Below are positions 1-64,000 of a stretch of DNA of 64,000 bases, piece after piece. Position numbers and translations under genes: made by a program. The number at the start of each line of letters is the position of its first letter. Position 1 is the stretch's first letter. The stretch comes from Apricaphanius iberus (lineage: Eukaryota; Chordata; Actinopteri; Cyprinodontiformes; Aphaniidae). Under the pieces are notes generated by a model. That model was not told the origin of the DNA. It did no database searches and saw only the letters and a list, made by a program, of their open reading frames with translations. The DNA is taken from positions 233,941 through 297,940 of the forward strand of contig JAPXFQ010000204.1 in NCBI GenBank assembly GCA_028564705.1, given 5' to 3'.

Positions 1-340
1 TAATGAAAGATTCTATTTCTCTGCATTTTAAATAAAATTGCGTTTGGGTACTTATTTCTGGTGAAAAGATCATCTCCTGGCATTCCAGTGTTCCAGTTAA
101 AACAGCAGATATGACAAATATACATAATATAATAAACACATTCTATAATCAAAACGCTTTCTTTATAGCCAATATTTTCAGTAAATAAATGACACATTTA
201 TACAATTGGTGCCTTTGATTAAAATACAATATGTTCTATAACTTTGGACTTTATGCTATAGAATTTGCTAGATATTTTTTTTATATTTTGTATTTATCAA
301 ACTTAGATGATTTTGTTTCAGTTTTATCATATTAAGCAGG
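1..340. other. AT-rich sequence without a recognisable feature
   Basis: I see no long reading frame, splice pattern, hairpin or repeat border in this AT-rich stretch. It precedes a more GC-rich block that begins near 345. Confidence 0.5.
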
Positions 341-530
341 AAAATAACACGAGCGCCACCGCCATTTTGGTTGTCATGGAGATACGGTACAGGGTGACGA
401 CGTAATCCTCACTTTCCCAATCGTGCAGTTATTCACACACTTGTTCACTACGCACCTGACCCCTTGTCTGCACTTCAACCAAGTGCACTTCGTGGAAGAC
501 CGTAGGGTGTAGTGTGGGTATTGGGACTGG
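341..530 (+). repeat. Possible 5' end of the downstream LINE, with a 43-bp piece repeated before TYW3
   Basis: This block is richer in GC than its surroundings and continues, across the hAT insertion at 531-1908, into the LINE 5' region at 1917-2285. Bases 488-530 match 7559-7601, just upstream of the TYW3 start codon, at 37 of 43 positions by eye. It may be the 5' UTR of the LINE family or a copy of the TYW3 promoter region; the sequence alone does not decide. Confidence 0.35.
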
Positions 531-1908
531 CAGGGGCGGAAATCCCATTTCAATTTTGGGGGGACAATAAACAGTAAAATTTCAGAGAGTAATTTTTGGG
601 GGGACATGAAAAAAAATGCTCTCTCCTGCTTCTTTGCATCTGGTTTTGCATAGTTTGCCTTCAGTATGTTAAATAATGTTATGAATTGATGCCTTTATGA
701 CCACATTCAACAAAATGTCTTAATTTCCACTACAGTCAAAGTAGATTTACAAAAATGTAAGCATGAAGAAGTTCCAACATTATTACAGAAACACTTTCAA
801 GGCTAATAACATCAAACTACTTCAAAAATCAAGTCAAGTATCAAAATGACTGAAATCTCTTTAATAAATCATAGAAATTTTTGTAGGCTATTAGAGAATA
901 ACTCTGTAATATTTAATAACTTTATCTAAGTCCTACTGAACGAAAAGATACACAAAATCTAAAAATATATTCTTGAAATATTTGTTTCATTTTAATAATT
1001 AAAAATAAAAAAGGTTTACTTTACAAATACACTAAACATATAAATACTCTATAGTTTATCTTTGAATTTAATCGATCTCTCACTTTTCATAGTGTTTTTG
1101 GGTCTGTGTGGCCAACGGGATCTTCGGCTCTATGTTTTACACAGAGAGCTTTGAGCAACGTGCCTCCACCACACATTTGTTGCAACCAGTTCATCCCTAA
1201 GCTACACCTGCACTATTGTAAACCACTGCAGAGCCTGGGGAAGACGTGATAAGAGCGGTTAAACGCTGTGGTATTCCATACATCGGACCAGTTAGTTAGG
1301 CAGACCGTGAAAGCGTACGTGTCCGGGAAAAGGAACTTTTGGTCACCTTAGTGAATGGAAAAATAATAGTGGAATAATCCTGGAATGACCAGTGAACATG
1401 AAGTGACAACTTTTTTACTGTGGTGGTGGTCTGTCATGAAGGGATCTCCGACCGGTGATCAAAGTCTAAAGATATCGCCCAGTAATCGGTGTCTATGTTC
1501 GACATAATATGACCACATTGACATACATATTTAAGTTTGTAGAACCAGCATATGATAATTAAATGACTTACTGCTGGAAACCGCTGGCTTTTGATTCCCG
1601 CCTCCTGTAAGCCTGCGGGCTGCTGTGAAGCTGATAGCGGGTGAGAGCCGGCAGCCCCGCCCGTTAGAAACAGCGTGTGTGGACCGGCCGTACCAACTTG
1701 AGGAATAAGGGGGGTGGACTATAATTTCTCAACAATTAAAAACACATTGTTTTGTATTTGCAGACTAACTTTTTAGTTGTAGTTTTAGAAGAAAATACAG
1801 TTTTACTGATAGCATGTATGTGTTTACAATAACTTCTTTTGTGGGGGGGACAACTTTGTGTGAGGGGGGGACGTGTCCCACCCGTCCCCCCCGGGATCTC
1901 CGCCTATG
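531..1908. mobile_element. Non-autonomous hAT transposon with 8-bp target-site duplication
   Basis: The left end CAGGGGCGGAAATCCC and the reverse complement of the right end, CATAGGCGGAGATCCC, form 16-bp terminal inverted repeats matching at 13 positions. An exact 8-bp duplication, GGGACTGG, flanks the element at 523-530 and 1909-1916. Eight-bp duplications and CA(G/T)RGGCG termini are hAT hallmarks. G-rich subterminal tracts lie inside both ends. No transposase frame is visible in the 1378 bp, so it would have been moved by another element. It sits in or beside the 5' region of the LINE that follows. Confidence 0.85.
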
Positions 1909-2285
1909 GGGACTGGGCCTTGTATTGATGGCGTCTTGTGGCGCAAGGGATTTTGGGATGGCACATAGCTCCTAAGTTACCCAGTTAGTTAGCATCAGAG
2001 GTCCCTATGCTAAAGTGGCTATGATAGTTAGCATACAGGCCACGTTCCCTAACTCCTTCCTAACTGGAAGCCCAATTCGGATGCATCTTATCATGGCGGA
2101 CGCTGACGCACATCCGGTTTGGCGTAAGACCTCTTACCAACTTAGTGGTTTCGGCTGCAGCATTGAGAAACACCCACAAAAAGGCATGGTTTGTGGTTGT
2201 ATATTCGAGGCGTTGGCGGAAGCGTAAGGAACTCGTCATCGTTTGGAAATTTAAAAATCAAAGAAAAGTTTGAGTAAAACAATTA

Positions 2286-3604
2286 ATGGTGAAAGGACAT
2301 TCGTTGGGAAAATTTAAAGAAATATTGAATGGAAGGAACAAAGGATTGGAAAACATTTTGATGCTCAGAAGAAAAGGACTTCAAGTGGAAGATATGCCAA
2401 GACAAAGAAAAGAAGATCAAGGTATGGCGGGTAGGCACGGCTGTGCTGGAAATGAAAAGGAGTGGGGAGAGATAGAGGAGTATGAGAGTGAAGATAGCAT
2501 GGAAATGAGTTTTGGTCAAAAGATGTTGAAAGGAAAGAGAGAATACGTGTCAGATGAAGATAAGATAAAGAAACAAAGGAAGATGAATCCAAGTGATAGT
2601 AATGAAGATGATGAAAGAGAATACAAAATTATTCTGAGGTTCAGTGAGGGGAATGGTATAAACAAAATAAGTCCGGTTAAGTTAACAACTATTTGGAAAA
2701 ATTAAGTGGGAGATATTAAAATGGCAAAAGTATTGAGGGATGGAAATTTGTTAGTAGTGTGTAAATCAGAGGAACAGAGAGAGAAGGCTCAAAAAATGAA
2801 AGATGTAGGGAAGCATAAAGTGATCAGTGTGAGTAAGGTTGGGTCAGGAGAACAAGGTCCAAAGGGAATAATATGGGGTATTCCAATTGAGATGTCAGTG
2901 GATGAAATCAAAGTTAATATAAGAGGAGCTAAGGTAAAAGAGGTTAAGAGACTAAGTGAATTCCGAGATGGAGTTAAAAAAGAAAAGGAAGCAGTTATAG
3001 TGATGTTTGAGGGAGAGATTCTGCCTTATCGAGTCTTTATGGGTTGTTTGTCGTATTTAGTGAGGGAGTTCATACCAAAGCCAATCAGATGCTACAACTG
3101 CCAAAGATTTGGGCATACAGCAAAAATCTGTAAAGGAGGAAAGAGATGTCCAAGATGTCGAGAAAATCACGGATTTGAGGAATGTGGTAATAAATTAAAA
3201 CCCAAATGTTGCAATTGTGGAGGTGAGCATAGTGCTGCTTATGCTGGTTGTATAAGAATGAAAACAGAGATTAATATTCAACAGGCAAAAGTTCAAAATA
3301 AGGTTTCATATGCAGAGGCAGTTAAAATGGTTGGAAGAAATGGAGGAAAAAAACAGGAGATCATAACGGAAGAAAAAGAGAAAGAAATGAGAAAAACAAG
3401 CAGAGGGAAAAATTTGGATAGATTTGAAAAAACTTGTAACTTTCATTGCAGGAGTTATTAACGGAGAAAAGATCTAAAACTGAAAGAATCCAAATTCTTG
3501 TAAAAGCAGCAGCAAATCATTTAGACTTGAGCGAGTTATCATGGGAGGAAATCAGACAAAACTTAAGTTCTCAGTCAAATCAAGAAGGTGGAGGGTCAGG
3601 ATAA
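2286..3604 (+). pseudogene. LINE ORF1 (gag-like, three CCHC zinc knuckles), broken
   Basis: ORF1 encodes the RNA-binding gag-like protein that packages LINE RNA. It starts at the ATG at 2286 with a lysine- and glutamate-rich N-terminus. An in-frame TAA at 2703-2705 interrupts the frame, which then resumes without a shift. Three zinc knuckles follow one another between about 3091 and 3252, starting CYNCQRFGHTAKIC, CPRCRENHGFEEC and CCNCGGEHSAAYAGC. A frameshift near 3465 separates the last segment, which ends at TAA 3602-3604, immediately before the ORF2 ATG at 3605. Direct ORF1/ORF2 abutment suggests coupled translation in the ancestor. It cannot make a full product now. Confidence 0.75.
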
Positions 3605-6600
3605 ATGGTATTAATACTGCAATGGAGTGCAATAAGTTTAATAGCTAACAGACAGGAACTAAAAAGATGGGTAGAAGATCAAATAGAAAAACCAGAAATA
3701 ATATGTATTCAGGAGACATGGTTAAATAAAAAATTTGATTTTAAGTTATCATACAATATAATTAGAAAAGATAGAGAAAGGTAAAGGACGAGGATGTGCA
3801 ACTTTTATTAAGAATAATTTAAATTATCGAGTTGTCAAAATAGGGAAGGAAGAAGAATTTATAGGATTAGAAATATATACAGATAGTGCAAATTTATATA
3901 TAGTAAATTATTATAATCCATGTAAGAAATTAGAAATAAATAAAATAAAAATGATGCTAGAAAATAATTGTAAAAATGTATTGATATGTGGTGATTTTAA
4001 TGCACATAATACAGTATGGGGAGGAATAAAAACAGATTTAAATGGTCAGGTAATTGAAGAAATAATGAATGAAATAAATTTGGTATGTCTAAATGATGGA
4101 AAAGGAACAAGAATAGATGTTAATACAGGATACATTTCGGCGATAGACATTACGTTGACTTCAAGTGAATTGGCTGGGAAAAGTGAATGGGAGGTTCAGG
4201 AAAATTTGATGGGCAGTGACCATTATCCAATTTTGATTAAGATTGTAGGATTTAGGGATTCAAAAACTGAATTTAGAGAAGAAAGGTGGATATTTAAAAA
4301 GGCAAACTGGGATAAATTTAAAAGTATATGTGAAAAGAATCAAAATAAAATAAATATGGAAAATAGTGTAGAAATGGTAGAAAAAACATTTAGAAAAATA
4401 ATTATTCAAGCAGCAGATAAATCAATTCCAAAAAGTAAAGGGAATATGAAAAAGAAAAATGTGCCTTGGTGGAATGATGAATGTGAAAAAGTAATTGAAG
4501 AAAGAAATAAGAGTATGAAAGAATTAAAAAAGAATCATAATTATGAAAATTTAATAAAATATAAAAGATTGCAAGCAGAGGTAAGAAAAAAAAATAAAAA
4601 TGCTAAAATGAAAAGGTAAAAGGATAAAATCGGAAGGACAACACAAGTAAGTGAAGTTTGGGGAATGATTAAGAAAATTGAAGGAATATACAGAGAGAGG
4701 AGTTATTCAGCTTTAAAAATAAAAGATGAAATAATTGTTAAAAATGAAGAAAAAGCTGAAATTTTAGCTAAGACATTTGTTAAAATAAATAGTAATAATA
4801 ATTTATCAGAAGACAGAAGGAATAAAAGGGAGGAAGCTAGGAAAAAATATGAGGTAACGAATGAAGAAAGTAGTAAAATGTCAGTATTAGATATTCCTTT
4901 TTATATGATTGAATTAGAACAAGCTTTAGGAAAAAGTAAAAATACGGCACCAGGTAATGATAAAATTACTTATGGGATGATTAAACATTTAGGGAATAAA
5001 ATGAGAATGAGGTGGTTGAATTTATATAATAAAGTTTGGATAGAGGGAATAATACCAAAAAATTGGAAAGAGGCAATAATTATACCTATATTGAAACCAG
5101 GAAAAGAATCAACTAATCCGGAAAATTATAGACCAATAGCTCTTACATCGCATATAGGAAAAATTATGGAAAGGATGATTACAGAGAGAATAAATTATTA
5201 TGTTGAAAGTAAAAAATTGATTACAAAATATCAAAGTGGTTTTAGAAAAGGTAGAAGTACAATGGATCCAATTGTTTATTTAGAAAATGAAATTAGAAAT
5301 GCGCAGAAAAATTAAGAATGTTTAGTTGTAGTATTTTTTTGATATTGAAAAGGCTTATGATATGGTTTTGAAGGAAGGTTTACTAATAAAATTAAAGAGA
5401 TTGGGAATAAAAGGAAGAGTTCGTAATTGGGTTAAAACATTTTATTTAGTAGATATATTCAAATAAAGATAGGAGATAACGTATCAAAGAGTTATTTAGT
5501 AGAAAATGGAACACCTTAAGGCAGTATAATTAGTCCAATATTGTTTACTATTATGATAAATGATGTATATGAAAATATAGGGTATGATTTTGGAAGGGCA
5601 TTATTTGCGGATGATGGAAAAGGGGAAGAAATATAAAACATGTGCAAAAGAAATTACAAGAAGAAATATCAAAAATAGAAAAATGGTCGTATGATTGGGG
5701 TTTTAAATTCTCAGTTGATAAAACAAAAAGCTTGGTGTTTACAAAGAAAAGAAATGTGGAAATGAATCTTAAATTATATGGAGAGAATATAGAACAGGTA
5801 AAGAGTTTTAAATATTTGGGGGTTATTTTTGACAGTAAGGGAAGGAAAATAACATTAAAATTGAGGAAACGTAAAAAAGTAATAAATATAATGAGGTGTC
5901 TAAAGGGTAATGATTGGGGTGCTAGTGCAAAAGCATTAAAGCAAATATATATAACAATGATAAGATCAATAATAGATTATGGAAGTATTGTATATAGCTC
6001 TGCATGTAAAACATTATTAATGAGGATTGAAATAATACAAAATCAGGCATTGAGAATGTGTTGTGGAGCAATAAAACATCTCCTACAGCATCTTTACAGG
6101 TTGAAATGGGAGAAATGCCAATAGGACTAAGATTTAAATTCAATTTATTAAATTATTGGGCTTGTATTAAAGGATGTTCAAAGGATGATGATATATGTAT
6201 ATATATATATATCATATATCATATGATCAAAAACGATATGTATTTATATAGGAAAAATGGAAAATTTGATAGTATGATAGAAAAAGCAAACAAATTAGCA
6301 GAAATTTATAAAATAAATGATATTAGATTTATAAATAAATATTTATATTCAGTGACTCCTAAATGGATTTTTCCTAGGTGTTATACTGACTTTTATATTA
6401 AAAATATGATAGATATAAATAAAGGAAAAGGAAATTGGGATAATATTATAAATAATAGATTAAATAGTATACATAAAAACCATATACCAATATATACAGA
6501 TGGATCAAAAGAGTCTGAAAGTGGGAGAACAGGTTTTTCGTTTTATATTCCTATGGTAGGAAAAGGAAATAAAATAAGAACACCAGATGGAATATCAGTT

Positions 6601-7337
6601 TTTACAGTAGAAATGCTGGCAATTTATTTTAGTTTAGATTGGATTGAGCAAAATAGAGTTAAAAAAAGTATAATATGTACCATTCATTATCAGTTTTGTT
6701 AACAATTAATTCAAGAACAAATGAAAACAGAGTTGATATTTTTCTAGAAATATTTGAAAGCCTATTTAGATTAAATAAATTAGGAATTGAAATAAGATTC
6801 ATGTGGGTTCCAGCACACAGAGGGATAGAAGGAAATAAAACATCAGATTATTACGCAAAACAAGCGATAAAGTTAGAAACAGGAATAGAGATTCCTTTTA
6901 GTAGTAGAGAAGTGAAATCTATAATTAAGGAAAAAATTATGAATGAATGGCAGGAAAAGTTGATAAAAGGAAAAAAGGGAAGACATTTATTTAATATACA
7001 GAAAGAAGTAGGTAAGATGAAGATAAAGGAGTTTAATAATAGAGAGCAAATAATAATATAAATACTAAGGATAGGACATTTGGGATTAAATAGCACTTTG
7101 TATGTTATGGGAAAACATCAAACAGGTTTGTGTGAGTGTGAGAAAGAAAGGGAAACTGTAGAGCATGTTCTGTGTTTTTGTAGTAAGTATAAAGTAATTA
7201 GAGAAAAATTAAAAGATAAGGTAAAAATTAAATGATATTGAGATTGGAATTTAAAAACGGTATTGAATGGAAATAATAAAATTTATAAATTAGTGTTAGA
7301 GTTTCTTAGGAAAAGTAAGTTAGTTAATAGAATTTAG
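3605..7337 (+). pseudogene. LINE ORF2 (endonuclease, reverse transcriptase, RNase H, zinc motif), broken
   Basis: ORF2 would nick target DNA and reverse transcribe the LINE RNA. The N-terminus reads as an APE-type endonuclease (ICIQET, then ICGDFNAHN near 3985, then GSDHYPI near 4213). Reverse transcriptase motifs follow: APGNDKITYGM near 4950, NYRPIALTS near 5125, FFDIEKAYDM near 5337, and LFADDG near 5600. RNase H motifs are IYTDGSK near 6490 and VPAHRGIEGNK near 6807. A cysteine/histidine cluster lies at 7129-7182. Damage includes a frameshift near 3778, TAA at 4617-4619, a frameshift near 5335, a TAA where GTPQGS is expected near 5518, and further shifts near 5640 and 6690. The final stop is TAG 7335-7337. 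Confidence 0.75.
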
Positions 7338-7453
7338 AATTTTTTTTTCATTTAAAAAAAAAACAACATTTTTACTCACTTTGACTCACACTCCTGCACA
7401 GTAGGTGGCGGTCATGCACCTTTAATTGGATCCCACCCGCCATTTAAACAAAA

Positions 7454-7524
7454 AGAAGAAGAAGAAGAAGAAGAAGAAGAAGAAGAAGAAGAAGAAGAAG
7501 AAGAAGAAGAAGAAGAAGAAGAAA
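7454..7524 (+). repeat. (GAA)n tail of the LINE
   Basis: About 23 uninterrupted GAA triplets directly follow the LINE 3' UTR. Such simple-repeat tails are typical of I-group LINEs. It produces spurious polylysine and polyleucine reading frames. Being only 131 bp from the TYW3 start codon, it may be length-polymorphic close to the promoter. Confidence 0.9.
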
Positions 7525-7655
7525 ACACCCACACTTGTGTTTATACATGTCTATTATGCTTCGTGGAGGACTGTAGGGTGCAGTGTGGGGGTTGGGACAG
7601 GGGAAGAAGAAGACAGTTTGGGTGTGTGAGCAGCTGAACCGATTCAAGAGCAGCT
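7525..7655 (+). promoter_or_regulatory. TYW3: Putative TYW3 5' UTR and proximal promoter
   Basis: This short interval between the LINE tail and the TYW3 ATG must hold the end of the TYW3 5' UTR. No TATA box is evident. Bases 7559-7601 resemble 488-530 on the far side of the LINE. Either the LINE landed inside the promoter region or the promoter contains LINE-derived sequence. The transcription start is not visible. Confidence 0.35.
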
Positions 7656-7823
7656 ATGGAGAGGACGTTCAGTCGATGGAAGACGCAGAATCTAAACAGG
7701 CTGGATCAGAGTAAGAAAGGCAGCGTGGATGAGGACATTGAACATGTGGTGTCTTTCCTCAACAGCTGTGAACAGTTCTTCACCACCAGCTCATGTTCCG
7801 GGAGGATCATCCTCATCGATGGG
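7656..7823 (+). CDS. TYW3: TYW3 exon 1 (initiation exon)
   Basis: The exon encodes residues 1-56, from [10 protein letters not shown] to IILIDG, including the conserved KGSVDED and SSCSGR motifs. The ATG at 7656 (GCTATGG) is the only in-frame start that gives the expected family length. It ends in phase 0 before GTTAGA, a weak but usable donor. Reading past the donor loses family similarity and meets a stop at 7896-7898. Confidence 0.9.
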
Positions 7824-10800
7824 GTTAGACAGGCTTTTAAAGTTCTGCCCAGTGTTTTTCCGAATGTTCCAGGTCTAGTTTCTGCCCCGCTTCTTTAACA
7901 CAACTTGATGTTAAAGCCTTCTGTTAGGAAAAGAGATGGGAAGTATCAGGTCTTCAAGACAAATTACGTTTCTGCTTTAAATTGTCTCTAGCATCTACAC
8001 ATGACGTCAACTGGGAAATGCAATGTGTCCAAATTACCACTAAATTTAAAAACTAATTGAGGCTGTGTTGTAGCATTTCCTGCTTTTGGGATCAGATGGT
8101 TGAAGACCAACAATATGAACAATATGACTATCAGAATATAATACATGCAAACAATCCCCGAGTCATAATGCTGTGAAACATGCCTCTTTCCCTGTGTCCT
8201 TTACATTTCATTTTCTACATTATCCCTTTCTATCACCTCCTTTTCGTATAGTACTTTCATCATTCACTCTCTTGTTCTGTTCTTTCTTCCTTGTGTCAGA
8301 CCATCCTTAGTGTCTGTAAGTCAGTATCTGGTTTTTGCAGTTTTCAAGACTTATGTGAGCCTCCGTTTAAATGTCCAGTTTAGGAATCCATAACTGGGCC
8401 AAAAATATATTTTTACAAGAATATAGAAACAGAGAAAAAGAACAGTATTGCAAAAATCAGTAATGGTGAACTTTATTTGCTGATTGGAAGACTGGTCTCC
8501 ACTCATTTTTTTATTGCTGCAGTCTGTCACTAAAACTGAGTCTTATTAATCTTGTCATGTTTAGTTCAGTTATAATAAAATATTTTTTCATACCTAAGAA
8601 GTTCATAGAGACTGAGCTTATATGTATATAGTAAACTCGACCTGTTCCTCTCCAGGCAGCAGGCGGCAGTGACGTCCACAAACAGAACTGTGTCTGGCTC
8701 TTTGTCTCACACCACAAGTGCACTTCTGATGACCTGGTGAGACACGACATACTTGTGGCCCTGATCACATGGGATCATATTTTGATACAGAATGAAGTGT
8801 GATATTGTGTGTGTTTTCCCAGACATCTGGTCTAAGCAGATCCTGTGGAGATGCTGTGCTGAAGTTTGAACCCTTTGTTCTCCACATTCAGTGCCGGATG
8901 CTGGAGGATGCACAGCTGGTGGTGAGAATGACACTCACCGAGTTAACAAATGTTGTAAGAAATATATATTTATATATCAGATAGTTGGAGGGGAGATTAG
9001 GACATTATATAAACGAGGGAGGTACAGTGTCAGGGATTTGAAAGTTCCAGTCAGTTTTTGGCCTTTTGTAGAAATTTTAAATGTATGCGTGGCGGTTAAA
9101 ATATCACTAGAAATTTTAATATATTAATAGAATCAGAAATGTTGAACTACGCTTGGATTGTTTGGTCTGACATGGTTGAAACAGCATCATATAATCAGCA
9201 TATGATAAACATGGTGGAGCTGTTTGGATTCCATAAATATTCTTGCATTGATCAATTACAGCTGTCAGTGGTTCAATAAATATAGGGAACAATGTGGGGT
9301 GGAAGTGGACAACTCTCTTTCAAGGCAAGGCAATTTTATTTGTGTAGCACTTTTCCAGCAACAAGGACATTTATAGAGCTTTAGATGGTTAGAAGGAAAA
9401 TAAAATAAAATAAACAACCAAAACACGTTATATTTGAAGTGAGGGAAATTAGTGCTGGGTGGGAAAACAGATGATGGTGTATATGTTCCAGTTGTCAATC
9501 AAAGCAACTAGAAATGGGTTTTTAGCCTTGATTTTAAAGAACTGTTTTCCCCCCAGCAGTTTTCTTGAAGTTTGTTCCAGATTAGAGCAACATAAAAACT
9601 GTGTACTGGTTCTCTATGTTTGGTTCTGATTCTGGGTATACACCGTAGACTTTTCAAGATTGAAACTCTGAGAAATCACGTTTTTTGTTTTCGCACAAGC
9701 ATTGCGTGAGCTGTATAGTGATCTGGGGTCTTACTTATAAAGCAGAGCTTAGGTACAAACAGGATCTTAAAAGTGCGTTGGTCACTTTCTAAACTTTATT
9801 TATAGAAAACTTAAAACTTACTAAAAGACTTTCACATTTTGGACATAGGGAAACTGGCTGTGCTTCCCATGAGATGGCAAAATTGTGAATTTAAGCCACA
9901 TTTTCAGACTTAGAGAAGCTTGCCCAAACAAGAACACACAACCTGATAATAAATATGGAAACCTGAATTAGAATATTGTATTTAATAGTCATGTCACTGT
10001 TCATATGTAGCTACATTTCAGATTGAAAACAATTGCACTTATTGGTGTATTAATTGGGATGAGTGGAAATATAAATACTGCAGAGACAATCCTACATAAT
10101 GCTGCACAATGGATGGTTGGGCACTCATTGAAGATCACGTCACAGGCAGCATCTGGATGGGAGGAGTTGTTAGAGATTTCTGGGCCCATAAAGATGATCA
10201 GCTGATTTAGATTCTCTAAAGCATTCCTATATGGTGAATTTGGCCTGACGTTAGATCGATCGACCTGCTGGAACTGTGCATCCTGGTGTTAACTCGATAT
10301 GAGTCGGGACCATCCACCCATAAAAAAAGTATTGCAGAATCATCATCAGTGTGCGGTGTATGCTCCTGAAGGAAACTACTCAAGTGTGAAAGCTCAAACA
10401 ACTGTTACAGTAGTTTTTGTCTATCCTGTTTCCTAGACATCTTATCATTGCTTGATTAAATTACTCTGTAAACTTAACTAGCTTCAGATTTATGTAAATA
10501 GACTGGATTTATATAGTGCTTTTCTAGTCATACTGACCACTCAAGTTGCTTTACACTGGAAATATATTCACCCATTCACACTCACAAATAAGCACACATT
10601 TACACACTTGTACAGAGCTCTATAGGCAATTTGGTGCCTTGCCCGTGGGCACATTGACTTGTGACAGGAAGAACCTGGAATTGAATCTATGACCCTCTGT
10701 TTGTGAGACAAGTACTACCAACTCATGGTATTCTCACATTCATATTAGTTTTAATCAAAAATTCCCATCATTACTAGCTGCTCAAAAAAAAGGCATGAAA

Positions 10801-12082
10801 GCAATTTCAAGCTTTACATATCTTGGATTCTTTCTATATCAGGAACATTCTTTTCAGGCACATAATGGAAATGTTGTCTTTAAATTTAGGGTTGAGCTTG
10901 GATTTTATGACAAAAACAAATCCTGGTTTACCTCAAAGCTCGTAAACTTCTATCGTCTGCAGCCTTTTTACCAATGATGGATTATAGTGTTGTTTTGTAT
11001 ATGAATGCCTCTACAGAATGCTTTCAGTCTCTAAATTCTACATATCATTGCACTTTGAGATTTGTAACAGGCTGTAATCCCCTCACGCATCACTGAACTG
11101 TACGCCAGAGTAGAGTTGCCTTAAAGGCACAGTGTGTAATTTCCAGCCAGTAGGGGGCAGTGCATACCTAAATTATCACAAGCATGCAGTATTAAAGACA
11201 CAGATACTGCACGTAAGAAACTCAACAACGGAGGTCCAACTAGGGCTGTTTTCAAACGCTCAATTCCCTGAGAATTATCAATTTGCTGCAACATGACGAG
11301 CACATCAGTCTCTCTTTCATCGCTTGGAACTAGCGAAGAGGTAAAAATGTATTTATGGCAAAAACTTTTTTGCATTTCGAGGGGAAATCAATGTTTTAAT
11401 AGAAGGGTTCCGTGCGCTTTGTCCGTCCAGACTCTTGTAGAAGTAAAGACGTCATCTAATATGGCTTTCCCCTGAAAATAGGACCCGCACCTATGTATTT
11501 TAAAGCTTAATTTTTAAAGTCATATATTACAATATCGCCAATATTTTGCAATTAATGTGCTTTATGTAATTGTTACTTCATAATATTTTAATGGCTGTTT
11601 TCATAGATGTAAAAACTACACACTGTCACTTTAATTGAATGTGCGTAGGTACTCTCAATGGATGTCTCCGATTTATAAGACTCTTCTTGGCTATGAGACA
11701 TTATATTTAGGTTTATCACATGAAGTCGTTATGCTCTTCTTGTGACATTTATGTTTTGTTTGTTCCCAATGTTAGACGAATTTTTTTTTAAAGCAAGATT
11801 TGAGTTTTGCTGCCTTCTCTGCCTGTAATATTTTACAATCTGAGTTAAAGTCTTCAGGTTTTATTCCTCTTCATATTTTTTATGCTATCTTGAAAAACAA
11901 ACAGTCTTTAGAAAGGTACTTGTGCTTCTAATGTTACTCTTCTACTCTATACTACTGTTTAAACACAAAATGGATCATCCTTGTTAGCTTAATAATGTTG
12001 TATGCTGTTGACATCTTGCCCTTGCAAAAAAGAGATCTTGATCTCGATGTTTTTTTTTTCTCTCTGGTTAAATAAAGGTTTA

Positions 12083-12122
<40 letters not shown>

Positions 12123-15100
12123 AATATAAAAATTTCCCCCCTTGCCCACCCTCTGGCCCATCCATTTCAAGCTCGGGTCCTCTACCAGAGGCCTGGGAGC
12201 TTGACGGTCCTGTGCAGTATCTTTGCTGTTCCAAGTACTGCACATATCTGGACTGAGATTTCTGAGGTTCTTCAAGGGATCCCCTGGAGCCATTCCTCCA
12301 GTTTGGGGCAGTGGCGCCTCCAGAAATTTTTCATAGGGGTGGCGATATGGAGCCACTTAAAATTTTTGGGTGGCACACCAAAACTACAAACAATAATTTC
12401 AGATTTTTTTTTCTACTGTTGTAGTAAACCGACCAGTATAATACTATCATAAAGACTTAAGGAAACTCCTACTCAAATGCTTTGGTTTATTATATTATAT
12501 TTAATGTTCATAACGATATAATTTGCAGTTAACATTTTGAGCTGCGAAACAATTTTGTTTTATTTTGAAATTATATTTGGGATATGGTGTACATTTATTG
12601 TAAACAAAACACTAACTGGGTCAAAAGCAGATACCAACAACTTTAATGTACTCTGTATTTTCATTAACTAATTTATTGTATATTTTAGGAGGCAGAGAGT
12701 TAAATCAGTTATTCTGATATCAAATAATAATAATAATTAGTTAGAATTATTTATGTGTTTTATTCATCTGTTTACATCAAACTTTGACCCCCATTTTGGG
12801 TCTTTCACTCTTTACAGCCCTCCTTTCATTTTGACCTGACACCCTAAGAACATCACTGGCCCTTATTTGCCCCCCTTTAAATACATTCTAGATACACCCC
12901 TGCTCAGTAGTCTTGATTAAATATTTTAAAGCTTAAATGAACATGATTATTTAAGCATTAATATCTAAAATACGTTTAAACATAAAACACAGAATTAAAC
13001 TTGCATAAGGGTTTAACACAGCTGGTCTCATGCACATTAATAAATACCTCGAATAGCAAATTGCTCATGCCGAGCTTGTTATCAACACGCATTTCTCGCC
13101 TTCAGGGCGATGCAAAGCTGTAGTGAAGAACATATCAATGGGGAGACAGATGGAGGTAACAATGCGTTCCTCATAGCAATGTATTAATAAGGTTGGAGGA
13201 GAAGCAAGTCAGTCAACGTGTCGGGCGAGTGTTTAGTCGGACAATTTTTATTTCTGTCGGTAACGTCCCGCTATCCACCGTGTTTTATACTGTCACTTGT
13301 CAACTAATTAATCACTGCAATGAAGTGATCAGAATCTGATACACCTACCTTTGTTGACATTCAAATGCTGTGCACCATCCTGCTCCTCTATAGGAAGGTG
13401 AATTGGCTGTCCTGTTTTTCCAGATATCTTCTTAGTTTTGTGGGGTTTTCTGGGCAGGAATGACCTCTACCTTCAGGTCCATTCATCTCTTTGTTATTCT
13501 TGCTCTCTGTGTTTCTACTGCAGGTTGCAGTTCTTGCAAGGCTTGTGACAATTCATTTAGATGAGGCAGATCATTTTATCAATGAGCAAAGTACGGGAGA
13601 TTTACGGGATCATAATAATAATACGGGATGACTGTGGGAAACAGAGGTAAAATACGGGAGTTTCCCAGCCAAAACGGTAGACTTGGCAAGTGTGGTACAG
13701 GCTGAGCTGGGCGCAACAGCGAGGAGGGAGGAAGTGCGCTGCTGGTGGGGTAGAGGGCAGCCGGCCCTACGGACCTCAACGCTTGACACACAATGACACA
13801 CACATTCACACACTGGTGATGGCAAGCTATGTTGTAGCCACAGCTGCCCTGGGGCACACTGACAGAGGCGAGGCTGGTGGACACCTGGCCACCATTAGGC
13901 AATGTGTGAAGTGGAGGCAGAAAATCGTAAATTAAAATGTATATGTTGCTATTTCATGTAGTCGGATGAACTAATAGAGCCCCCAGCTTCATTTTACCGG
14001 GACCCGGCTCGGTTTGATATACAAAAATGCTGTTCACTGCTCCTTATTGTTCATATAATAATAATAATAATAATACTACATGTAAATGAACCTTATACAT
14101 CAACACAACAACCCAGTACCAGTGGCTATGAACAACATACCTGACGTGCATTCAGACAGCCGCTGTCAGTGGTGCTCATTTTCTCCACATAAACAACAAC
14201 AGTAAACAACATCAGTGGACTCTCATGCTGCCTAATGAAAGCACGCAAGACACATCAAGAAATATAATCACATAAAAAATAACACATTGCTATTTGGGCA
14301 GTTCAGTGACGATTAAGCTGCGTACAAAGGAAAAAGCGTTTTGTTCACCCAATCTGAAGAGGAACGCCATTCTCCTGTCTTTCATAGTGGTAAAATGATC
14401 AGTGGGATTGTTCAGGGAGCAGGAATCTTTGTCAAAAAGGAACCAAGGCCAGCAAAACAGCCGCTGAAGTTTTGCGCTACCATAAACACTCGGTACGGAG
14501 GTAATTCTCCTCATTGAAAGTCCGAAACCCTTTCTTTCTCTCAGTGCGGAGTGCTAGTTTTGGCATCGGCCTGCCATCTGATTTAATACGGAGTTGCTGC
14601 TCTAGAGGCAGTTTGGTAAAAGTATTTTTTTTACTAAATACTCCAAATCTCCACCTTCCACAATTACAATTAATATTTTAACTAGCTTGCCAAGATATGA
14701 ACATAAATCCACAAATCTTCCGTTATTTCATTTATTGACGTTGAAGATAACATACTGTGATGTGATTGGCCTGATGCCAACAAGTTCATGGCTTCCCTTG
14801 ACACTGTACTGGCCAAACAAAGGGGATCAGTGTTGTGGCAATAGCCTAACCTGATTGGTTAATTTTTTATTTTTTTTCTGTCAAGGGATGCCAACTGAGC
14901 TTGGCCTCCTCACAGACAACAGAGTGCAGTACCATGTTTTAAACGCTCATTTACGACGTAACATTTATAGGGCAGCTGTTTCACACATCATAAAACCCTC
15001 AATAATGAATGAAGAGAGATGAGGAGGAGACAACAGAAGGATTACGTAAACTGTTGGAAAAAAAGTGTTTATTAAATGACAGTCATATTCTGAAAAAAGT

Positions 15101-18100
15101 GAGGAAGCCTGGCTTTCCTTGGCCTCAGCAAGAAAACGCCAATGAGTGGGTGAGGACGTGGGTGGGCTTAGCTTAACAAAAGCTCCAGAAAAAAGCAGTC
15201 ACAACAAAAGCTCCAGCAAAAGGCATCTCTCTTCTGTTGTTGAAGATATAATTTTTGGAAAACAGAGGTTTTTTTTACACCAATGTACTACTACCCAGTT
15301 TATGCTTCTCCGTTTCAATGGAGACAGATTGACACAACGCCATTATCCGTCTAAGCAAGGGCTCTCCGCCACCTACGCAAGGATGCACGGAGTAGAGCCC
15401 CAATTTTTAACTATCCGTCAACGGATAGCGTATGCATCTGATAGGTCAGTTCAGTAACAGCCAGAGATCGCTTCACCAGAACGGGAATCTATAGTTGTTG
15501 TGATCAGTAGTTAATGCAGGGTTTGGCCACTTAATGCTTTATATTGAAAGAATAATTTATCTAATCTGTTCTTTTAACAATTTTATTCTATGAGCTGCAC
15601 CTATAGTAAAAAGCTTCACAGCTTAATCAAAACTTACGTTCTGTCGTCCATTGCTCTTTGAGAAAGAAATGCGTTCACGGCCCTGTGATAGTAGGCAGAA
15701 GACAGCATGAAAATTTAGCAAACCCTGCTGTCCTGGTTGAGCAACGCTGAAAAAACAATAGAGTGGAGTGGAAAAGCAGGGTACTATAAACGAAAATACG
15801 TCTGCGTCTGACTGCAAATTTGCGGTCGGAGAAGCATAAACTAGGCTTTAGACTAATATAGCTCGGAGTGATGTCAATCCAGCCATCTTGTTTTACAAGG
15901 CTACTTTTGCAGCTTGTTTTTAGTTGGGCATTAAATTCAAATGAGTTCCAGGACAGGGTGCTTGCAATAAAAGCAGGTTTTTGAAAATATTTTTAATCAC
16001 TCAAAGTAAAAGTACTGCTCTGCCATTAAAATTGTGTTTTTGGTTTCATGTATTGAATTACAAAACCTAAAACAATGAAAAAATAAATATAAATACTTTT
16101 TTTAAGCTAGAAAAAGTCTTTTTTTTTTCTGAAATTAGGAAGAATGTCTGTGAACCTATTGTGAAAAAGAGTTAAACCACCACAGTAGTGGGACGTGAAC
16201 CTGGACCTACCGAACAGGAGTCACCAACACTAACCATTCAGCTAACATGACTACATGATGAAATGCACGGATTCAATAATATATATGCTTACAAGATCCT
16301 CCCATTGTTTAAAGCTTGTATAATTCGCGACTCACCCTGATTTCTTTTTAATTTTAGGCTGCTTGCAGTTAACTGCAGTGTGCTGCTTTTTTGAAATTTT
16401 AAACTAGTGCTTACTCTGAGGCAAACAAACAACGCCAGACCAATCAGCGGCTACCGCTGCTGCGTAGGAGGTAGAGGGATATCATGTTACCGGACCAATC
16501 AGTCCATAAGTGGGTGTTTCGGGTCGCTTCGGCACAGTTGGAACCAAGGCAGAGGTACTCTGAAAAAAGGGGTCGGCTGGGGTCAGCTCGGAACATCCCA
16601 AAGCGTCCCGATGTGTCAAAAGTCTTTTATTTTTTAACAGGATCTGAGTTGTCATGATGACTTTGACTGCTTTTTGCGGGATGTGTTGTTAAGCTAAGCC
16701 CGCCCATGTCCTAACCCTCCAAAGATGGTAATGGAAATACAACCATTTTAGACCATAGTGACCCGACCAGGGTTCGAAATTAACTTTTTTGATCACCAGC
16801 CAAAGTGAATAGTAATTTTCTGAAGTTACCAGCCAATCAGAATTTCCACTAGTCAAATTTTTCTCCTGTGAAAATAAGAGATCATGAATGCAACTGAATG
16901 GAAATTTTAGAATTTTATTAACAATGTTACCATGAAAAAAGCACAGCTGTTGCAATACAGACAAAGTATACAGAAAGTGCAAACATTCTTTTTTTTTTTT
17001 TTTTTTTTTTTTTTTTCTGCATCTCTTCCCTCTAAATCAAATATCTTCAGAGCTCTCTGAACTAATTTCTTTTTCAGAATCTGAGTGACACTCAGTTTGT
17101 TTTGTTGCGCATTTGCACACAAACTCAGGCCTGCGTCTGCGCAAATTCTGAGCAATCAATAACTTCTTATCCAGATCATTTTTAAACAAACATTTCTTGA
17201 TCCAAAGAATGTTTAATTTTCCTTACACTGTTTGATTGGTTTACTCATAAATAAATGGTGCTAAATTAGTTAAACTAATTACAATTGGTAAAGTATTTTA
17301 GCTTTCGTTCCAGCATCTGCAAATTCAAGCCCTGGGTTCTTAAAGCATCCAGATTCCTCCAAGCATAAATCGGGATTCATGTTTTCTATGTTTATTGCAT
17401 TTTTTATCCATTTGTTTCTTTTATTTTTAACTTTTATTTTTAGCCACAGGGATAAATGTATCCCTTTGGCTGACTGGTTAGTGCACATGACTCTCACCTG
17501 AAAATCACAGGATCGAATCCTACCTGGGCCCTTACTACTTAGGTTCAAAAGTTGTCTTGTATCATAAAATGCATTTGCAAGATTTGTCCATTACCAACCG
17601 GAACTTGTGTCTGCCGCTGGCCAGCACTGGAAACTGGTTAGTCGCATAGCATGCATGACACCACTGTTCACATCACGAAATCTTGCAGCGATGCACTGGC
17701 ACAGAGAATAAATCAGCTCATTCTTTGCTTTGCCATGCGGGTTGACATCAGAAGGCTTCAAGAGTTCTCCCTCATAGGTGCTTGTGTCCAGCACCGATCT
17801 CAGTTTAGGCCTAGGTCTACAATTATGCAGATAGCTGATGGTTGTCTTTTCATCCATCAATCTATGTATCTATTTAAATACAAACCAACACATAACCTAA
17901 TATCAACAAATACATGGTAGGATACATACATTGACTTTTATTTTTCTGATGGTCTGAGTGGAAGACAAGCAGCTCTGAGCTTCAGCTAAGGTTGATACAG
18001 ACCTCTGCAGTGACTTGGAGAGGTTACGTAGTCGATAGATGGTGTCTTATAGAAGGCAGCAAAACCTGAGCACTCCACCATCCTTGGCTATGTTGAGGAA

Positions 18101-21100
18101 CCCCTTAGCCTTTGCCCTCAAAACGGCATTGGTGTTTGTGGTATCCTGGGACTACAAACAAAACAACAATATATCACGGACCATATTATATCGCGAATAA
18201 TATTTAAAACTGATGTAGAGAATCAGACTTGGAGAGCATTCGATCTATCAACACATCTAGTTTTAGTAGGCTGTAAATAAATATACCTTCTCCTCTAAGT
18301 GGTGGGCAATGCCAGCATATCCCCTGAGAAAATGATCAAGTGCATTGAAGAGATGTGGTAGCCACCTGGTTCCACCTATTCTGGTTGACATCAAAGCCTT
18401 TATGTGGAGCTCCCTGAAATGTTCCTTAAGGCTGGCCCGGTTCATGCCACTCTTATGATATAAGGTGTAGAGTCTATTCAGCAGGTCTTCAACTTTCCTG
18501 ACCATCGCAGTCTTCTTTATTCCATCTGAAAAGGCCAGTTCAAGCTTATGAGCTATGCAGTGGACCCCAAGCACATTTGATCTGCCTCCACTCAGTTTTG
18601 TAACTACGACATTGCTTACTCCTTACATTACAGATGCTCCATCTATGGTGATTGCAACCAGCGTGCTCTTCAAATCAGGGCTAACTTCACTGTCCATCAT
18701 ACCTCACAAAGCTTCACATATATTTGCAGCATCTGGCTTTGAGTAAGCCTTACCCCAACAAAATCAACTTTAACTTTTTCCTCACTAGCACTCCTAACAT
18801 AAGCCATTTCTTCTTCCATCACTGCACTGTCCCCAGGGATCCATCTGACATGACTGACATGAACTTGCATTCTGATAATCTTGTCTTCATCTTTCTCCTC
18901 TCATCCTCTGCTTTGTAGTGTATGAACTATTTGGACCTCACTTTGGACACCCCTGGTCTAACGGTGTGTCTAGACCAGAGGCGATAGGAGCGACCAGAGC
19001 TTCAGGTTTACATGTAAAATCAATGGAGGAGCGCGATGAAGCGCGATGGGTCCCACGACACTTCAGAAGTAGATATGCGTCGCAAAAAAGCTTTTCTGCC
19101 TGATTTGCGCGAACAATTCGCGCTACAGATGCGATGGAAAATTCGCGCTGCATTTTATGTGGTGCATTTTGTGCATTCGTGCTCATGGCGTCTATCGCTC
19201 GAGTTGAAAAATCTGAACTCCAGCGTCAAATCGCGCCGCGACAACCAATCAGGGGACAGAGTTTCAGTGATTCTGTGACTGCCATGGAGTCACAGCCTCA
19301 ACAGGAATTGGTGGAAATACTGATAAACATCATGGCTAATCACCCCGAGCTACATGACACAAGCAGTTTTCAATACAGAGACAGGAATAAATAAATATAT
19401 AAATAGGTTAAACTATTTAGACAGGAATGCTCTTAAGAGGTTTTATGGGTGGCTCTCAAAAGAGCCGTTGTTGCTGTAGAAGCACCTCTCTGCCTAGAAG
19501 TGAGCCTTGAAACAGCCTCCTCACCTGGTTTCCTGGTAGCATCTCCCGCACCACGTCCCACGCTGCTCAAAAATATAAACTTTTACGCAGACAGATGGAC
19601 CGCTGCTCAGAAATATAGTTGGTGTTTCGGCAGGCGAAGCTTGGACCTTCACGGCACAAACTGGGCGAGCAGGTCACGTTCTCCAGGCGGCGAGGAGCCG
19701 GTGTTTATGAGATGCTCGCCGCTGTTTATGGATCCCTCCGCCGTAGCTAGACTTTATCTGTAGCTCACCAAACCCCCAGTGCAGCGGTCCCCGGTCTACT
19801 GGAGGCCAGGCCGAACACGTAATCCACTCTGTCCTCCGTCAGATCGGAGACCATAATCCACCGGCAGATGCACTCTAGCCCCAGCTCCCCTGAAGCCCAG
19901 GCCGATCACGCTGTGCCGTGAAGGTCCAAGCTTCGCCTGCCGAAACACCAACTACATTTCTGAGCAGCTGTCCATCTGTCTGCGGTTTGTAAAAGTTTAT
20001 AATATTTGAGCAGTGTGGGACATGGTGCGGGAGCTGCTACCAGGAAACCAGGTGAGGAGGCCGTTTCAAGGTTCACTTCTAGCCCGAAAAGTGCTTTTGC
20101 AGATATAAAGGCTCTTCTAAGAGCCACCCACAAACCTCTTAAGAGCATTCCTGTCTAAATAGTTTATTTTTTTATTTCTGTCTCTGTATAGCAAACTGCT
20201 TGTGTCATGTAGCTTGGGGTGATTAGCCACGATGTTAATCAGTATTTCCTCCATGTCCTGCTGAGGCTGTGACTCCATGACAGTCACAGAATCACGAAAC
20301 TCTGTCCCCTGATTGGTTGTTGCGGCGCGATTTGACGCTGGAATTCAGATTTTTCAACGCGAGCGACAGACGACATGAGCGCGAATGCACAAAATGCACC
20401 ACATAAAATGCAGCGCGAATTTTCCATCGCATCTGTAGCGTGATTTGTTCGCGCCAATCAGGCAGAAAAGCTTTTTCGCGATGCAAATCTGCTTCTGAAG
20501 TGTCGTGGGACCCCAATTCGCGCTTCATCGCGCTCCTCCATTAATTTTACATGTAAACCTGAAGCTCTAGTCGCTCCCATCGCGTTTGGTCTGGACACAC
20601 CGTAAGGTTTTAATCAAATTAATAAACCCCGTCTACTCAACAGTATATATGGGTACTATGATTTTGGCTATGTGCAAAGTGACCGCTTTGGTGATTATTC
20701 TTCACTGTGCCCCTTTCCTGTCACATTGCGGTGCCTTGTGCAAAGGATTCGGCTACAGTTAAAATTTTTTAGCTAAGGTTTGTTGGTCACTGCGGTCTTG
20801 TTCTTCTTGGACAGACTAAAGCCTACTTTATGCTTCTCCGTTTTGATGGATACTGATAGACGCAATGCCATTATCCGTCAACGCAAGGGCTCTCCGTCAC
20901 CTATGGAAGGACGCACGGAGTAGAAACCCAATTTTTAACTATCCGTTTCCGTCAACGGATAGCGTATCTATCTGATTGGTGAGTTCAGCAACAGCCAGAG
21001 ATTGCTTCACCAGAACGGGGCTGATTGTCGCTGTAATCATTAGTTAATGCAGTGTTTGGCCACTATATGAAAGAATAATTTGTTATCTGTTGTTTTGGCG

Positions 21101-24100
21101 ATTTTGAACACAAGGAGGTGTAGGAAAACGACAAAAAAGACTGCTGTGTTTGGTTCCATGCGTTTCTAGATGATTCAATGAGCTGCACTTCTAGTAAAAA
21201 GCATTACAGCTTAACCAAAACTTACTTTCTTTCATTCATTGCTCCTTGAGGAAGAAATGCGTTCACAAGCCTAGAAAAAAACAGAAACGGCATAGTGTAG
21301 GCAGTAGGCAGAGATGCCATGAAAACTTAGCACCCCCTACTGTCCTGGTCGAGTAACGCTGAGGAAAACAACAGAGTGGAGTGGAGTGGAAGAGCGGAGT
21401 ATTATAAACAGAAAATGTCTCCGTCAATACGTCTGCATCTGAGTACAAATTTGTGGTCGGAGAAGCATAAACTAGGCTTAACATTTTTCATATTACGCTG
21501 GATGCCTCTGTTTCTGGAGTTGGAATAGATTTGTGGTGTTGCTGCCCTTGACTGCGATGGGCTTTAGGCAACTGTTGCAGCTGGGGTCTCTTGCTCCATG
21601 TCTCTCGCAGCAAACCCATACCAGTTCCAAATAACTGATGATTTTTTTCCTTTCTTGGGAACAAACTTCCCACTCTCACCGTTAGCCATGTTGCTACTTG
21701 CTGTTGCGTGTGTGTGTGAGATGTTGTTGTCGCTTGCCATACTGCTATGTGAAACTAATACTATGGAAGCTACGGGGAGCCAAAAATGAGTTACATTACA
21801 CAGAAACTTGATTTACTTATTTTTAAATCCCCCATAACAAAAGATGTTAATTAATTTAATCGTTTTTTTGCCCAGGTATAGCTGCACACAACTTTCGAGT
21901 TGTTCTCTGCTCCTTTCCTTTGGCTTCTTGCTAATGAACCGCTTCAAACAGCCTTTTAATTTAGTGTTTGATTCCCACTCCTTTCCGTATTAAAGGCATC
22001 TCTCCACCGGTACGACTCGACTCGGATCAACTCATCCTCAGTACCTTTTACTCTCCACTGGCAGAAGACTTGCTGAGCTGCTCCGAGCTGCAGCGAGCCG
22101 ATACTATTTTTAGTACAACCTCAGCTGTGGTTCCATCCGTGCTGCACTGGTACTGAAAAGCGATATCAGACAGCTGTTGGTCACTGTTTGGCTGGAGGGC
22201 GGATTCACTGCAACTTGACCGCGACTTTTAACAACAAACCGACCACCATTTTTAAACCTAGCTACAGCGAATGGATGTGTTTAGTGTTTGCTGAAGAACA
22301 AAGATAACGTTAAAACCCAGTGCTGTGATCCAAACAGAGTTTCAGCATTTCTGAGCTTGTTGGCTGAAGATAAGATTCAGTGTGAGCTGGATGGAGCTGC
22401 TCGCTGTGAGAGGGTTATCAAGGAGGAGTCGGAGCTGACAGCGGTTCGGAGCCGATGGCTCTCACCTGCAGGCCGAAGCAGAGAAACGGAGAACGCCGAA
22501 GCACTGAACTTGCGGTCTTGTACTCTCGGTATGAAGCAAATTTCATGCCGCTTGTATATTTTATTCACAATATTAACCTATTCAGTTGCATATCATCTTC
22601 AGTATGACTGTTTTTTTATTATCAGTTATCCAAATTAGTTCTGATGTTACTGTTTTTGTTGTAAATATGAATAACCTACTTAGGTTTTCAGCAGCACAGT
22701 GAGACATATTTTTTTCTATTCCTTAATTTGAATTCTTGGTGTATGTTTTTAAATGCACTATAAGCATAGTACTTAAAAAAATATCTGCAATCAGTTGCAG
22801 CGGGATCAACACCTTCTGATAGAGCAGGAAACCAGTTTCCGGAGGGTGGAGATGACACGATGCCTTCAATCAAACCTTCCTGGGATGCTGCAGACTAAAC
22901 TATGACCCACACACATGTCTATCTCTGCTAAATAAGTAAATTGCATAAATTTGAAAGCTGCTGAAAAGCGTAAGCCTACTCAAAGATGGGATATCTGTAA
23001 AAACACATTGTAGTGGTGCTGATAAAAAAAAAATCTGGGCATTTTCACAGCACACAGCTTTATTACTAAACATACAGTTGTGGTTTGTAATTCATAGAAT
23101 TCATAGCTGGAAACTCCTTTCTTTAAGCGGACAGAGGCGAAAAGCCGTGTCGCTCCACCGCTGGACGTAGTTTGCTGCACATGTAGCTGAATTTGTTCTG
23201 ACATCCTGAAGTTCTGTAGCCACTGAGCTTCGGTGAAACTCAGAAAAACAACGTCCCATCACTGCAAGCCCCAGTTAAATAACCAAACCGACGGTCGGCT
23301 GCGACGAGTTCACAGAGCAGTCAGATGAAACACGCACACACAGAATACTTATTACTAAAGCAAACTTGTCAACATAGGTTTTTACGCTATGCTTTAGCGA
23401 ATAAATAAATACAAAGAACGTATTTATAGGCCACCACACCGGGGTAGTATTTGCATCGGCTTACCCACAAGCCACCGGGTCCTGTCTGTAGCTTCATTCT
23501 CCTGCAGAGCTTCTTACACTTGTTTTTACTATTCCACCGTGTTTTTCCTTACAGTGTGCAGCTTTTCTGGGGTCTTTATTCTACTTTAGCGGCGGTGTTT
23601 CCCTCGGGATGTCACATGACTGTGCGTAGTCTCATGACTCAAGGCAATGCTAATTTCTTAAAGGGGCAGAAGCACCACTAAACTAAAACACATCTTTTCA
23701 TTTTTTTTTAAATATCGAATTTACCGGCACCCCTAGCAGCTGACATCTAAAATGTCACCAAAACAGTAACCGAAAACAGCTAACTGTACCAACAATTCAG
23801 ACTACAACAGTCGATGTGTTGTATATCAATGTGCCCATGGGCAAGGCACCTGTGTGTGGCACAGAGTGTATATAACCAAATCTCTATCTAAATTTATATC
23901 ATTTTTACCTTATACCTTTTATTTGCCTACTACTTCTGTTGGATGTGGGACATTGATTCAAATGATGCTCCCAGTGATCAAACATCTTCCTTGTTCTTTC
24001 TCTGTCTCTGCTCTGTCTTCTCACACCTCCAGACAATAGTGGCAGATATCCTCTTGTAATGATCCAGGTTCTGGTGGAGCTTTTTTCCAGGGAAGTTTTT

Positions 24101-27100
24101 CTCTCCACTGTCGCTATATGCTTACTCAGTATGACTGATTGCTGAGAGATTGCTGTGGTTGGAGTCTGCATCAGCGGGATACAACCTCACATCAATCACT
24201 CAACACAATAAGAGAGAAGATAAAACTTTATTATCAATTTACATAGAAAATTGATGCCTTACCATATCCACAATTAGGGCATGGGGATGTGGCCTAGAAA
24301 CAAAATCTCAGATTTTTTTATTTATTTATTTTTTTTTTTGGATTTGTACAATTTTTTTCCAATTCCTCCCCCTACTTATTAAGAAAAGCAATAAGAAAAA
24401 TGGCGGACAAATTGTGCAAAGTATTCGGCTACAGTTTGCTGTTTTTTAGCTAAGGTTTTTTGGTCTATGTGGTTTTGTTCGTCTTGGAGAGATTTGCAGA
24501 GGCTGGTTGCCTCTGTTTCAGGTGTTGGAATAGGTTTGTTGTGCTGCTGCTCTCCAACTGAGAGTGTGTGTGGCTCATTTTGAAACATAAAATGTGCCAA
24601 TGAAAACTCTGTACTGTTGCCAACTGTTGGGTCTGACCCATGAATGTTGAAGCTGGGACGGTCTGATTGTTAAGATCAGACAAAATTCCTTTTCCCACTC
24701 GGCTGACGGGCCGAACATCTCGCTTTCCCAACTTTTATTCCAAAACAGGGAGCTCCCTCTCTTTTCGAAAGAAGTAAGAGCGTTCCGTGTTTATCTTTAT
24801 CTTTTGTGATATGGGTGGAGACAGTTAAGAAAGTTTTCTTTATAACTGTATGCATGCATGATTATGTAAAGTGAGTTTCTTTCCTTGTGCGCTCTGTGAT
24901 TTTCCTGTGCTGAGTTACTAATACGGGTACACTGTGGGGTTTGTACTAGTTGATTGTCAGTTTCCTGTCTTTATTAGTGAGCAAAATTGTTAGTCTGTAG
25001 AAGTCTTGGTTCCTCTCTGTTAGTTTGATAGTGTTTGGTGTCATAGACATTCGGTTTAGCACCTGTGGAGTGCCTGTCACAAACGCGCAGCACGCAAAGG
25101 ACATTTTAATCCCTTTTTCCTCCATATTTGCCAATCAGAGTTTTATTCTCACTGATAGGAATCACGAGGTTTCTTTGTTAGAAAGGAACCACAGGCCTCT
25201 TGCTTCAAGTTAAACAATAAGTCATAAAACGGGATCATAAAACATTCCCCCTGTTCTTTATTTATTTTTTATTTTTCTCTTTTACGTGTCCTGTCTAGCA
25301 GTTTGCCACTCAGAATTGGTGTCTGAGTACCAAGTAAAAGCCCAACAGATTTACTTTCCCAAGCAGAGTATTACATCTTTGCTGTAACACTCCACTTGAT
25401 GTATATGTATTAAATAATCTTTATTAGTAATTACTGAGGGTTCAATTTCCTGAAGTCATGGACACAAAACCGAAAAAAGAAGGAAGAAAGGAAGAAGGTG
25501 AAGAAAAGAAACCGCACCAGCAGAGGCGCGAACTGACGACACAAGACAGGGAGGCAAACAAAGAACACAAGAAAACATTCCAGTCCTCCACCTCTGCCGG
25601 ATGGCAGAGAAGCGGTAAAACAAAACAAACAAAAACAACGAACTGAACAGAACCACACCAATAGTTCAGATCCAGTAAAAAAATTAAGAATTACACATTC
25701 ACTACACACAAGCATGGATTAATAAACACAATACTAATGTTTCTGTTAAGCTCCTGGTAAAAGCTAACTAATGACAATAACCTCAACTCAAGATATGTCC
25801 GTCCACACCAATGTCCCCACACCTATGTGTGTGTGCGAGCATGCAGGTCTGAATAAGGTTTCCCCATGCAAGTGATTGATAGCTGGTGTAAGGAACCGTC
25901 AATCCGTCCTACAGGAATCGACACAGACATGAAGGAGGCAGGAGACGCATGCATCCAGAGTCCCACAGAGCGCAGGAGCCGCAGGCGGACCAGCGCAGGG
26001 CCGATCACCCACCAAGAGAGGAACAGATGGAAGCCCCAGGGGAACACCAATCAGCCGCAATGCTGGGGCCCCGAGAGATCGCAGGGACGAGCCCACGGGC
26101 TCCGCCGGAAACCGGCTACGCCAGGGCGGGCCCGGAACAGGACCCGGAGGCCAGGGGATCAGGGGCACCCCGTTCCCCAGCAGGGCCCCGAGCAGGGACC
26201 CGCCGAGAGGGGTTCCCTGCCGCCGCCGCCGGGCAGGAGGTGCCAGCAGCCGATCGACGGACAATACACGCCGCCGCCACCCCGGACCAATACCCACCGC
26301 CAACAACCCGCCCCCCACACACACACCCACACGCCAGGGAGCCACAGTAAAGCCACAGCGGATTTACGCCCTCCCCAGGCCGCGCCCAGCCAGCATCTGG
26401 ACATCCAGATCTACCAGCTCCCGGGTCCAGATCCTGCCCCATGCAGAGGTCCATATCCCATTTTAAAATAGGAAGGGCTATTGATTCATCTATTCTATTT
26501 AATGGTTTGTATATTTTAGATAGCAGTTTGGGAGGGTTAAGATTAAGAAAGTCTAAAACTTTTCCTGGAATTTGTAAATCAACTGTATTGAGCCTAAATT
26601 TATTTTTTATTAATTGATTTAATTTGTTGATATTCTAAGAATTTATTCTTGTTAATTCCGTATTGTGTAACCAATGTATTAAATGGGATAAAGTCTGTTC
26701 CATCAAACATATGCTCCAGGTATTCAATTCCTTTACAACTCCAGTTTGGAAAGTTGATCATGCATTTTTTTTGTAAGATATCCGGGTTATTCCAGATGGG
26801 TGTACGCCTGCATGGGACTAGTAAGGTCTCTGTCCTTTTAAGAAATTCCCACCAAGCTGTCAGAGAGGAGCTGATACTAATACTTTTAAAACATTCATTT
26901 TGTTTTATATTTGAGCTAATAAATGATAGATCTGAAAGTTTTATCTTATTGCATAGTGTCTGTTCAACATCTACCCAGCACTCATCAATATAACTGTGTT
27001 TTACCCATCTTGATGTGTATTGGAGCCTGTTGGCTAAGAAATAATGACAAAACTTTGGTAGGTCTAGACCTCCTTTATCTTTGGAAAGATAAGCCCCCAC

Positions 27101-30100
27101 GTATCAGCTTAAAAACACTGCAGAAGTCCAAACAAATTTAGAGACAGAAGAGTCCAGAGATCTAAACCAATCAGGTGATGGTTTGCTTGGGATCATTGAG
27201 AATAAATAATTGATTCTAGGCAAAACCATCATTTTTATTGTAGCTACCCTTCCAATAAGTGATATTGGAAGGGATTTCCATCTTGCCAGATCATCTTCCA
27301 CTTTTTTTAAAAGTGGGACGTAGTTTAGCTTTGATAAGTCTGCCAGTCTTGGTGAGATGTGGATACCTTGATATGTAATATTTCCCGACCGGAGTTGCAC
27401 AGCAACGGGACCCTGGAAAGAACAGTTGATTGGAAGGACTGTAGATTTTAACCAATTTATGGAATAGTCTGAACCTCTTGAATAAGATTTTATCAACTCA
27501 ATTACCTGAGAGAAGGAAGTTTGTGAATGCTGTAGAAAGAGTAGTACATCATCTGCATTCAGACTAATTTTATGTTCTATTTTTCCCCCTGTTCTTATCC
27601 GACGAGCTGCGCGTTCGCGTCATACACCGCCTCCTCGCGTACGACGTCAGTAGGAGGCGCCCTGTGACGTGCCTAAGTGACGTCATCGCTGGTCACCATA
27701 TTGCTCAGGTCCCGGTAGTCGTCTTATCAACCGTTTGGTATAAATAGTATTTTTATGTGTTATTTTAGTTATGTTTTTAGAATCTATTTGTTTAATTGAA
27801 TTTAATCTCTGGTTTCTTTTATTCTGAGTGTGTGTGAATTATTGCAAAGAATTCATGTCCTTCAGATAGGATCGTTCTGGTGTGATCACTAATAATTAAT
27901 CATTATAAGTCTGATTATTTGTTGATATTCCCCCTTTGATTACATATAATATCTTGTTTCTAGCCCAGAGGCTAGTGGTGCGCCGATTAAATGATTTAAA
28001 GAATAATTAACTACTAATTTACAATTATTAGTTAATATTCTTAACATAACCAGATAGATCATAACAATTATTTAATTGATAATTCCCCTACACCTACCTT
28101 AAAACTTGTATGCAGGAAATGACAAAATTAAACATGAAAATTTCATCACTTGGTGTCCTCAGTCTCCAAACGTGTTTTAAGTGTTTTCAAATGAAATGGA
28201 AACATTACAAAGTGGTAAATGCTTTGCTGTTCTAACTTCCTTTGAAATGTGTTGCAAGAACCTAAATTTGAATACATAATTATCTTGAGTTATAAAAATC
28301 ACGTGAAGCACATTACATAATTTGAATTTGTGTTGTTTTCTGTGAAATACAGATTAAATATAATTTAAAGTGCTGTTTAAAGTTTGTTGTTTTTAATTCA
28401 ACAGAAATGAAACCTGATGATCTTGGAGCATGTTTAATTCAAAAATATCCAGGTTTCTTTTGGTGCAATATTAATTGTGTAAATAAGTAACCAGCAAGGC
28501 AGACATATTTGAACATTGTTTTCATAATATTTAGCTTTTATTTAAAATGTTTTCATCTTTCTTTATGTTATGAGATTTTTGTGTTGTATTATTTTGGAAA
28601 AATAATTTAACTTTTTTAAATGTATTTTGCAAAATAAATGTTATTTAAATGACATTCTACCCCTTTTTGAAATTGTTCTGCTGCAATGTATCTGGGAAAT
28701 TGAGAATACTCATAATCAGTCATTTTAACATGTATGAAGAAAAAGAAAGAATATACCACAATGCATATCGTTATCGCATATGCTTTAGATTATATTGCAA
28801 TATAAACTTGAGGCTGTATCGCCCAGCTCTAGTTTTTAGTTTGATTTTAATTAAACTAACTGTCCCAACTTTTTCTAGTTTTGGGTTGAAGAATATTTAA
28901 CTGCTTTTTCTGTGGTTGTCTAAAATCAATCAGTCAGTGTTATATCATTGTTCCAGGTATAAAGCTGCCCAGGACAACATGCCTATGATGAGAGAGGTGA
29001 AAGAAAACCCGGTAGGATGTTGGGTACAAAAAAGGGGCAAACTCCGCCCGCAGAAAGTGAAGCCAACCCGGAAATGTCAAAAACTGCAGTTCAGCCCTCA
29101 TCCGCTGGGGGCTGGATCCATAAAGGAGCTATTTCCCATTGACTCCCATGTTAAAAAGGCCAACTTCACAGCAAAAATAAACATGTTTACAGCCTGATTC
29201 AAAAAACCATTTTAGTTTAGATAGTTTAGGTTTACCATCACGACAACTCTGAGGGGGGTGAATTTTTTTCTTACTTCTCCGTTTATTTGTAATTTAATCT
29301 TGAAATGATGAATAATTAGGGGCGTGTTCCTTTTGATTGACAGGTCCGTCTAGGCTAACGCTGATGGCTAATGGTGGCTAACTGTAGCTAATAGCTTGCT
29401 CCGTAGTCTGCTCTCCCCCTCTGCTTGCGGGCAAGCTTTTAACAGCCTGGGACTAATGTAAAGACTTCAGTCATTTGGTGTTTCTGAACTCCACTATCAG
29501 TTGCCTCTGCAGTTTTTATTTGGTTTTGGATGTTAATCTGCAATTATTGCTGTGGTGTTGATTACAGTAACAGACTGTCAAAGAAGTTTATGCTTTGGGG
29601 GGAGGCTTCATACCGGTTGAAGCTTCACCAGCTGTGGGGGGGTTCTGTCAGGTGGCCGAACGGAATGCTGTTCTGGTCGGAGCTTCTATTTATTTCTACA
29701 CGCGAGTTGGAGCAGGCGATCGGTCGGGTAACAGCAGAGCAGCGAAGTTGGCAGGACCGATAAACCGCAGCATCCAGAGCGGGAGTCGGCTAGATCAGGC
29801 TGGAAGACTACAGAGCTGGACTCTAGACAGACTGGATGTTTGCTGGTTAGATCAGTACTAGTGTGAGGAACACAACGTGAGGCATGAATTAATTGATGTT
29901 TGAGATGTGAGGTGAGTCAAAACCTTTTTTTTTTGAGAGGATCTGAGTTTTCATGATGACTTTGTGACTGCTTTTTGCTGGATGTGTTGTTAAAGGACAA
30001 CTAAACACCAAATCAACTTTTTGTAGCTTATAAACTGCAGAAATATGCTTCTTATCGTGTTCTCTACATGTCCTGGTCCCTTTTTTGACAGACTAGTGCA

Positions 30101-33100
30101 AATTAGATAACATCTCTCTTTTGAGCCTAAAACCGTCTGTCTGGCGCCATCTGTGCATTTTCGGTTGCACTACATTTGAATTTCATTCCTGTACTCCCCA
30201 TTTGCTCAGGAGTTTGTGTGACGTGATTTGGTGGTCTGTGACGTCCGTCGCTCTGCCGCCGGAGTATAAAAGCAGTCAAGGCTCGCACGGCTCACACACG
30301 CCCAGTAGCGAGTTGGAATAGTGAGCGAGCGTTTTACATCGATTTTCAGGTTAGCAAGTTATCATTAGCATAGTATTTAGTTAGTTCTTTAGCGTACCGT
30401 TTCTAGAGTAGTTACTTTTCTTTTTACTACGGCTCTGTATAAGAGGGGGGAACTCGGCCACACCTCCGTAGCGAGGCGCTATGAACTGCTTGCAGCACAA
30501 AACCTGAGTGCTCCATTATGCAGATGGTTACCCCTAATTACTGACATTTTATCATTATCTATGATGAACGTAATGATAAAGGATAACCAACATCAGTGAA
30601 TTGAAAATAAAATCTAGGCTAAGAGTTTGTTTTTAATGGAATAGTTGTGATGGTGTATCTTTGTTTGTTTTTTTGCACATTCTGGAATTATTTTCTCGTC
30701 ATGCTTAGATACTTTATACCGGGCATCTCTCTGCAACACATTTTCTGCTGCAGACAATAACGTACAGTGGCTGCAGGTGCGCCTGTCGAGGCAGAATCAC
30801 ACGAAATTACTCGAGCTAATCGATATTTAGCATTAGATTTGGTAAGAACAATGTACCACTCCGAGACGGCGCTCATTCTGTGCTGCGATGCCGCTACAGG
30901 TTCGGCACCTGCTGCTGAGAACGAGACATCGGCCCGAAATGATATGACTCAGAGCCACTCAGTTACTCCACAGAACTGGAGAAAAACTCAACCTAGAAAT
31001 TATTTCCCTTTGAGGCAAAGGAGCCCGCGTTGCTGTGGCTCTCTCCGCCTTTCTGGCCGTCTGTGACTCTGCGCTGCTGCCTGCCAGTCAGTCACAGCCC
31101 AGACCACGCCCAGCCAGTATTCCCCCCCGCCTTTTTCCTGGTTCGCCAGGCAACGCCTTCTTTTGAGCCGTTTTTCAAAAATAAATGTGGGCGGGGTTAT
31201 ACTCTGGTAGGTTGTTGAGTTTTACTCTTTAAGATGAGCCCACCGATGGTAATGGAAATAACACCATATTAAGCAGTATTGACCCGACCCATTTGGGTCT
31301 TATTACATGGATATGTTTTCTCTACTCGAGATGTTTCTGGGTCTAAAGTGATCGTTTGTTGAAAAACGGCATAAAATTCTCTTAACCGCTGTCTTCTGGC
31401 TGAAACCGGCTGCAGCCTACGTTAGCTTCAGTTAGCTCCCGATTAGCTTCTTACTAGCTTGTAGCTATGTTGGCTCGGAGCATCAACCCTCCGCCCCCAG
31501 CCTCACAGCGCCACTCTCAGCTCCACCTCTTTGCCCATTTTTGGAGTTTCTGAGGGTGACGAGGCGAATGACGCAGACAAGATGGCGGCGGTGGGAACCG
31601 CCCAGTTGACTTCATTTTTGCTCTTCAGAAACCTATGGGTGACGTCAACGAAGGTTTTTCTATTATATATGCAGTCTATGGGTACAGACAATTAATAAAA
31701 ATATTCTTAAATAACACAGACTATGTTAACAGCATAATATTTACTTTAAAAGAGAGCAGTACGAATTATGCATAATGTAAATGGTAAATGGTAAATGGCC
31801 TGCATTTGTATAGCGCTTTACTCAGTCCCTACAGACCCCACAACGTAAACTATAGAGAACACACAGTTTATTAAATCTAAGCTACTAAAACTAGAACATA
31901 TGGTGAAATTACAAACACTGTTAATTTTGTTAAGGTCAAAAAATTCTTTGCTTCCTATTAAAACTCTATTTGCATTGAGTGCAGAAAGTGAGTATAATAA
32001 AAGTAAGTTTTATTTTAAGCATAAGTTTGCTCGGACTACACAAAGGCAAATGTGTCCTTTTAGTTATAGGTATACGAATATGGACTATGCTACATGGTGA
32101 CCTTAAGGGTTGTACAAATATTAATCAATGTAAAACACAATATAAGAATGAAATGATAAATAAATATGAAAAAGACCAAATTAACAGGAGTTAAGTACAG
32201 AAATAATTATCCATCTTAAATGTCCTATCTCTGAGGTATTACTTATTTTCATTGTAAGGATTTCTTTGTTTTATTTTAAATTTCGGTTGTAAGCGCCTAC
32301 TTGTACTATAATTATTTGTTGTTGGATAGGAGGCAGCTGTAAATAAGAATTTATTCTTCTTCCTGCTCCTTTACAGGCATGGTTGTAGTGTTATATTATA
32401 TATAGATAGGAAGAGGTAGAGTAGCTAGGTAGAGATAGATTAATGTAAGCCAGGTAAAGATCCGGAGCCGGTCGCGGCTTACCGCTGCGGAAGAAATGTG
32501 CCCCACAGGGGCCAGCCAGCACCGGAGAGAGGTCCCTCAAGGGGATCCTCCCGCACAGTGCGGCCGCCCATTACCTGCCGGGTTGAATCCCCCGGGCAGA
32601 CTGTGCGGACCCCACCCGTTTATCTCTTAAACGTTTCTCGCCCTCTTCAACTCTGTCCTCTCAGTTCTGTCTATTTTTCCTTAAGATAGTTGTCGACTAT
32701 CGGTCTCGTGCCGGTATTTAGCCTTAGATGGAGTTTACCACCCACTTTGGGCTGCATTCTCAAACAACCCGACTCCGAGAAGACCCCGGCATGACGGGGG
32801 CCGTTACCGGCCCTACACCGTCCACGGGTCAGGAGGACTCAGACAGAGTGTTGGTAGCCAGGTCTCCTAGTAGCTAGGAGACAGGTTAATGTTAGTAGCT
32901 ATGCTGCTTTAGGCTAGGCTGTTGGAGGACATTATTAGGGTCTGTTCCTACTTTCTCTCCTACTTCTCCCCAACTGCATGATGTGCTGTCAATTCAAGCA
33001 CTAACCTGTTTTCTATATAGTAGGTGCTCCGGATTAGCCCTGCTTGACGACCCTGACTAAGATGGCATTGCAGTGACGGAAAATTCTCCACGTCCTGCAA

Positions 33101-36100
33101 CAAACTTGTGCATCAGTTCTATTGCTCTTTCTGTGTCTCTGTTATGTATTCTCCAAGCCACAGACGGTCGCGGCAGATAACCGCTTGTGCTGAGCCTGGT
33201 TCTGCCGGAGGTTTCTTCCTGTTAAAAGGGAGTTTTTCCTTCCCACTGTCGCTGCATGCTTGCTCAGTATGAGGGATTGCTGAGAATTCCACGACGCAAT
33301 CTTCTGTGGTTCTGTAATTTCTACACTAAACATTGTATTGTAATAACTCTTTTTGTAAAGTGCCTTGAGATGACATCTGTTGTGAAATGGCGCTATATAA
33401 ATAAACTGAATTGAAAAATTGAATTGAAATTGAAATTATATTAAACGAAGGAAGATTATTGTATACGAAATTACTATTGTAGACTACCCTGTGTGAAACA
33501 AAATGAAATGAAATAATTATTTCTTTGTTTGTTTGTATTAACCACCAACCAGGGCTTCTTCCACCATTCTCTTCTAAATTGTTCTGGATGACATAGAAAA
33601 CATACTAGCAATAACTCCAGTGGTTATGTCCAACACTACTAAAGTCTTGAGTGCTGGGCTTGGGATAATTTCAAAAGTATCACAAACGACTCAAGATGGT
33701 ATCCTCTGATAAATGTTTCCTCTCAGTTTGATCTGCTAGAGTAATCGGAGCTGGATGAAGTTCAACAATGATACTTGACCTAGCATCTTAGGTCTAGTTT
33801 TTACTTTTCCATCTACAGAGGTCCAGAGATATGCAGCACCATTAATCGTTGTTTATACTTCTCCGTCAGTACTGGTACAGAGACATGCAGCACCATTATT
33901 TGTTGACACAAGGGCTTTCCATTACCTACGCAAGCACAGACCGAGTAGAGCTTAATTTTCTAATTATCCAATGGAAAATGCATGACTGTGATTGGTCAGC
34001 CCAACATCAGTCCCAGATCATTTCACCAGAACGGTGCTCTACACTTCAAAAAGAATAACCTCACCATTAAAACTAAAAAAAATGTATGTTCCATTTTCCC
34101 ATCCAAAATATTTGACTTCACAAAATCTAAATCGAGTCAACTAATATGAGCTGATTCTTTTACACTGATGTAAAGCATATTACTGTACTTGACCGACGTT
34201 TAATTCTTTGCCCTGATCCAAACACATTTCTTCACATACAACCGTATTTTGGTTATTGAACCAAGCTATTATTTCAAAATTGACAAATCTAATGTATTTA
34301 GATTGAACCAAATTAACGTTAATTTGCGTTGACACTAGTTAATTCATTTATATATAAACAAACTATATTTTCTAAATTTAATTTTACTTCAAAAATAATT
34401 TGTATTATATAATAAACAAGATGATTGGCCAAAAGATTACACCAAATGTATTTATTAATCTTAGCACAAGAATAAGAACAGGCTAGCAACTACACTGAAT
34501 GATACAAATGTGTCTCATACATCACATGACCTCAAACAATTTTAGAACAAAAATAGCAGAGCCTAACCAACTTGGGGCATTTATTTTACCTTCCTTACCC
34601 CAACAATAGACTGACACAGCAACCTCATTCCCCTGAATGACCTCCTCATTCATGGTGCCAACCACAACATTACATTTCAAATCAAGACCAAAATCAAGAG
34701 ATGATCAGAATGTTGTAAAAGGACAAATCAGAAAGACAATAAGAATGCTGTAAACACCCAAAACAGAAGAAAACAGCCGAAAACATGGTTACCCACAATG
34801 CACCCTGCACACTACTGGTCCCACATGAATTAATTTGACTCAAACTAAAGATGTTACCAGCACACAATGTGTTCGTGAATGGGTGAGTAACTAAATGTAG
34901 TGTGAAGCGCTTTGGGGTTCGTAGGGACTAAGTACAACGCTATACAATTACAGGCCATTTACAACTTACCCACTGATTAAAATCAATCAGTTTAAAAGTG
35001 TCCTTTTGAAATAAATAAATCACTGGGAAAAATGTTATGATTAATTAAATCTTACTTTGTGAAAAATATGTTTTGGAATAAAAACTGATGCAATCAAATA
35101 AAAATGGCAAAAAAAATCTAATCCGTTTCATTTCATTGTCACATTAAATAAATTAGTCTATTTTTTTCATGTAGCCATTTATTTTTTACAAGGTTTATTT
35201 AACTTTGAGCATTTTTGCAGTTGTGTACATATCAGTCAGCTTAAGTCTATGCAGAATGTTCACTAGGCACTTTGCTTTTATGGCAGAAAGTGGGTGTGTA
35301 GGAGGCAAGATATAATCCAAAATATCCTGAGCACATTTCTAGAGTGAATTACAGTATTGTGAGAGTCTAACTTATGAAGTGGAAATTGGGTGCTGCTGTG
35401 CATACTCAAAGCTTTATAGATCAGAAAATTTCTCTGTGCAAATATTTTTTTTGTATTTGCTTGATTACAGTTTTAGATGTTTAAGATGGCGCCGAGGATG
35501 GCAGCCATGGTGCTTTCGTGCGCTCTGTTTTGTTTGTTCTTGTGCGTTAACTGTTTGTCTGCGTGCTCTTATACCCGCATGGAGCTTCTGGACATTAGAC
35601 CTACCACCCCTACGGACTTATTACCAGTTTTTTTAGCATCAGCTGCGGACCTGGTCCATTTTTTGACCAAAAGAGGGAAACGGCGCCGTGGAAAGCGAGC
35701 GGGTTCACTCGTCCGCCTGCGCAGACGGGGCGCGCGCACGCCTTTACCTGGCATCTTTCTCTCAAACGTCCGCTCACTTCCCAACAAGATGGACGAACTA
35801 GCGCTGCTGATGAGAAGTAACAAGGACTTTTCCTCGTCTTGTGTTTTGTGCTTCACGGAGACGTGGCTAAGCGCGAGTGTCCCGGACAGCGCGCTTCACC
35901 TGGAAGGCTTCCATCTCCTCCGCGCGGATCGCAACGCGAAGCTCTCCAACAAAACAAAAGGCGGTGGTGTTTGCTTCTACATCAACAGCAGCTGGTGCAC
36001 GGATTCGACTGTGATCTCCCAACACTGCGCTCCTTCTCTGGAATATCTTTTCATTCACTGTAAGCCTTTTTATTCACCGCGTGAGATCGCTTCATTCATT

Positions 36101-39100
36101 CTGGTGGCTGCCTACATTCCGCCGAGCGCGGACGTGCACGAGGCTCAGCGCACGCTTGCAGACCAGATATTACATGCGGAGCGGTCTTTTCCGGACTCTC
36201 TTGTTATCGTGCTTGGTGACTTTAACAAGGGAAACCTGAGCCAGGAATTACCAAAGTATAGACAGTTCATTAAATGCCCGACCAGAGAGGAGAACACGTT
36301 GGATCACTGCTACACTAAAGTCAGCAGAGCGTATCATGCTGTGCCGCGCGCTGCCCTCGGACTATCAGATCACGTGATGGTGCACCTAATTCCCTCATAC
36401 CGACAGAGACTGAAATTGGCCAAGCCTGCGGTGATAACAAGGAAATACACCTTTGAAGCTGTGGAGGAGCTGCGCTCATGTTGGGAGACGACAGACTGGG
36501 GAGCGTTTGGAGCAGCCACGGACAATCTGTACGAGTATACGGACACTGTGACCTCATACATTCAGTTCAATGAGACGCGCATCATCCCAACGCGCACCAG
36601 GATTGGTTATAACAATGACAAGCCCTGGTTCACACCCAAGCTCCGGCGCCTACGTGAGGAGAAGGAAGTAGCGCGGCGGAGCGAGAAGAGCAAAATCTGT
36701 GTACTCCAACCGTATACAGGAACACTTTAGCTCCAATGACTCTGCAGCCGTGTGGAGGGGGTTGAGGGCTCTCACAAACTACAAGCCCAAAGCCCCCCAG
36801 GCCCTGAACGACCGGACTCTCGCCCAGGGCCTGAATACACACTACTGCCGCTTTGAACAGCCGTCTGCTCCTCACACCTCTGCTCCTCCCCCCACCATCA
36901 ACCCAACCATCAACGACCCCAGCACTTCATCAAAGGACTCCTCAGATCCCCCCTCCTCCCCCCCCTGCCCTCTCCATCCAGGAGGAGGATGTGCGCCGAC
37001 AGTTTTTGAGGCTGAACAGGAGGAAGGCCCCCGGGCCGGACGGTGTCTCCCCCTCCACCCTGAGACACTGCGCGGATCAGTTGGCCCCCGTGTTCACGGA
37101 CATTTTCATCACCTCCCTGGCGCTCTGTCGCGTGCCGTCCTGCTTCAAAACCTCCACCATCGTCCCTGTCCCCAAAAAGCCACGGATCACAGGACTTAAT
37201 GACTACAGGCCGGTGGCGCTGACGTCTGTGGTCATGAAGTCATTTGAGCGCTTGGTTCTGCCCCACCTCAAGGACATCACCGCCCCCCTCCTGGACCCAC
37301 TGCAGTTCGCCTACAGAGCCAACAGGTCAGTGGATGATGCAGTGAACCTGGCCCTCCATTTCATCCTGGAGCATCTGGACTCCCCAGGAACCTACGCCAG
37401 GATCCTGTTTGTGGACTTCAGCTCTGCCTTCAACACCATCCTCCCTGGACTGCTACGAGACAAGCTCTACCAGCTCAGCGTGCCCGACTCCCTCTGCAGG
37501 TGGATCACTGACTTTCTGTTGGACCGGAGACAGCACGTTCGGTTGGGGAAGATTGTCTCGGACAATCGGACTACAAACACTGGGAATCCTCAGGGCTGTG
37601 TACTCTCCCCCTGGCTCTTCTCGCTGTATACAAACTGCTGCACCTCCAGTCACCAGTCCGTAAAGCTGATCAAGTTTGCGGACGACACCACCCTCATCGG
37701 ACTTATCTCAGACGGTGATGAGTCCGCCTACAGGAGAGAGGTGGACCGGCTGGCTTCCTGGTGCAATCACAACAACCTGGAGCTGAACGCCCAGAAGACA
37801 GAGGAGATGATCATGGACTTCAGAAAGTCACAGCCCCACCGTATCCCCTCACCCTGATGGACTCTCCCACCCCCATCTCCATCGTGGACTCCTTCCGTTT
37901 CCTGGGCACCACCATCACCCAGGACCTCAAGTGGGAGCCAACCATCAGCTCCCTCATCAAGAAGGCCCAGCAGAGGATGTACTTCCTGCGGCAGCTGAGG
38001 AAACTAAAAGTGCCGACCGAGATGCTGGTGCAGTTCTACACGGCCATCATCGAGTCCATCCTCACCTCCTCCATCACCGTGTGGTTCCCCGGCGCCGCAG
38101 ACCGGGACAAACACCGACTGCAGCGCATCGTGCGTGCTGCTGAGAAGGTGATTGGCTGCAGGCTCCCATCCCTCCGGACCTGTTCTCCTCCAGGACCCGG
38201 AGGCGTGTGGGTCGGATCACAGCTGACTCTTCTCACCCTGGACACCGACTATTCTCCCTCCTCCCCTCAGGCAGGAGGCTACGGTCCATCCAGACCCACA
38301 CCTCCCGCCACCTGAACAGTTTCTTCCCCTCCGCCATCAGACTCATGAACAATAACAAGACCCGATAGTTCAGTTAAAGACCCATGTAAGATAGAACCAT
38401 CTGCACTACGTAACTTTATTTTACTGCACTTTGTGGTCTGATCACACTTAGATCTGCTGCTGTCATTCACCTGCACATCTGTGAATGGAACCCTGCTTCT
38501 GTTCTTATGTTAAAAGGATGTTTATCTCTTCATAGTTCTTTTATATTACATACAGATTATAATATTTATAAAGACTTTAGCCTTATGGCTCATTCTTTTT
38601 ATTTTATTTTTTATTTTATTTTATTTTTTTATTTTTTACTTATGTTAAATGTTTTATGTGCACAACTGTACCGGAAAAAATTCCTAGTTTGTGAACTTGT
38701 TCTCAAACAATGGCAATAAAACCGATTCTGATTCTAGTAAGAAAGCTATGCAAAGTTTTAAAGATGACTCCCCTGATCCAAAACAATAAGGTCTGTCCAA
38801 ATCCAAAGTGATATAAACTGGCAATTAGACATTTTCAGCAGTCCTTTCAAAAGCCTTTTCTCCATCTAATGAAACAAAATTACCAGCTTTATTATGGATG
38901 CTGTAATAGTCTGTTAGAATAACGAATCCTGTAATATTTATAAATTATTTTTAATAAATCCAATGTAATCAATATGTATAGTTTGAGGAGCCATCTTTTG
39001 TGGCTTTATCTTAATTTATTGACGATGATTGTAAGATCTGTATTTATATGTGATATTTTGGGGAATTGTGGCTTTATCTAACACTTCTCCCTGATGAGCA

Positions 39101-42100
39101 TGTCAGTGACTGTCAACTAGATAGGCTGCCCCTTGGCTGTGCAAGCTTTAAACCTTTTTGGTTTACGATAAGCCATTGTTCGCCTGAAACGGAATTTTGA
39201 GGCTGCTTGGTTGGGATGAGTTTCCTTCGCGGAGCTCTGCGCTCTTGGAGCACTTTTCTGGTTTATCTTCTTCATCACCACAGCTCATGCGGGTCTGGTG
39301 TCATCTCCAGTGCGTTGAACCTACCAGGTGAACCAGTTGTTTCCAGTGCTGGCGGTCTTGTGGCAGCTGCTCTGCATTTACCACGGCAGGAAGGGGAGTA
39401 CGGCTGAGTTGTATATACGAAGCTTCGTCTTGCGTGACACTTTTCTAGTTACCAAGAAATTATCTAGTATTCATAGGAATAGGTTTGACCAACAACAGGG
39501 AGCCTTAACACCACTTAAGATGAAAAAATGTTTTTTTTATATTTCTAAACACGTCATCTGATCTGCTCTAAATTCAGCAGCATGAATAGGAATATGGCCT
39601 AAAGCACATAAGTACTGAAATATTTGATGTTTTGGCCTAATACCTGCACAGCGCCATCTAGAATCATTAAAGTAATCGTCTTCAAGTACTGTTTTCAGCA
39701 ATGATTATTCAATTCAGAACATACAGACGTGGACAAAGTTGTTGTTACCCTTCATTAAATAAAAGAAAAACTCATAATGGTCACAGAAATAACTTTAATC
39801 TGACAAAAGTAATAATAAATAAAAATTATATAAAGGTTGACCAATTAAAATCAGACATTGCTTTTCATCCATGCTTCAACGGAATTATTTAAAAAATAAA
39901 TGCATGAAACAGGCCTGGACAAAAATGATGGTACCCACAACTTAATATTTGGTTGCAAAACCTTTTGAGGCAATCACTGCAATCAAATGATTCCTGTAAC
40001 TGTCAATGAGACTTCTGCACCTCTCAGCAGGTATTTTGGCCCACTCCTCATGAGCAAACTGTTCTAGTTGTTTCTGGTTTGAAGGGCGCCTTTTCCAGAC
40101 AGCACGTTTCAGCTCCTTCCAAAGATGCTCAATAGGATTGAGATCAGGGCTCATAGAAGGCCAGTGTTTTCCTCTTAGCCCTTCTTGGGTGTTTTTAGCT
40201 GTGTGTTTTGGGTCATTTTCCTGTTGTAAGACCCGTGACCTGCGACTGAGACCATGCTTTCTGACACTGGCCAGCACATTTCTCTCTAGAATCCCCTGAT
40301 AGTCTTGAGATTTCATTGTACCCTGCACAGATTCAAGACACCCTGTGTCAGATGCAGCAAATCAGCCCCAGAACATAACCGAGCCTCCCCATGTTTCACA
40401 GTAGGGACCGTGTTCTTTTCTAGATATGCTTCATTTTTCCGTCTGTGAACATAGAGCTGATGTGCCTTGGCAAAAAGTTAAATTTTTGTCTCATCTGTCC
40501 ACAGGACATTCTCCCAGAAGCTTTGTGGCTCGTCAGCATGTAGTTTGGCATACTCCAGTCTGTTTTTTTAATGATTTGTCCTCTCCTTGTTCGTCTCCCA
40601 TGTAGCCCTCTTTGGCTCAAACAGCGAAGGATGTTCCGATCTGACACTGATGTTCCTTGAGCATAAAGTTCAGCTTGGATCTATTTTGAAGTCTTTCTAG
40701 GCTCTTTTGTTACCATTTGGATTATCCGTCTCTTTGATCTGTCATCAATTTTCCTCCTGCAGCCACGTCCAGGGAGGTTGGCTACAGTCCCATGGATCAT
40801 ACATTACTGAATGACATGTGCAGCTGTAGTCACAGAAACATCTAGCTGCTTGGAGATGGTCTTATAGCCTTTACAGTTAACATGCTTGTCTATGATTTTC
40901 TTTCTCATCTCCTGAGACAACTCTTTCCTTTGCTTCCTCTGGTTTATATTGAGTTTGGTACACACCACGTCACCAAACAACACAGTGACTACCTGGAGTC
41001 CTATATATAGGCCCACTGAGTGATTACAGGATTGTAGACACCTAGGATGCTGATTAGTGGACATACCTTGGATTAACATGTCCCTTTGGTCACATTATTT
41101 TCATTCTTTTCTAGGGGTACCATCATTTTTGTCCAGGCCTGTTTCATGCATTTATTTTTTAAATAATTCTGTTGAAGCATGGATGAAAAGCATTGTCTGA
41201 CTTTCATTGGTCGACATTTATATAATTTTTATTTATTATTACTATTGTCAGATTAAAGTTATTTCTGTGACCATTATGAGTTTTTCTTTTATTTAATGAA
41301 GGGTACCAACAATTTTGTCCACGTCTGTATATGGTTTCTCAAGACTCCTTAAAACATTTTGAATCAAGGGTGCTTTTCCCACTTGAGGTCGGCCATTTTG
41401 TTTTAAGGTTCCAATTTTGCCTTCTAAACACTTCATTGTGCAGATTTTATCTTTTTTATTTAATTTTTTTTTACGTGTTCTGTCTAGCAGTTTGCCACTC
41501 AGATTTTATCATGAGGCTTGGTGAACGTGTTGAGATGCACTTGAGATGGCGGTGCGTGAGTCCCACAGTTGCAGCACAGGCCACAGTGGTGCTAAGCTGT
41601 GAGGTCCGCTACAGGCTGCTTGCAGCATTAATTTTTATTTGCTTTTTGGAAGATACTAAAAACTGTTAAAGGTTAAATCAGACCATTAGCACATTACGGT
41701 ATTTACTGTATTTTTGATGGTCAAGAAAAAAGTGTAAACATTTTTTGAGTGTAGGTTTAACATGCAATTTTTTTCTTCCAGCACGCAGTGGCTATCAACT
41801 CAGGCTTCAAGAACTCCGGTCTCACTGTTGGGAAGACAGGAAAAATCATCTTGGTAAGCTGAGAAATACAATTTGAAATACCATTTGGTTTTTCTGCCTT
41901 CTTTAATTCTAACAAGAATTAAATGTATAACTATTTAAGACACAGATTATACCTCATTTTAGAGTATTGCTCTAAAACATGAATTAATTTTATTTTTTAA
42001 ATATCCTTCATGATACTACTTCTTAAAGTTTCTTCCAAATTTGAGTTGGGAAGCAGGAGTTTGCTTCAGGGCAATTGTGACACATCAAATTATACATTAC

Positions 42101-44248
42101 ATCACAACAGCAATTACTAAGATGCTCTGTCTTTCACAACACTTTAGTGACTTTATGCAATCTGCTGAGTTTGCTTAGATAGAAAACAACTTACTGGAAT
42201 AATGAACTGAAGAATTAATTGGAACGTACAGTGGGAAACAATTTAGACACGTTAAAAATTTTCACTCTTTGTTTCACTGAAGCCATTTGCTAAAATCACA
42301 AAAGTTTATTTTATTTCTCATTAATTTACTCTGAGCACCCCTTCTTGACAGAAGAAACTCAGAAATGTAAGTATTCAAACCCTTTACAGTGAAACTCATA
42401 TTAAAGGGAAAGTTTTTTTTTTCATCTTGGATCTTATTTTTAGCATTTATTGTGTTCATTTACTCACCCAGACACGTTTGGAGCCACTTGGAGTTCTTTA
42501 GGTAGATTTTATATCCAGTTGGATTCAGCGTATATCCATATAATAGGAGTAAGTGTGGGCAGGAGATTTGCTGCCTGTAATAAAGCAATATCTGCCCCCC
42601 AAACTCCTTAATTTAACCATGTTTTGTTATGAAGAGTTAACGACATTGCTGTGTGAGTTCTGAACATCTCGGAGGTGCTGCGGTGTAGGCTACTAGGGTT
42701 TTTACAGGCTTTTAATGTAACCTATTCCAACTTACACTAACTGGCTATTTCAATTACGTCACAGCCGCCCACCATTGCAGCTGTACTCTGTGTAGGTTGT
42801 GGAGAGGGAGCCTGTGGAAGCTAAACTTAGTCCAATTGGTCATTTGGTTAGTGCACTTTGAAAACATGCAAACACGGACCATGTTGATATCTGCACTAGC
42901 AACTTCTGTCTAACTAAGCGCTGTAGAGCACAGAGTGAAATTCCTGCTCACACTACCACTGGGATAGAGCGCTGCAGTGACGTAACTGAAATCGTGTGAT
43001 AGTGTAGTTATATTATAAGCCTCTACATAAACCTGGAACAGAACAAAGAAACACTTCTGAGATGTTCTGGGCTCAGAGGAGAGTAAGTGATTAGTAGTAG
43101 CAATTAAAAAAAAAAACACTGGTTAAATGAAGGATTTTTGGGGCAGATAATGCCTTATAACAGGTGGAAAATCTCCTGCCCTGATTAACTCCCATTATAT
43201 ATAAATATGCTAATTGCAACTGGATATAAACTTCTCTGGAAGGACTACAACTGGTTTTAAACTTGCCTGGTTGAGTAAATTAACAAAATACATGCTAAGA
43301 TAAGGTTCAGTTTTTGGCATCTCAATTGCTGCGGTGCCAGTTTCCCTGTGTCCAAAGGATGCATTTGGAAGGTCCTTAGTGTGCTTAAAGTTGCGCTCAC
43401 ATTCGTCATGTTTTTTTTCTATCAATCACAAACTTTGTATAAAAAGTGACACGCAATTTTCATTCCATATTTTGTGTGTAAGCAAGCTTTACAAAGGAGA
43501 CCCCTGGTCATTAGCAGTACTTGACTGCATGCTGAAGAGGTAATCTGATTCAGATTAAGTTGACCAGGGTAACAAAGTGTCAGGACACCCCTGCCCTAAA
43601 AGCTACTAAATAATCTGACCAGTATAAAGGTTGAATCTGACCAGCATAAATTTAAAGCTGTTTGGTCAGCATCATTTCAGTTTAATTCATTTCCCAATGG
43701 AAGGATGTGCTTTGAATTGCTTGTACTGTACTTTTTATCTTTAGGTGGGTTCAATATCTGCCTTGTTGTGCCCCTGCAGGCAGTCCGCAGCACCCATGGC
43801 CTGGAGGTTCCTCTGAGCCATGATGGAAAACCTTTAGTTGATGGAGACTACATCCAGTTCCTAACACAAATAGCCAATCAGAAGATGGAGGAGAACCTTA
43901 GACGGATACAGAGGTCAGCCTGTTGTTTGCTGCAAAGTAGCCACCACCGTCTATTCTGAGTTCATGCTATTCTAATATGTCCTCACCAGGTTTTTCCAGA
44001 ACCTCCAGACAGCCTTGTCAGCAGAGAGACTGCACATCCCAGACAGCCCCAGCACTGACGAAGTTCAAGATTCCCAACACACAGAGAAAATTAGGAGTAG
44101 GGGAGAACAGGGAATGAAAAAACAAAACCAACTAAATGTGTATAAACAAAAGCAGAGAAAACTACATTATGAGATTGATAGTTGCCCTGGTGACGGGGAC
44201 AGCAGCCTGCCTGAGCTGGGTCTGGACTGTCTGGATCTGTTTACTTGA
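7656..44248 (+). CDS. TYW3: TYW3, tRNA wybutosine-synthesizing protein 3 (whole spliced gene)
   Basis: TYW3 is the S-adenosylmethionine-dependent methyltransferase that N4-methylates the tricyclic base intermediate (yW-86 to yW-72) at position 37 of tRNA-Phe during wybutosine synthesis. Six coding exons, 7656-7823, 8656-8736, 8823-8921, 41782-41853, 43780-43913 and 43990-44248, join in frame to 270 residues; the human protein is about 259. Family landmarks are the N-terminal KGSVDEDI and TTSSCSGR (residues 21-28 and 43-50), [11 protein letters not shown] (97-107), [13 protein letters not shown] (122-134) and [14 protein letters not shown] (141-154). The C-terminal 75 residues are charged and less conserved. 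Introns are 832, 86, about 32,860, 1926 and 76 bp. All borders are GT-AG. No damage is seen, so the gene looks functional. Confidence 0.92.
7824..8655 (+). other. TYW3: TYW3 intron 1
   Basis: This is an ordinary AT-rich intron. I see no transposon border, RNA gene or conserved reading frame in it. Confidence 0.6.
8656..8736 (+). CDS. TYW3: TYW3 exon 2
   Basis: This 81-bp exon follows the acceptor TCTCCAG and precedes the donor GTGAGA, phase 0 at both ends. It encodes residues 57-83, containing [17 protein letters not shown], which aligns with the human TYW3 segment around QNCCWLLVTHKLC. It is separated from exon 3 by an 86-bp intron. Confidence 0.9.
8823..8921 (+). CDS. TYW3: TYW3 exon 3
   Basis: This 99-bp exon follows the acceptor TTTCCCAG and ends before GTGAGA. 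It encodes residues 84-116, including [16 protein letters not shown] and LEDAQLV. The donor after codon GTG is preferred over the GTGGTG three bases earlier because it fits the consensus better and gives gapless alignment with the human protein into exon 4. The next exon is almost 33 kb away. Confidence 0.9.
9327..9790 (+). repeat. Dispersed fish repeat
   Basis: The stretch begins with GGCAAGGCAATTTTATTTGT and a following AGCACTTTTC, and later has AGTTTGTTCCAGATT and TTTGGTTCTGATTCTGGG. Together these are characteristic of a very abundant fish dispersed repeat. I recognise the words but not the family name, and the borders are approximate. The rest of the intron from 8922 to 9326 and from 9800 to 10495 shows no clear feature. 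Confidence 0.45.
10497..10745 (+). repeat. Dispersed fish repeat
   Basis: The order of words (TTTATATAGTGCTTTTCTAG, CATACTGACCACTCAA, CACCCATTCACACTCACA, GTGCCTTGCCCGTGGGCACA) is typical of an abundant fish interspersed repeat. The copy is diverged and has no coding content. Confidence 0.5.
11125..11630. mobile_element. MITE with TTAA target duplication
   Basis: TTAA at 11121-11124 and 11631-11634 flanks an element with related ends: AGGCACAGTGTGTAATT on the left and, as reverse complement of the right, AGTGACAGTGTGTAGTT. TTAA target choice points to the piggyBac or Kolobok superfamilies. No coding capacity is present. Removing it rejoins the reading frame of the surrounding LINE. Confidence 0.75.
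12080..12119. repeat. (TA)n microsatellite
   Basis: A TATATA tract of about 40 bp forms the tail of the L2-like LINE. Confidence 0.85.
12130..12310 (-). mobile_element. Fragment of R2/R4-like LINE C-terminal region
   Basis: The minus strand encodes fragments such as [20 protein letters not shown], homologous to the better preserved copy at 46184-46460 (EEWLQQIPG, TSDISVQKSAVLG). The shared word CCTCCAGTTT at the right edge also occurs near 46400. Only the C-terminal end is present. Confidence 0.5.
12311..12904. mobile_element. hAT-like non-autonomous element, borders uncertain
   Basis: The left end CAGTGGCGCCTCCAGAAATT and the reverse complement of the right end, CAGGGGTGTATCTAGAATGT, are similar and of hAT type. 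I cannot find a matching 8-bp duplication, so the borders or integrity are in doubt. Confidence 0.4.
12905..15291. other. TYW3 intron 3 segment with no gene; simple repeats only
   Basis: The stretch holds short TAA repeats near 14057-14076, a run of words repeating ACGGGA between 13590 and 13660, and near 14770-14910 two related words (GGCTTCCCTTGACA and TGTCAAGGGATGCC) in inverted order, suggesting decayed transposon ends. No convincing reading frame or RNA gene is seen. Confidence 0.4.
15292..15847. mobile_element. Harbinger-type MITE, copy 1
   Basis: The ends read CCCAGTTTATGCTTCTCCG and, as reverse complement of the right end, AGCCTAGTTTATGCTTCTCC. The interior matches a second copy at 20820-21478 (CAAGGGCTCTCCG, ACTATCCGT, TTCACCAGAACGGG). 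No matching 3-bp duplication is clear for this copy. Confidence 0.65.
16180..16258 (-). repeat. tRNA-like sequence, probable SINE fragment
   Basis: On the minus strand TAGCTGAATGGTTAGTG resembles a pol III A box and CAGGTTCACGTCC resembles a B box, with tRNA-like spacing. The acceptor stem does not pair well, so it is not a functional tRNA gene. Confidence 0.4.
16640..16770 (+). repeat. Fragment of a dispersed repeat, uninterrupted copy
   Basis: The words AGGATCTGAGTTGTCATGAT, TGCGGGATGTGTTGTTAAGC, AGATGGTAATGGAAATA and GTGACCCGACC occur here in one piece. The same order occurs at 29936-29993 and 31229-31289, where a TTAA-type element splits it. This copy shows the empty site. Confidence 0.65.
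16989..17017. repeat. Poly-T tract
   Basis: About 28 thymines lie next to a diverged fish repeat beginning GGTTCGAAATTAACTTTTTT at 16772. The tract may be the tail of a minus-strand retroposed sequence, but no source is recognisable. Confidence 0.5.
17462..17540 (+). repeat. tRNA-like sequence, probable SINE head or tRNA pseudogene
   Basis: TGGCTGACTGGTTAGTGCAC resembles an A-box region and AGGATCGAATCCT forms a T-arm-like hairpin containing a B box. The segment GACTCTCACCTG resembles the anticodon region of tRNA-Glu. Acceptor pairing is poor, so a working tRNA is unlikely. Confidence 0.4.
17591..18860 (-). pseudogene. hAT transposase remnant (ZNF862-like family)
   Basis: Read on the minus strand, the segment encodes successive pieces of a hAT transposase. 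They include [13 protein letters not shown] near 18650 (catalytic aspartate region), [20 protein letters not shown] near 18540 and [10 protein letters not shown] near 18375. Further pieces are [19 protein letters not shown] near 18110 and [19 protein letters not shown] near 17700. Interruptions include a stop just after GASVM. hAT transposases cut and paste DNA in the nucleus; this copy is dead. The C-terminal dimerisation region is not seen, and terminal repeats were not found. Confidence 0.6.
19284..19394 (+). pseudogene. MADF-like exon in left arm of the foldback
   Basis: From ATG 19284 the frame gives 36 residues starting [17 protein letters not shown], then [18 protein letters not shown], then TAA. 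The pattern of a hydrophobic helix, HPEL(Y/H)D and Y(K/R)DR(N/K)K is that of MADF/Myb-SANT-like DNA-binding domains, which PIF/Harbinger elements encode as their second protein. The rest of the domain is missing. Its mirror copy in the other arm reads [18 protein letters not shown]. Confidence 0.55.
19446..19466 (-). promoter_or_regulatory. Histone-type mRNA 3' stem-loop motif, left arm
   Basis: On the minus strand the sequence GGCTCTTTTGAGAGCC followed by ACCCA is the mirror copy of the motif at 20107-20130. The stem is perfect although two loop bases differ between arms. The upstream flank is AAC rather than AAA. Confidence 0.5.
20107..20130 (+). promoter_or_regulatory. Histone-type mRNA 3' stem-loop motif, right arm
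   Basis: AAAGGCTCTTCTAAGAGCCA followed by CCCA matches the replication-dependent histone mRNA stem-loop: a 6-bp GGCTCT/AGAGCC stem, a 4-base loop, an AAA upstream flank and an ACCCA downstream flank. A purine-containing CTTAAGAGC follows 9 bases later, loosely like the histone downstream element. No histone coding sequence precedes it. Function is inference. Confidence 0.55.
20205..20278 (-). pseudogene. MADF-like exon in right arm of the foldback
   Basis: The minus-strand ATG at 20278-20276 begins [17 protein letters not shown], then [18 protein letters not shown], the mirror copy of the exon at 19284-19394. Several substitutions relative to the left arm show that the arms have diverged since duplication. 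Confidence 0.5.
20710..21690 (-). pseudogene. hAT BED-zinc-finger transposase N-terminal exon, split by a MITE
   Basis: On the minus strand, from ATG at 21690, the translation starts [13 protein letters not shown], then [19 protein letters not shown] segment and [15 protein letters not shown] follow in a shifted frame. This is a BED-type zinc finger, as in ZBED-like hAT transposases. After the Harbinger MITE at 20820-21478 the frame continues with DQQTLAKKF and [10 protein letters not shown] related uninterrupted copy of this last part lies at 24379-24600. It is inactive. Confidence 0.55.
20820..21478. mobile_element. Harbinger-type MITE, copy 2, with TAA target duplication
   Basis: The ends AGCCTACTTTATGCTTCTCC and, as reverse complement of the right, AGCCTAGTTTATGCTTCTCC form near-perfect terminal repeats of at least 21 bp. 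TAA flanks both sides (20817-20819, 21479-21481). The related hAT fragment at 24405-24600 lacks the insertion and so represents an empty site. The 659-bp element has no coding capacity. Confidence 0.85.
22310..22570 (+). pseudogene. Myb/SANT-like domain fragment of a DNA transposon
   Basis: The translation contains [20 protein letters not shown] and then [10 protein letters not shown], the N-terminal part of a trihelix/Myb-SANT-like domain common in fish transposon-associated proteins (pattern LAEE-IQ-ELDG-RNEKV). A frameshift follows. The preceding sequence around 22010 (CCGGTACGACTCGACTCGG) looks like a transposon terminal region. Borders are not resolved. Confidence 0.4.
22640..23934. other. 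Intron segment without a defined feature
   Basis: I see AT-rich sequence, then a somewhat GC-richer part near 23100-23650 that may belong to the same transposon as the Myb-like fragment. No reading frame or terminal repeat could be supported. Confidence 0.35.
23935..24175 (+). repeat. Retroelement 3' region, related to 33100-33310
   Basis: TGATCCAGGTTCTGGTGGAG, then TTTTTCTCTCCACTGTCGCT and TTACTCAGTATGACTGATTG correspond in order to the better preserved copy near 33190-33290. This is a recognisable fish LINE/SINE 3' segment, here diverged and lacking the final tail. Confidence 0.5.
24379..24600 (-). pseudogene. hAT BED transposase fragment, uninterrupted copy
   Basis: The minus-strand frame contains [19 protein letters not shown] and [15 protein letters not shown], paralogous to the split copy at 20710-21690. 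It lacks the Harbinger MITE. No terminal repeats were found. Confidence 0.45.
24601..25244. other. Possible LTR-like or promoter-like flank, unassigned
   Basis: The stretch up to the L1 target duplication contains no reading frame of note. Together with 27597-28080 it was one continuous region before the L1 insertion. That region has promoter-like words on its right side, but I could not define LTR ends. Confidence 0.3.
25259..27582 (-). mobile_element. 5'-truncated L1 retrotransposon, antisense to TYW3, 14-bp target duplication
   Basis: The minus strand reads from an L1 ORF2 truncated within the reverse transcriptase ([16 protein letters not shown] at the 5' end) through its C-terminal region and a GC-rich 3' UTR to an A-rich tail at 25259-25285. 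The 14-bp duplication TTCCCCCTGTTCTT occurs at 25245-25258 and 27583-27596. It is closely related to the L1 at 47803-53621, but its junction between ORF2 and 3' UTR (near 26450) lies at a different point, so the two copies carry different internal deletions. Confidence 0.85.
26463..27582 (-). pseudogene. L1 ORF2 C-terminal fragment
   Basis: The translation runs from the ADD catalytic motif near 27560 through [20 protein letters not shown] and a region matching the other L1 copy. A disruption near 27100-27120 splits the frame between [11 protein letters not shown] and [20 protein letters not shown]. The fragment ends near 26460 where it abuts the GC-rich 3' UTR. Confidence 0.75.
27640..27750 (+). 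promoter_or_regulatory. Promoter-like module: CRE sites and TATA box
   Basis: A perfect CRE palindrome TGACGTCA lies at 27679-27686 and a second half-type site GACGTCAG at 27643-27650, followed by TATAAATA at 27739-27746. The stretch is GC-rich against AT-rich surroundings. It could be the core of a retroviral-type LTR or of a DNA transposon. No gene follows it. Confidence 0.35.
28080..28960. other. AT-rich intron segment, no supported feature
   Basis: The only notable word is TATCGCCCAGCTCTAG near 28818, which in fish genomes often marks the end of a hAT-like element. The partner end was not found. Confidence 0.4.
29994..31228. mobile_element. Nested non-autonomous element with TTAA target duplication
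   Basis: TTAA at 29990-29993 and 31229-31232 flanks a 1235-bp element. The termini AGGACAACTAAACACCAAAT and, as reverse complement of the right, AGAGTAAAACTCAACAACCT are weakly similar. The uninterrupted repeat at 16640-16770 reads GTGTTGTTAAGCTAAGCCC at this site. TTAA duplication points to piggyBac or Kolobok. No transposase is recognisable. Confidence 0.75.
30240..30330 (+). promoter_or_regulatory. TATA-box promoter inside the nested TTAA element
   Basis: TATAAAAG at 30265-30272 is preceded by GC-rich sequence and followed about 30 bp on by CTCACACACGCCCAGTAG, a plausible initiator region. A GTGACGT-type word occurs twice upstream (near 30219 and 30239). It looks like the original transposase promoter retained after loss of the gene. 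Confidence 0.45.
31780..31850 (+). repeat. Dispersed repeat end (TAAATGG-type), copy 1
   Basis: GTAAATGGTAAATGGTAAAT is followed by GGCCTGCATTTGTATAGCGC and TTTACTCAGTCCCTACAG. The reverse-orientation counterpart lies at 34885-34975. These words mark a very common fish interspersed repeat. Confidence 0.55.
31870..32420 (+). mobile_element. LINE 3' end (reverse transcriptase C-terminus and 3' UTR)
   Basis: Two overlapping frames give [20 protein letters not shown] and, after a frameshift, [14 protein letters not shown] then [20 protein letters not shown]. The pattern (I)WN-L---LK---NINQFK--YK is typical of the C-terminus of fish LINE reverse transcriptases. A T-rich 3' UTR follows. The clade is uncertain. 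Confidence 0.5.
32461..32832 (-). rRNA. 28S rRNA fragment (D1-D2 region), pseudogene, antisense
   Basis: The minus strand reads as the 5' part of large-subunit rRNA. Recognisable words in order are GGTCTTCTCGGAGTCGGGTT, AATGCAGCCCAAAGTGGGTG, AACTCCATCTAAGGCTAAAT, CCGGCACGAGACCGATAGTC, GGGTGGGGTCCGCACAGTCT, GGATTCAACCCGGC and GCCGCGACCGGCTCCGG. Several substitutions are present in otherwise invariant parts, so it is a diverged fragment and not a working rDNA unit. It ends abruptly on both sides. A retroelement 3' region on the opposite strand follows from about 33100. Confidence 0.85.
32833..33425 (+). mobile_element. Retroelement 3' region with TTGAA-type tail
   Basis: The part from 33150 contains GAGCCTGGTTCTGCCGGAGG, GGGAGTTTTTCCTTCCCACT, GTAAAGTGCCTTGAGATGAC and CGCTATATAAATAAACTGAA, then a short TTGAA repeat. 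This is a standard fish LINE/SINE 3' end. The preceding 32833-33150 is probably the upstream part of the same unit. Related pieces are at 23935-24175 and 45718-45785. Confidence 0.6.
33790..34060 (+). mobile_element. Harbinger-type MITE, copy 3 (fragment with duplicated 5' end)
   Basis: TTTATACTTCTCCGTCAGTA, CACAAGGGCTTTCCATTACC, GAGTAGAGC and TTTCACCAGAACGGTGCTC follow the order of copies 1 and 2. The first 60 bp occur twice in tandem, both ending ATGCAGCACCATTA. The right half is missing. Confidence 0.6.
34061..35469. other. Intron segment without a gene
   Basis: The sequence is AT-rich and unremarkable apart from the reverse-orientation dispersed repeat at 34885-34975 (AAGCGCTTTGGGGTTCGTAG, then CGCTATACAATTACAGGCCA). 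Confidence 0.45.
34885..34975 (-). repeat. Dispersed repeat end (TAAATGG-type), copy 2
   Basis: The reverse complement reads GGCCTGTAATTGTATAGCG and then CCCTACGAACCCCAAAGCGC, matching the family at 31780-31850. Confidence 0.5.
35477..36730 (+). pseudogene. LINE endonuclease-domain frame
   Basis: The frame starts [11 protein letters not shown]. It contains [16 protein letters not shown] (about residue 95), [45 protein letters not shown] (about residue 246) and [11 protein letters not shown], the successive motifs of an APE-type endonuclease. The N-terminal hydrophobic stretch is common in this LINE type. After about 36705 the frame shifts, giving a stop at 36728-36730. There it overlaps the next frame at 36699. 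Confidence 0.7.
36699..38315 (+). pseudogene. LINE reverse-transcriptase frames
   Basis: The coding sequence continues as three overlapping frames. 36699-37199 holds [20 protein letters not shown]. 36853-37857 holds [70 protein letters not shown] and [14 protein letters not shown], the reverse transcriptase core with its catalytic ADD. 37761-38315 holds [20 protein letters not shown] and a C-terminal region. Frameshifts lie near the C-rich run at 36950 and near 37850. The catalytic core is preserved but no single product can be made. Confidence 0.75.
38760..39000 (-). mobile_element. Small L1-type LINE fragment
   Basis: The minus strand gives [10 protein letters not shown] and then [13 protein letters not shown], matching the L1 motifs D-TGFIK-R and SLDAEKAFDRV. 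Stops and frameshifts are dense. It abuts the tail of the preceding LINE. Confidence 0.4.
39001..39721. other. Intron segment without a supported feature
   Basis: Moderately GC-rich sequence around 39180-39410 shows no splice signals, motif or repeat that I can name. Confidence 0.4.
39724..41327 (-). mobile_element. Tc1/mariner-type transposon, IR/DR structure, inactive
   Basis: Terminal inverted repeats of about 210-220 bp (39724-39945 and about 41105-41327) start CAGACGTGGACAAA on both sides and are flanked by TA (39722-39723, 41328-41329). Each repeat contains an outer site (GACGTGGACAAA...GTTACCC) and an inner site (GCCTGGACAAAAATGATGGT), the IR/DR arrangement of Sleeping Beauty-like elements. 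The transposase lies on the minus strand and is broken. Confidence 0.9.
39942..41000 (-). pseudogene. Tc1-like transposase, broken
   Basis: A Tc1 transposase binds the inner repeats through paired helix-turn-helix domains and cuts with a DDE catalytic triad. On the minus strand the N-terminal helix-turn-helix reads [16 protein letters not shown] then [20 protein letters not shown]. The C-terminal part reads [18 protein letters not shown] and [20 protein letters not shown], giving the second D and the final acidic residue, and ends [13 protein letters not shown]. The middle, including the first catalytic D (degenerate around [11 protein letters not shown]), is broken by several stops and frameshifts between 40330 and 40810. 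Confidence 0.85.
41452..41499 (-). mobile_element. Extremely 5'-truncated L1 insertion (48 bp) with target duplication
   Basis: The 11-bp word CAGATTTTATC occurs at 41441-41451 and 41500-41510. Between them, on the minus strand, is GAGTGGCAAACTGCTAGACA then GAACACGT and an A-rich tail. This equals the last bases of the L1 copies at 25259-27582 and 47803-53621. Confidence 0.85.
41782..41853 (+). CDS. TYW3: TYW3 exon 4
   Basis: This 72-bp exon follows a T-rich tract ending TTCTTCCAG and precedes GTAAGC. It encodes residues 117-140, [18 protein letters not shown] and what follows, matching the human HSMAIDSGFRNSGITVGK segment. It is in phase 0 with exons 3 and 5, which ties the two halves of the gene together across the repeat-filled intron. 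Confidence 0.92.
42229..42390 (+). mobile_element. Terminal fragment of a second Tc1-like element
   Basis: ACAGTGGGAAACAATTTAGA, TTTATTTCTCATTAATTTAC, GAGCACCCCTTCTTGACAGA and AAGTATTCAAACCC are in the order of a known type of fish Tc1 terminal region. The transposase is absent. Confidence 0.45.
42508..43230. mobile_element. Inverted-repeat non-autonomous element in TYW3 intron 4
   Basis: The left part TTTATATCCAGTTGG, GCAGGAGATTTGCTGCC, AATATCTGCCCCCC is mirrored by the right part GGGGCAGATAATGCC, GGTGGAAAATCTCCTGCC, AACTGGATATAAA. The borders are approximate and no target duplication was settled. No coding sequence is seen. Confidence 0.55.
43780..43913 (+). CDS. TYW3: TYW3 exon 5
   Basis: The acceptor is CCCCTGCAG and the donor is GTCAGC. 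The exon encodes residues 141-184 plus two bases of codon 185. It carries the strongly conserved [17 protein letters not shown] motif and the helix [15 protein letters not shown]. Confidence 0.92.
43990..44248 (+). CDS. TYW3: TYW3 exon 6 (terminal coding exon)
   Basis: The exon follows TCCTCACCAG after a 76-bp intron and completes the split arginine codon. It encodes the variable C-terminal tail, rich in lysine, glutamine and acidic residues, ending DCLDLFT before the TGA at 44246-44248. The human protein likewise ends in a charged, poorly conserved tail. Confidence 0.88.
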
Positions 44249-44393
44249 ACGGCTGCTCTTTTAAAGAAAAGTTCAGGGTTAACCTTTGATCCTCACAATA
44301 AGATTACCATAGCAACTGAGTCCACTTAGCTTGTCCAGAAGCCATTTGAAATAGATACATGCAAGCACCTAGAGTGAACAGTGTGATTTTGCT

Positions 44394-44399
44394 AATAAA
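44394..44399 (+). terminator. TYW3: TYW3 polyadenylation signal AATAAA
   Basis: The canonical hexamer AATAAA lies 146 bp after the stop codon, in GCTAATAAAACC, followed by a GT/T-rich stretch (TGTTGTTTTTTGTGT) that fits a downstream cleavage element. Confidence 0.7.
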
Positions 44400-44575
44400 A
44401 CCAAATGTTCTGCATGTTGTTTTTTGTGTCTAAATCTGCTTCATTTGGATGTGTCTTGACTCTGGGTCATGAACATGGACTACATGATGCGTATCAACTC
44501 ATATTTTCAGCATGGTGGAGAAACGTTTGTAATTAACGTAAGTAAGGGGAGTTTTTTACTCTCCATTGTGACTCA

Positions 44576-45690
44576 ACACATTCCATCTATACATTTTCTA
44601 AACCGCTTTATCCTCAATGGGTCACTGGGGGGCTGGTGCCCATCTCCAGCTGTCAAAGGGTGGGGTACACCCCGGACAGGTTGGCAGTCCATCAACAGAA
44701 CACCACAGAGACAGACAGGAAAAACATCCATGCACGGCCTTGCCTCTTGGCTACTGCTGTTGGTGTAGATAGCTCATTTGATGGCGTAGCCTTACCTTAT
44801 CTAAGGAAAATTTAGAGAGACCAATTAACCTGACAGTCTTCCCCGGGCTTTCCACTGGACGTGTATGCAGCATATTACAGGAGCAGCACGTTTTACTCAA
44901 GTATTCTGCTGCTTGGCCCTTTCCACTGGGGGCGTCAGCAGCACGTAGCAGCAGGGAAGTAGCTCTTACAGAGAGAGCCAAAAATCATGCGAGCTCAGAA
45001 AAATCATGCGTGGTTTCGTCAGTAAACGCAACAACAAGCAGGAAAAAAAGACTACAATATGGCTACAAAAGGTCTGTGTTTTATGTTCTGTTTTATATCC
45101 ACCTATAAGTTTGTTATGCCACGGAATATACAAAATCCCTCAAAGTGCAAAAGAATAATGTTATTGGCGATACGAGGCAGTGTAGACCCTCCCGCGACCT
45201 ACTGACTTCTCATTGGGCACAGGTAGTAAAGTAAAGCTACCGGAAAGAAGCACCTTTTGTTTTATTTTGAAAATTTCCGGATGTCGAGCCATCTGACTTC
45301 CTGTCTTCCCTATCCAAAATGTCAAATTTACACGTTTCACAGGCGTAGCGCGTAGAAAATAGGACTGCCGCGTAGATTTAGAAAAGTGCTGCGACATGAC
45401 GTTCCTGTATCGGGGCAAATTCGTGCTGCTTTCGCCTCCGATGGAAAGGATTATATTGATTACAGCTGTGGCTAACAAACCTGTATGACGTGCTGCTGCT
45501 GTAACATGCTGCTGACGCGTCCGTTGGAAAAGGAGGGGTAGAGACAGTCCAATGTTTTTGGACTGTGGGAGGAAACCTGAGGAACCCAACACATGCACAG
45601 GGAGAACATGCAAAACTGGGCCGGGATTTGAACCCACAACCTTTTTGCTGCAAGGCAAATTTCACTACACCACCATTGACTGCTTGGAAT
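44576..45690 (-). mobile_element. tRNA-derived SINE, split by a hAT MITE
   Basis: On the minus strand the head reads GGTGGTGTAGTG and GGTTGTGGGTTCAAATCCC (A-box and B-box regions), then GCATGTTCTCCCTGTGCATG and TTTCCTCCCACAGTCC. After the hAT insertion it resumes with GACTGTCAGGTTAATTGGTC and the GGACTGCCAACCTGTCCGGG body, ending at TCATTCCATCTATA-type sequence. This order is typical of a fish tRNA-derived SINE. A shorter copy is at 55510-55680. Confidence 0.65.
44839..45542. mobile_element. hAT-type MITE nested in the SINE
   Basis: The left end TTCCCCGGGCTTTCCACTGG and the reverse complement of the right end, TACCCCTCCTTTTCCAACGG, continue as inverted repeats through GCAGCATATTACA and GCAGCATGTTACA. 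GACAGTC occurs on both sides (44832-44838, 45543-45549), a 7-bp visible part of the expected 8-bp duplication. A third internal copy of the terminal word (CTTTCCACTGGGGGCGTCAG) lies near 44918. Confidence 0.7.
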
Positions 45691-45717
45691 CATTGCATAA
45701 TTGTATTAAAATGACTT

Positions 45718-45785
45718 TTCTTGTAAAGTGCCTTGAGATGACATCTATTTTGAATTGTTGCTATAGAAATAAACTGAATTTAATT
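45718..45785 (+). repeat. Retroelement 3' tail
   Basis: GTAAAGTGCCTTGAGATGAC then ATAGAAATAAACTGAATTT matches the 3' end described at 32833-33425. Only the last 70 bp are present. Confidence 0.6.
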
Positions 45786-46039
45786 TCACTGGATAACGTG
45801 ATTTGATGTGACCACTAGGAGGCAGCAATGCTAATGCCATTTTTACATCACCCAATCTGCATAATAATGAAATTGCTGTGACTTATTTACATAAATAAGA
45901 ACACATACATGAGAGCAAGTGTTAATATTTCCATATTTTTATAAAAATCTAGTTTAAAAAAATTGTTTCTTTCAGCTTCAACCTTTTTTTGAATAGCACT
46001 GTGATTATTGAAGGCAGGGTCTGTTGATCACAAGTCTCT

Positions 46040-46185
46040 TGTGTTTCTGGTTTTGTTGGAGCTCAGAACACCTTTGACAAAGTGGATCATTCTGTTTTAT
46101 CCTGATTGAACCACTAAGTTTATCAGTGGCAAAGCCCCTTATTGTTTCACTCCCTATCTCACAGATACAGCATTCTGTCATGATT
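46040..46185 (+). mobile_element. CR1/Rex-type reverse transcriptase fragment
   Basis: With frameshifts allowed, the plus strand reads like TFDKVDHSVLS and then PYLTDTAFCHD, resembling the FDTVDH-LL and WF-SYL-(D/N)R motifs of CR1/Rex reverse transcriptases. It is very short and decayed. Confidence 0.4.
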
Positions 46186-47300
46186 AGCGGTGGTCAGCTG
46201 TAGCTGCCTGGGTTCTCCAGGGTAGCGCTTGGTTGGAGGTGGGGGTCTCAGCCTTGCCTCTTGGCTGCTGCTGTTGATGTAGATATCTCTTTTGAGAGCT
46301 TGAAGCTTCTGCACAGTATTTTGCTGCTCCAAGCACTGCACTTTTCTGGACTGAGATGTCTGAGGTTCTTCCAGGGATCTGCTGAAGCCATTCCTCCAGT
46401 TTCAGGGTGACTGCCCCCAGTTCTATGATTACCACGGGTACTTCTGTCACCTTCATCTTCCAAGCCTTCTCTAGCTCCTCTCTGAGCCCTTGTTATTTCT
46501 CAAGTCCTTCTTTATGTTACCATCACTTGGTATTGCCACATCCACCACAACGGCTTTCCCTTGCTCTTTATCAACCACCACAATGTCCAGTTGTTTCGCC
46601 ATGACCATACTGTCTGTCTGGATCTGGAAGTCCCACAGGATCTTTTTGCTTGGTCATTCTCCACCACCTTTGGAGGTGATTCCCACTTTGACCTTTGGGT
46701 TTCCAGCCCATACTCTGCACAGATTGTTTCTGTATACAGTGCCAGCCACTTGGTTATGATATTCCATGTGTGCTTTCCCTGCCAGCATTTTACACCCTGC
46801 TGTTATGTGCTGGATTGTTTAAGATGACTCTTTGCACTTGTGTCTTGTCTGGTGTGGTAGATCTGGGCCTCTATCACTCTGGTGCTTAGAGCCTCCTCAT
46901 CTGGCCATTGTGTCAGCCATTCACTAAAAATGTAATCCGTTGAAGCCATGTCCTTGATGGACTTGTGGAACTTCGATGTTTCATCCTGAATAGTGGCTCT
47001 CATGCTCATGAGTCCTCTGCCTTCTTTACGGCTTGTGTACAGTCTCGGTGCTGGATTTGGGATGGAACCTGCCATGCATGGTGAGGAGTGTCCGTGTCTT
47101 AACATCTGTGGTCTGTATCTCATCCTTTGGCCGTATTATTATTCCCGCCGGGTATCTGATCACTTGCAGGGCGTAACTGTTTTTTGCCTTGGACTTGTTC
47201 TTTCCATTGAGCTGGCTTCTTAGGATTTGCCTCACTCGTTGGAGGCATTTGGCTGTTGCTGCTTCCCTTGTTACCTGTCCAAGGTTGCCATTTGCCTGCA
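46184..47300 (-). pseudogene. C-terminal region of an R2/R4-like LINE polyprotein
   Basis: On the minus strand, from right to left, the sequence encodes RQILRSQLNGKNKSKAKNSY and VIRYPAGIIIRPKDEI. It continues with TRTLLTMHGRFHPKSST, MRATIQDETSKFHKSI, EEALSTRVIEAQIYHTRQD and finally KLEEWLQQIPGRTSDISVQK. The order is that of a family of LINE proteins frequently annotated as R2-like in fish; the exact clade is uncertain. Multiple frameshifts separate the pieces. A smaller paralogous piece is at 12130-12310. Confidence 0.65.
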
Positions 47301-47802
47301 GTATTCCCAGGTACTTGTAACTGTTGGGTCACACACACAGCCATTGGGGGCACTATGCTGCTCTCTTCCACCTGAAGTCGATCAGGTGAACCTATAAATA
47401 AATGCCGCTCTTCTTCTGAGTCAACCTCTGGCCGGAGAGCAACAACAGAAGGTATCTCCATCCATCCTCCTTCGCTGGCGAAGGAAGGCCCAAGTTTCTG
47501 GCAGAAACTTGCTCCCAAGGAACCCAAAGAACACTCGAGGTGAATCTTAAACATTGACAAAGGAAAATTACCTCCCTGAGAGGATGAGCTGCTGAGTTCT
47601 CGCGAGAGCTGTGCATAGGTGAACATGGCGGTTATGTGGTAAAGTATACAATCAAAGTCAGGTAGAACAAGGCAATCATTTTGAACCAAACACAGCTTCT
47701 AAACTAACCATCAAGTTACTTTTTTTTCTTCTAAACAACCTGGATGAGGAAACATTGGATTCACTGGAGTGCTACCTAGACGAGTGCTTTGATAACATCG
47801 TT

Positions 47803-48190
47803 ATGGGTAAGTCACGGAAACCTGCTTCGGATACACCAACGAGCACTCCATCTCAGAAGCGCACTCGTTCGGAGGCTAGCAGATCCACCGACTCGCCAGA
47901 TAGAAGCTACGGCGACATCCTGGACTCAATAGACAAGAAGCTAACCAGCCTGGACGCCCGTCTCGCGCTGGTGGACGTTTTGCATAAAGAATTTCAGGCT
48001 CTCGGGGGACGAATTACAGCGTTAATGATCAATTTCCGAAAAATCCTGGACAGAAGACGAGTGTTATTTCCAATTAGAAAAAAACATTAGTGAGGGCTGT
48101 AAGGCTATGTTTAGTGTGGATAAACTGTATGTTAACGGTCAGCTGTTTAGGGACCCTCAGGTTACTCCTTGGCTTTATTAGTCATATTTA
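47803..48190 (+). pseudogene. L1 ORF1, internally deleted
   Basis: From ATG 47803 the frame begins MGKSRKPASDTPTSTPSQKR, then a coiled-coil-like ILDSIDKKLTSLDARLALVD segment. After the stop at 48088-48090 the C-terminal end of the domain appears in another frame (FSVDKLYVNGQLFRDPQVTP). The central RNA-binding part is missing, so the protein is not functional. Confidence 0.65.
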
Positions 48191-48592
48191 ACAGAGCCAA
48201 GACAGAAGTAGTTTTATCAGACAACTATAGTTTAAAGAAGCACAGCTCAGCAGGTTGTTTTTGTTTGTAAATGTGGGTAGGGGCAGGGCCGTGCACTAGA
48301 TTGGTTTGTTTTCCTTTTTTTTTTTTTTTTTCTCTTTCTTCTTTCTCACATTTGTACCACCAAATCTCTTTATCACCTTTTTTCCTTTTTCTCTCACACA
48401 CACAGACTTTTATCTGGCATATTCATGTTTTTCCATCATACTTTCATTCTGTACACACCTGTATGGTGCATTATTTCCCTCGCTTTATCTCTGCTTCTGT
48501 TTTTTTTCAATCTGGCAACTCCATGGACAAACCAAAATTACACCTATATTCATCCTTGGCGATAGTAAATGTCTAAGGTTTATCTTAGCTCT

Positions 48593-51544
48593 ATGAATCC
48601 TATAAAAATTCTAACATGGAATATTCGTGGCTCTAGCTCCAGAGATAAAACGATTAAGATTTTCAACCATCTTACAAGATTGAAGGCAGATGTCGTCTTA
48701 CTACAGGAGACTCATAAATCAAGTTCAACAGCTAATGATTTAAAAACACCATAGTATCCTAATATATTTTCTTCATGCTATAACTCTAGACAACGAGGAG
48801 TAGCAATATTAATAAATAAAAATACTAATTTTAAAGTAATAGACACAGCTACAGATCCAGAATGTAGATTTATAATATTAAAACTATTTATAAATAACCA
48901 AAAGTTATGTATAGTTAGTATATATGGTCCAAACCTTGACGACCCCTCATTCTTTCATACTTTCTTCTCGGTTTTGGCTAATCACATGGATTGCTCACTT
49001 GTTCTTGGGGGAGATTTCAACTTTGGACTAAATGGAGAAATACACAGGCTCAGTACAGCAGGGACTCAGCGCAGATGGCAATCCATAGATATAGTTAAAC
49101 AGTACATGAGCGATTATGGACTCTGCGATGCATGGCGATCGCTTCATCCCAACGACAGAAAATACACTTTTTACTCAAACATACATCATTCTTATTCTAG
49201 ATTGGACTATTTGTTAGTCAGCAGCTCACTGTTGAATTACATTTCAGACACTGAGATACATCCTATAGTGATCAGCGATCACGCTCCTGTTTCTTCAAAT
49301 TTAGCAAATAAAATTGCAACCCTTCAATATAAAAATTGGAGATTTAATATATCATTACTTAAGGATAAAGAATTTATTAAATATATTGAAAAAGAATGGG
49401 CTTCATACATGGAATTTAATGATCTCTCTGGTATATCGCCATCCACTCTATGGGAAGCAGGGAAAGCTGTGATTAGAGGTAAAATAATTTCATTCTCATC
49501 AAATAAAAAGAGAACAGAAAATAAACATGTTCAGGAATTAGAAGAAACTATTAAATCATTAGAAGCTTCCATGGATAAAGAGAGCATAAGTAAAATAAGG
49601 AAAGCAAAATTAGAATTAAATGAAATTATTAATAAAAGGACGCAGTTTTTAATCCAAAGACTTAGAATAGAAAACTTTGAACATAGTAATAAATCAGGTA
49701 GCTTCTTAGCTAATCAGTTAAAAATAAATAAAGAAAAAACAACTATTTCTGCAATCAAAGACAAAATTGGGAATATAATATATGATCCTGAAAAAATAAA
49801 CAACACTTTCAAAGAATTTCATGAGACTTTATACACACCAGAGATAAACCCTTCAAATAATGAAATTGTACAATTTCTGGATAAAATAACTCTTCCTAAA
49901 CTTTCAGACAGTCAAGCAAAGGCCCTGGATTCACCCCTAACAGTGTCTGAACTCCAGGAGGCCCTCCAATCCATGCCTAATAATAAAGCTCCAGGTCCAG
50001 ATTGATTTCCAGTAGAGTTCTATAAAGAATTGTGGAATATTCTGGCACCAACATTTTACAAAATGTTGCAGGAAACAAAGGAAAATGGTCGAATACCACC
50101 AAACATGGATTCTGCCTACATCAATCTTCTATTAAAACCAGGAAAAGACCCTATGTCTCCTACCAGTTATCGTCCCATTTCTCTTATCAATGTGGATCTG
50201 AAAATAATTTGCAAAGCTCTTGCAAGAAGGATAGAGAAAATAACACATCTAATAATCCACCCTGATCAAACAGGTTTTATAAAAAGTAGGCTCTCTTCAA
50301 CAAATTCACGTAGATTAATAGATTTAATAGATTATTCCCACTGTAAAAACGTCCAAACCAATATATTATCTTTAGATGCAGAAAAAGCATTTGATAGAGT
50401 TAACTGGAAATTTTTATTTGCAGCCTTAAATAAATTCGGATTCAGTAAATCTTTTGTAAACTGGTTAAAAATATTATACAGCTCACCAACAGCATGTATT
50501 AGGACCAATAATCAAACATCATCAAGGTTCTTTCTTCAGAGAGGTACCAGGCAGGGATGTCCACTTTCTCCCTCCCTCTTTGCTATTTTTATTAAACCAT
50601 TAGCAGCAGCAATCAGGCAAAATAATAATGTTAAAGGTATACAATGCAACAAAATAAAACATAAAATCAGTTTATACGCAGATGATGTACTACTTTTTCT
50701 ACAGCATTCACAAACTTCCTTGTATCAGGTAATTGAGTTAATAAAATCTTACTCAAGAGTTTCAGACTATTCCATAAATTGGTTAAAATCTACAGTCCTC
50801 CCTATCAACTGTTCTTACCAGAGTCCTGTTGCTTTACAGCTCCGGTCGGGAAATATTACATATCTAGGTATCCATATCTCACCAAGACTGGCAGACTTAT
50901 CTAAGCTAAACTACGCCCCACTTTTAAAAAAAGTGGAAGATGATCTGGCAAGATGGAAATCCCTTCCAATATCACTTATTGGAAGGGTAGCTACAATAAA
51001 AATGATGGTTTTGCCTAGAATCAATTATTTATTCTCAATGATCCCAAGCAAACCATCACCTGATTGGTTTAGATCTCTGGACTCTTCTGTTTCTAAATTT
51101 ATTTGGAAAGATAAACCCCCACGTATCAGCTTAAAAACACTGCAGAAGTCCAAAGATAAAGGAGGTCTAGACCTACCAAACTTTCGTCATTATTTCTTAG
51201 CCAACAGGCTCCAATACACATCAAGATGGGTAAAACACAGCTATATCGATGAATGCTGGGTAGATGTTGAACAGACACTATGCAATAAGATAAAATTTTC
51301 AGATCTACCATTCATTAGCTCAAATATAAAACAAAATGAATGTTTTAAAAGTATTAGTATCAGCTCCTCTCTGACAGCTTGGTGGGAATTTCTTAAAAGG
51401 ACAGAGACCTTACTAGTCCCATGCAGGCGTACACCCATCTGGAATAACCCGGATATCTTACAAAAAAAATGCATGATCAACTTTCCAAACAGAAGTTGTA
51501 AAGGAATTGAATACCTGGAGCATATGTTTGATGGAACAGACTGA
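48593..51544 (+). pseudogene. L1 ORF2 with two in-frame stops and C-terminal loss
   Basis: ORF2 starts MNPIKILTWNIRGSSSRDKT, an APE endonuclease N-terminus, with VVLLQETH, VLGGDFNFGL (about 49000) and ISDHAPVS (about 49273). Reverse transcriptase motifs follow: NKAPGPD near 49985, SYRPISLINVDLKI near 50165, LSLDAEKAFDRVNWKFLFAA near 50370, RQGCPLSPSLFAIFI near 50545 and LYADDVLLF near 50673. The reading frame is unbroken in phase for nearly 3 kb except TAG at 48752-48754 and TGA at 50003-50005, the latter in APGPDGF where GGA is expected. It ends at TGA 51542-51544, at a junction with 3' UTR sequence. Confidence 0.8.
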
Positions 51545-53600
51545 CGGAACCCGTCACGGGGGGCTGTCGTGGGCCGGTGGTCGCTGCTGCCTTTTCCATC
51601 TTCCTGGGCTGGTTCTTTTCGCTGGCTCCCCGATAGCCCCTTGTCACGCCTGCGCGTCGGGGTGTACCCACTGTTTAAATACATCTAGACACTGAGGGCC
51701 CGGGGAGGGAGATGGGGGTACCTGGCAGTATTCCCATGTCCCACCCCTCTGTTTTAAGTGCACATTAGAACAACACGCAACAATGCCACAATTGAGCAGG
51801 GGGAGAGAGGCTGAGGGTCTTTCCACACCCCTGTTCGTTGGACCATCAGGGGTTGGAGCCCGGGTGGATTATCAGGCCGTCTGGTCGGGGACCTGGGCTG
51901 GTGAGCTACTCCTGCCGAAGTGGGGGCCTTGGCGGTCTGCTTGTCCCCGTCCTGGTGGGCAAGGGGTCCGTCTCCCGGGTGCAGGGGCAGGGTGCTCTAT
52001 CGGGGCGTCTGTCCCTGGGCCTGGGAGTATAGAGTATGTATGGGGTGTATGAATGAGTGTACAGCGTCCTTTTTTCGTGTGTCCTGTATATGTAAGAATG
52101 TGTGCGCATGAGAGGGAGGGTATGTATGAGTGTCTCTGTCTGTCTATGTCTACTTGTCAGGTTGGGTGTTTGGCTGCCCTCTGGCCTGGTGCATCTTCTT
52201 CCCCTCCGTCACTCCCCGTCGGTGATGGATGCTCCTGCCCGCTGGTCGATGATGGCTCTCGATGCCTGGGGCCGGGGTCCCGGTTGCGGCCCGGCTCGGT
52301 CCTGGTGCATGCCTGGCTGGTCCTGGGTGGGCCGGTGTGTCGGGCGGCCGCTGTTTCGGGCCGACATCCTCCTTGGATTGACTGGGGCACCTCTTATGGG
52401 GGTGCCGGGGTTGTAAAGTAGGTTGGTGCCGTCCGGTGGATCGGTGGGGACCGTGCCCGGCGCCCAAGCTCCTGCCAGTTCCATGAGTTCTACTGCCTGG
52501 TCGGTTCATCTGGGGGGGCTGTCCAGTATTGGCTGGGCCCCAGATCTTGGCGCTCTGCATGGGGCGGGATCTGGACCCGGGAGCTGGTAGATCTGGATGT
52601 CCAGATGCTGGCTGGGCGCGGCCTGGGGAGGGCGTACATCCGCTGTGGCTTTTACTGTGGCTCCCTGGTGTGTGGGGGGGGCCGGGTTGTTGGCGGTGGG
52701 TATTGGTCCGGGGTGGCAGTGGCGTGTATTGTCCATTGGTCGGCTGCTGGCACCTCCTGCCTGGCGGCGGCGGTAGGGGACCCCTCTCGGCGGGTCCCTG
52801 GTCGGGGCCCTGCTGGGGGGCTGGGTGCCCCTGATCCCCGTGGCCTCCGCGTCCTGTTCCGGCCCGCCCTGGCGTAGCCGGGTTCCGGCGGAGCCCGTGG
52901 GCTCGTCCCTGCGATCTCTCGGGCCCCAGCGTTGCGGCTGCTTGGTGTTCCCCTGGGGCTTCCATCTGTTCCTCTCTTGGTGGGTGATCGGCCCTGCGAT
53001 GGTCCACCTGTGGCTCCTGCGCTCTATGGGACTCTGGATGCATGCGTCTCCTGCCTCCTTCATGTCTGTGTCGATTCCTGTAGGACGGATTGACGGTTCC
53101 TTACACCAGCGATCAATCAGTTGCATGGGGAAACCTTATTCAGACCTGCATGCTCGCACACACACATAGGTGTGGGGACATTGGTGTGGACGGACATAAC
53201 TTGAGCTGAGGTTATCGTCATTAGTTAGCTGTTACCAGGAGCTTACCAGAAACATTATTATTGTGTTCATTAATCCATGCTTGTGTGTAGTGAATGTGTA
53301 ATTCTTAGTTTTTATTACTGGATCTGAACTATTGGTGTGGTTCTGTTTAGTTTGTTGTTTTTGTATGTTTTGTTTTACTGCTTCTCTGCCATCCGGCAGA
53401 GGCGGAGGACTGGGATGTTTTCTTATGTTCTTTGTTTGCCTCCCTGTCTTGTGTTGTCAGTTCGCGCCTCTACTGGTCCGGTTTCTTTTCTTCACCTACA
53501 GCAAAGCTGTAATACTCTGCTTGGGAAAGTAAATCTGTTGGGTTTGTACTTGGTACTCAGACACGACTTCTGAGTGGCAAACTGCTAGACAGGACACGCT
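51545..53600 (+). other. GC-rich 3' UTR of the L1
   Basis: This non-coding GC-rich region contains short CT/GT repeats near 52060-52150. It is shared in part with the antisense L1 at 25259-26460 (for example GGACCCGGGAGCTGGTAGAT then CTGGATGTCC). Long reading frames on both strands here come from low stop-codon density and are not supported as genes. Confidence 0.65.
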
Positions 53601-53621
53601 AAAAAAGAAAAAGAAAAAAAA

Positions 53622-54206
53622 CAGAGGCCATGCTGTACAATGTTCTGACTATCTAGATTCAACACTCATCTCTTTCAATCTACTTAACAAATGCTTATCT
53701 AATTTAGCTAGTTTGGAGCCCCAGCTAGTTACAATTCACCACTTATAATACAAAATTCCACCCTCAGGTTTTCCATTTGTTTGCTGTTATTGTTGTTAAC
53801 CCTTGTGTGTCTCAGGTGCATATACATACAAAGTTGGGGGAAAAAAAACATCCATGGTGTTTTGAGTGAAATAGGGTTTTTTGAATTCATCCTGTGTTTA
53901 GTCTCTGAGTAAGCTGATCAAAATCTGTCCGGCTTTCTACTTCACAAGCCGGAATATTGGAATAGCCCCACCCCCCAAGAGCATTGTCTCCACCCACCAG
54001 GTACAGCAGTAAACAGCAGTTACCGATTGGAACTGGCACTGGTTCAGATTAGGAAACACCATTTTGAAGCACCTTGCAAAATGCTCAGTTTTTGGCGGGT
54101 CAAAAGACCTCAAAACACTTCATTGGGTCCCATTTGTAGAGGACATAAGAGCGGCATGGGTTGAATTTATTTTTGATTGTAAGATGCTGGTAGTAAGGGC
54201 AGGGAA
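53622..54206. other. Intergenic stretch without a gene
   Basis: AT-rich sequence leads into a moderately GC-rich part (53930-54060). The latter may belong to the transposon that carries the minisatellite, but no ends were found. Confidence 0.35.
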
Positions 54207-54500
54207 GACTGAGGACATGTCGCAGCACAAGGCTGCTCTATGTCCAGGTGGAAGATGGTAGACGAGACGCCGAACAGCGGTACACCAACTCCCGGGAAGA
54301 CTGAGGATGTGCAGCCACACAGAGCTCCGGGCAGAAGATGGGAGACAAGCCACCGAATGGAGGCACTCGAACTCTGGGGAAGAATGAGGACGTGCAGCCA
54401 CACGGAGCTCCAGGCAGAAGATGGGAGAGAAGCCGCCGAACGGAGGTACTCCAACTCCAGGGAAGACTGAGGACGTGCAGCCACATGGAGCTCCGGGAAG
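54207..54500 (+). repeat. Minisatellite with about 83-bp units
   Basis: Units start at 54207, 54299, 54382 and 54465 with GA(C/A)TGAGGA, giving lengths 92, 83, 83 and a partial. Each contains GCAGCCACAC-GAGCTCC and AGAAGATGG-AGA-AAGCC. The array is open in several frames, producing repeat-derived proteins that I do not accept as genes. Confidence 0.85.
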
Positions 54501-54544
54501 GAGAGCGGAGATCAGAGCATTTGGAGGAAGATATCAGAGTGCCA

Positions 54545-55301
54545 GGTAAGCAGTTAAATACATTCTTTTAACTTAAACTAATTTGCTCAATAACCATTCA
54601 GAATTCTCTTGCTGAATTCTCTGAGTCATTGGTTCTTCAAGAGACTCCCGTGGGAGCAGATTCTAGTTCAAACCTGTATGGTGGAACTTTTTTTTTGTAT
54701 GGTTGAAGTACTGCAGCCATGTCCATGGCATTCAAACTTAGTGGTAACAGTCAATAAGTGGGGCATTAGCAAAGATTCTAGAAGCTCTGGGCGTGGCCAA
54801 GTTAACAGCAGCTCATGTAATATGTAATGATCAGCAGAAACAGCACAACCTGAAAGGGGGCTGAAACAGAGGGTAATAGAGGTAGGTAAAAAGCTATTTC
54901 CAGGAAACAACTTCAGAAACATGTTTATTGAACTCATAGACCTATTTAAAATAGTGGAAAAATAGTCATATGTGTCCTTTAACTAGATAAAATGTACCCT
55001 CACTGTAAAACAACCTTCACATTCCTTAAAAGTAACTCAGTGCCATCAAAGTAAGCCTTCACAGTACAGTCAGTAATGATCTGAGATGCCATGTCATCTA
55101 CTGGTGTTACTGGGTTTTCTGAAGTTCGCAGTCAACAAAGCACCCACCTACCAGGACTCTTAGAGCACTTCATGCTTCTTTCTGCCTAATCTGCCCACAG
55201 TGTGTTCTCTTCCATGCCTCGCTGCATTGATGCAGTAAATCATGCAAAAGGAGCCCCAATTAAATACTCAATTGAAGAAAGAGTCAACATAGAGGCCAAA
55301 T
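54545..55301. other. Intergenic stretch without a supported feature
   Basis: No reading frame, RNA gene or repeat border is convincing here. Confidence 0.4.
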
Positions 55302-55340
55302 ATATATATATGTGTATATATATATGTGTGTATGTATCTG
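55302..55340. repeat. (TA/TG)n microsatellite
   Basis: Alternating TATATATATATGTGTATATA sequence of about 40 bp. Confidence 0.8.
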
Positions 55341-55509
55341 ATTAAATTATCTTTTTTAATTAATCTTATGTATTATTCTATCTATTTTTCTGAGACATTA
55401 AATATTGGATATTCAGTGTCTTAAAACCACAATTATCAAAATAATAAAATAATAAAGGTATGGAATATTATTACTCCATATGTAATAAATCTATGTATTA
55501 CAGAGTGTT

Positions 55510-55680
55510 CAAGGTTACACAGTGGTGCAGTGGTTAGCACTGTTGCCTTGTACCAAGAAGATAATGGGTTCATACCCTGGCCCAGGGTCTTTCTGCATGG
55601 AGTTTGCATGTTCTCCCCGGGCATGCACTTATTTTGCTGCCCTGCACACTCACAAACCATGCCTACCTGTTACAGGCTTG
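55510..55680 (+). mobile_element. tRNA-derived SINE fragment
   Basis: GTGGTGCAGTGGTTAGCACT (A-box region), then AATGGGTTCATACCCTGG (B-box region), then GGAGTTTGCATGTTCTCCCC. It is the same family as the minus-strand copy at 44576-45690, here lacking the 3' part. Confidence 0.65.
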
Positions 55681-55800
55681 ATTTCTGAGGAGGTAATGCG
55701 CTAAGTAGTTTGCAATCCCGTTAAACACTAAAAGAACATTGCACCTGTGCCGAAACCATCAAAGGAGGCTGCCACAACTTCTTTCAAAAGTCGATTCTAA

Positions 55801-55895
55801 AGCCTGCCGCACACCAGAGCTATCTGCTGAGCAAACGGCCTCGAATGACTGTTAGCTCTGTTAGCTCAGCAGATAGCTCTCGTGTGCGGCAGGCT
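55801..55895. mobile_element. 95-bp hairpin MITE with TAA target duplication
   Basis: Two 32-bp arms (55801-55832 and 55864-55895) are inverted copies with a single mismatch, separated by 31 bp. TAA flanks both sides (55798-55800, 55896-55898). The end AGCCTGCCGC shares AGCCT with the larger Harbinger MITE at 20820-21478. RNA from either strand would fold into a long stem of pre-miRNA size. Confidence 0.85.
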
Positions 55896-56610
55896 TAAGA
55901 CCAACACCGATAGAAGCTTATCATACCTCAAATTTACTCTGCTACTATTCCCTGAGTTTTCTTACTGTGTCAAATCAGAATCACTACTTGGCTTATTTCC
56001 GTTCTTTAGAATTTATTTTGGGATAAAAAAGTGAGCATAATATAATTTACACAACTTAGACTTTCTCATTAAAAAGATGTCAACAAGAGTCGCATAGTAG
56101 CTCTGCCAGTGGCGGCTTGTCAATAGGGGGCGCTCGGGCGCCGCCCCCATCAAAATTTCATAAAGAATTAATACACACAGTAAACATAAATTATGTAATA
56201 AAAAGTCATTACCACGTCTGTTCAGTGTTCACTCATACAATGGGTGTTACTTTTATTTTTGTAAGCCTTTCCATTTCATATCGGATTTATTTTGGGTTGT
56301 TTTATTAGTTTTTAATATCAAGGGGCGCCGGCCAAATGAGTGTGTATGTATCTTCCAAAACTTGCGGCTACCATGTGACTTCATGCTGGTCTCTAATTGG
56401 TCACTTAAAGATTCTCCTCAGGGCGCAGAGAGCTGCGCCCCTGACGAATCAGCGCGCTAGGCTAATTTTTCTTGCGATCTGATTGATTCATGATACCTGG
56501 CTGTCAGTCAAAGTCACTGGCAACGCGCTTGTCACTCCAACATAGACACTCCCCGCGCGCGGGTTTACGGAGGCGAAGAAGCGAGATAGACGTACAACAA
56601 AACAGCAGAC

Positions 56611-59099
56611 ATGGCCAAAGAAAATTCGGTTGTTTCTTTACAACTCAATCCTTTCACGAGACGTTCGCTGGAGGAAAAAAAAAGGATTAAGGAGCTTGGA
56701 CCGGAGAAACCCGGTTTACAGATCCAGCAGCAGGCAAGTGACTGTGGGCGGAGTTACACCCGAGGCTTCTCCGGTCTGTGTTATGCTAAACACAGTTGGC
56801 TCGCTGGATGCGAAGTAAGCAATGCTCTTTTTTGCTTTCCCTGCTTGCTTTTTCAAAGTGTTGGCACGGAAGTGTTGTGGACAACAACAGGGGTCAGAGA
56901 CCTGAAACATCTCTCTGAAAAATGCAAACGTCATGAAAGTAGCCGTTGCCACATTGACAACAGTATGAAGCGACAGTTTTTTGGCCGCGTTAGCATTGCT
57001 GAACAATTAGACGAGGGCTACAGAGTTGGCATTAGAAGGCACAACGAAGAGGTGACAAAAAATCGTCATGTTCTGTCCAGGATAATCGACTGTGTGAAAT
57101 TCTGTGGGGCATTTGAGTTGGCTTTACATGGCCACGATGAGAGTGAGAGCTCTGTGAACCCTGGGATATTTCGTGGATTGGTCGATTTTGTTGCCTCTCT
57201 GGATGGAGCTTTGAAAGAGCACCTTGAGACTGCCACTGTTTTCAAGGGTACTTCCAAAACTGTCCAAAATGAACTCTTGGACTGTATGTTGTCTGTTGCA
57301 AGAGAGCAAATCATTGAAGAAGCTCAAAAGAGTGTTTTTGTATCAATCCAGGCAGATGAGACAACAGATATTTCAACACAGTCCCAACTTGTGCTTGTAC
57401 TACGCTACATTGATGACAAGCACAGTGTTCAGGAAAGATTTTTTGAGTTCATTCCTTTGCAGTCAGCTACATCTGAGTCCATTGCTGCTGCATTATCAGA
57501 GCGTCTTGCTGCCATCATTCCTGAGGATCAGAAAAGCAAGCTAATCTGCCAGGCGTATGATGGAGCCAGTGTGATGAGGGGTGCCAATGCAGGTGTTCAG
57601 AGGAAGATCAAAGATGTGTACCCAAATGCCCATTATATCCACTGCTATGCACACCAACTCAACCTGATCATGCAACAGGCCACCTCTCACATTTCCAAGG
57701 TGAGAATTTTTTTTTCTGACCTGGGTGGATTTGCGAGCTTTTTTTCCAGGTCACCCAAGCGTACGGCTGTCCTTGATAAAACGGTGGCCCGTAGACTGCC
57801 AACATCCAGCAATGTCCGATGGAACTTTCACAGCCGAGCCATCAACACTGTGTTTGAGCACAGAGATGATCTCATTCAATGTTTTGAGAACATACGAGAT
57901 TCGGGTGACTTTGACTCCAACACCATCAGAGAGGCAGGAGCCATGGCCATGCTGCTGGAACATCAGGACTTTAAGTTCTTCCTGGAACTTTTTCACCACA
58001 TCATGCCACATGTGGACCTCCTTTATGCCAAGCTCCAGAAGAAGAACATAGATGCAGTCCACATCAAAGGGAGCATCCAGCAGTTCGAAAAGGACATACA
58101 AAACATCAGGTAATATGTCAATAATATCATCATCACATTTTTAATTGTTATCTCTTTTCAACTTTTTGATCATTATTATGACTTCTTCTTCACAGAAATT
58201 CTCTCCATTCCATGAGTGAGCAAAGCAGTGGCTCTCTGACAGCAAAACGGCGTCGGGTACTCAGTTCTGAGGATCGTCAGAGTGCTGCAGAAGAGGTGAG
58301 TTTATGTTGTAGAAATCTGTCATAGTTTATGAAATAGCTATTTAAATACCATTTTAAATATGTCATGTTGCAGAGATGATTTAGTTAATTTCCTAATCAC
58401 AATTAACCTAAATGTTTAATGAAAATATTAAAAATCATATCACAATTGCAGTTGTCAATAATAGCAAGATGTTTTTTCAAAACCATGCAGCAACAGAGGG
58501 TAACAATGTCAACAAAAGTAAATTAATTTAATATCTATTTTTTTCTCTCTGTTTTTGTATTCTCTCTGTAGATCTGCAACACCATTCTGAGACACACCAG
58601 GGAGCGCTTCAACTTCACCGACCATCTTGTCTGTGCCACCTTGTTGCAGGGGGACAGGTTTGAGGAACATCACAGGTCATTTCCCAAAGAGGTGCTGCAA
58701 AGCACTTTGAAGGCCTACCCAATGCTGAACGGAAGCAAGCTGAAGACAGAGCTCAGTCTCATCTACAGCAAAGCAGAGTTCAGAACCTGTTGTGGTGCAG
58801 TGGACCTGTTCCAGCTGTTCATGGAGAACAATCTTCAAGATGTTTTTTCAGAAACGGTCACTCTTTTAAAGATCCTTATTACCACACCTATGACCACAGC
58901 TGAAGCAGAGAGGTGTTTCTCAACCTTAAAATGGGTGAAAACTTTTCTGAGAAACACCATGACCCAGGAAAGGCTGAATGCCCTGGCCATGCTCTCCATG
59001 GAAAAGAGACTAATCTGTCAAATGACCAATTTCAATCAGAGAGTCATTGAAAGATTTGCTGGCCTGAAAGAGAGGAGAGCAAAATTTTTGTTCAAGTAG
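56611..59099 (+). CDS. hAT transposase (TTF zinc finger, DUF4371/ZMYM1-like), three exons
   Basis: Exons 56611-58109, 58196-58295 and 58572-59099 join in frame (phase 2, then 0) to 708 residues. hAT transposases bind the element ends and excise and reinsert it, leaving 8-bp duplications. Visible parts are a TTF-type zinc finger with CFPCLLF at residues 75-81 and histidines near 108 and 114; the first catalytic aspartate in IQADETTDIS (D249); the second in AYDGASVM (D317); CYAHQLNLIM (345-354); and the C-terminal dimerisation region with TTAEAERCFSTLKWVKT (641-656), whose E is the third catalytic residue. The start at 56611 (GACATGG) is the first good ATG. No damage is seen. Confidence 0.88.
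58110..58195 (+). other. Intron 1 of the hAT transposase gene
   Basis: The donor GTAATA and acceptor TTCACAG enclose 86 bp with an in-frame TAA right after the donor, so splicing is required for the full protein. The flanking codon AG|A gives arginine. Confidence 0.75.
58296..58571 (+). other. Intron 2 of the hAT transposase gene
   Basis: The donor GTGAGT and acceptor TCTCTCTGTAG enclose 276 bp. The joined reading frame stays open and restores the hAT family order. Confidence 0.75.
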
Positions 59100-59590
59100 T
59101 TTGTTGTTGTAAATAGTTTGTTATTGTGAATAGTTTGTTGTTGTGAATAGTTTGTTGTTGCCAGTAGTTTAATTTTGTAAATAGTTTTATTGTTGTACAT
59201 AGTTTATTGTTGCTAGTAGTTTAATGTTATAAATAGTTTATTGTTATAAATAGTTTATTGTTGCTAGTAGTTTAATGTTATAAATAGTTTATTGTTGCTA
59301 GTAGTTTAATGTTATAGTTTGTTATAAATAGTTTATTGTTGCTAGTAGTTTAATGTTATAGTTTGTTATAAATAGTTTATTGTTGCTAGTAGTTTAATGT
59401 TATAAATAGTTTGTTATAGTTTATTGTTGTAAATAGTTTATTGTTGCTAGTAGTTTAATGTTATAAATAGTTTAATGTTATAAATAGTTTTATTGTAAAT
59501 AGTTTATTGTTGCTAGTAGTTTAATGTTATAGTTTATTGTTGTAAATAGTTTGTTGTAAATAGTTTATTGTTGTAAATAGTTTATCCATC
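59100..59590 (+). repeat. Degenerate tandem repeat in the hAT 3' part
   Basis: Units such as TAGTTTATTGTTGCTAGTAG and TTTAATGTTATAAATAGTTT recur many times in irregular order after the transposase stop codon. The array ends before the right subterminal region. Confidence 0.8.
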
Positions 59591-60285
59591 ACTAAATCTG
59601 TTAACCTTTCACCTGTCTGCCTCCTTCCATTCCTCCCTGCCTTTGGGTCCACATCGACACACCACCGTGACAGCAAGTAGTTTATTGTTGCCAGTGCGCC
59701 CCCCCCAAAATTTTTATCACCAGCCGCCACTGAGCTCTGCATATGATTTTTTTCCTCCAATTGAAATCACTATTTCTCTAAGCCGATACATTCTTTAGGT
59801 TAATATATACTCCAGTATAACAACACTAAAGGTTTATAACAAACAACACAAAAAATGTGATTTATAATTTTTATTTAAAAAGTAAATAAAATAATATTAA
59901 CTCTTTTAACACTCAAAGCTCTTCGATAGCTTCAGCAGTTTCCTGATATATCCACAGTATTACTGTCAGGAGCGGGGTATCTTCGTCTGATGTCCAAAAC
60001 AACACAGGTAGGCAAAACTAGACGTTAGCCTTTGCCAGGTCTCTCGCCTTGCAGGACCCACTCCACAAAGTGAGCTGTGGGCTGTTAGACGATATTGTCT
60101 ACAAAACAGTAAGCTCAACATTAGCAATGCAAACTATTTCCACCTACAGTATGCTAGAATATATGTTAATGTAACAACAATAGCTCAGCTGACTTCATGG
60201 GAAGAACGCTATGATAATGCCGGCTGTACAAACTCAGTAAATGACGTCTTAGTAACAAATAAAGAACAAACAAAATACTAACTTT

Positions 60286-60812
60286 ACATTAAGCTGTCCG
60301 TTTGTCCCTGCAGGCTTTGACTTGAATTTCCAGTTGATCTTCAGGATCCTGAAGTAGGTTTCTAGGACACCCTATCCATGTGTGGTTCATCCACAACTGT
60401 TCATTGGTGTACTGCGGCTCGTATAGGTAGCCGCGAGCATCCGATTCTCGCAACACATCTTCAAAATCCCCTTCTGCCATTTCAACTTCAAAACTACCTT
60501 CCATTGTGATTAGCCTACTATTCAAACTTTCTCCAGCAAGAGCCCCCTACAGAAAGACGGCGGACACAACCCCTTTACCTTCTGTGAGTGAGATCCCTCC
60601 CCATATGGGCGTGGTGAAAACATGCGGAACTAGCACTCAATACTGGCTGTAGTTTAATGCCTCTGTCCAAAAAACAAACATTTTCAAGCCTAAAAATGCA
60701 CAAATCTCTGCTCTCAGGGGGATATGGGAGGGGGGGGCATGGTCATATGGTCATTCGAAAATACTGCTGGTTTTCTACTGATACAAAGCTCAATGCTTAA
60801 GTATCCCTTTAA
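60286..60812 (-). pseudogene. P2X7-like transposon-associated exon at the end of a TTAA element
   Basis: On the minus strand from about 60504 the frame reads MEGSFEVEMAEGDFEDVLRE, then ARGYLYEPQYTNEQLWMNH. The pattern D-ED-LRD--GYLYEPEYTEEEL is the N-terminus of the P2X7-intracellular-domain-like proteins common in fish and linked to TTAA-type elements. The conserved W-C-CG-C region is not found intact. The outer end reads, on the minus strand, TTAAAGGGATACTTAAGCAT from 60812 leftward, with TTAA at 60809-60812. The other end of the element is unresolved. Confidence 0.45.
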
Positions 60813-62160
60813 TCAATACCTTTTACCTGAAGGAAAGTTACTAGCTGCCCAGCTTCCTTTCTGCACATGCCTAATCATCTGACAATAACCTTTTGTGATG
60901 TGCATGACTGCTCATGTCTCGCATAGTGTCATGCTGGACATCTTTCAATATTAGCATGTGACACATCATCATACTGCTATGCGAGCACATCAAACTTAAC
61001 AATTCTGGATTAGGTCTATTACATTAGCTCTGACACACAGCCAGAATTAATTTCTGGCCGATTACAGTAGTGTAAGATACTGTCCCTATTAAGGTTGTAG
61101 TTAGGATTAACCTGATTACCTTTATTGAAAGAAAGGGTAGCTATAATGGTCACTGATTATTTTTTGTCAGAGCTGTTTATTGAAAAGGTTTTTGTTTATG
61201 ATTCTCATCGAAACACTGGAACAGCTGAAAACCTCACTCTTCCTAATTATTAATGTTTAGGATGCCTTTAAGTTATAGATTAACCAAGAGCACTCGAAAT
61301 TGTGATTAATAAAAAACAATCCTCTAAAGTAACACTGATATTTTTAAAGAGTATACAATGGATAGGACTGACATAAATTATAGGCTTCGACAGAGCTTAA
61401 CAACTCTGACTCTCCCTCCATCCCGCTCTTCCCTGCTCTCTCTGCCTTGTTATACTTTTATTTCCCTTTTCTTATTTCCTTATTTTAAACTTTTTTCTGT
61501 AGTGAATTTGTACACACTTCTCAATACCAGTCGGATTTCCTCTTTTTGGACTACAATACCTTTTGAATTTCCTGTCTTTGTACTAGTTTATAAAGGACTG
61601 AGGATTTCAAAATGTGTCCATGATATAGATCCAAATACTGACCTTTCACAATCAGCCAGATGTGGCATGGTTTCTTCCCCATCAAACAACAATATCTGAT
61701 ATAGTAGTTTCACAACAAAATAAATGTATCCTAAAAAGTTACAAACTGGTGCCAGAAATTATGCTAAAGTTAAAGCCTACCAGGTATTAGAGTTAATATA
61801 ATTTTCCCATTGGCATTAAATTATATGGCATCAGTCTGTGCAGAAGAGTCTGTAAATCAAGCTATCATGGTGAATAAATAACCCAGTGACATAAGGCAAG
61901 TATCATTCCTCTACATCTGCCTGCAATGTTTAGCATACAGCGTTTAGAGTAAAATAAGTTAAAAAATACATGTAAGAGCTTTGAAGGAGAAATCCACATT
62001 TTTACCTGCATTATACCTGCAAAGTTGTTTTAAAAACTGTAGAGTAAAATATAGCTGCACACCAAAGTATTGCAAACAAGTTGCTTAGATATGTGCAAAT
62101 AAACTGCATCTGAACTTCAGCGATAGCAGCATATTTGATTTTTACCTCTTCACACACATA
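60813..62160. other. Intergenic AT-rich stretch without a gene
   Basis: The longest frame (61358-61699) has no recognisable motif, and its composition does not differ from the flanks. I see no repeat border. Confidence 0.45.
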
Positions 62161-63564
62161 AGGGGTATTCCACAAAGTGAGCTCAAAGAGTCGAGGCTCA
62201 TTTGAAATATCCTATCTTGAATTAGCGTAACAGTTCAAGCCAGGCTCATTAAGATTAGGTGAGTTCAATCCCTGCTAATTCAAGAGAGGTTTAACAAGCC
62301 AGGCTCATATGCGTCAACACTACGTTAAAAGCAACCCCTGTCTATTGATGCTAGATAAGTGAGAATAGAAGGAAATAAAAGAGCTTTGTTCTCTCAGTTG
62401 GAGCAACACGTATTAATGCAACCTATGAGCATCACAAATACATTACAATAAGTAAGGGGAACACCAGCGACATATAAAAGCTTGTCAGGCTACATTGTGT
62501 TCTAAATTAAATTAGGTGATGTTGATTTTCGGACAGTTTAGAGTGTGGCACAGTGAGCGAAGAGAACACTTCTACTGTAAATTTCTAAAGTCGTTATAAT
62601 AAATCATATTACCTCATTGGATAGGGCAAGATAATCTGGAGTAGACTGAAGTTGAAAAAGCCTAGTGGACATTTCACCTACGCTGGTTAACTGAAGGACT
62701 CAACATATTGTTACGTCTGTAGAGTAGACCAAACACTTCTGATTGAAAAGCAGGCAGAAACTCTAATAATTGCCAATGGAAAATGAATCATCCTTATCTT
62801 CATGTATATGGAATTCTTTGTTTTAAATAGCTTTATAGTATCTTGCAACTGGAAAACAAAATACACACGTAAATTAAAATACTGTAATTATTGTAACTTT
62901 ACATTTTAAAGACTTAAAACTGTTCTTATTTAGTTGTTAAATATTTTTACATCCTTTCTTAAATCATGTTCTGACACATTTAACCTGTCAGCTATTTTCT
63001 GTGATGTGTTATAATCTTATTTTATTAATTCACAACATATTCCAGATTATTATGCTCTGCCCAATGAGGTAATATGATTTATTAACATGAATTCAGACGT
63101 TTACAGTTAGAAGCGCTTCACAGCATTCCAGTGTCACACTCTAAACTGTCCGTAAGGAACATCACCTAATTTACATAGGAACACAATGCAGCCTGACGAG
63201 CTTTTATATGCAGCTGGTGTTCCCCTTATTGGTTATAATATAATTGTGATGATCATAATCTGCATTAATTCTTTCTCAGACTGAGAGAGGAAAGTGGCTC
63301 TTTCCTTTCCTTCCATTCTACCTTATCTATCATGGATTGACATGGGCTGCCTTTAATCTAGTGTTGACATAAATGAGCCTTGCTCTTTAAGCCTTGCTTG
63401 AATCAGCGTGGATTGAATGCACCTGAGTTTCCTTGGTGGAACTGAATAAGCCTGGAGTGAACTATTACACCGATTCAGCAGCGATATTTCAAATGAGCCT
63501 TGATTTCTTGCTTCCCACAAGTTAGAATGTTTTTTGAGATTAGCTCAATTTGTGGAAGACCCCT
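62161..63564. mobile_element. Long inverted-repeat (foldback) element
   Basis: The left arm (62161 to about 62645) and the right arm (about 63038-63564) are inverted copies: the tips read AGGGGTATTCCACAAAGTGA and, as reverse complement of the right, AGGGGTCTTCCACAAATTGA. Internal pairs include TTTAGAGTGTGGCAC with GTGTCACACTCTAAA and ATAAATCATATTACCTCATT with AATGAGGTAATATGATTTAT. The centre, about 390 bp, is AT-rich. No coding sequence is visible. A TA- or TAA-type duplication is possible but not certain. Confidence 0.75.
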
Positions 63565-64000
63565 ATTGTTTCAAGTGTAAAGAACCATCATACTCTTCTC
63601 TGACAAGCAAAGACCATTTAAAAAAGGGATGTGGGAGTCATTAAAGGATTTTTTTTTTCTTTTAGGTACATGTCCATGTGAAATGGAAGAAAACTACCAA
63701 TAGTAGACTACTTCAGCAGAATGCAGAAAAATTAACTACACCAAACTGCTGCATGCTTCTGCATCAACGTGTACAGGCGTCAGACAATTTGCTCTTCAGA
63801 AAATTATCCAGAAACTGTCACAGATGTGAGACGATAATAAAGATTTACAGAATTCTGGTTGCAATTGTGGTGTAATTTTGCATAAGGTTTAAACTTTAAT
63901 TATTCAGAAGGTAAAAGACTGTTTATATAGTTTGCATGGTTGTAAAAATGGGTCTGTCACTATTGTTTATGCAGGTAAGCTTTTAAGTCATAAAACTCTG
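63565..64000. other. End of window, no supported feature
   Basis: A short frame at 63678-63875 has no recognisable motif. No splice-supported exon was identified. Confidence 0.4.

What the first reader, a model, noticed from the sequence alone, without database searches (positions are those of the whole stretch)
56107..59732. Apparently intact, intron-containing hAT transposon with perfect 8-bp target duplication
The target duplication AGCTCTGC is exact, the terminal repeats are readable, and the three-exon transposase frame is open over 708 residues with all three expected catalytic acidic residues. Every other autonomous-type element in the window is broken. This one may have moved recently and may still be active.
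Basis: partly seen in the sequence, partly recalled or inferred. Interest (0 to 1): 0.75.

Follow-up and report, generated by a model that had tools for sequence, protein, structure and literature searches.

The report
Intact hAT transposon in goby DNA
This is a complete-looking jumping gene of the well-known hAT kind, most likely in a goby genome, from a family that also turns up in lampreys and frogs; it is well preserved, but nothing here shows that it still jumps.

The parts
56099..56106 (.). target-site duplication, left copy, AGCTCTGC
56107..56117 (+). left terminal inverted repeat CAGTGGCGGCT
56107..59732 (+). whole hAT transposon, 3626 bp
56611..58109 (+). transposase exon 1 (TTF-type zinc-finger region by name of relatives, DUF4371, D249, D317)
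   Evidence: donor position supported
58110..58195 (+). intron 1, phase 2; read unspliced it gives TAA at once
58196..58295 (+). transposase exon 2
   Evidence: same junctions in the predicted protein P0047
58296..58571 (+). intron 2
58572..59099 (+). transposase exon 3 (E644, hAT C-terminal dimerisation region) with stop
59097..59585 (+). minisatellite, about 17-bp unit, 30.5 copies, 71% matches, from the stop codon into the 3' part
59722..59732 (-). right terminal inverted repeat
59733..59740 (.). target-site duplication, right copy, AGCTCTGC

Best explanation
A full-length, structurally autonomous hAT transposon, nearest the Tip100 group, in a goby-like fish genome. Its transcript loses two introns and makes a 708-aa RNase-H-fold transposase. 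By analogy with Hermes (recalled), the protein dimerises, binds the ends, cuts with D249/D317/E644 and pastes the element into a staggered cut that becomes the 8-bp duplication. Shown: ends, TSD, frame, conserved residues, Hermes-like fold of a close relative. Inferred: splicing in vivo, cutting, group and host. Not shown: that this copy can move today. The family as a whole seems to have crossed between fishes and lampreys.
Against: Departures at conserved residues: L121R (48 of 49 relatives have L), R173H (45 of 48 R; two relatives have H), R654W (45 of 49 R); no relative of the 49 has R121 or W654. No canonical polyadenylation hexamer inside the element. No copy number, empty site or RNA evidence (genome search did not complete). 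No near-identical full-length protein among the rows listed.
Confidence: 0.92

Rival explanations
1. A recently dead copy: full-length and open, but inactivated by missense changes (L121R, R173H, R654W) or silenced, and immobile today.
For: Three changes at columns conserved in over 90% of relatives and not shared by Stegastes P0002; R173H and R654W would be CpG-decay changes if the older codons were CGT and CGG (inferred). No goby copy seen covers residue 654 in alignable sequence. Other goby records seen look damaged or are odd gene models.
Against: The catalytic triad is present. The count of departures (4 of 183; 1 of 109 at 97%) is among the lower ones of 52 rows, 8 rows having fewer than 4. 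Its tree branch is short: 0.0076 against 0.028 for P0047.
Confidence: 0.5
2. A domesticated host gene of the ZMYM1-like kind, not a transposon; databases name its relatives 'zinc finger MYM-type protein 1-like'.
For: Gene-style names in public records; conserved intron position.
Against: Exact TSD and TIR directly bracket the gene. The P0047 cluster stands for 42 member sequences at 90% identity, which suggests many copies but was not opened. Patchy, incongruent tree.
Confidence: 0.02
3. The family descended vertically in fishes; the lamprey and frog placements come from paralogy, contamination or tree error rather than horizontal transfer.
For: The frog-in-cypriniform grouping is not significant (AU p 0.147). 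Only proteins and 38 chosen relatives were used; hidden paralogy is possible in TE families; Periophthalmus has a long branch (0.55) and Archocentrus an odd letter make-up.
Against: Lamprey P0001 is 90% identical to Perca P0003 over 710 columns and joined with it at 100/100. Holding the percomorph rows together without lamprey is rejected (p 8.9e-6), and so is joining the window with the goby Periophthalmus (p 0.0022); both groups were named after seeing the tree. Two lamprey records lie on contigs of 9.9 and 5.0 Mb.
Confidence: 0.12

Closest known systems
Tip100 (Ipomoea) and the 'Tip' group of hAT transposons (PMC3942097, PMC12511174; passages seen)
   Same: 8-bp TSD; 11-bp TIR, Tip100 CAGGGGCGGAG against CAGTGGCGGCT here (8 of 11 equal); element 3.8 kb against 3.6 kb
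   Different: Tip100 transposase is 808 aa from a 2,427-bp ORF; here 708 aa from three exons. Membership was not tested by a tree with Tip100 itself.
Hermes (Musca) hAT transposase
   Different: 14% identity, rmsd 7.8; the N-terminal part lies outside the aligned range 178-685. Hermes has BED fingers (abstract start of PMC10368747 in listing); relatives here are named TTF-type.
hAT-6_XT, horizontally transferred among turtles, fishes and a frog (PMC11008031; passages and section 7 seen)
   Same: hAT superfamily; transfer among vertebrates; triad and TIR/TSD used there as signs of possible activity
   Different: Sequence not compared here; 'lamprey' does not occur in that text
Tc1 elements shared by teleosts and lampreys (PMC3516227; abstract seen)
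   Same: Same pair of host groups, same patchy pattern
   Different: Different superfamily; sequence identities of 95-99% there, 83-90% protein identity here

Membership tests
hAT superfamily | 8-bp target-site duplication | tested here: met
hAT superfamily | short terminal inverted repeats (10-25 bp per PMC3942097) | tested here: met
   11 bp perfect
hAT superfamily | hAT C-terminal dimerisation domain | tested here: met
   PF05699 E 1.1e-8, above cut-off
hAT superfamily | RNase-H-like fold as in Hermes, with D, D, E | tested here: met
   Fold: model of the relative P0001 against Hermes. Residues D249, D317, E644 of the window by motif; residue-by-residue superposition not seen, and the E region of the model (644-657) has pLDDT under 50
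hAT superfamily | cut-and-paste activity | not testable with these tools
   needs an excision assay
Tip100 (Tip) group | transposase groups with Tip100 in a hAT tree | not tested
   no Tip100 sequence was fetched
Tip100 (Tip) group | TIR resembling Tip100's | tested here: inconclusive
   8 of 11 positions equal by eye to the TIR printed in PMC12511174; suggestive only
Ac or Buster groups | target consensus nTnnnnAn (Ac) or nnnTAnnn (Buster), recalled | tested here: inconclusive
   AGCTCTGC fits neither, but one site says little

The most novel reading that the evidence does not exclude
Retention of intron 1 may be a built-in brake. The unspliced frame stops at once and gives a 500-aa protein with the N-terminal zinc-finger part and two of three catalytic residues but no E644 or dimerisation region, which could act as a repressor, as the P element's truncated product does (recalled). 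The position is conserved: 12 of 207 held relatives end exactly there. Caution: any donor with GTRA read in this phase makes TAA or TGA, so splice-site constraint alone explains the conservation.
Probability: 0.06. Interest if true: 0.55.

Novelty: new member of a known kind. Interest (0 to 1): 0.33.

Why it matters
A preserved autonomous copy of a hAT lineage found across fishes, frogs and lampreys would be a candidate source of transposase for any non-autonomous copies in its genome and a possible vertebrate-derived transposition tool. The lamprey nested beside perch adds a likely hAT case to the known Tc1 transfers between lampreys and teleosts. None of this is a new kind of system.

Tried and rejected
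Genome copies and empty site: the same genome search was sent 11 times and never answered, so there is no result either way. Relatives in viral contigs (exon 1, alignment) and prokaryote genomes: none confirmed, as expected for a fish element. Solved structures by sequence: no match under E 0.001 at the thresholds shown (best 0.024 and 0.27); the fold comparison did find Hermes. Non-autonomous copies in the window: none by blastn apart from the element and its own minisatellite; TIR-like 11-mers with up to 2 mismatches number 9, the two ends included, against 7.4 expected by chance. Idea that P0047 ends by a simple frameshift: its tail matches no frame of the window copy, so frameshift, deletion or gene-model error remain open. 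Horizontal transfer to frogs: tree suggestive, AU test not significant (p 0.147).

Literature: five further listings were seen: hAT with lamprey, horizontal transfer and teleost (4 papers); Knipowitschia caucasica with genome (3, none on transposons by title); Tip100 terms (29, 20 listed); transfer terms (65, 12 listed); hAT group terms (17, 12 listed). 'Zinc finger MYM-type protein' with hAT, transposase and fish found 0 papers. The TIR 10-mer found 65 papers, of which 20 were listed; none of these 20 is about transposons by title. No claim is made that this family is unpublished: Repbase is not held.

Full report
Observation. AGCTCTGC stands at 56099-56106 and 59733-59740, directly outside perfect 11-bp inverted repeats CAGTGGCGGCT. 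That 11-mer occurs nowhere else in the window without mismatch. The frame runs from ATG 56611 to the stop ending 59099 with introns 58110-58195 and 58296-58571, both GT-AG, giving 708 aa.

Identity. Pfam finds DUF4371 and the hAT dimerisation region. 645 homologues passed E 0.001 among the 7992 candidates scored; 120 were listed. They are mostly fish proteins named 'zinc finger MYM-type protein 1-like', with frogs, salamanders, lamprey, lobster and unnamed metagenome proteins; a few are named 'TTF-type domain-containing'. The AlphaFold model of the lamprey relative P0001 (83% identical to the window protein; pLDDT 80.4, pTM 0.61) matches Hermes best by both Foldseek and VIA-align. D249, D317 and E644 follow by motif. 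The TIR and the TTF-type names point to the Tip100 group; Tip100's TIR is given as CAGGGGCGGAG in PMC12511174 (passage seen). A tree with Tip100 was not made.

Splicing. Of 207 held relatives, 20 have alignments that end between query residues 470 and 530. Twelve of these end with nothing left over at the residue aligned with R500, where the intron-1 donor makes an in-frame stop in the window. P0149 ends at 497, P0071 reads on for 13 residues, and the other six end elsewhere. This fits a conserved phase-2 donor read from unspliced DNA. 163 of 207 align beyond residue 690; some of these come from unnamed contigs of 2-3 kb and may be spliced transcripts or intronless relatives, so the intron is not shown for the whole family.

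Preservation. Against 49 relatives the window protein departs at 4 of 183 columns conserved at 90% and 1 of 109 at 97%; 8 of the 52 rows have fewer than 4. The four are L121R, R173H, D536N and R654W. D536N is shared with P0047, P0124 and Stegastes; the other three are not shared by Stegastes. Compared with P0047 over 447 residues, 13 differ: 10 where Stegastes agrees with the window and 3 where it agrees with P0047, one of which (188) has perch and lamprey agreeing with the window. Compared with P0124 over 256 residues, 10 differ: 7 with Stegastes like the window, 2 like P0124, 1 undecided. Absence of stops bounds neutral divergence at 3.9%, or 0.9-1.2% if indels at 10-15% of substitutions are assumed; the perfect TSD and TIR alone allow up to 7.6%. 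So the copy is young or was recently under selection; it is not shown to be active.

Host. P0047, Knipowitschia caucasica, is 97% identical over 63% of the query and stands for a 90%-identity cluster of 42 member sequences. The host is therefore inferred to be this goby or near kin. The other two records of that name seen are P0124 (G in place of E644, continuing as an Ig-like protein) and P0127 (63%, another lineage). In the N-terminal search (120 of 159 listed) none bore that name.

History. In the tree of 39 rows, window and P0047 (100/99) join Stegastes (100/100), and this trio is sister to Perca plus two lamprey records (100/97). Keeping the percomorph rows together without lamprey costs 52.7 log units (AU p 8.9e-6); joining the window with the goby Periophthalmus costs 36.6 (p 0.0022). 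The groups were named after seeing the tree, so these p-values are optimistic. Lamprey and perch proteins are 90% identical over 710 columns. Keeping the cypriniforms together without the frogs is not rejected (p 0.147). Horizontal transfer of DNA transposons in ray-finned fishes is well documented (PMC7070016, passages seen: at least 975 events, 93.7% involving ray-finned fishes; PMC3516227, abstract: Tc1 between lampreys and teleosts).

Other autonomous-type elements.

Verdict. Observation confirmed; kind known; activity open.

Noticed in passing
55796-55900: Inverted repeat with 41-nt arms, 93% complementary, 23-nt loop, about 200 bp upstream of the element; looks like a small hairpin element.
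   Followed up: no
59097-59585: Minisatellite of about 17-bp units inside the transposon's 3' part; its first unit includes the stop codon.
   Followed up: partly
19426-19471 (-) and 20105-20149 (+): Two histone 3' UTR stem-loops above the Rfam cut-off, in opposite orientation: perhaps a histone gene pair.
   Followed up: no
32530-33002 (-): Fragment of eukaryotic large-subunit rRNA, 473 bp.
   Followed up: no
25857-27619 and 50006-53135: By eye, similar GC-rich frames and similar reverse-transcriptase-side frames occur in both places, suggesting two copies of one LINE-type composite.
   Followed up: no
2001-8000: Strong G-over-C and A-over-T strand bias (GC skew 0.31-0.53 per 2-kb block) over a region with LINE frames at 2706-5315.
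   Followed up: no
54251-54511: Tandem repeat, 83-bp unit, 3.1 copies.
   Followed up: no
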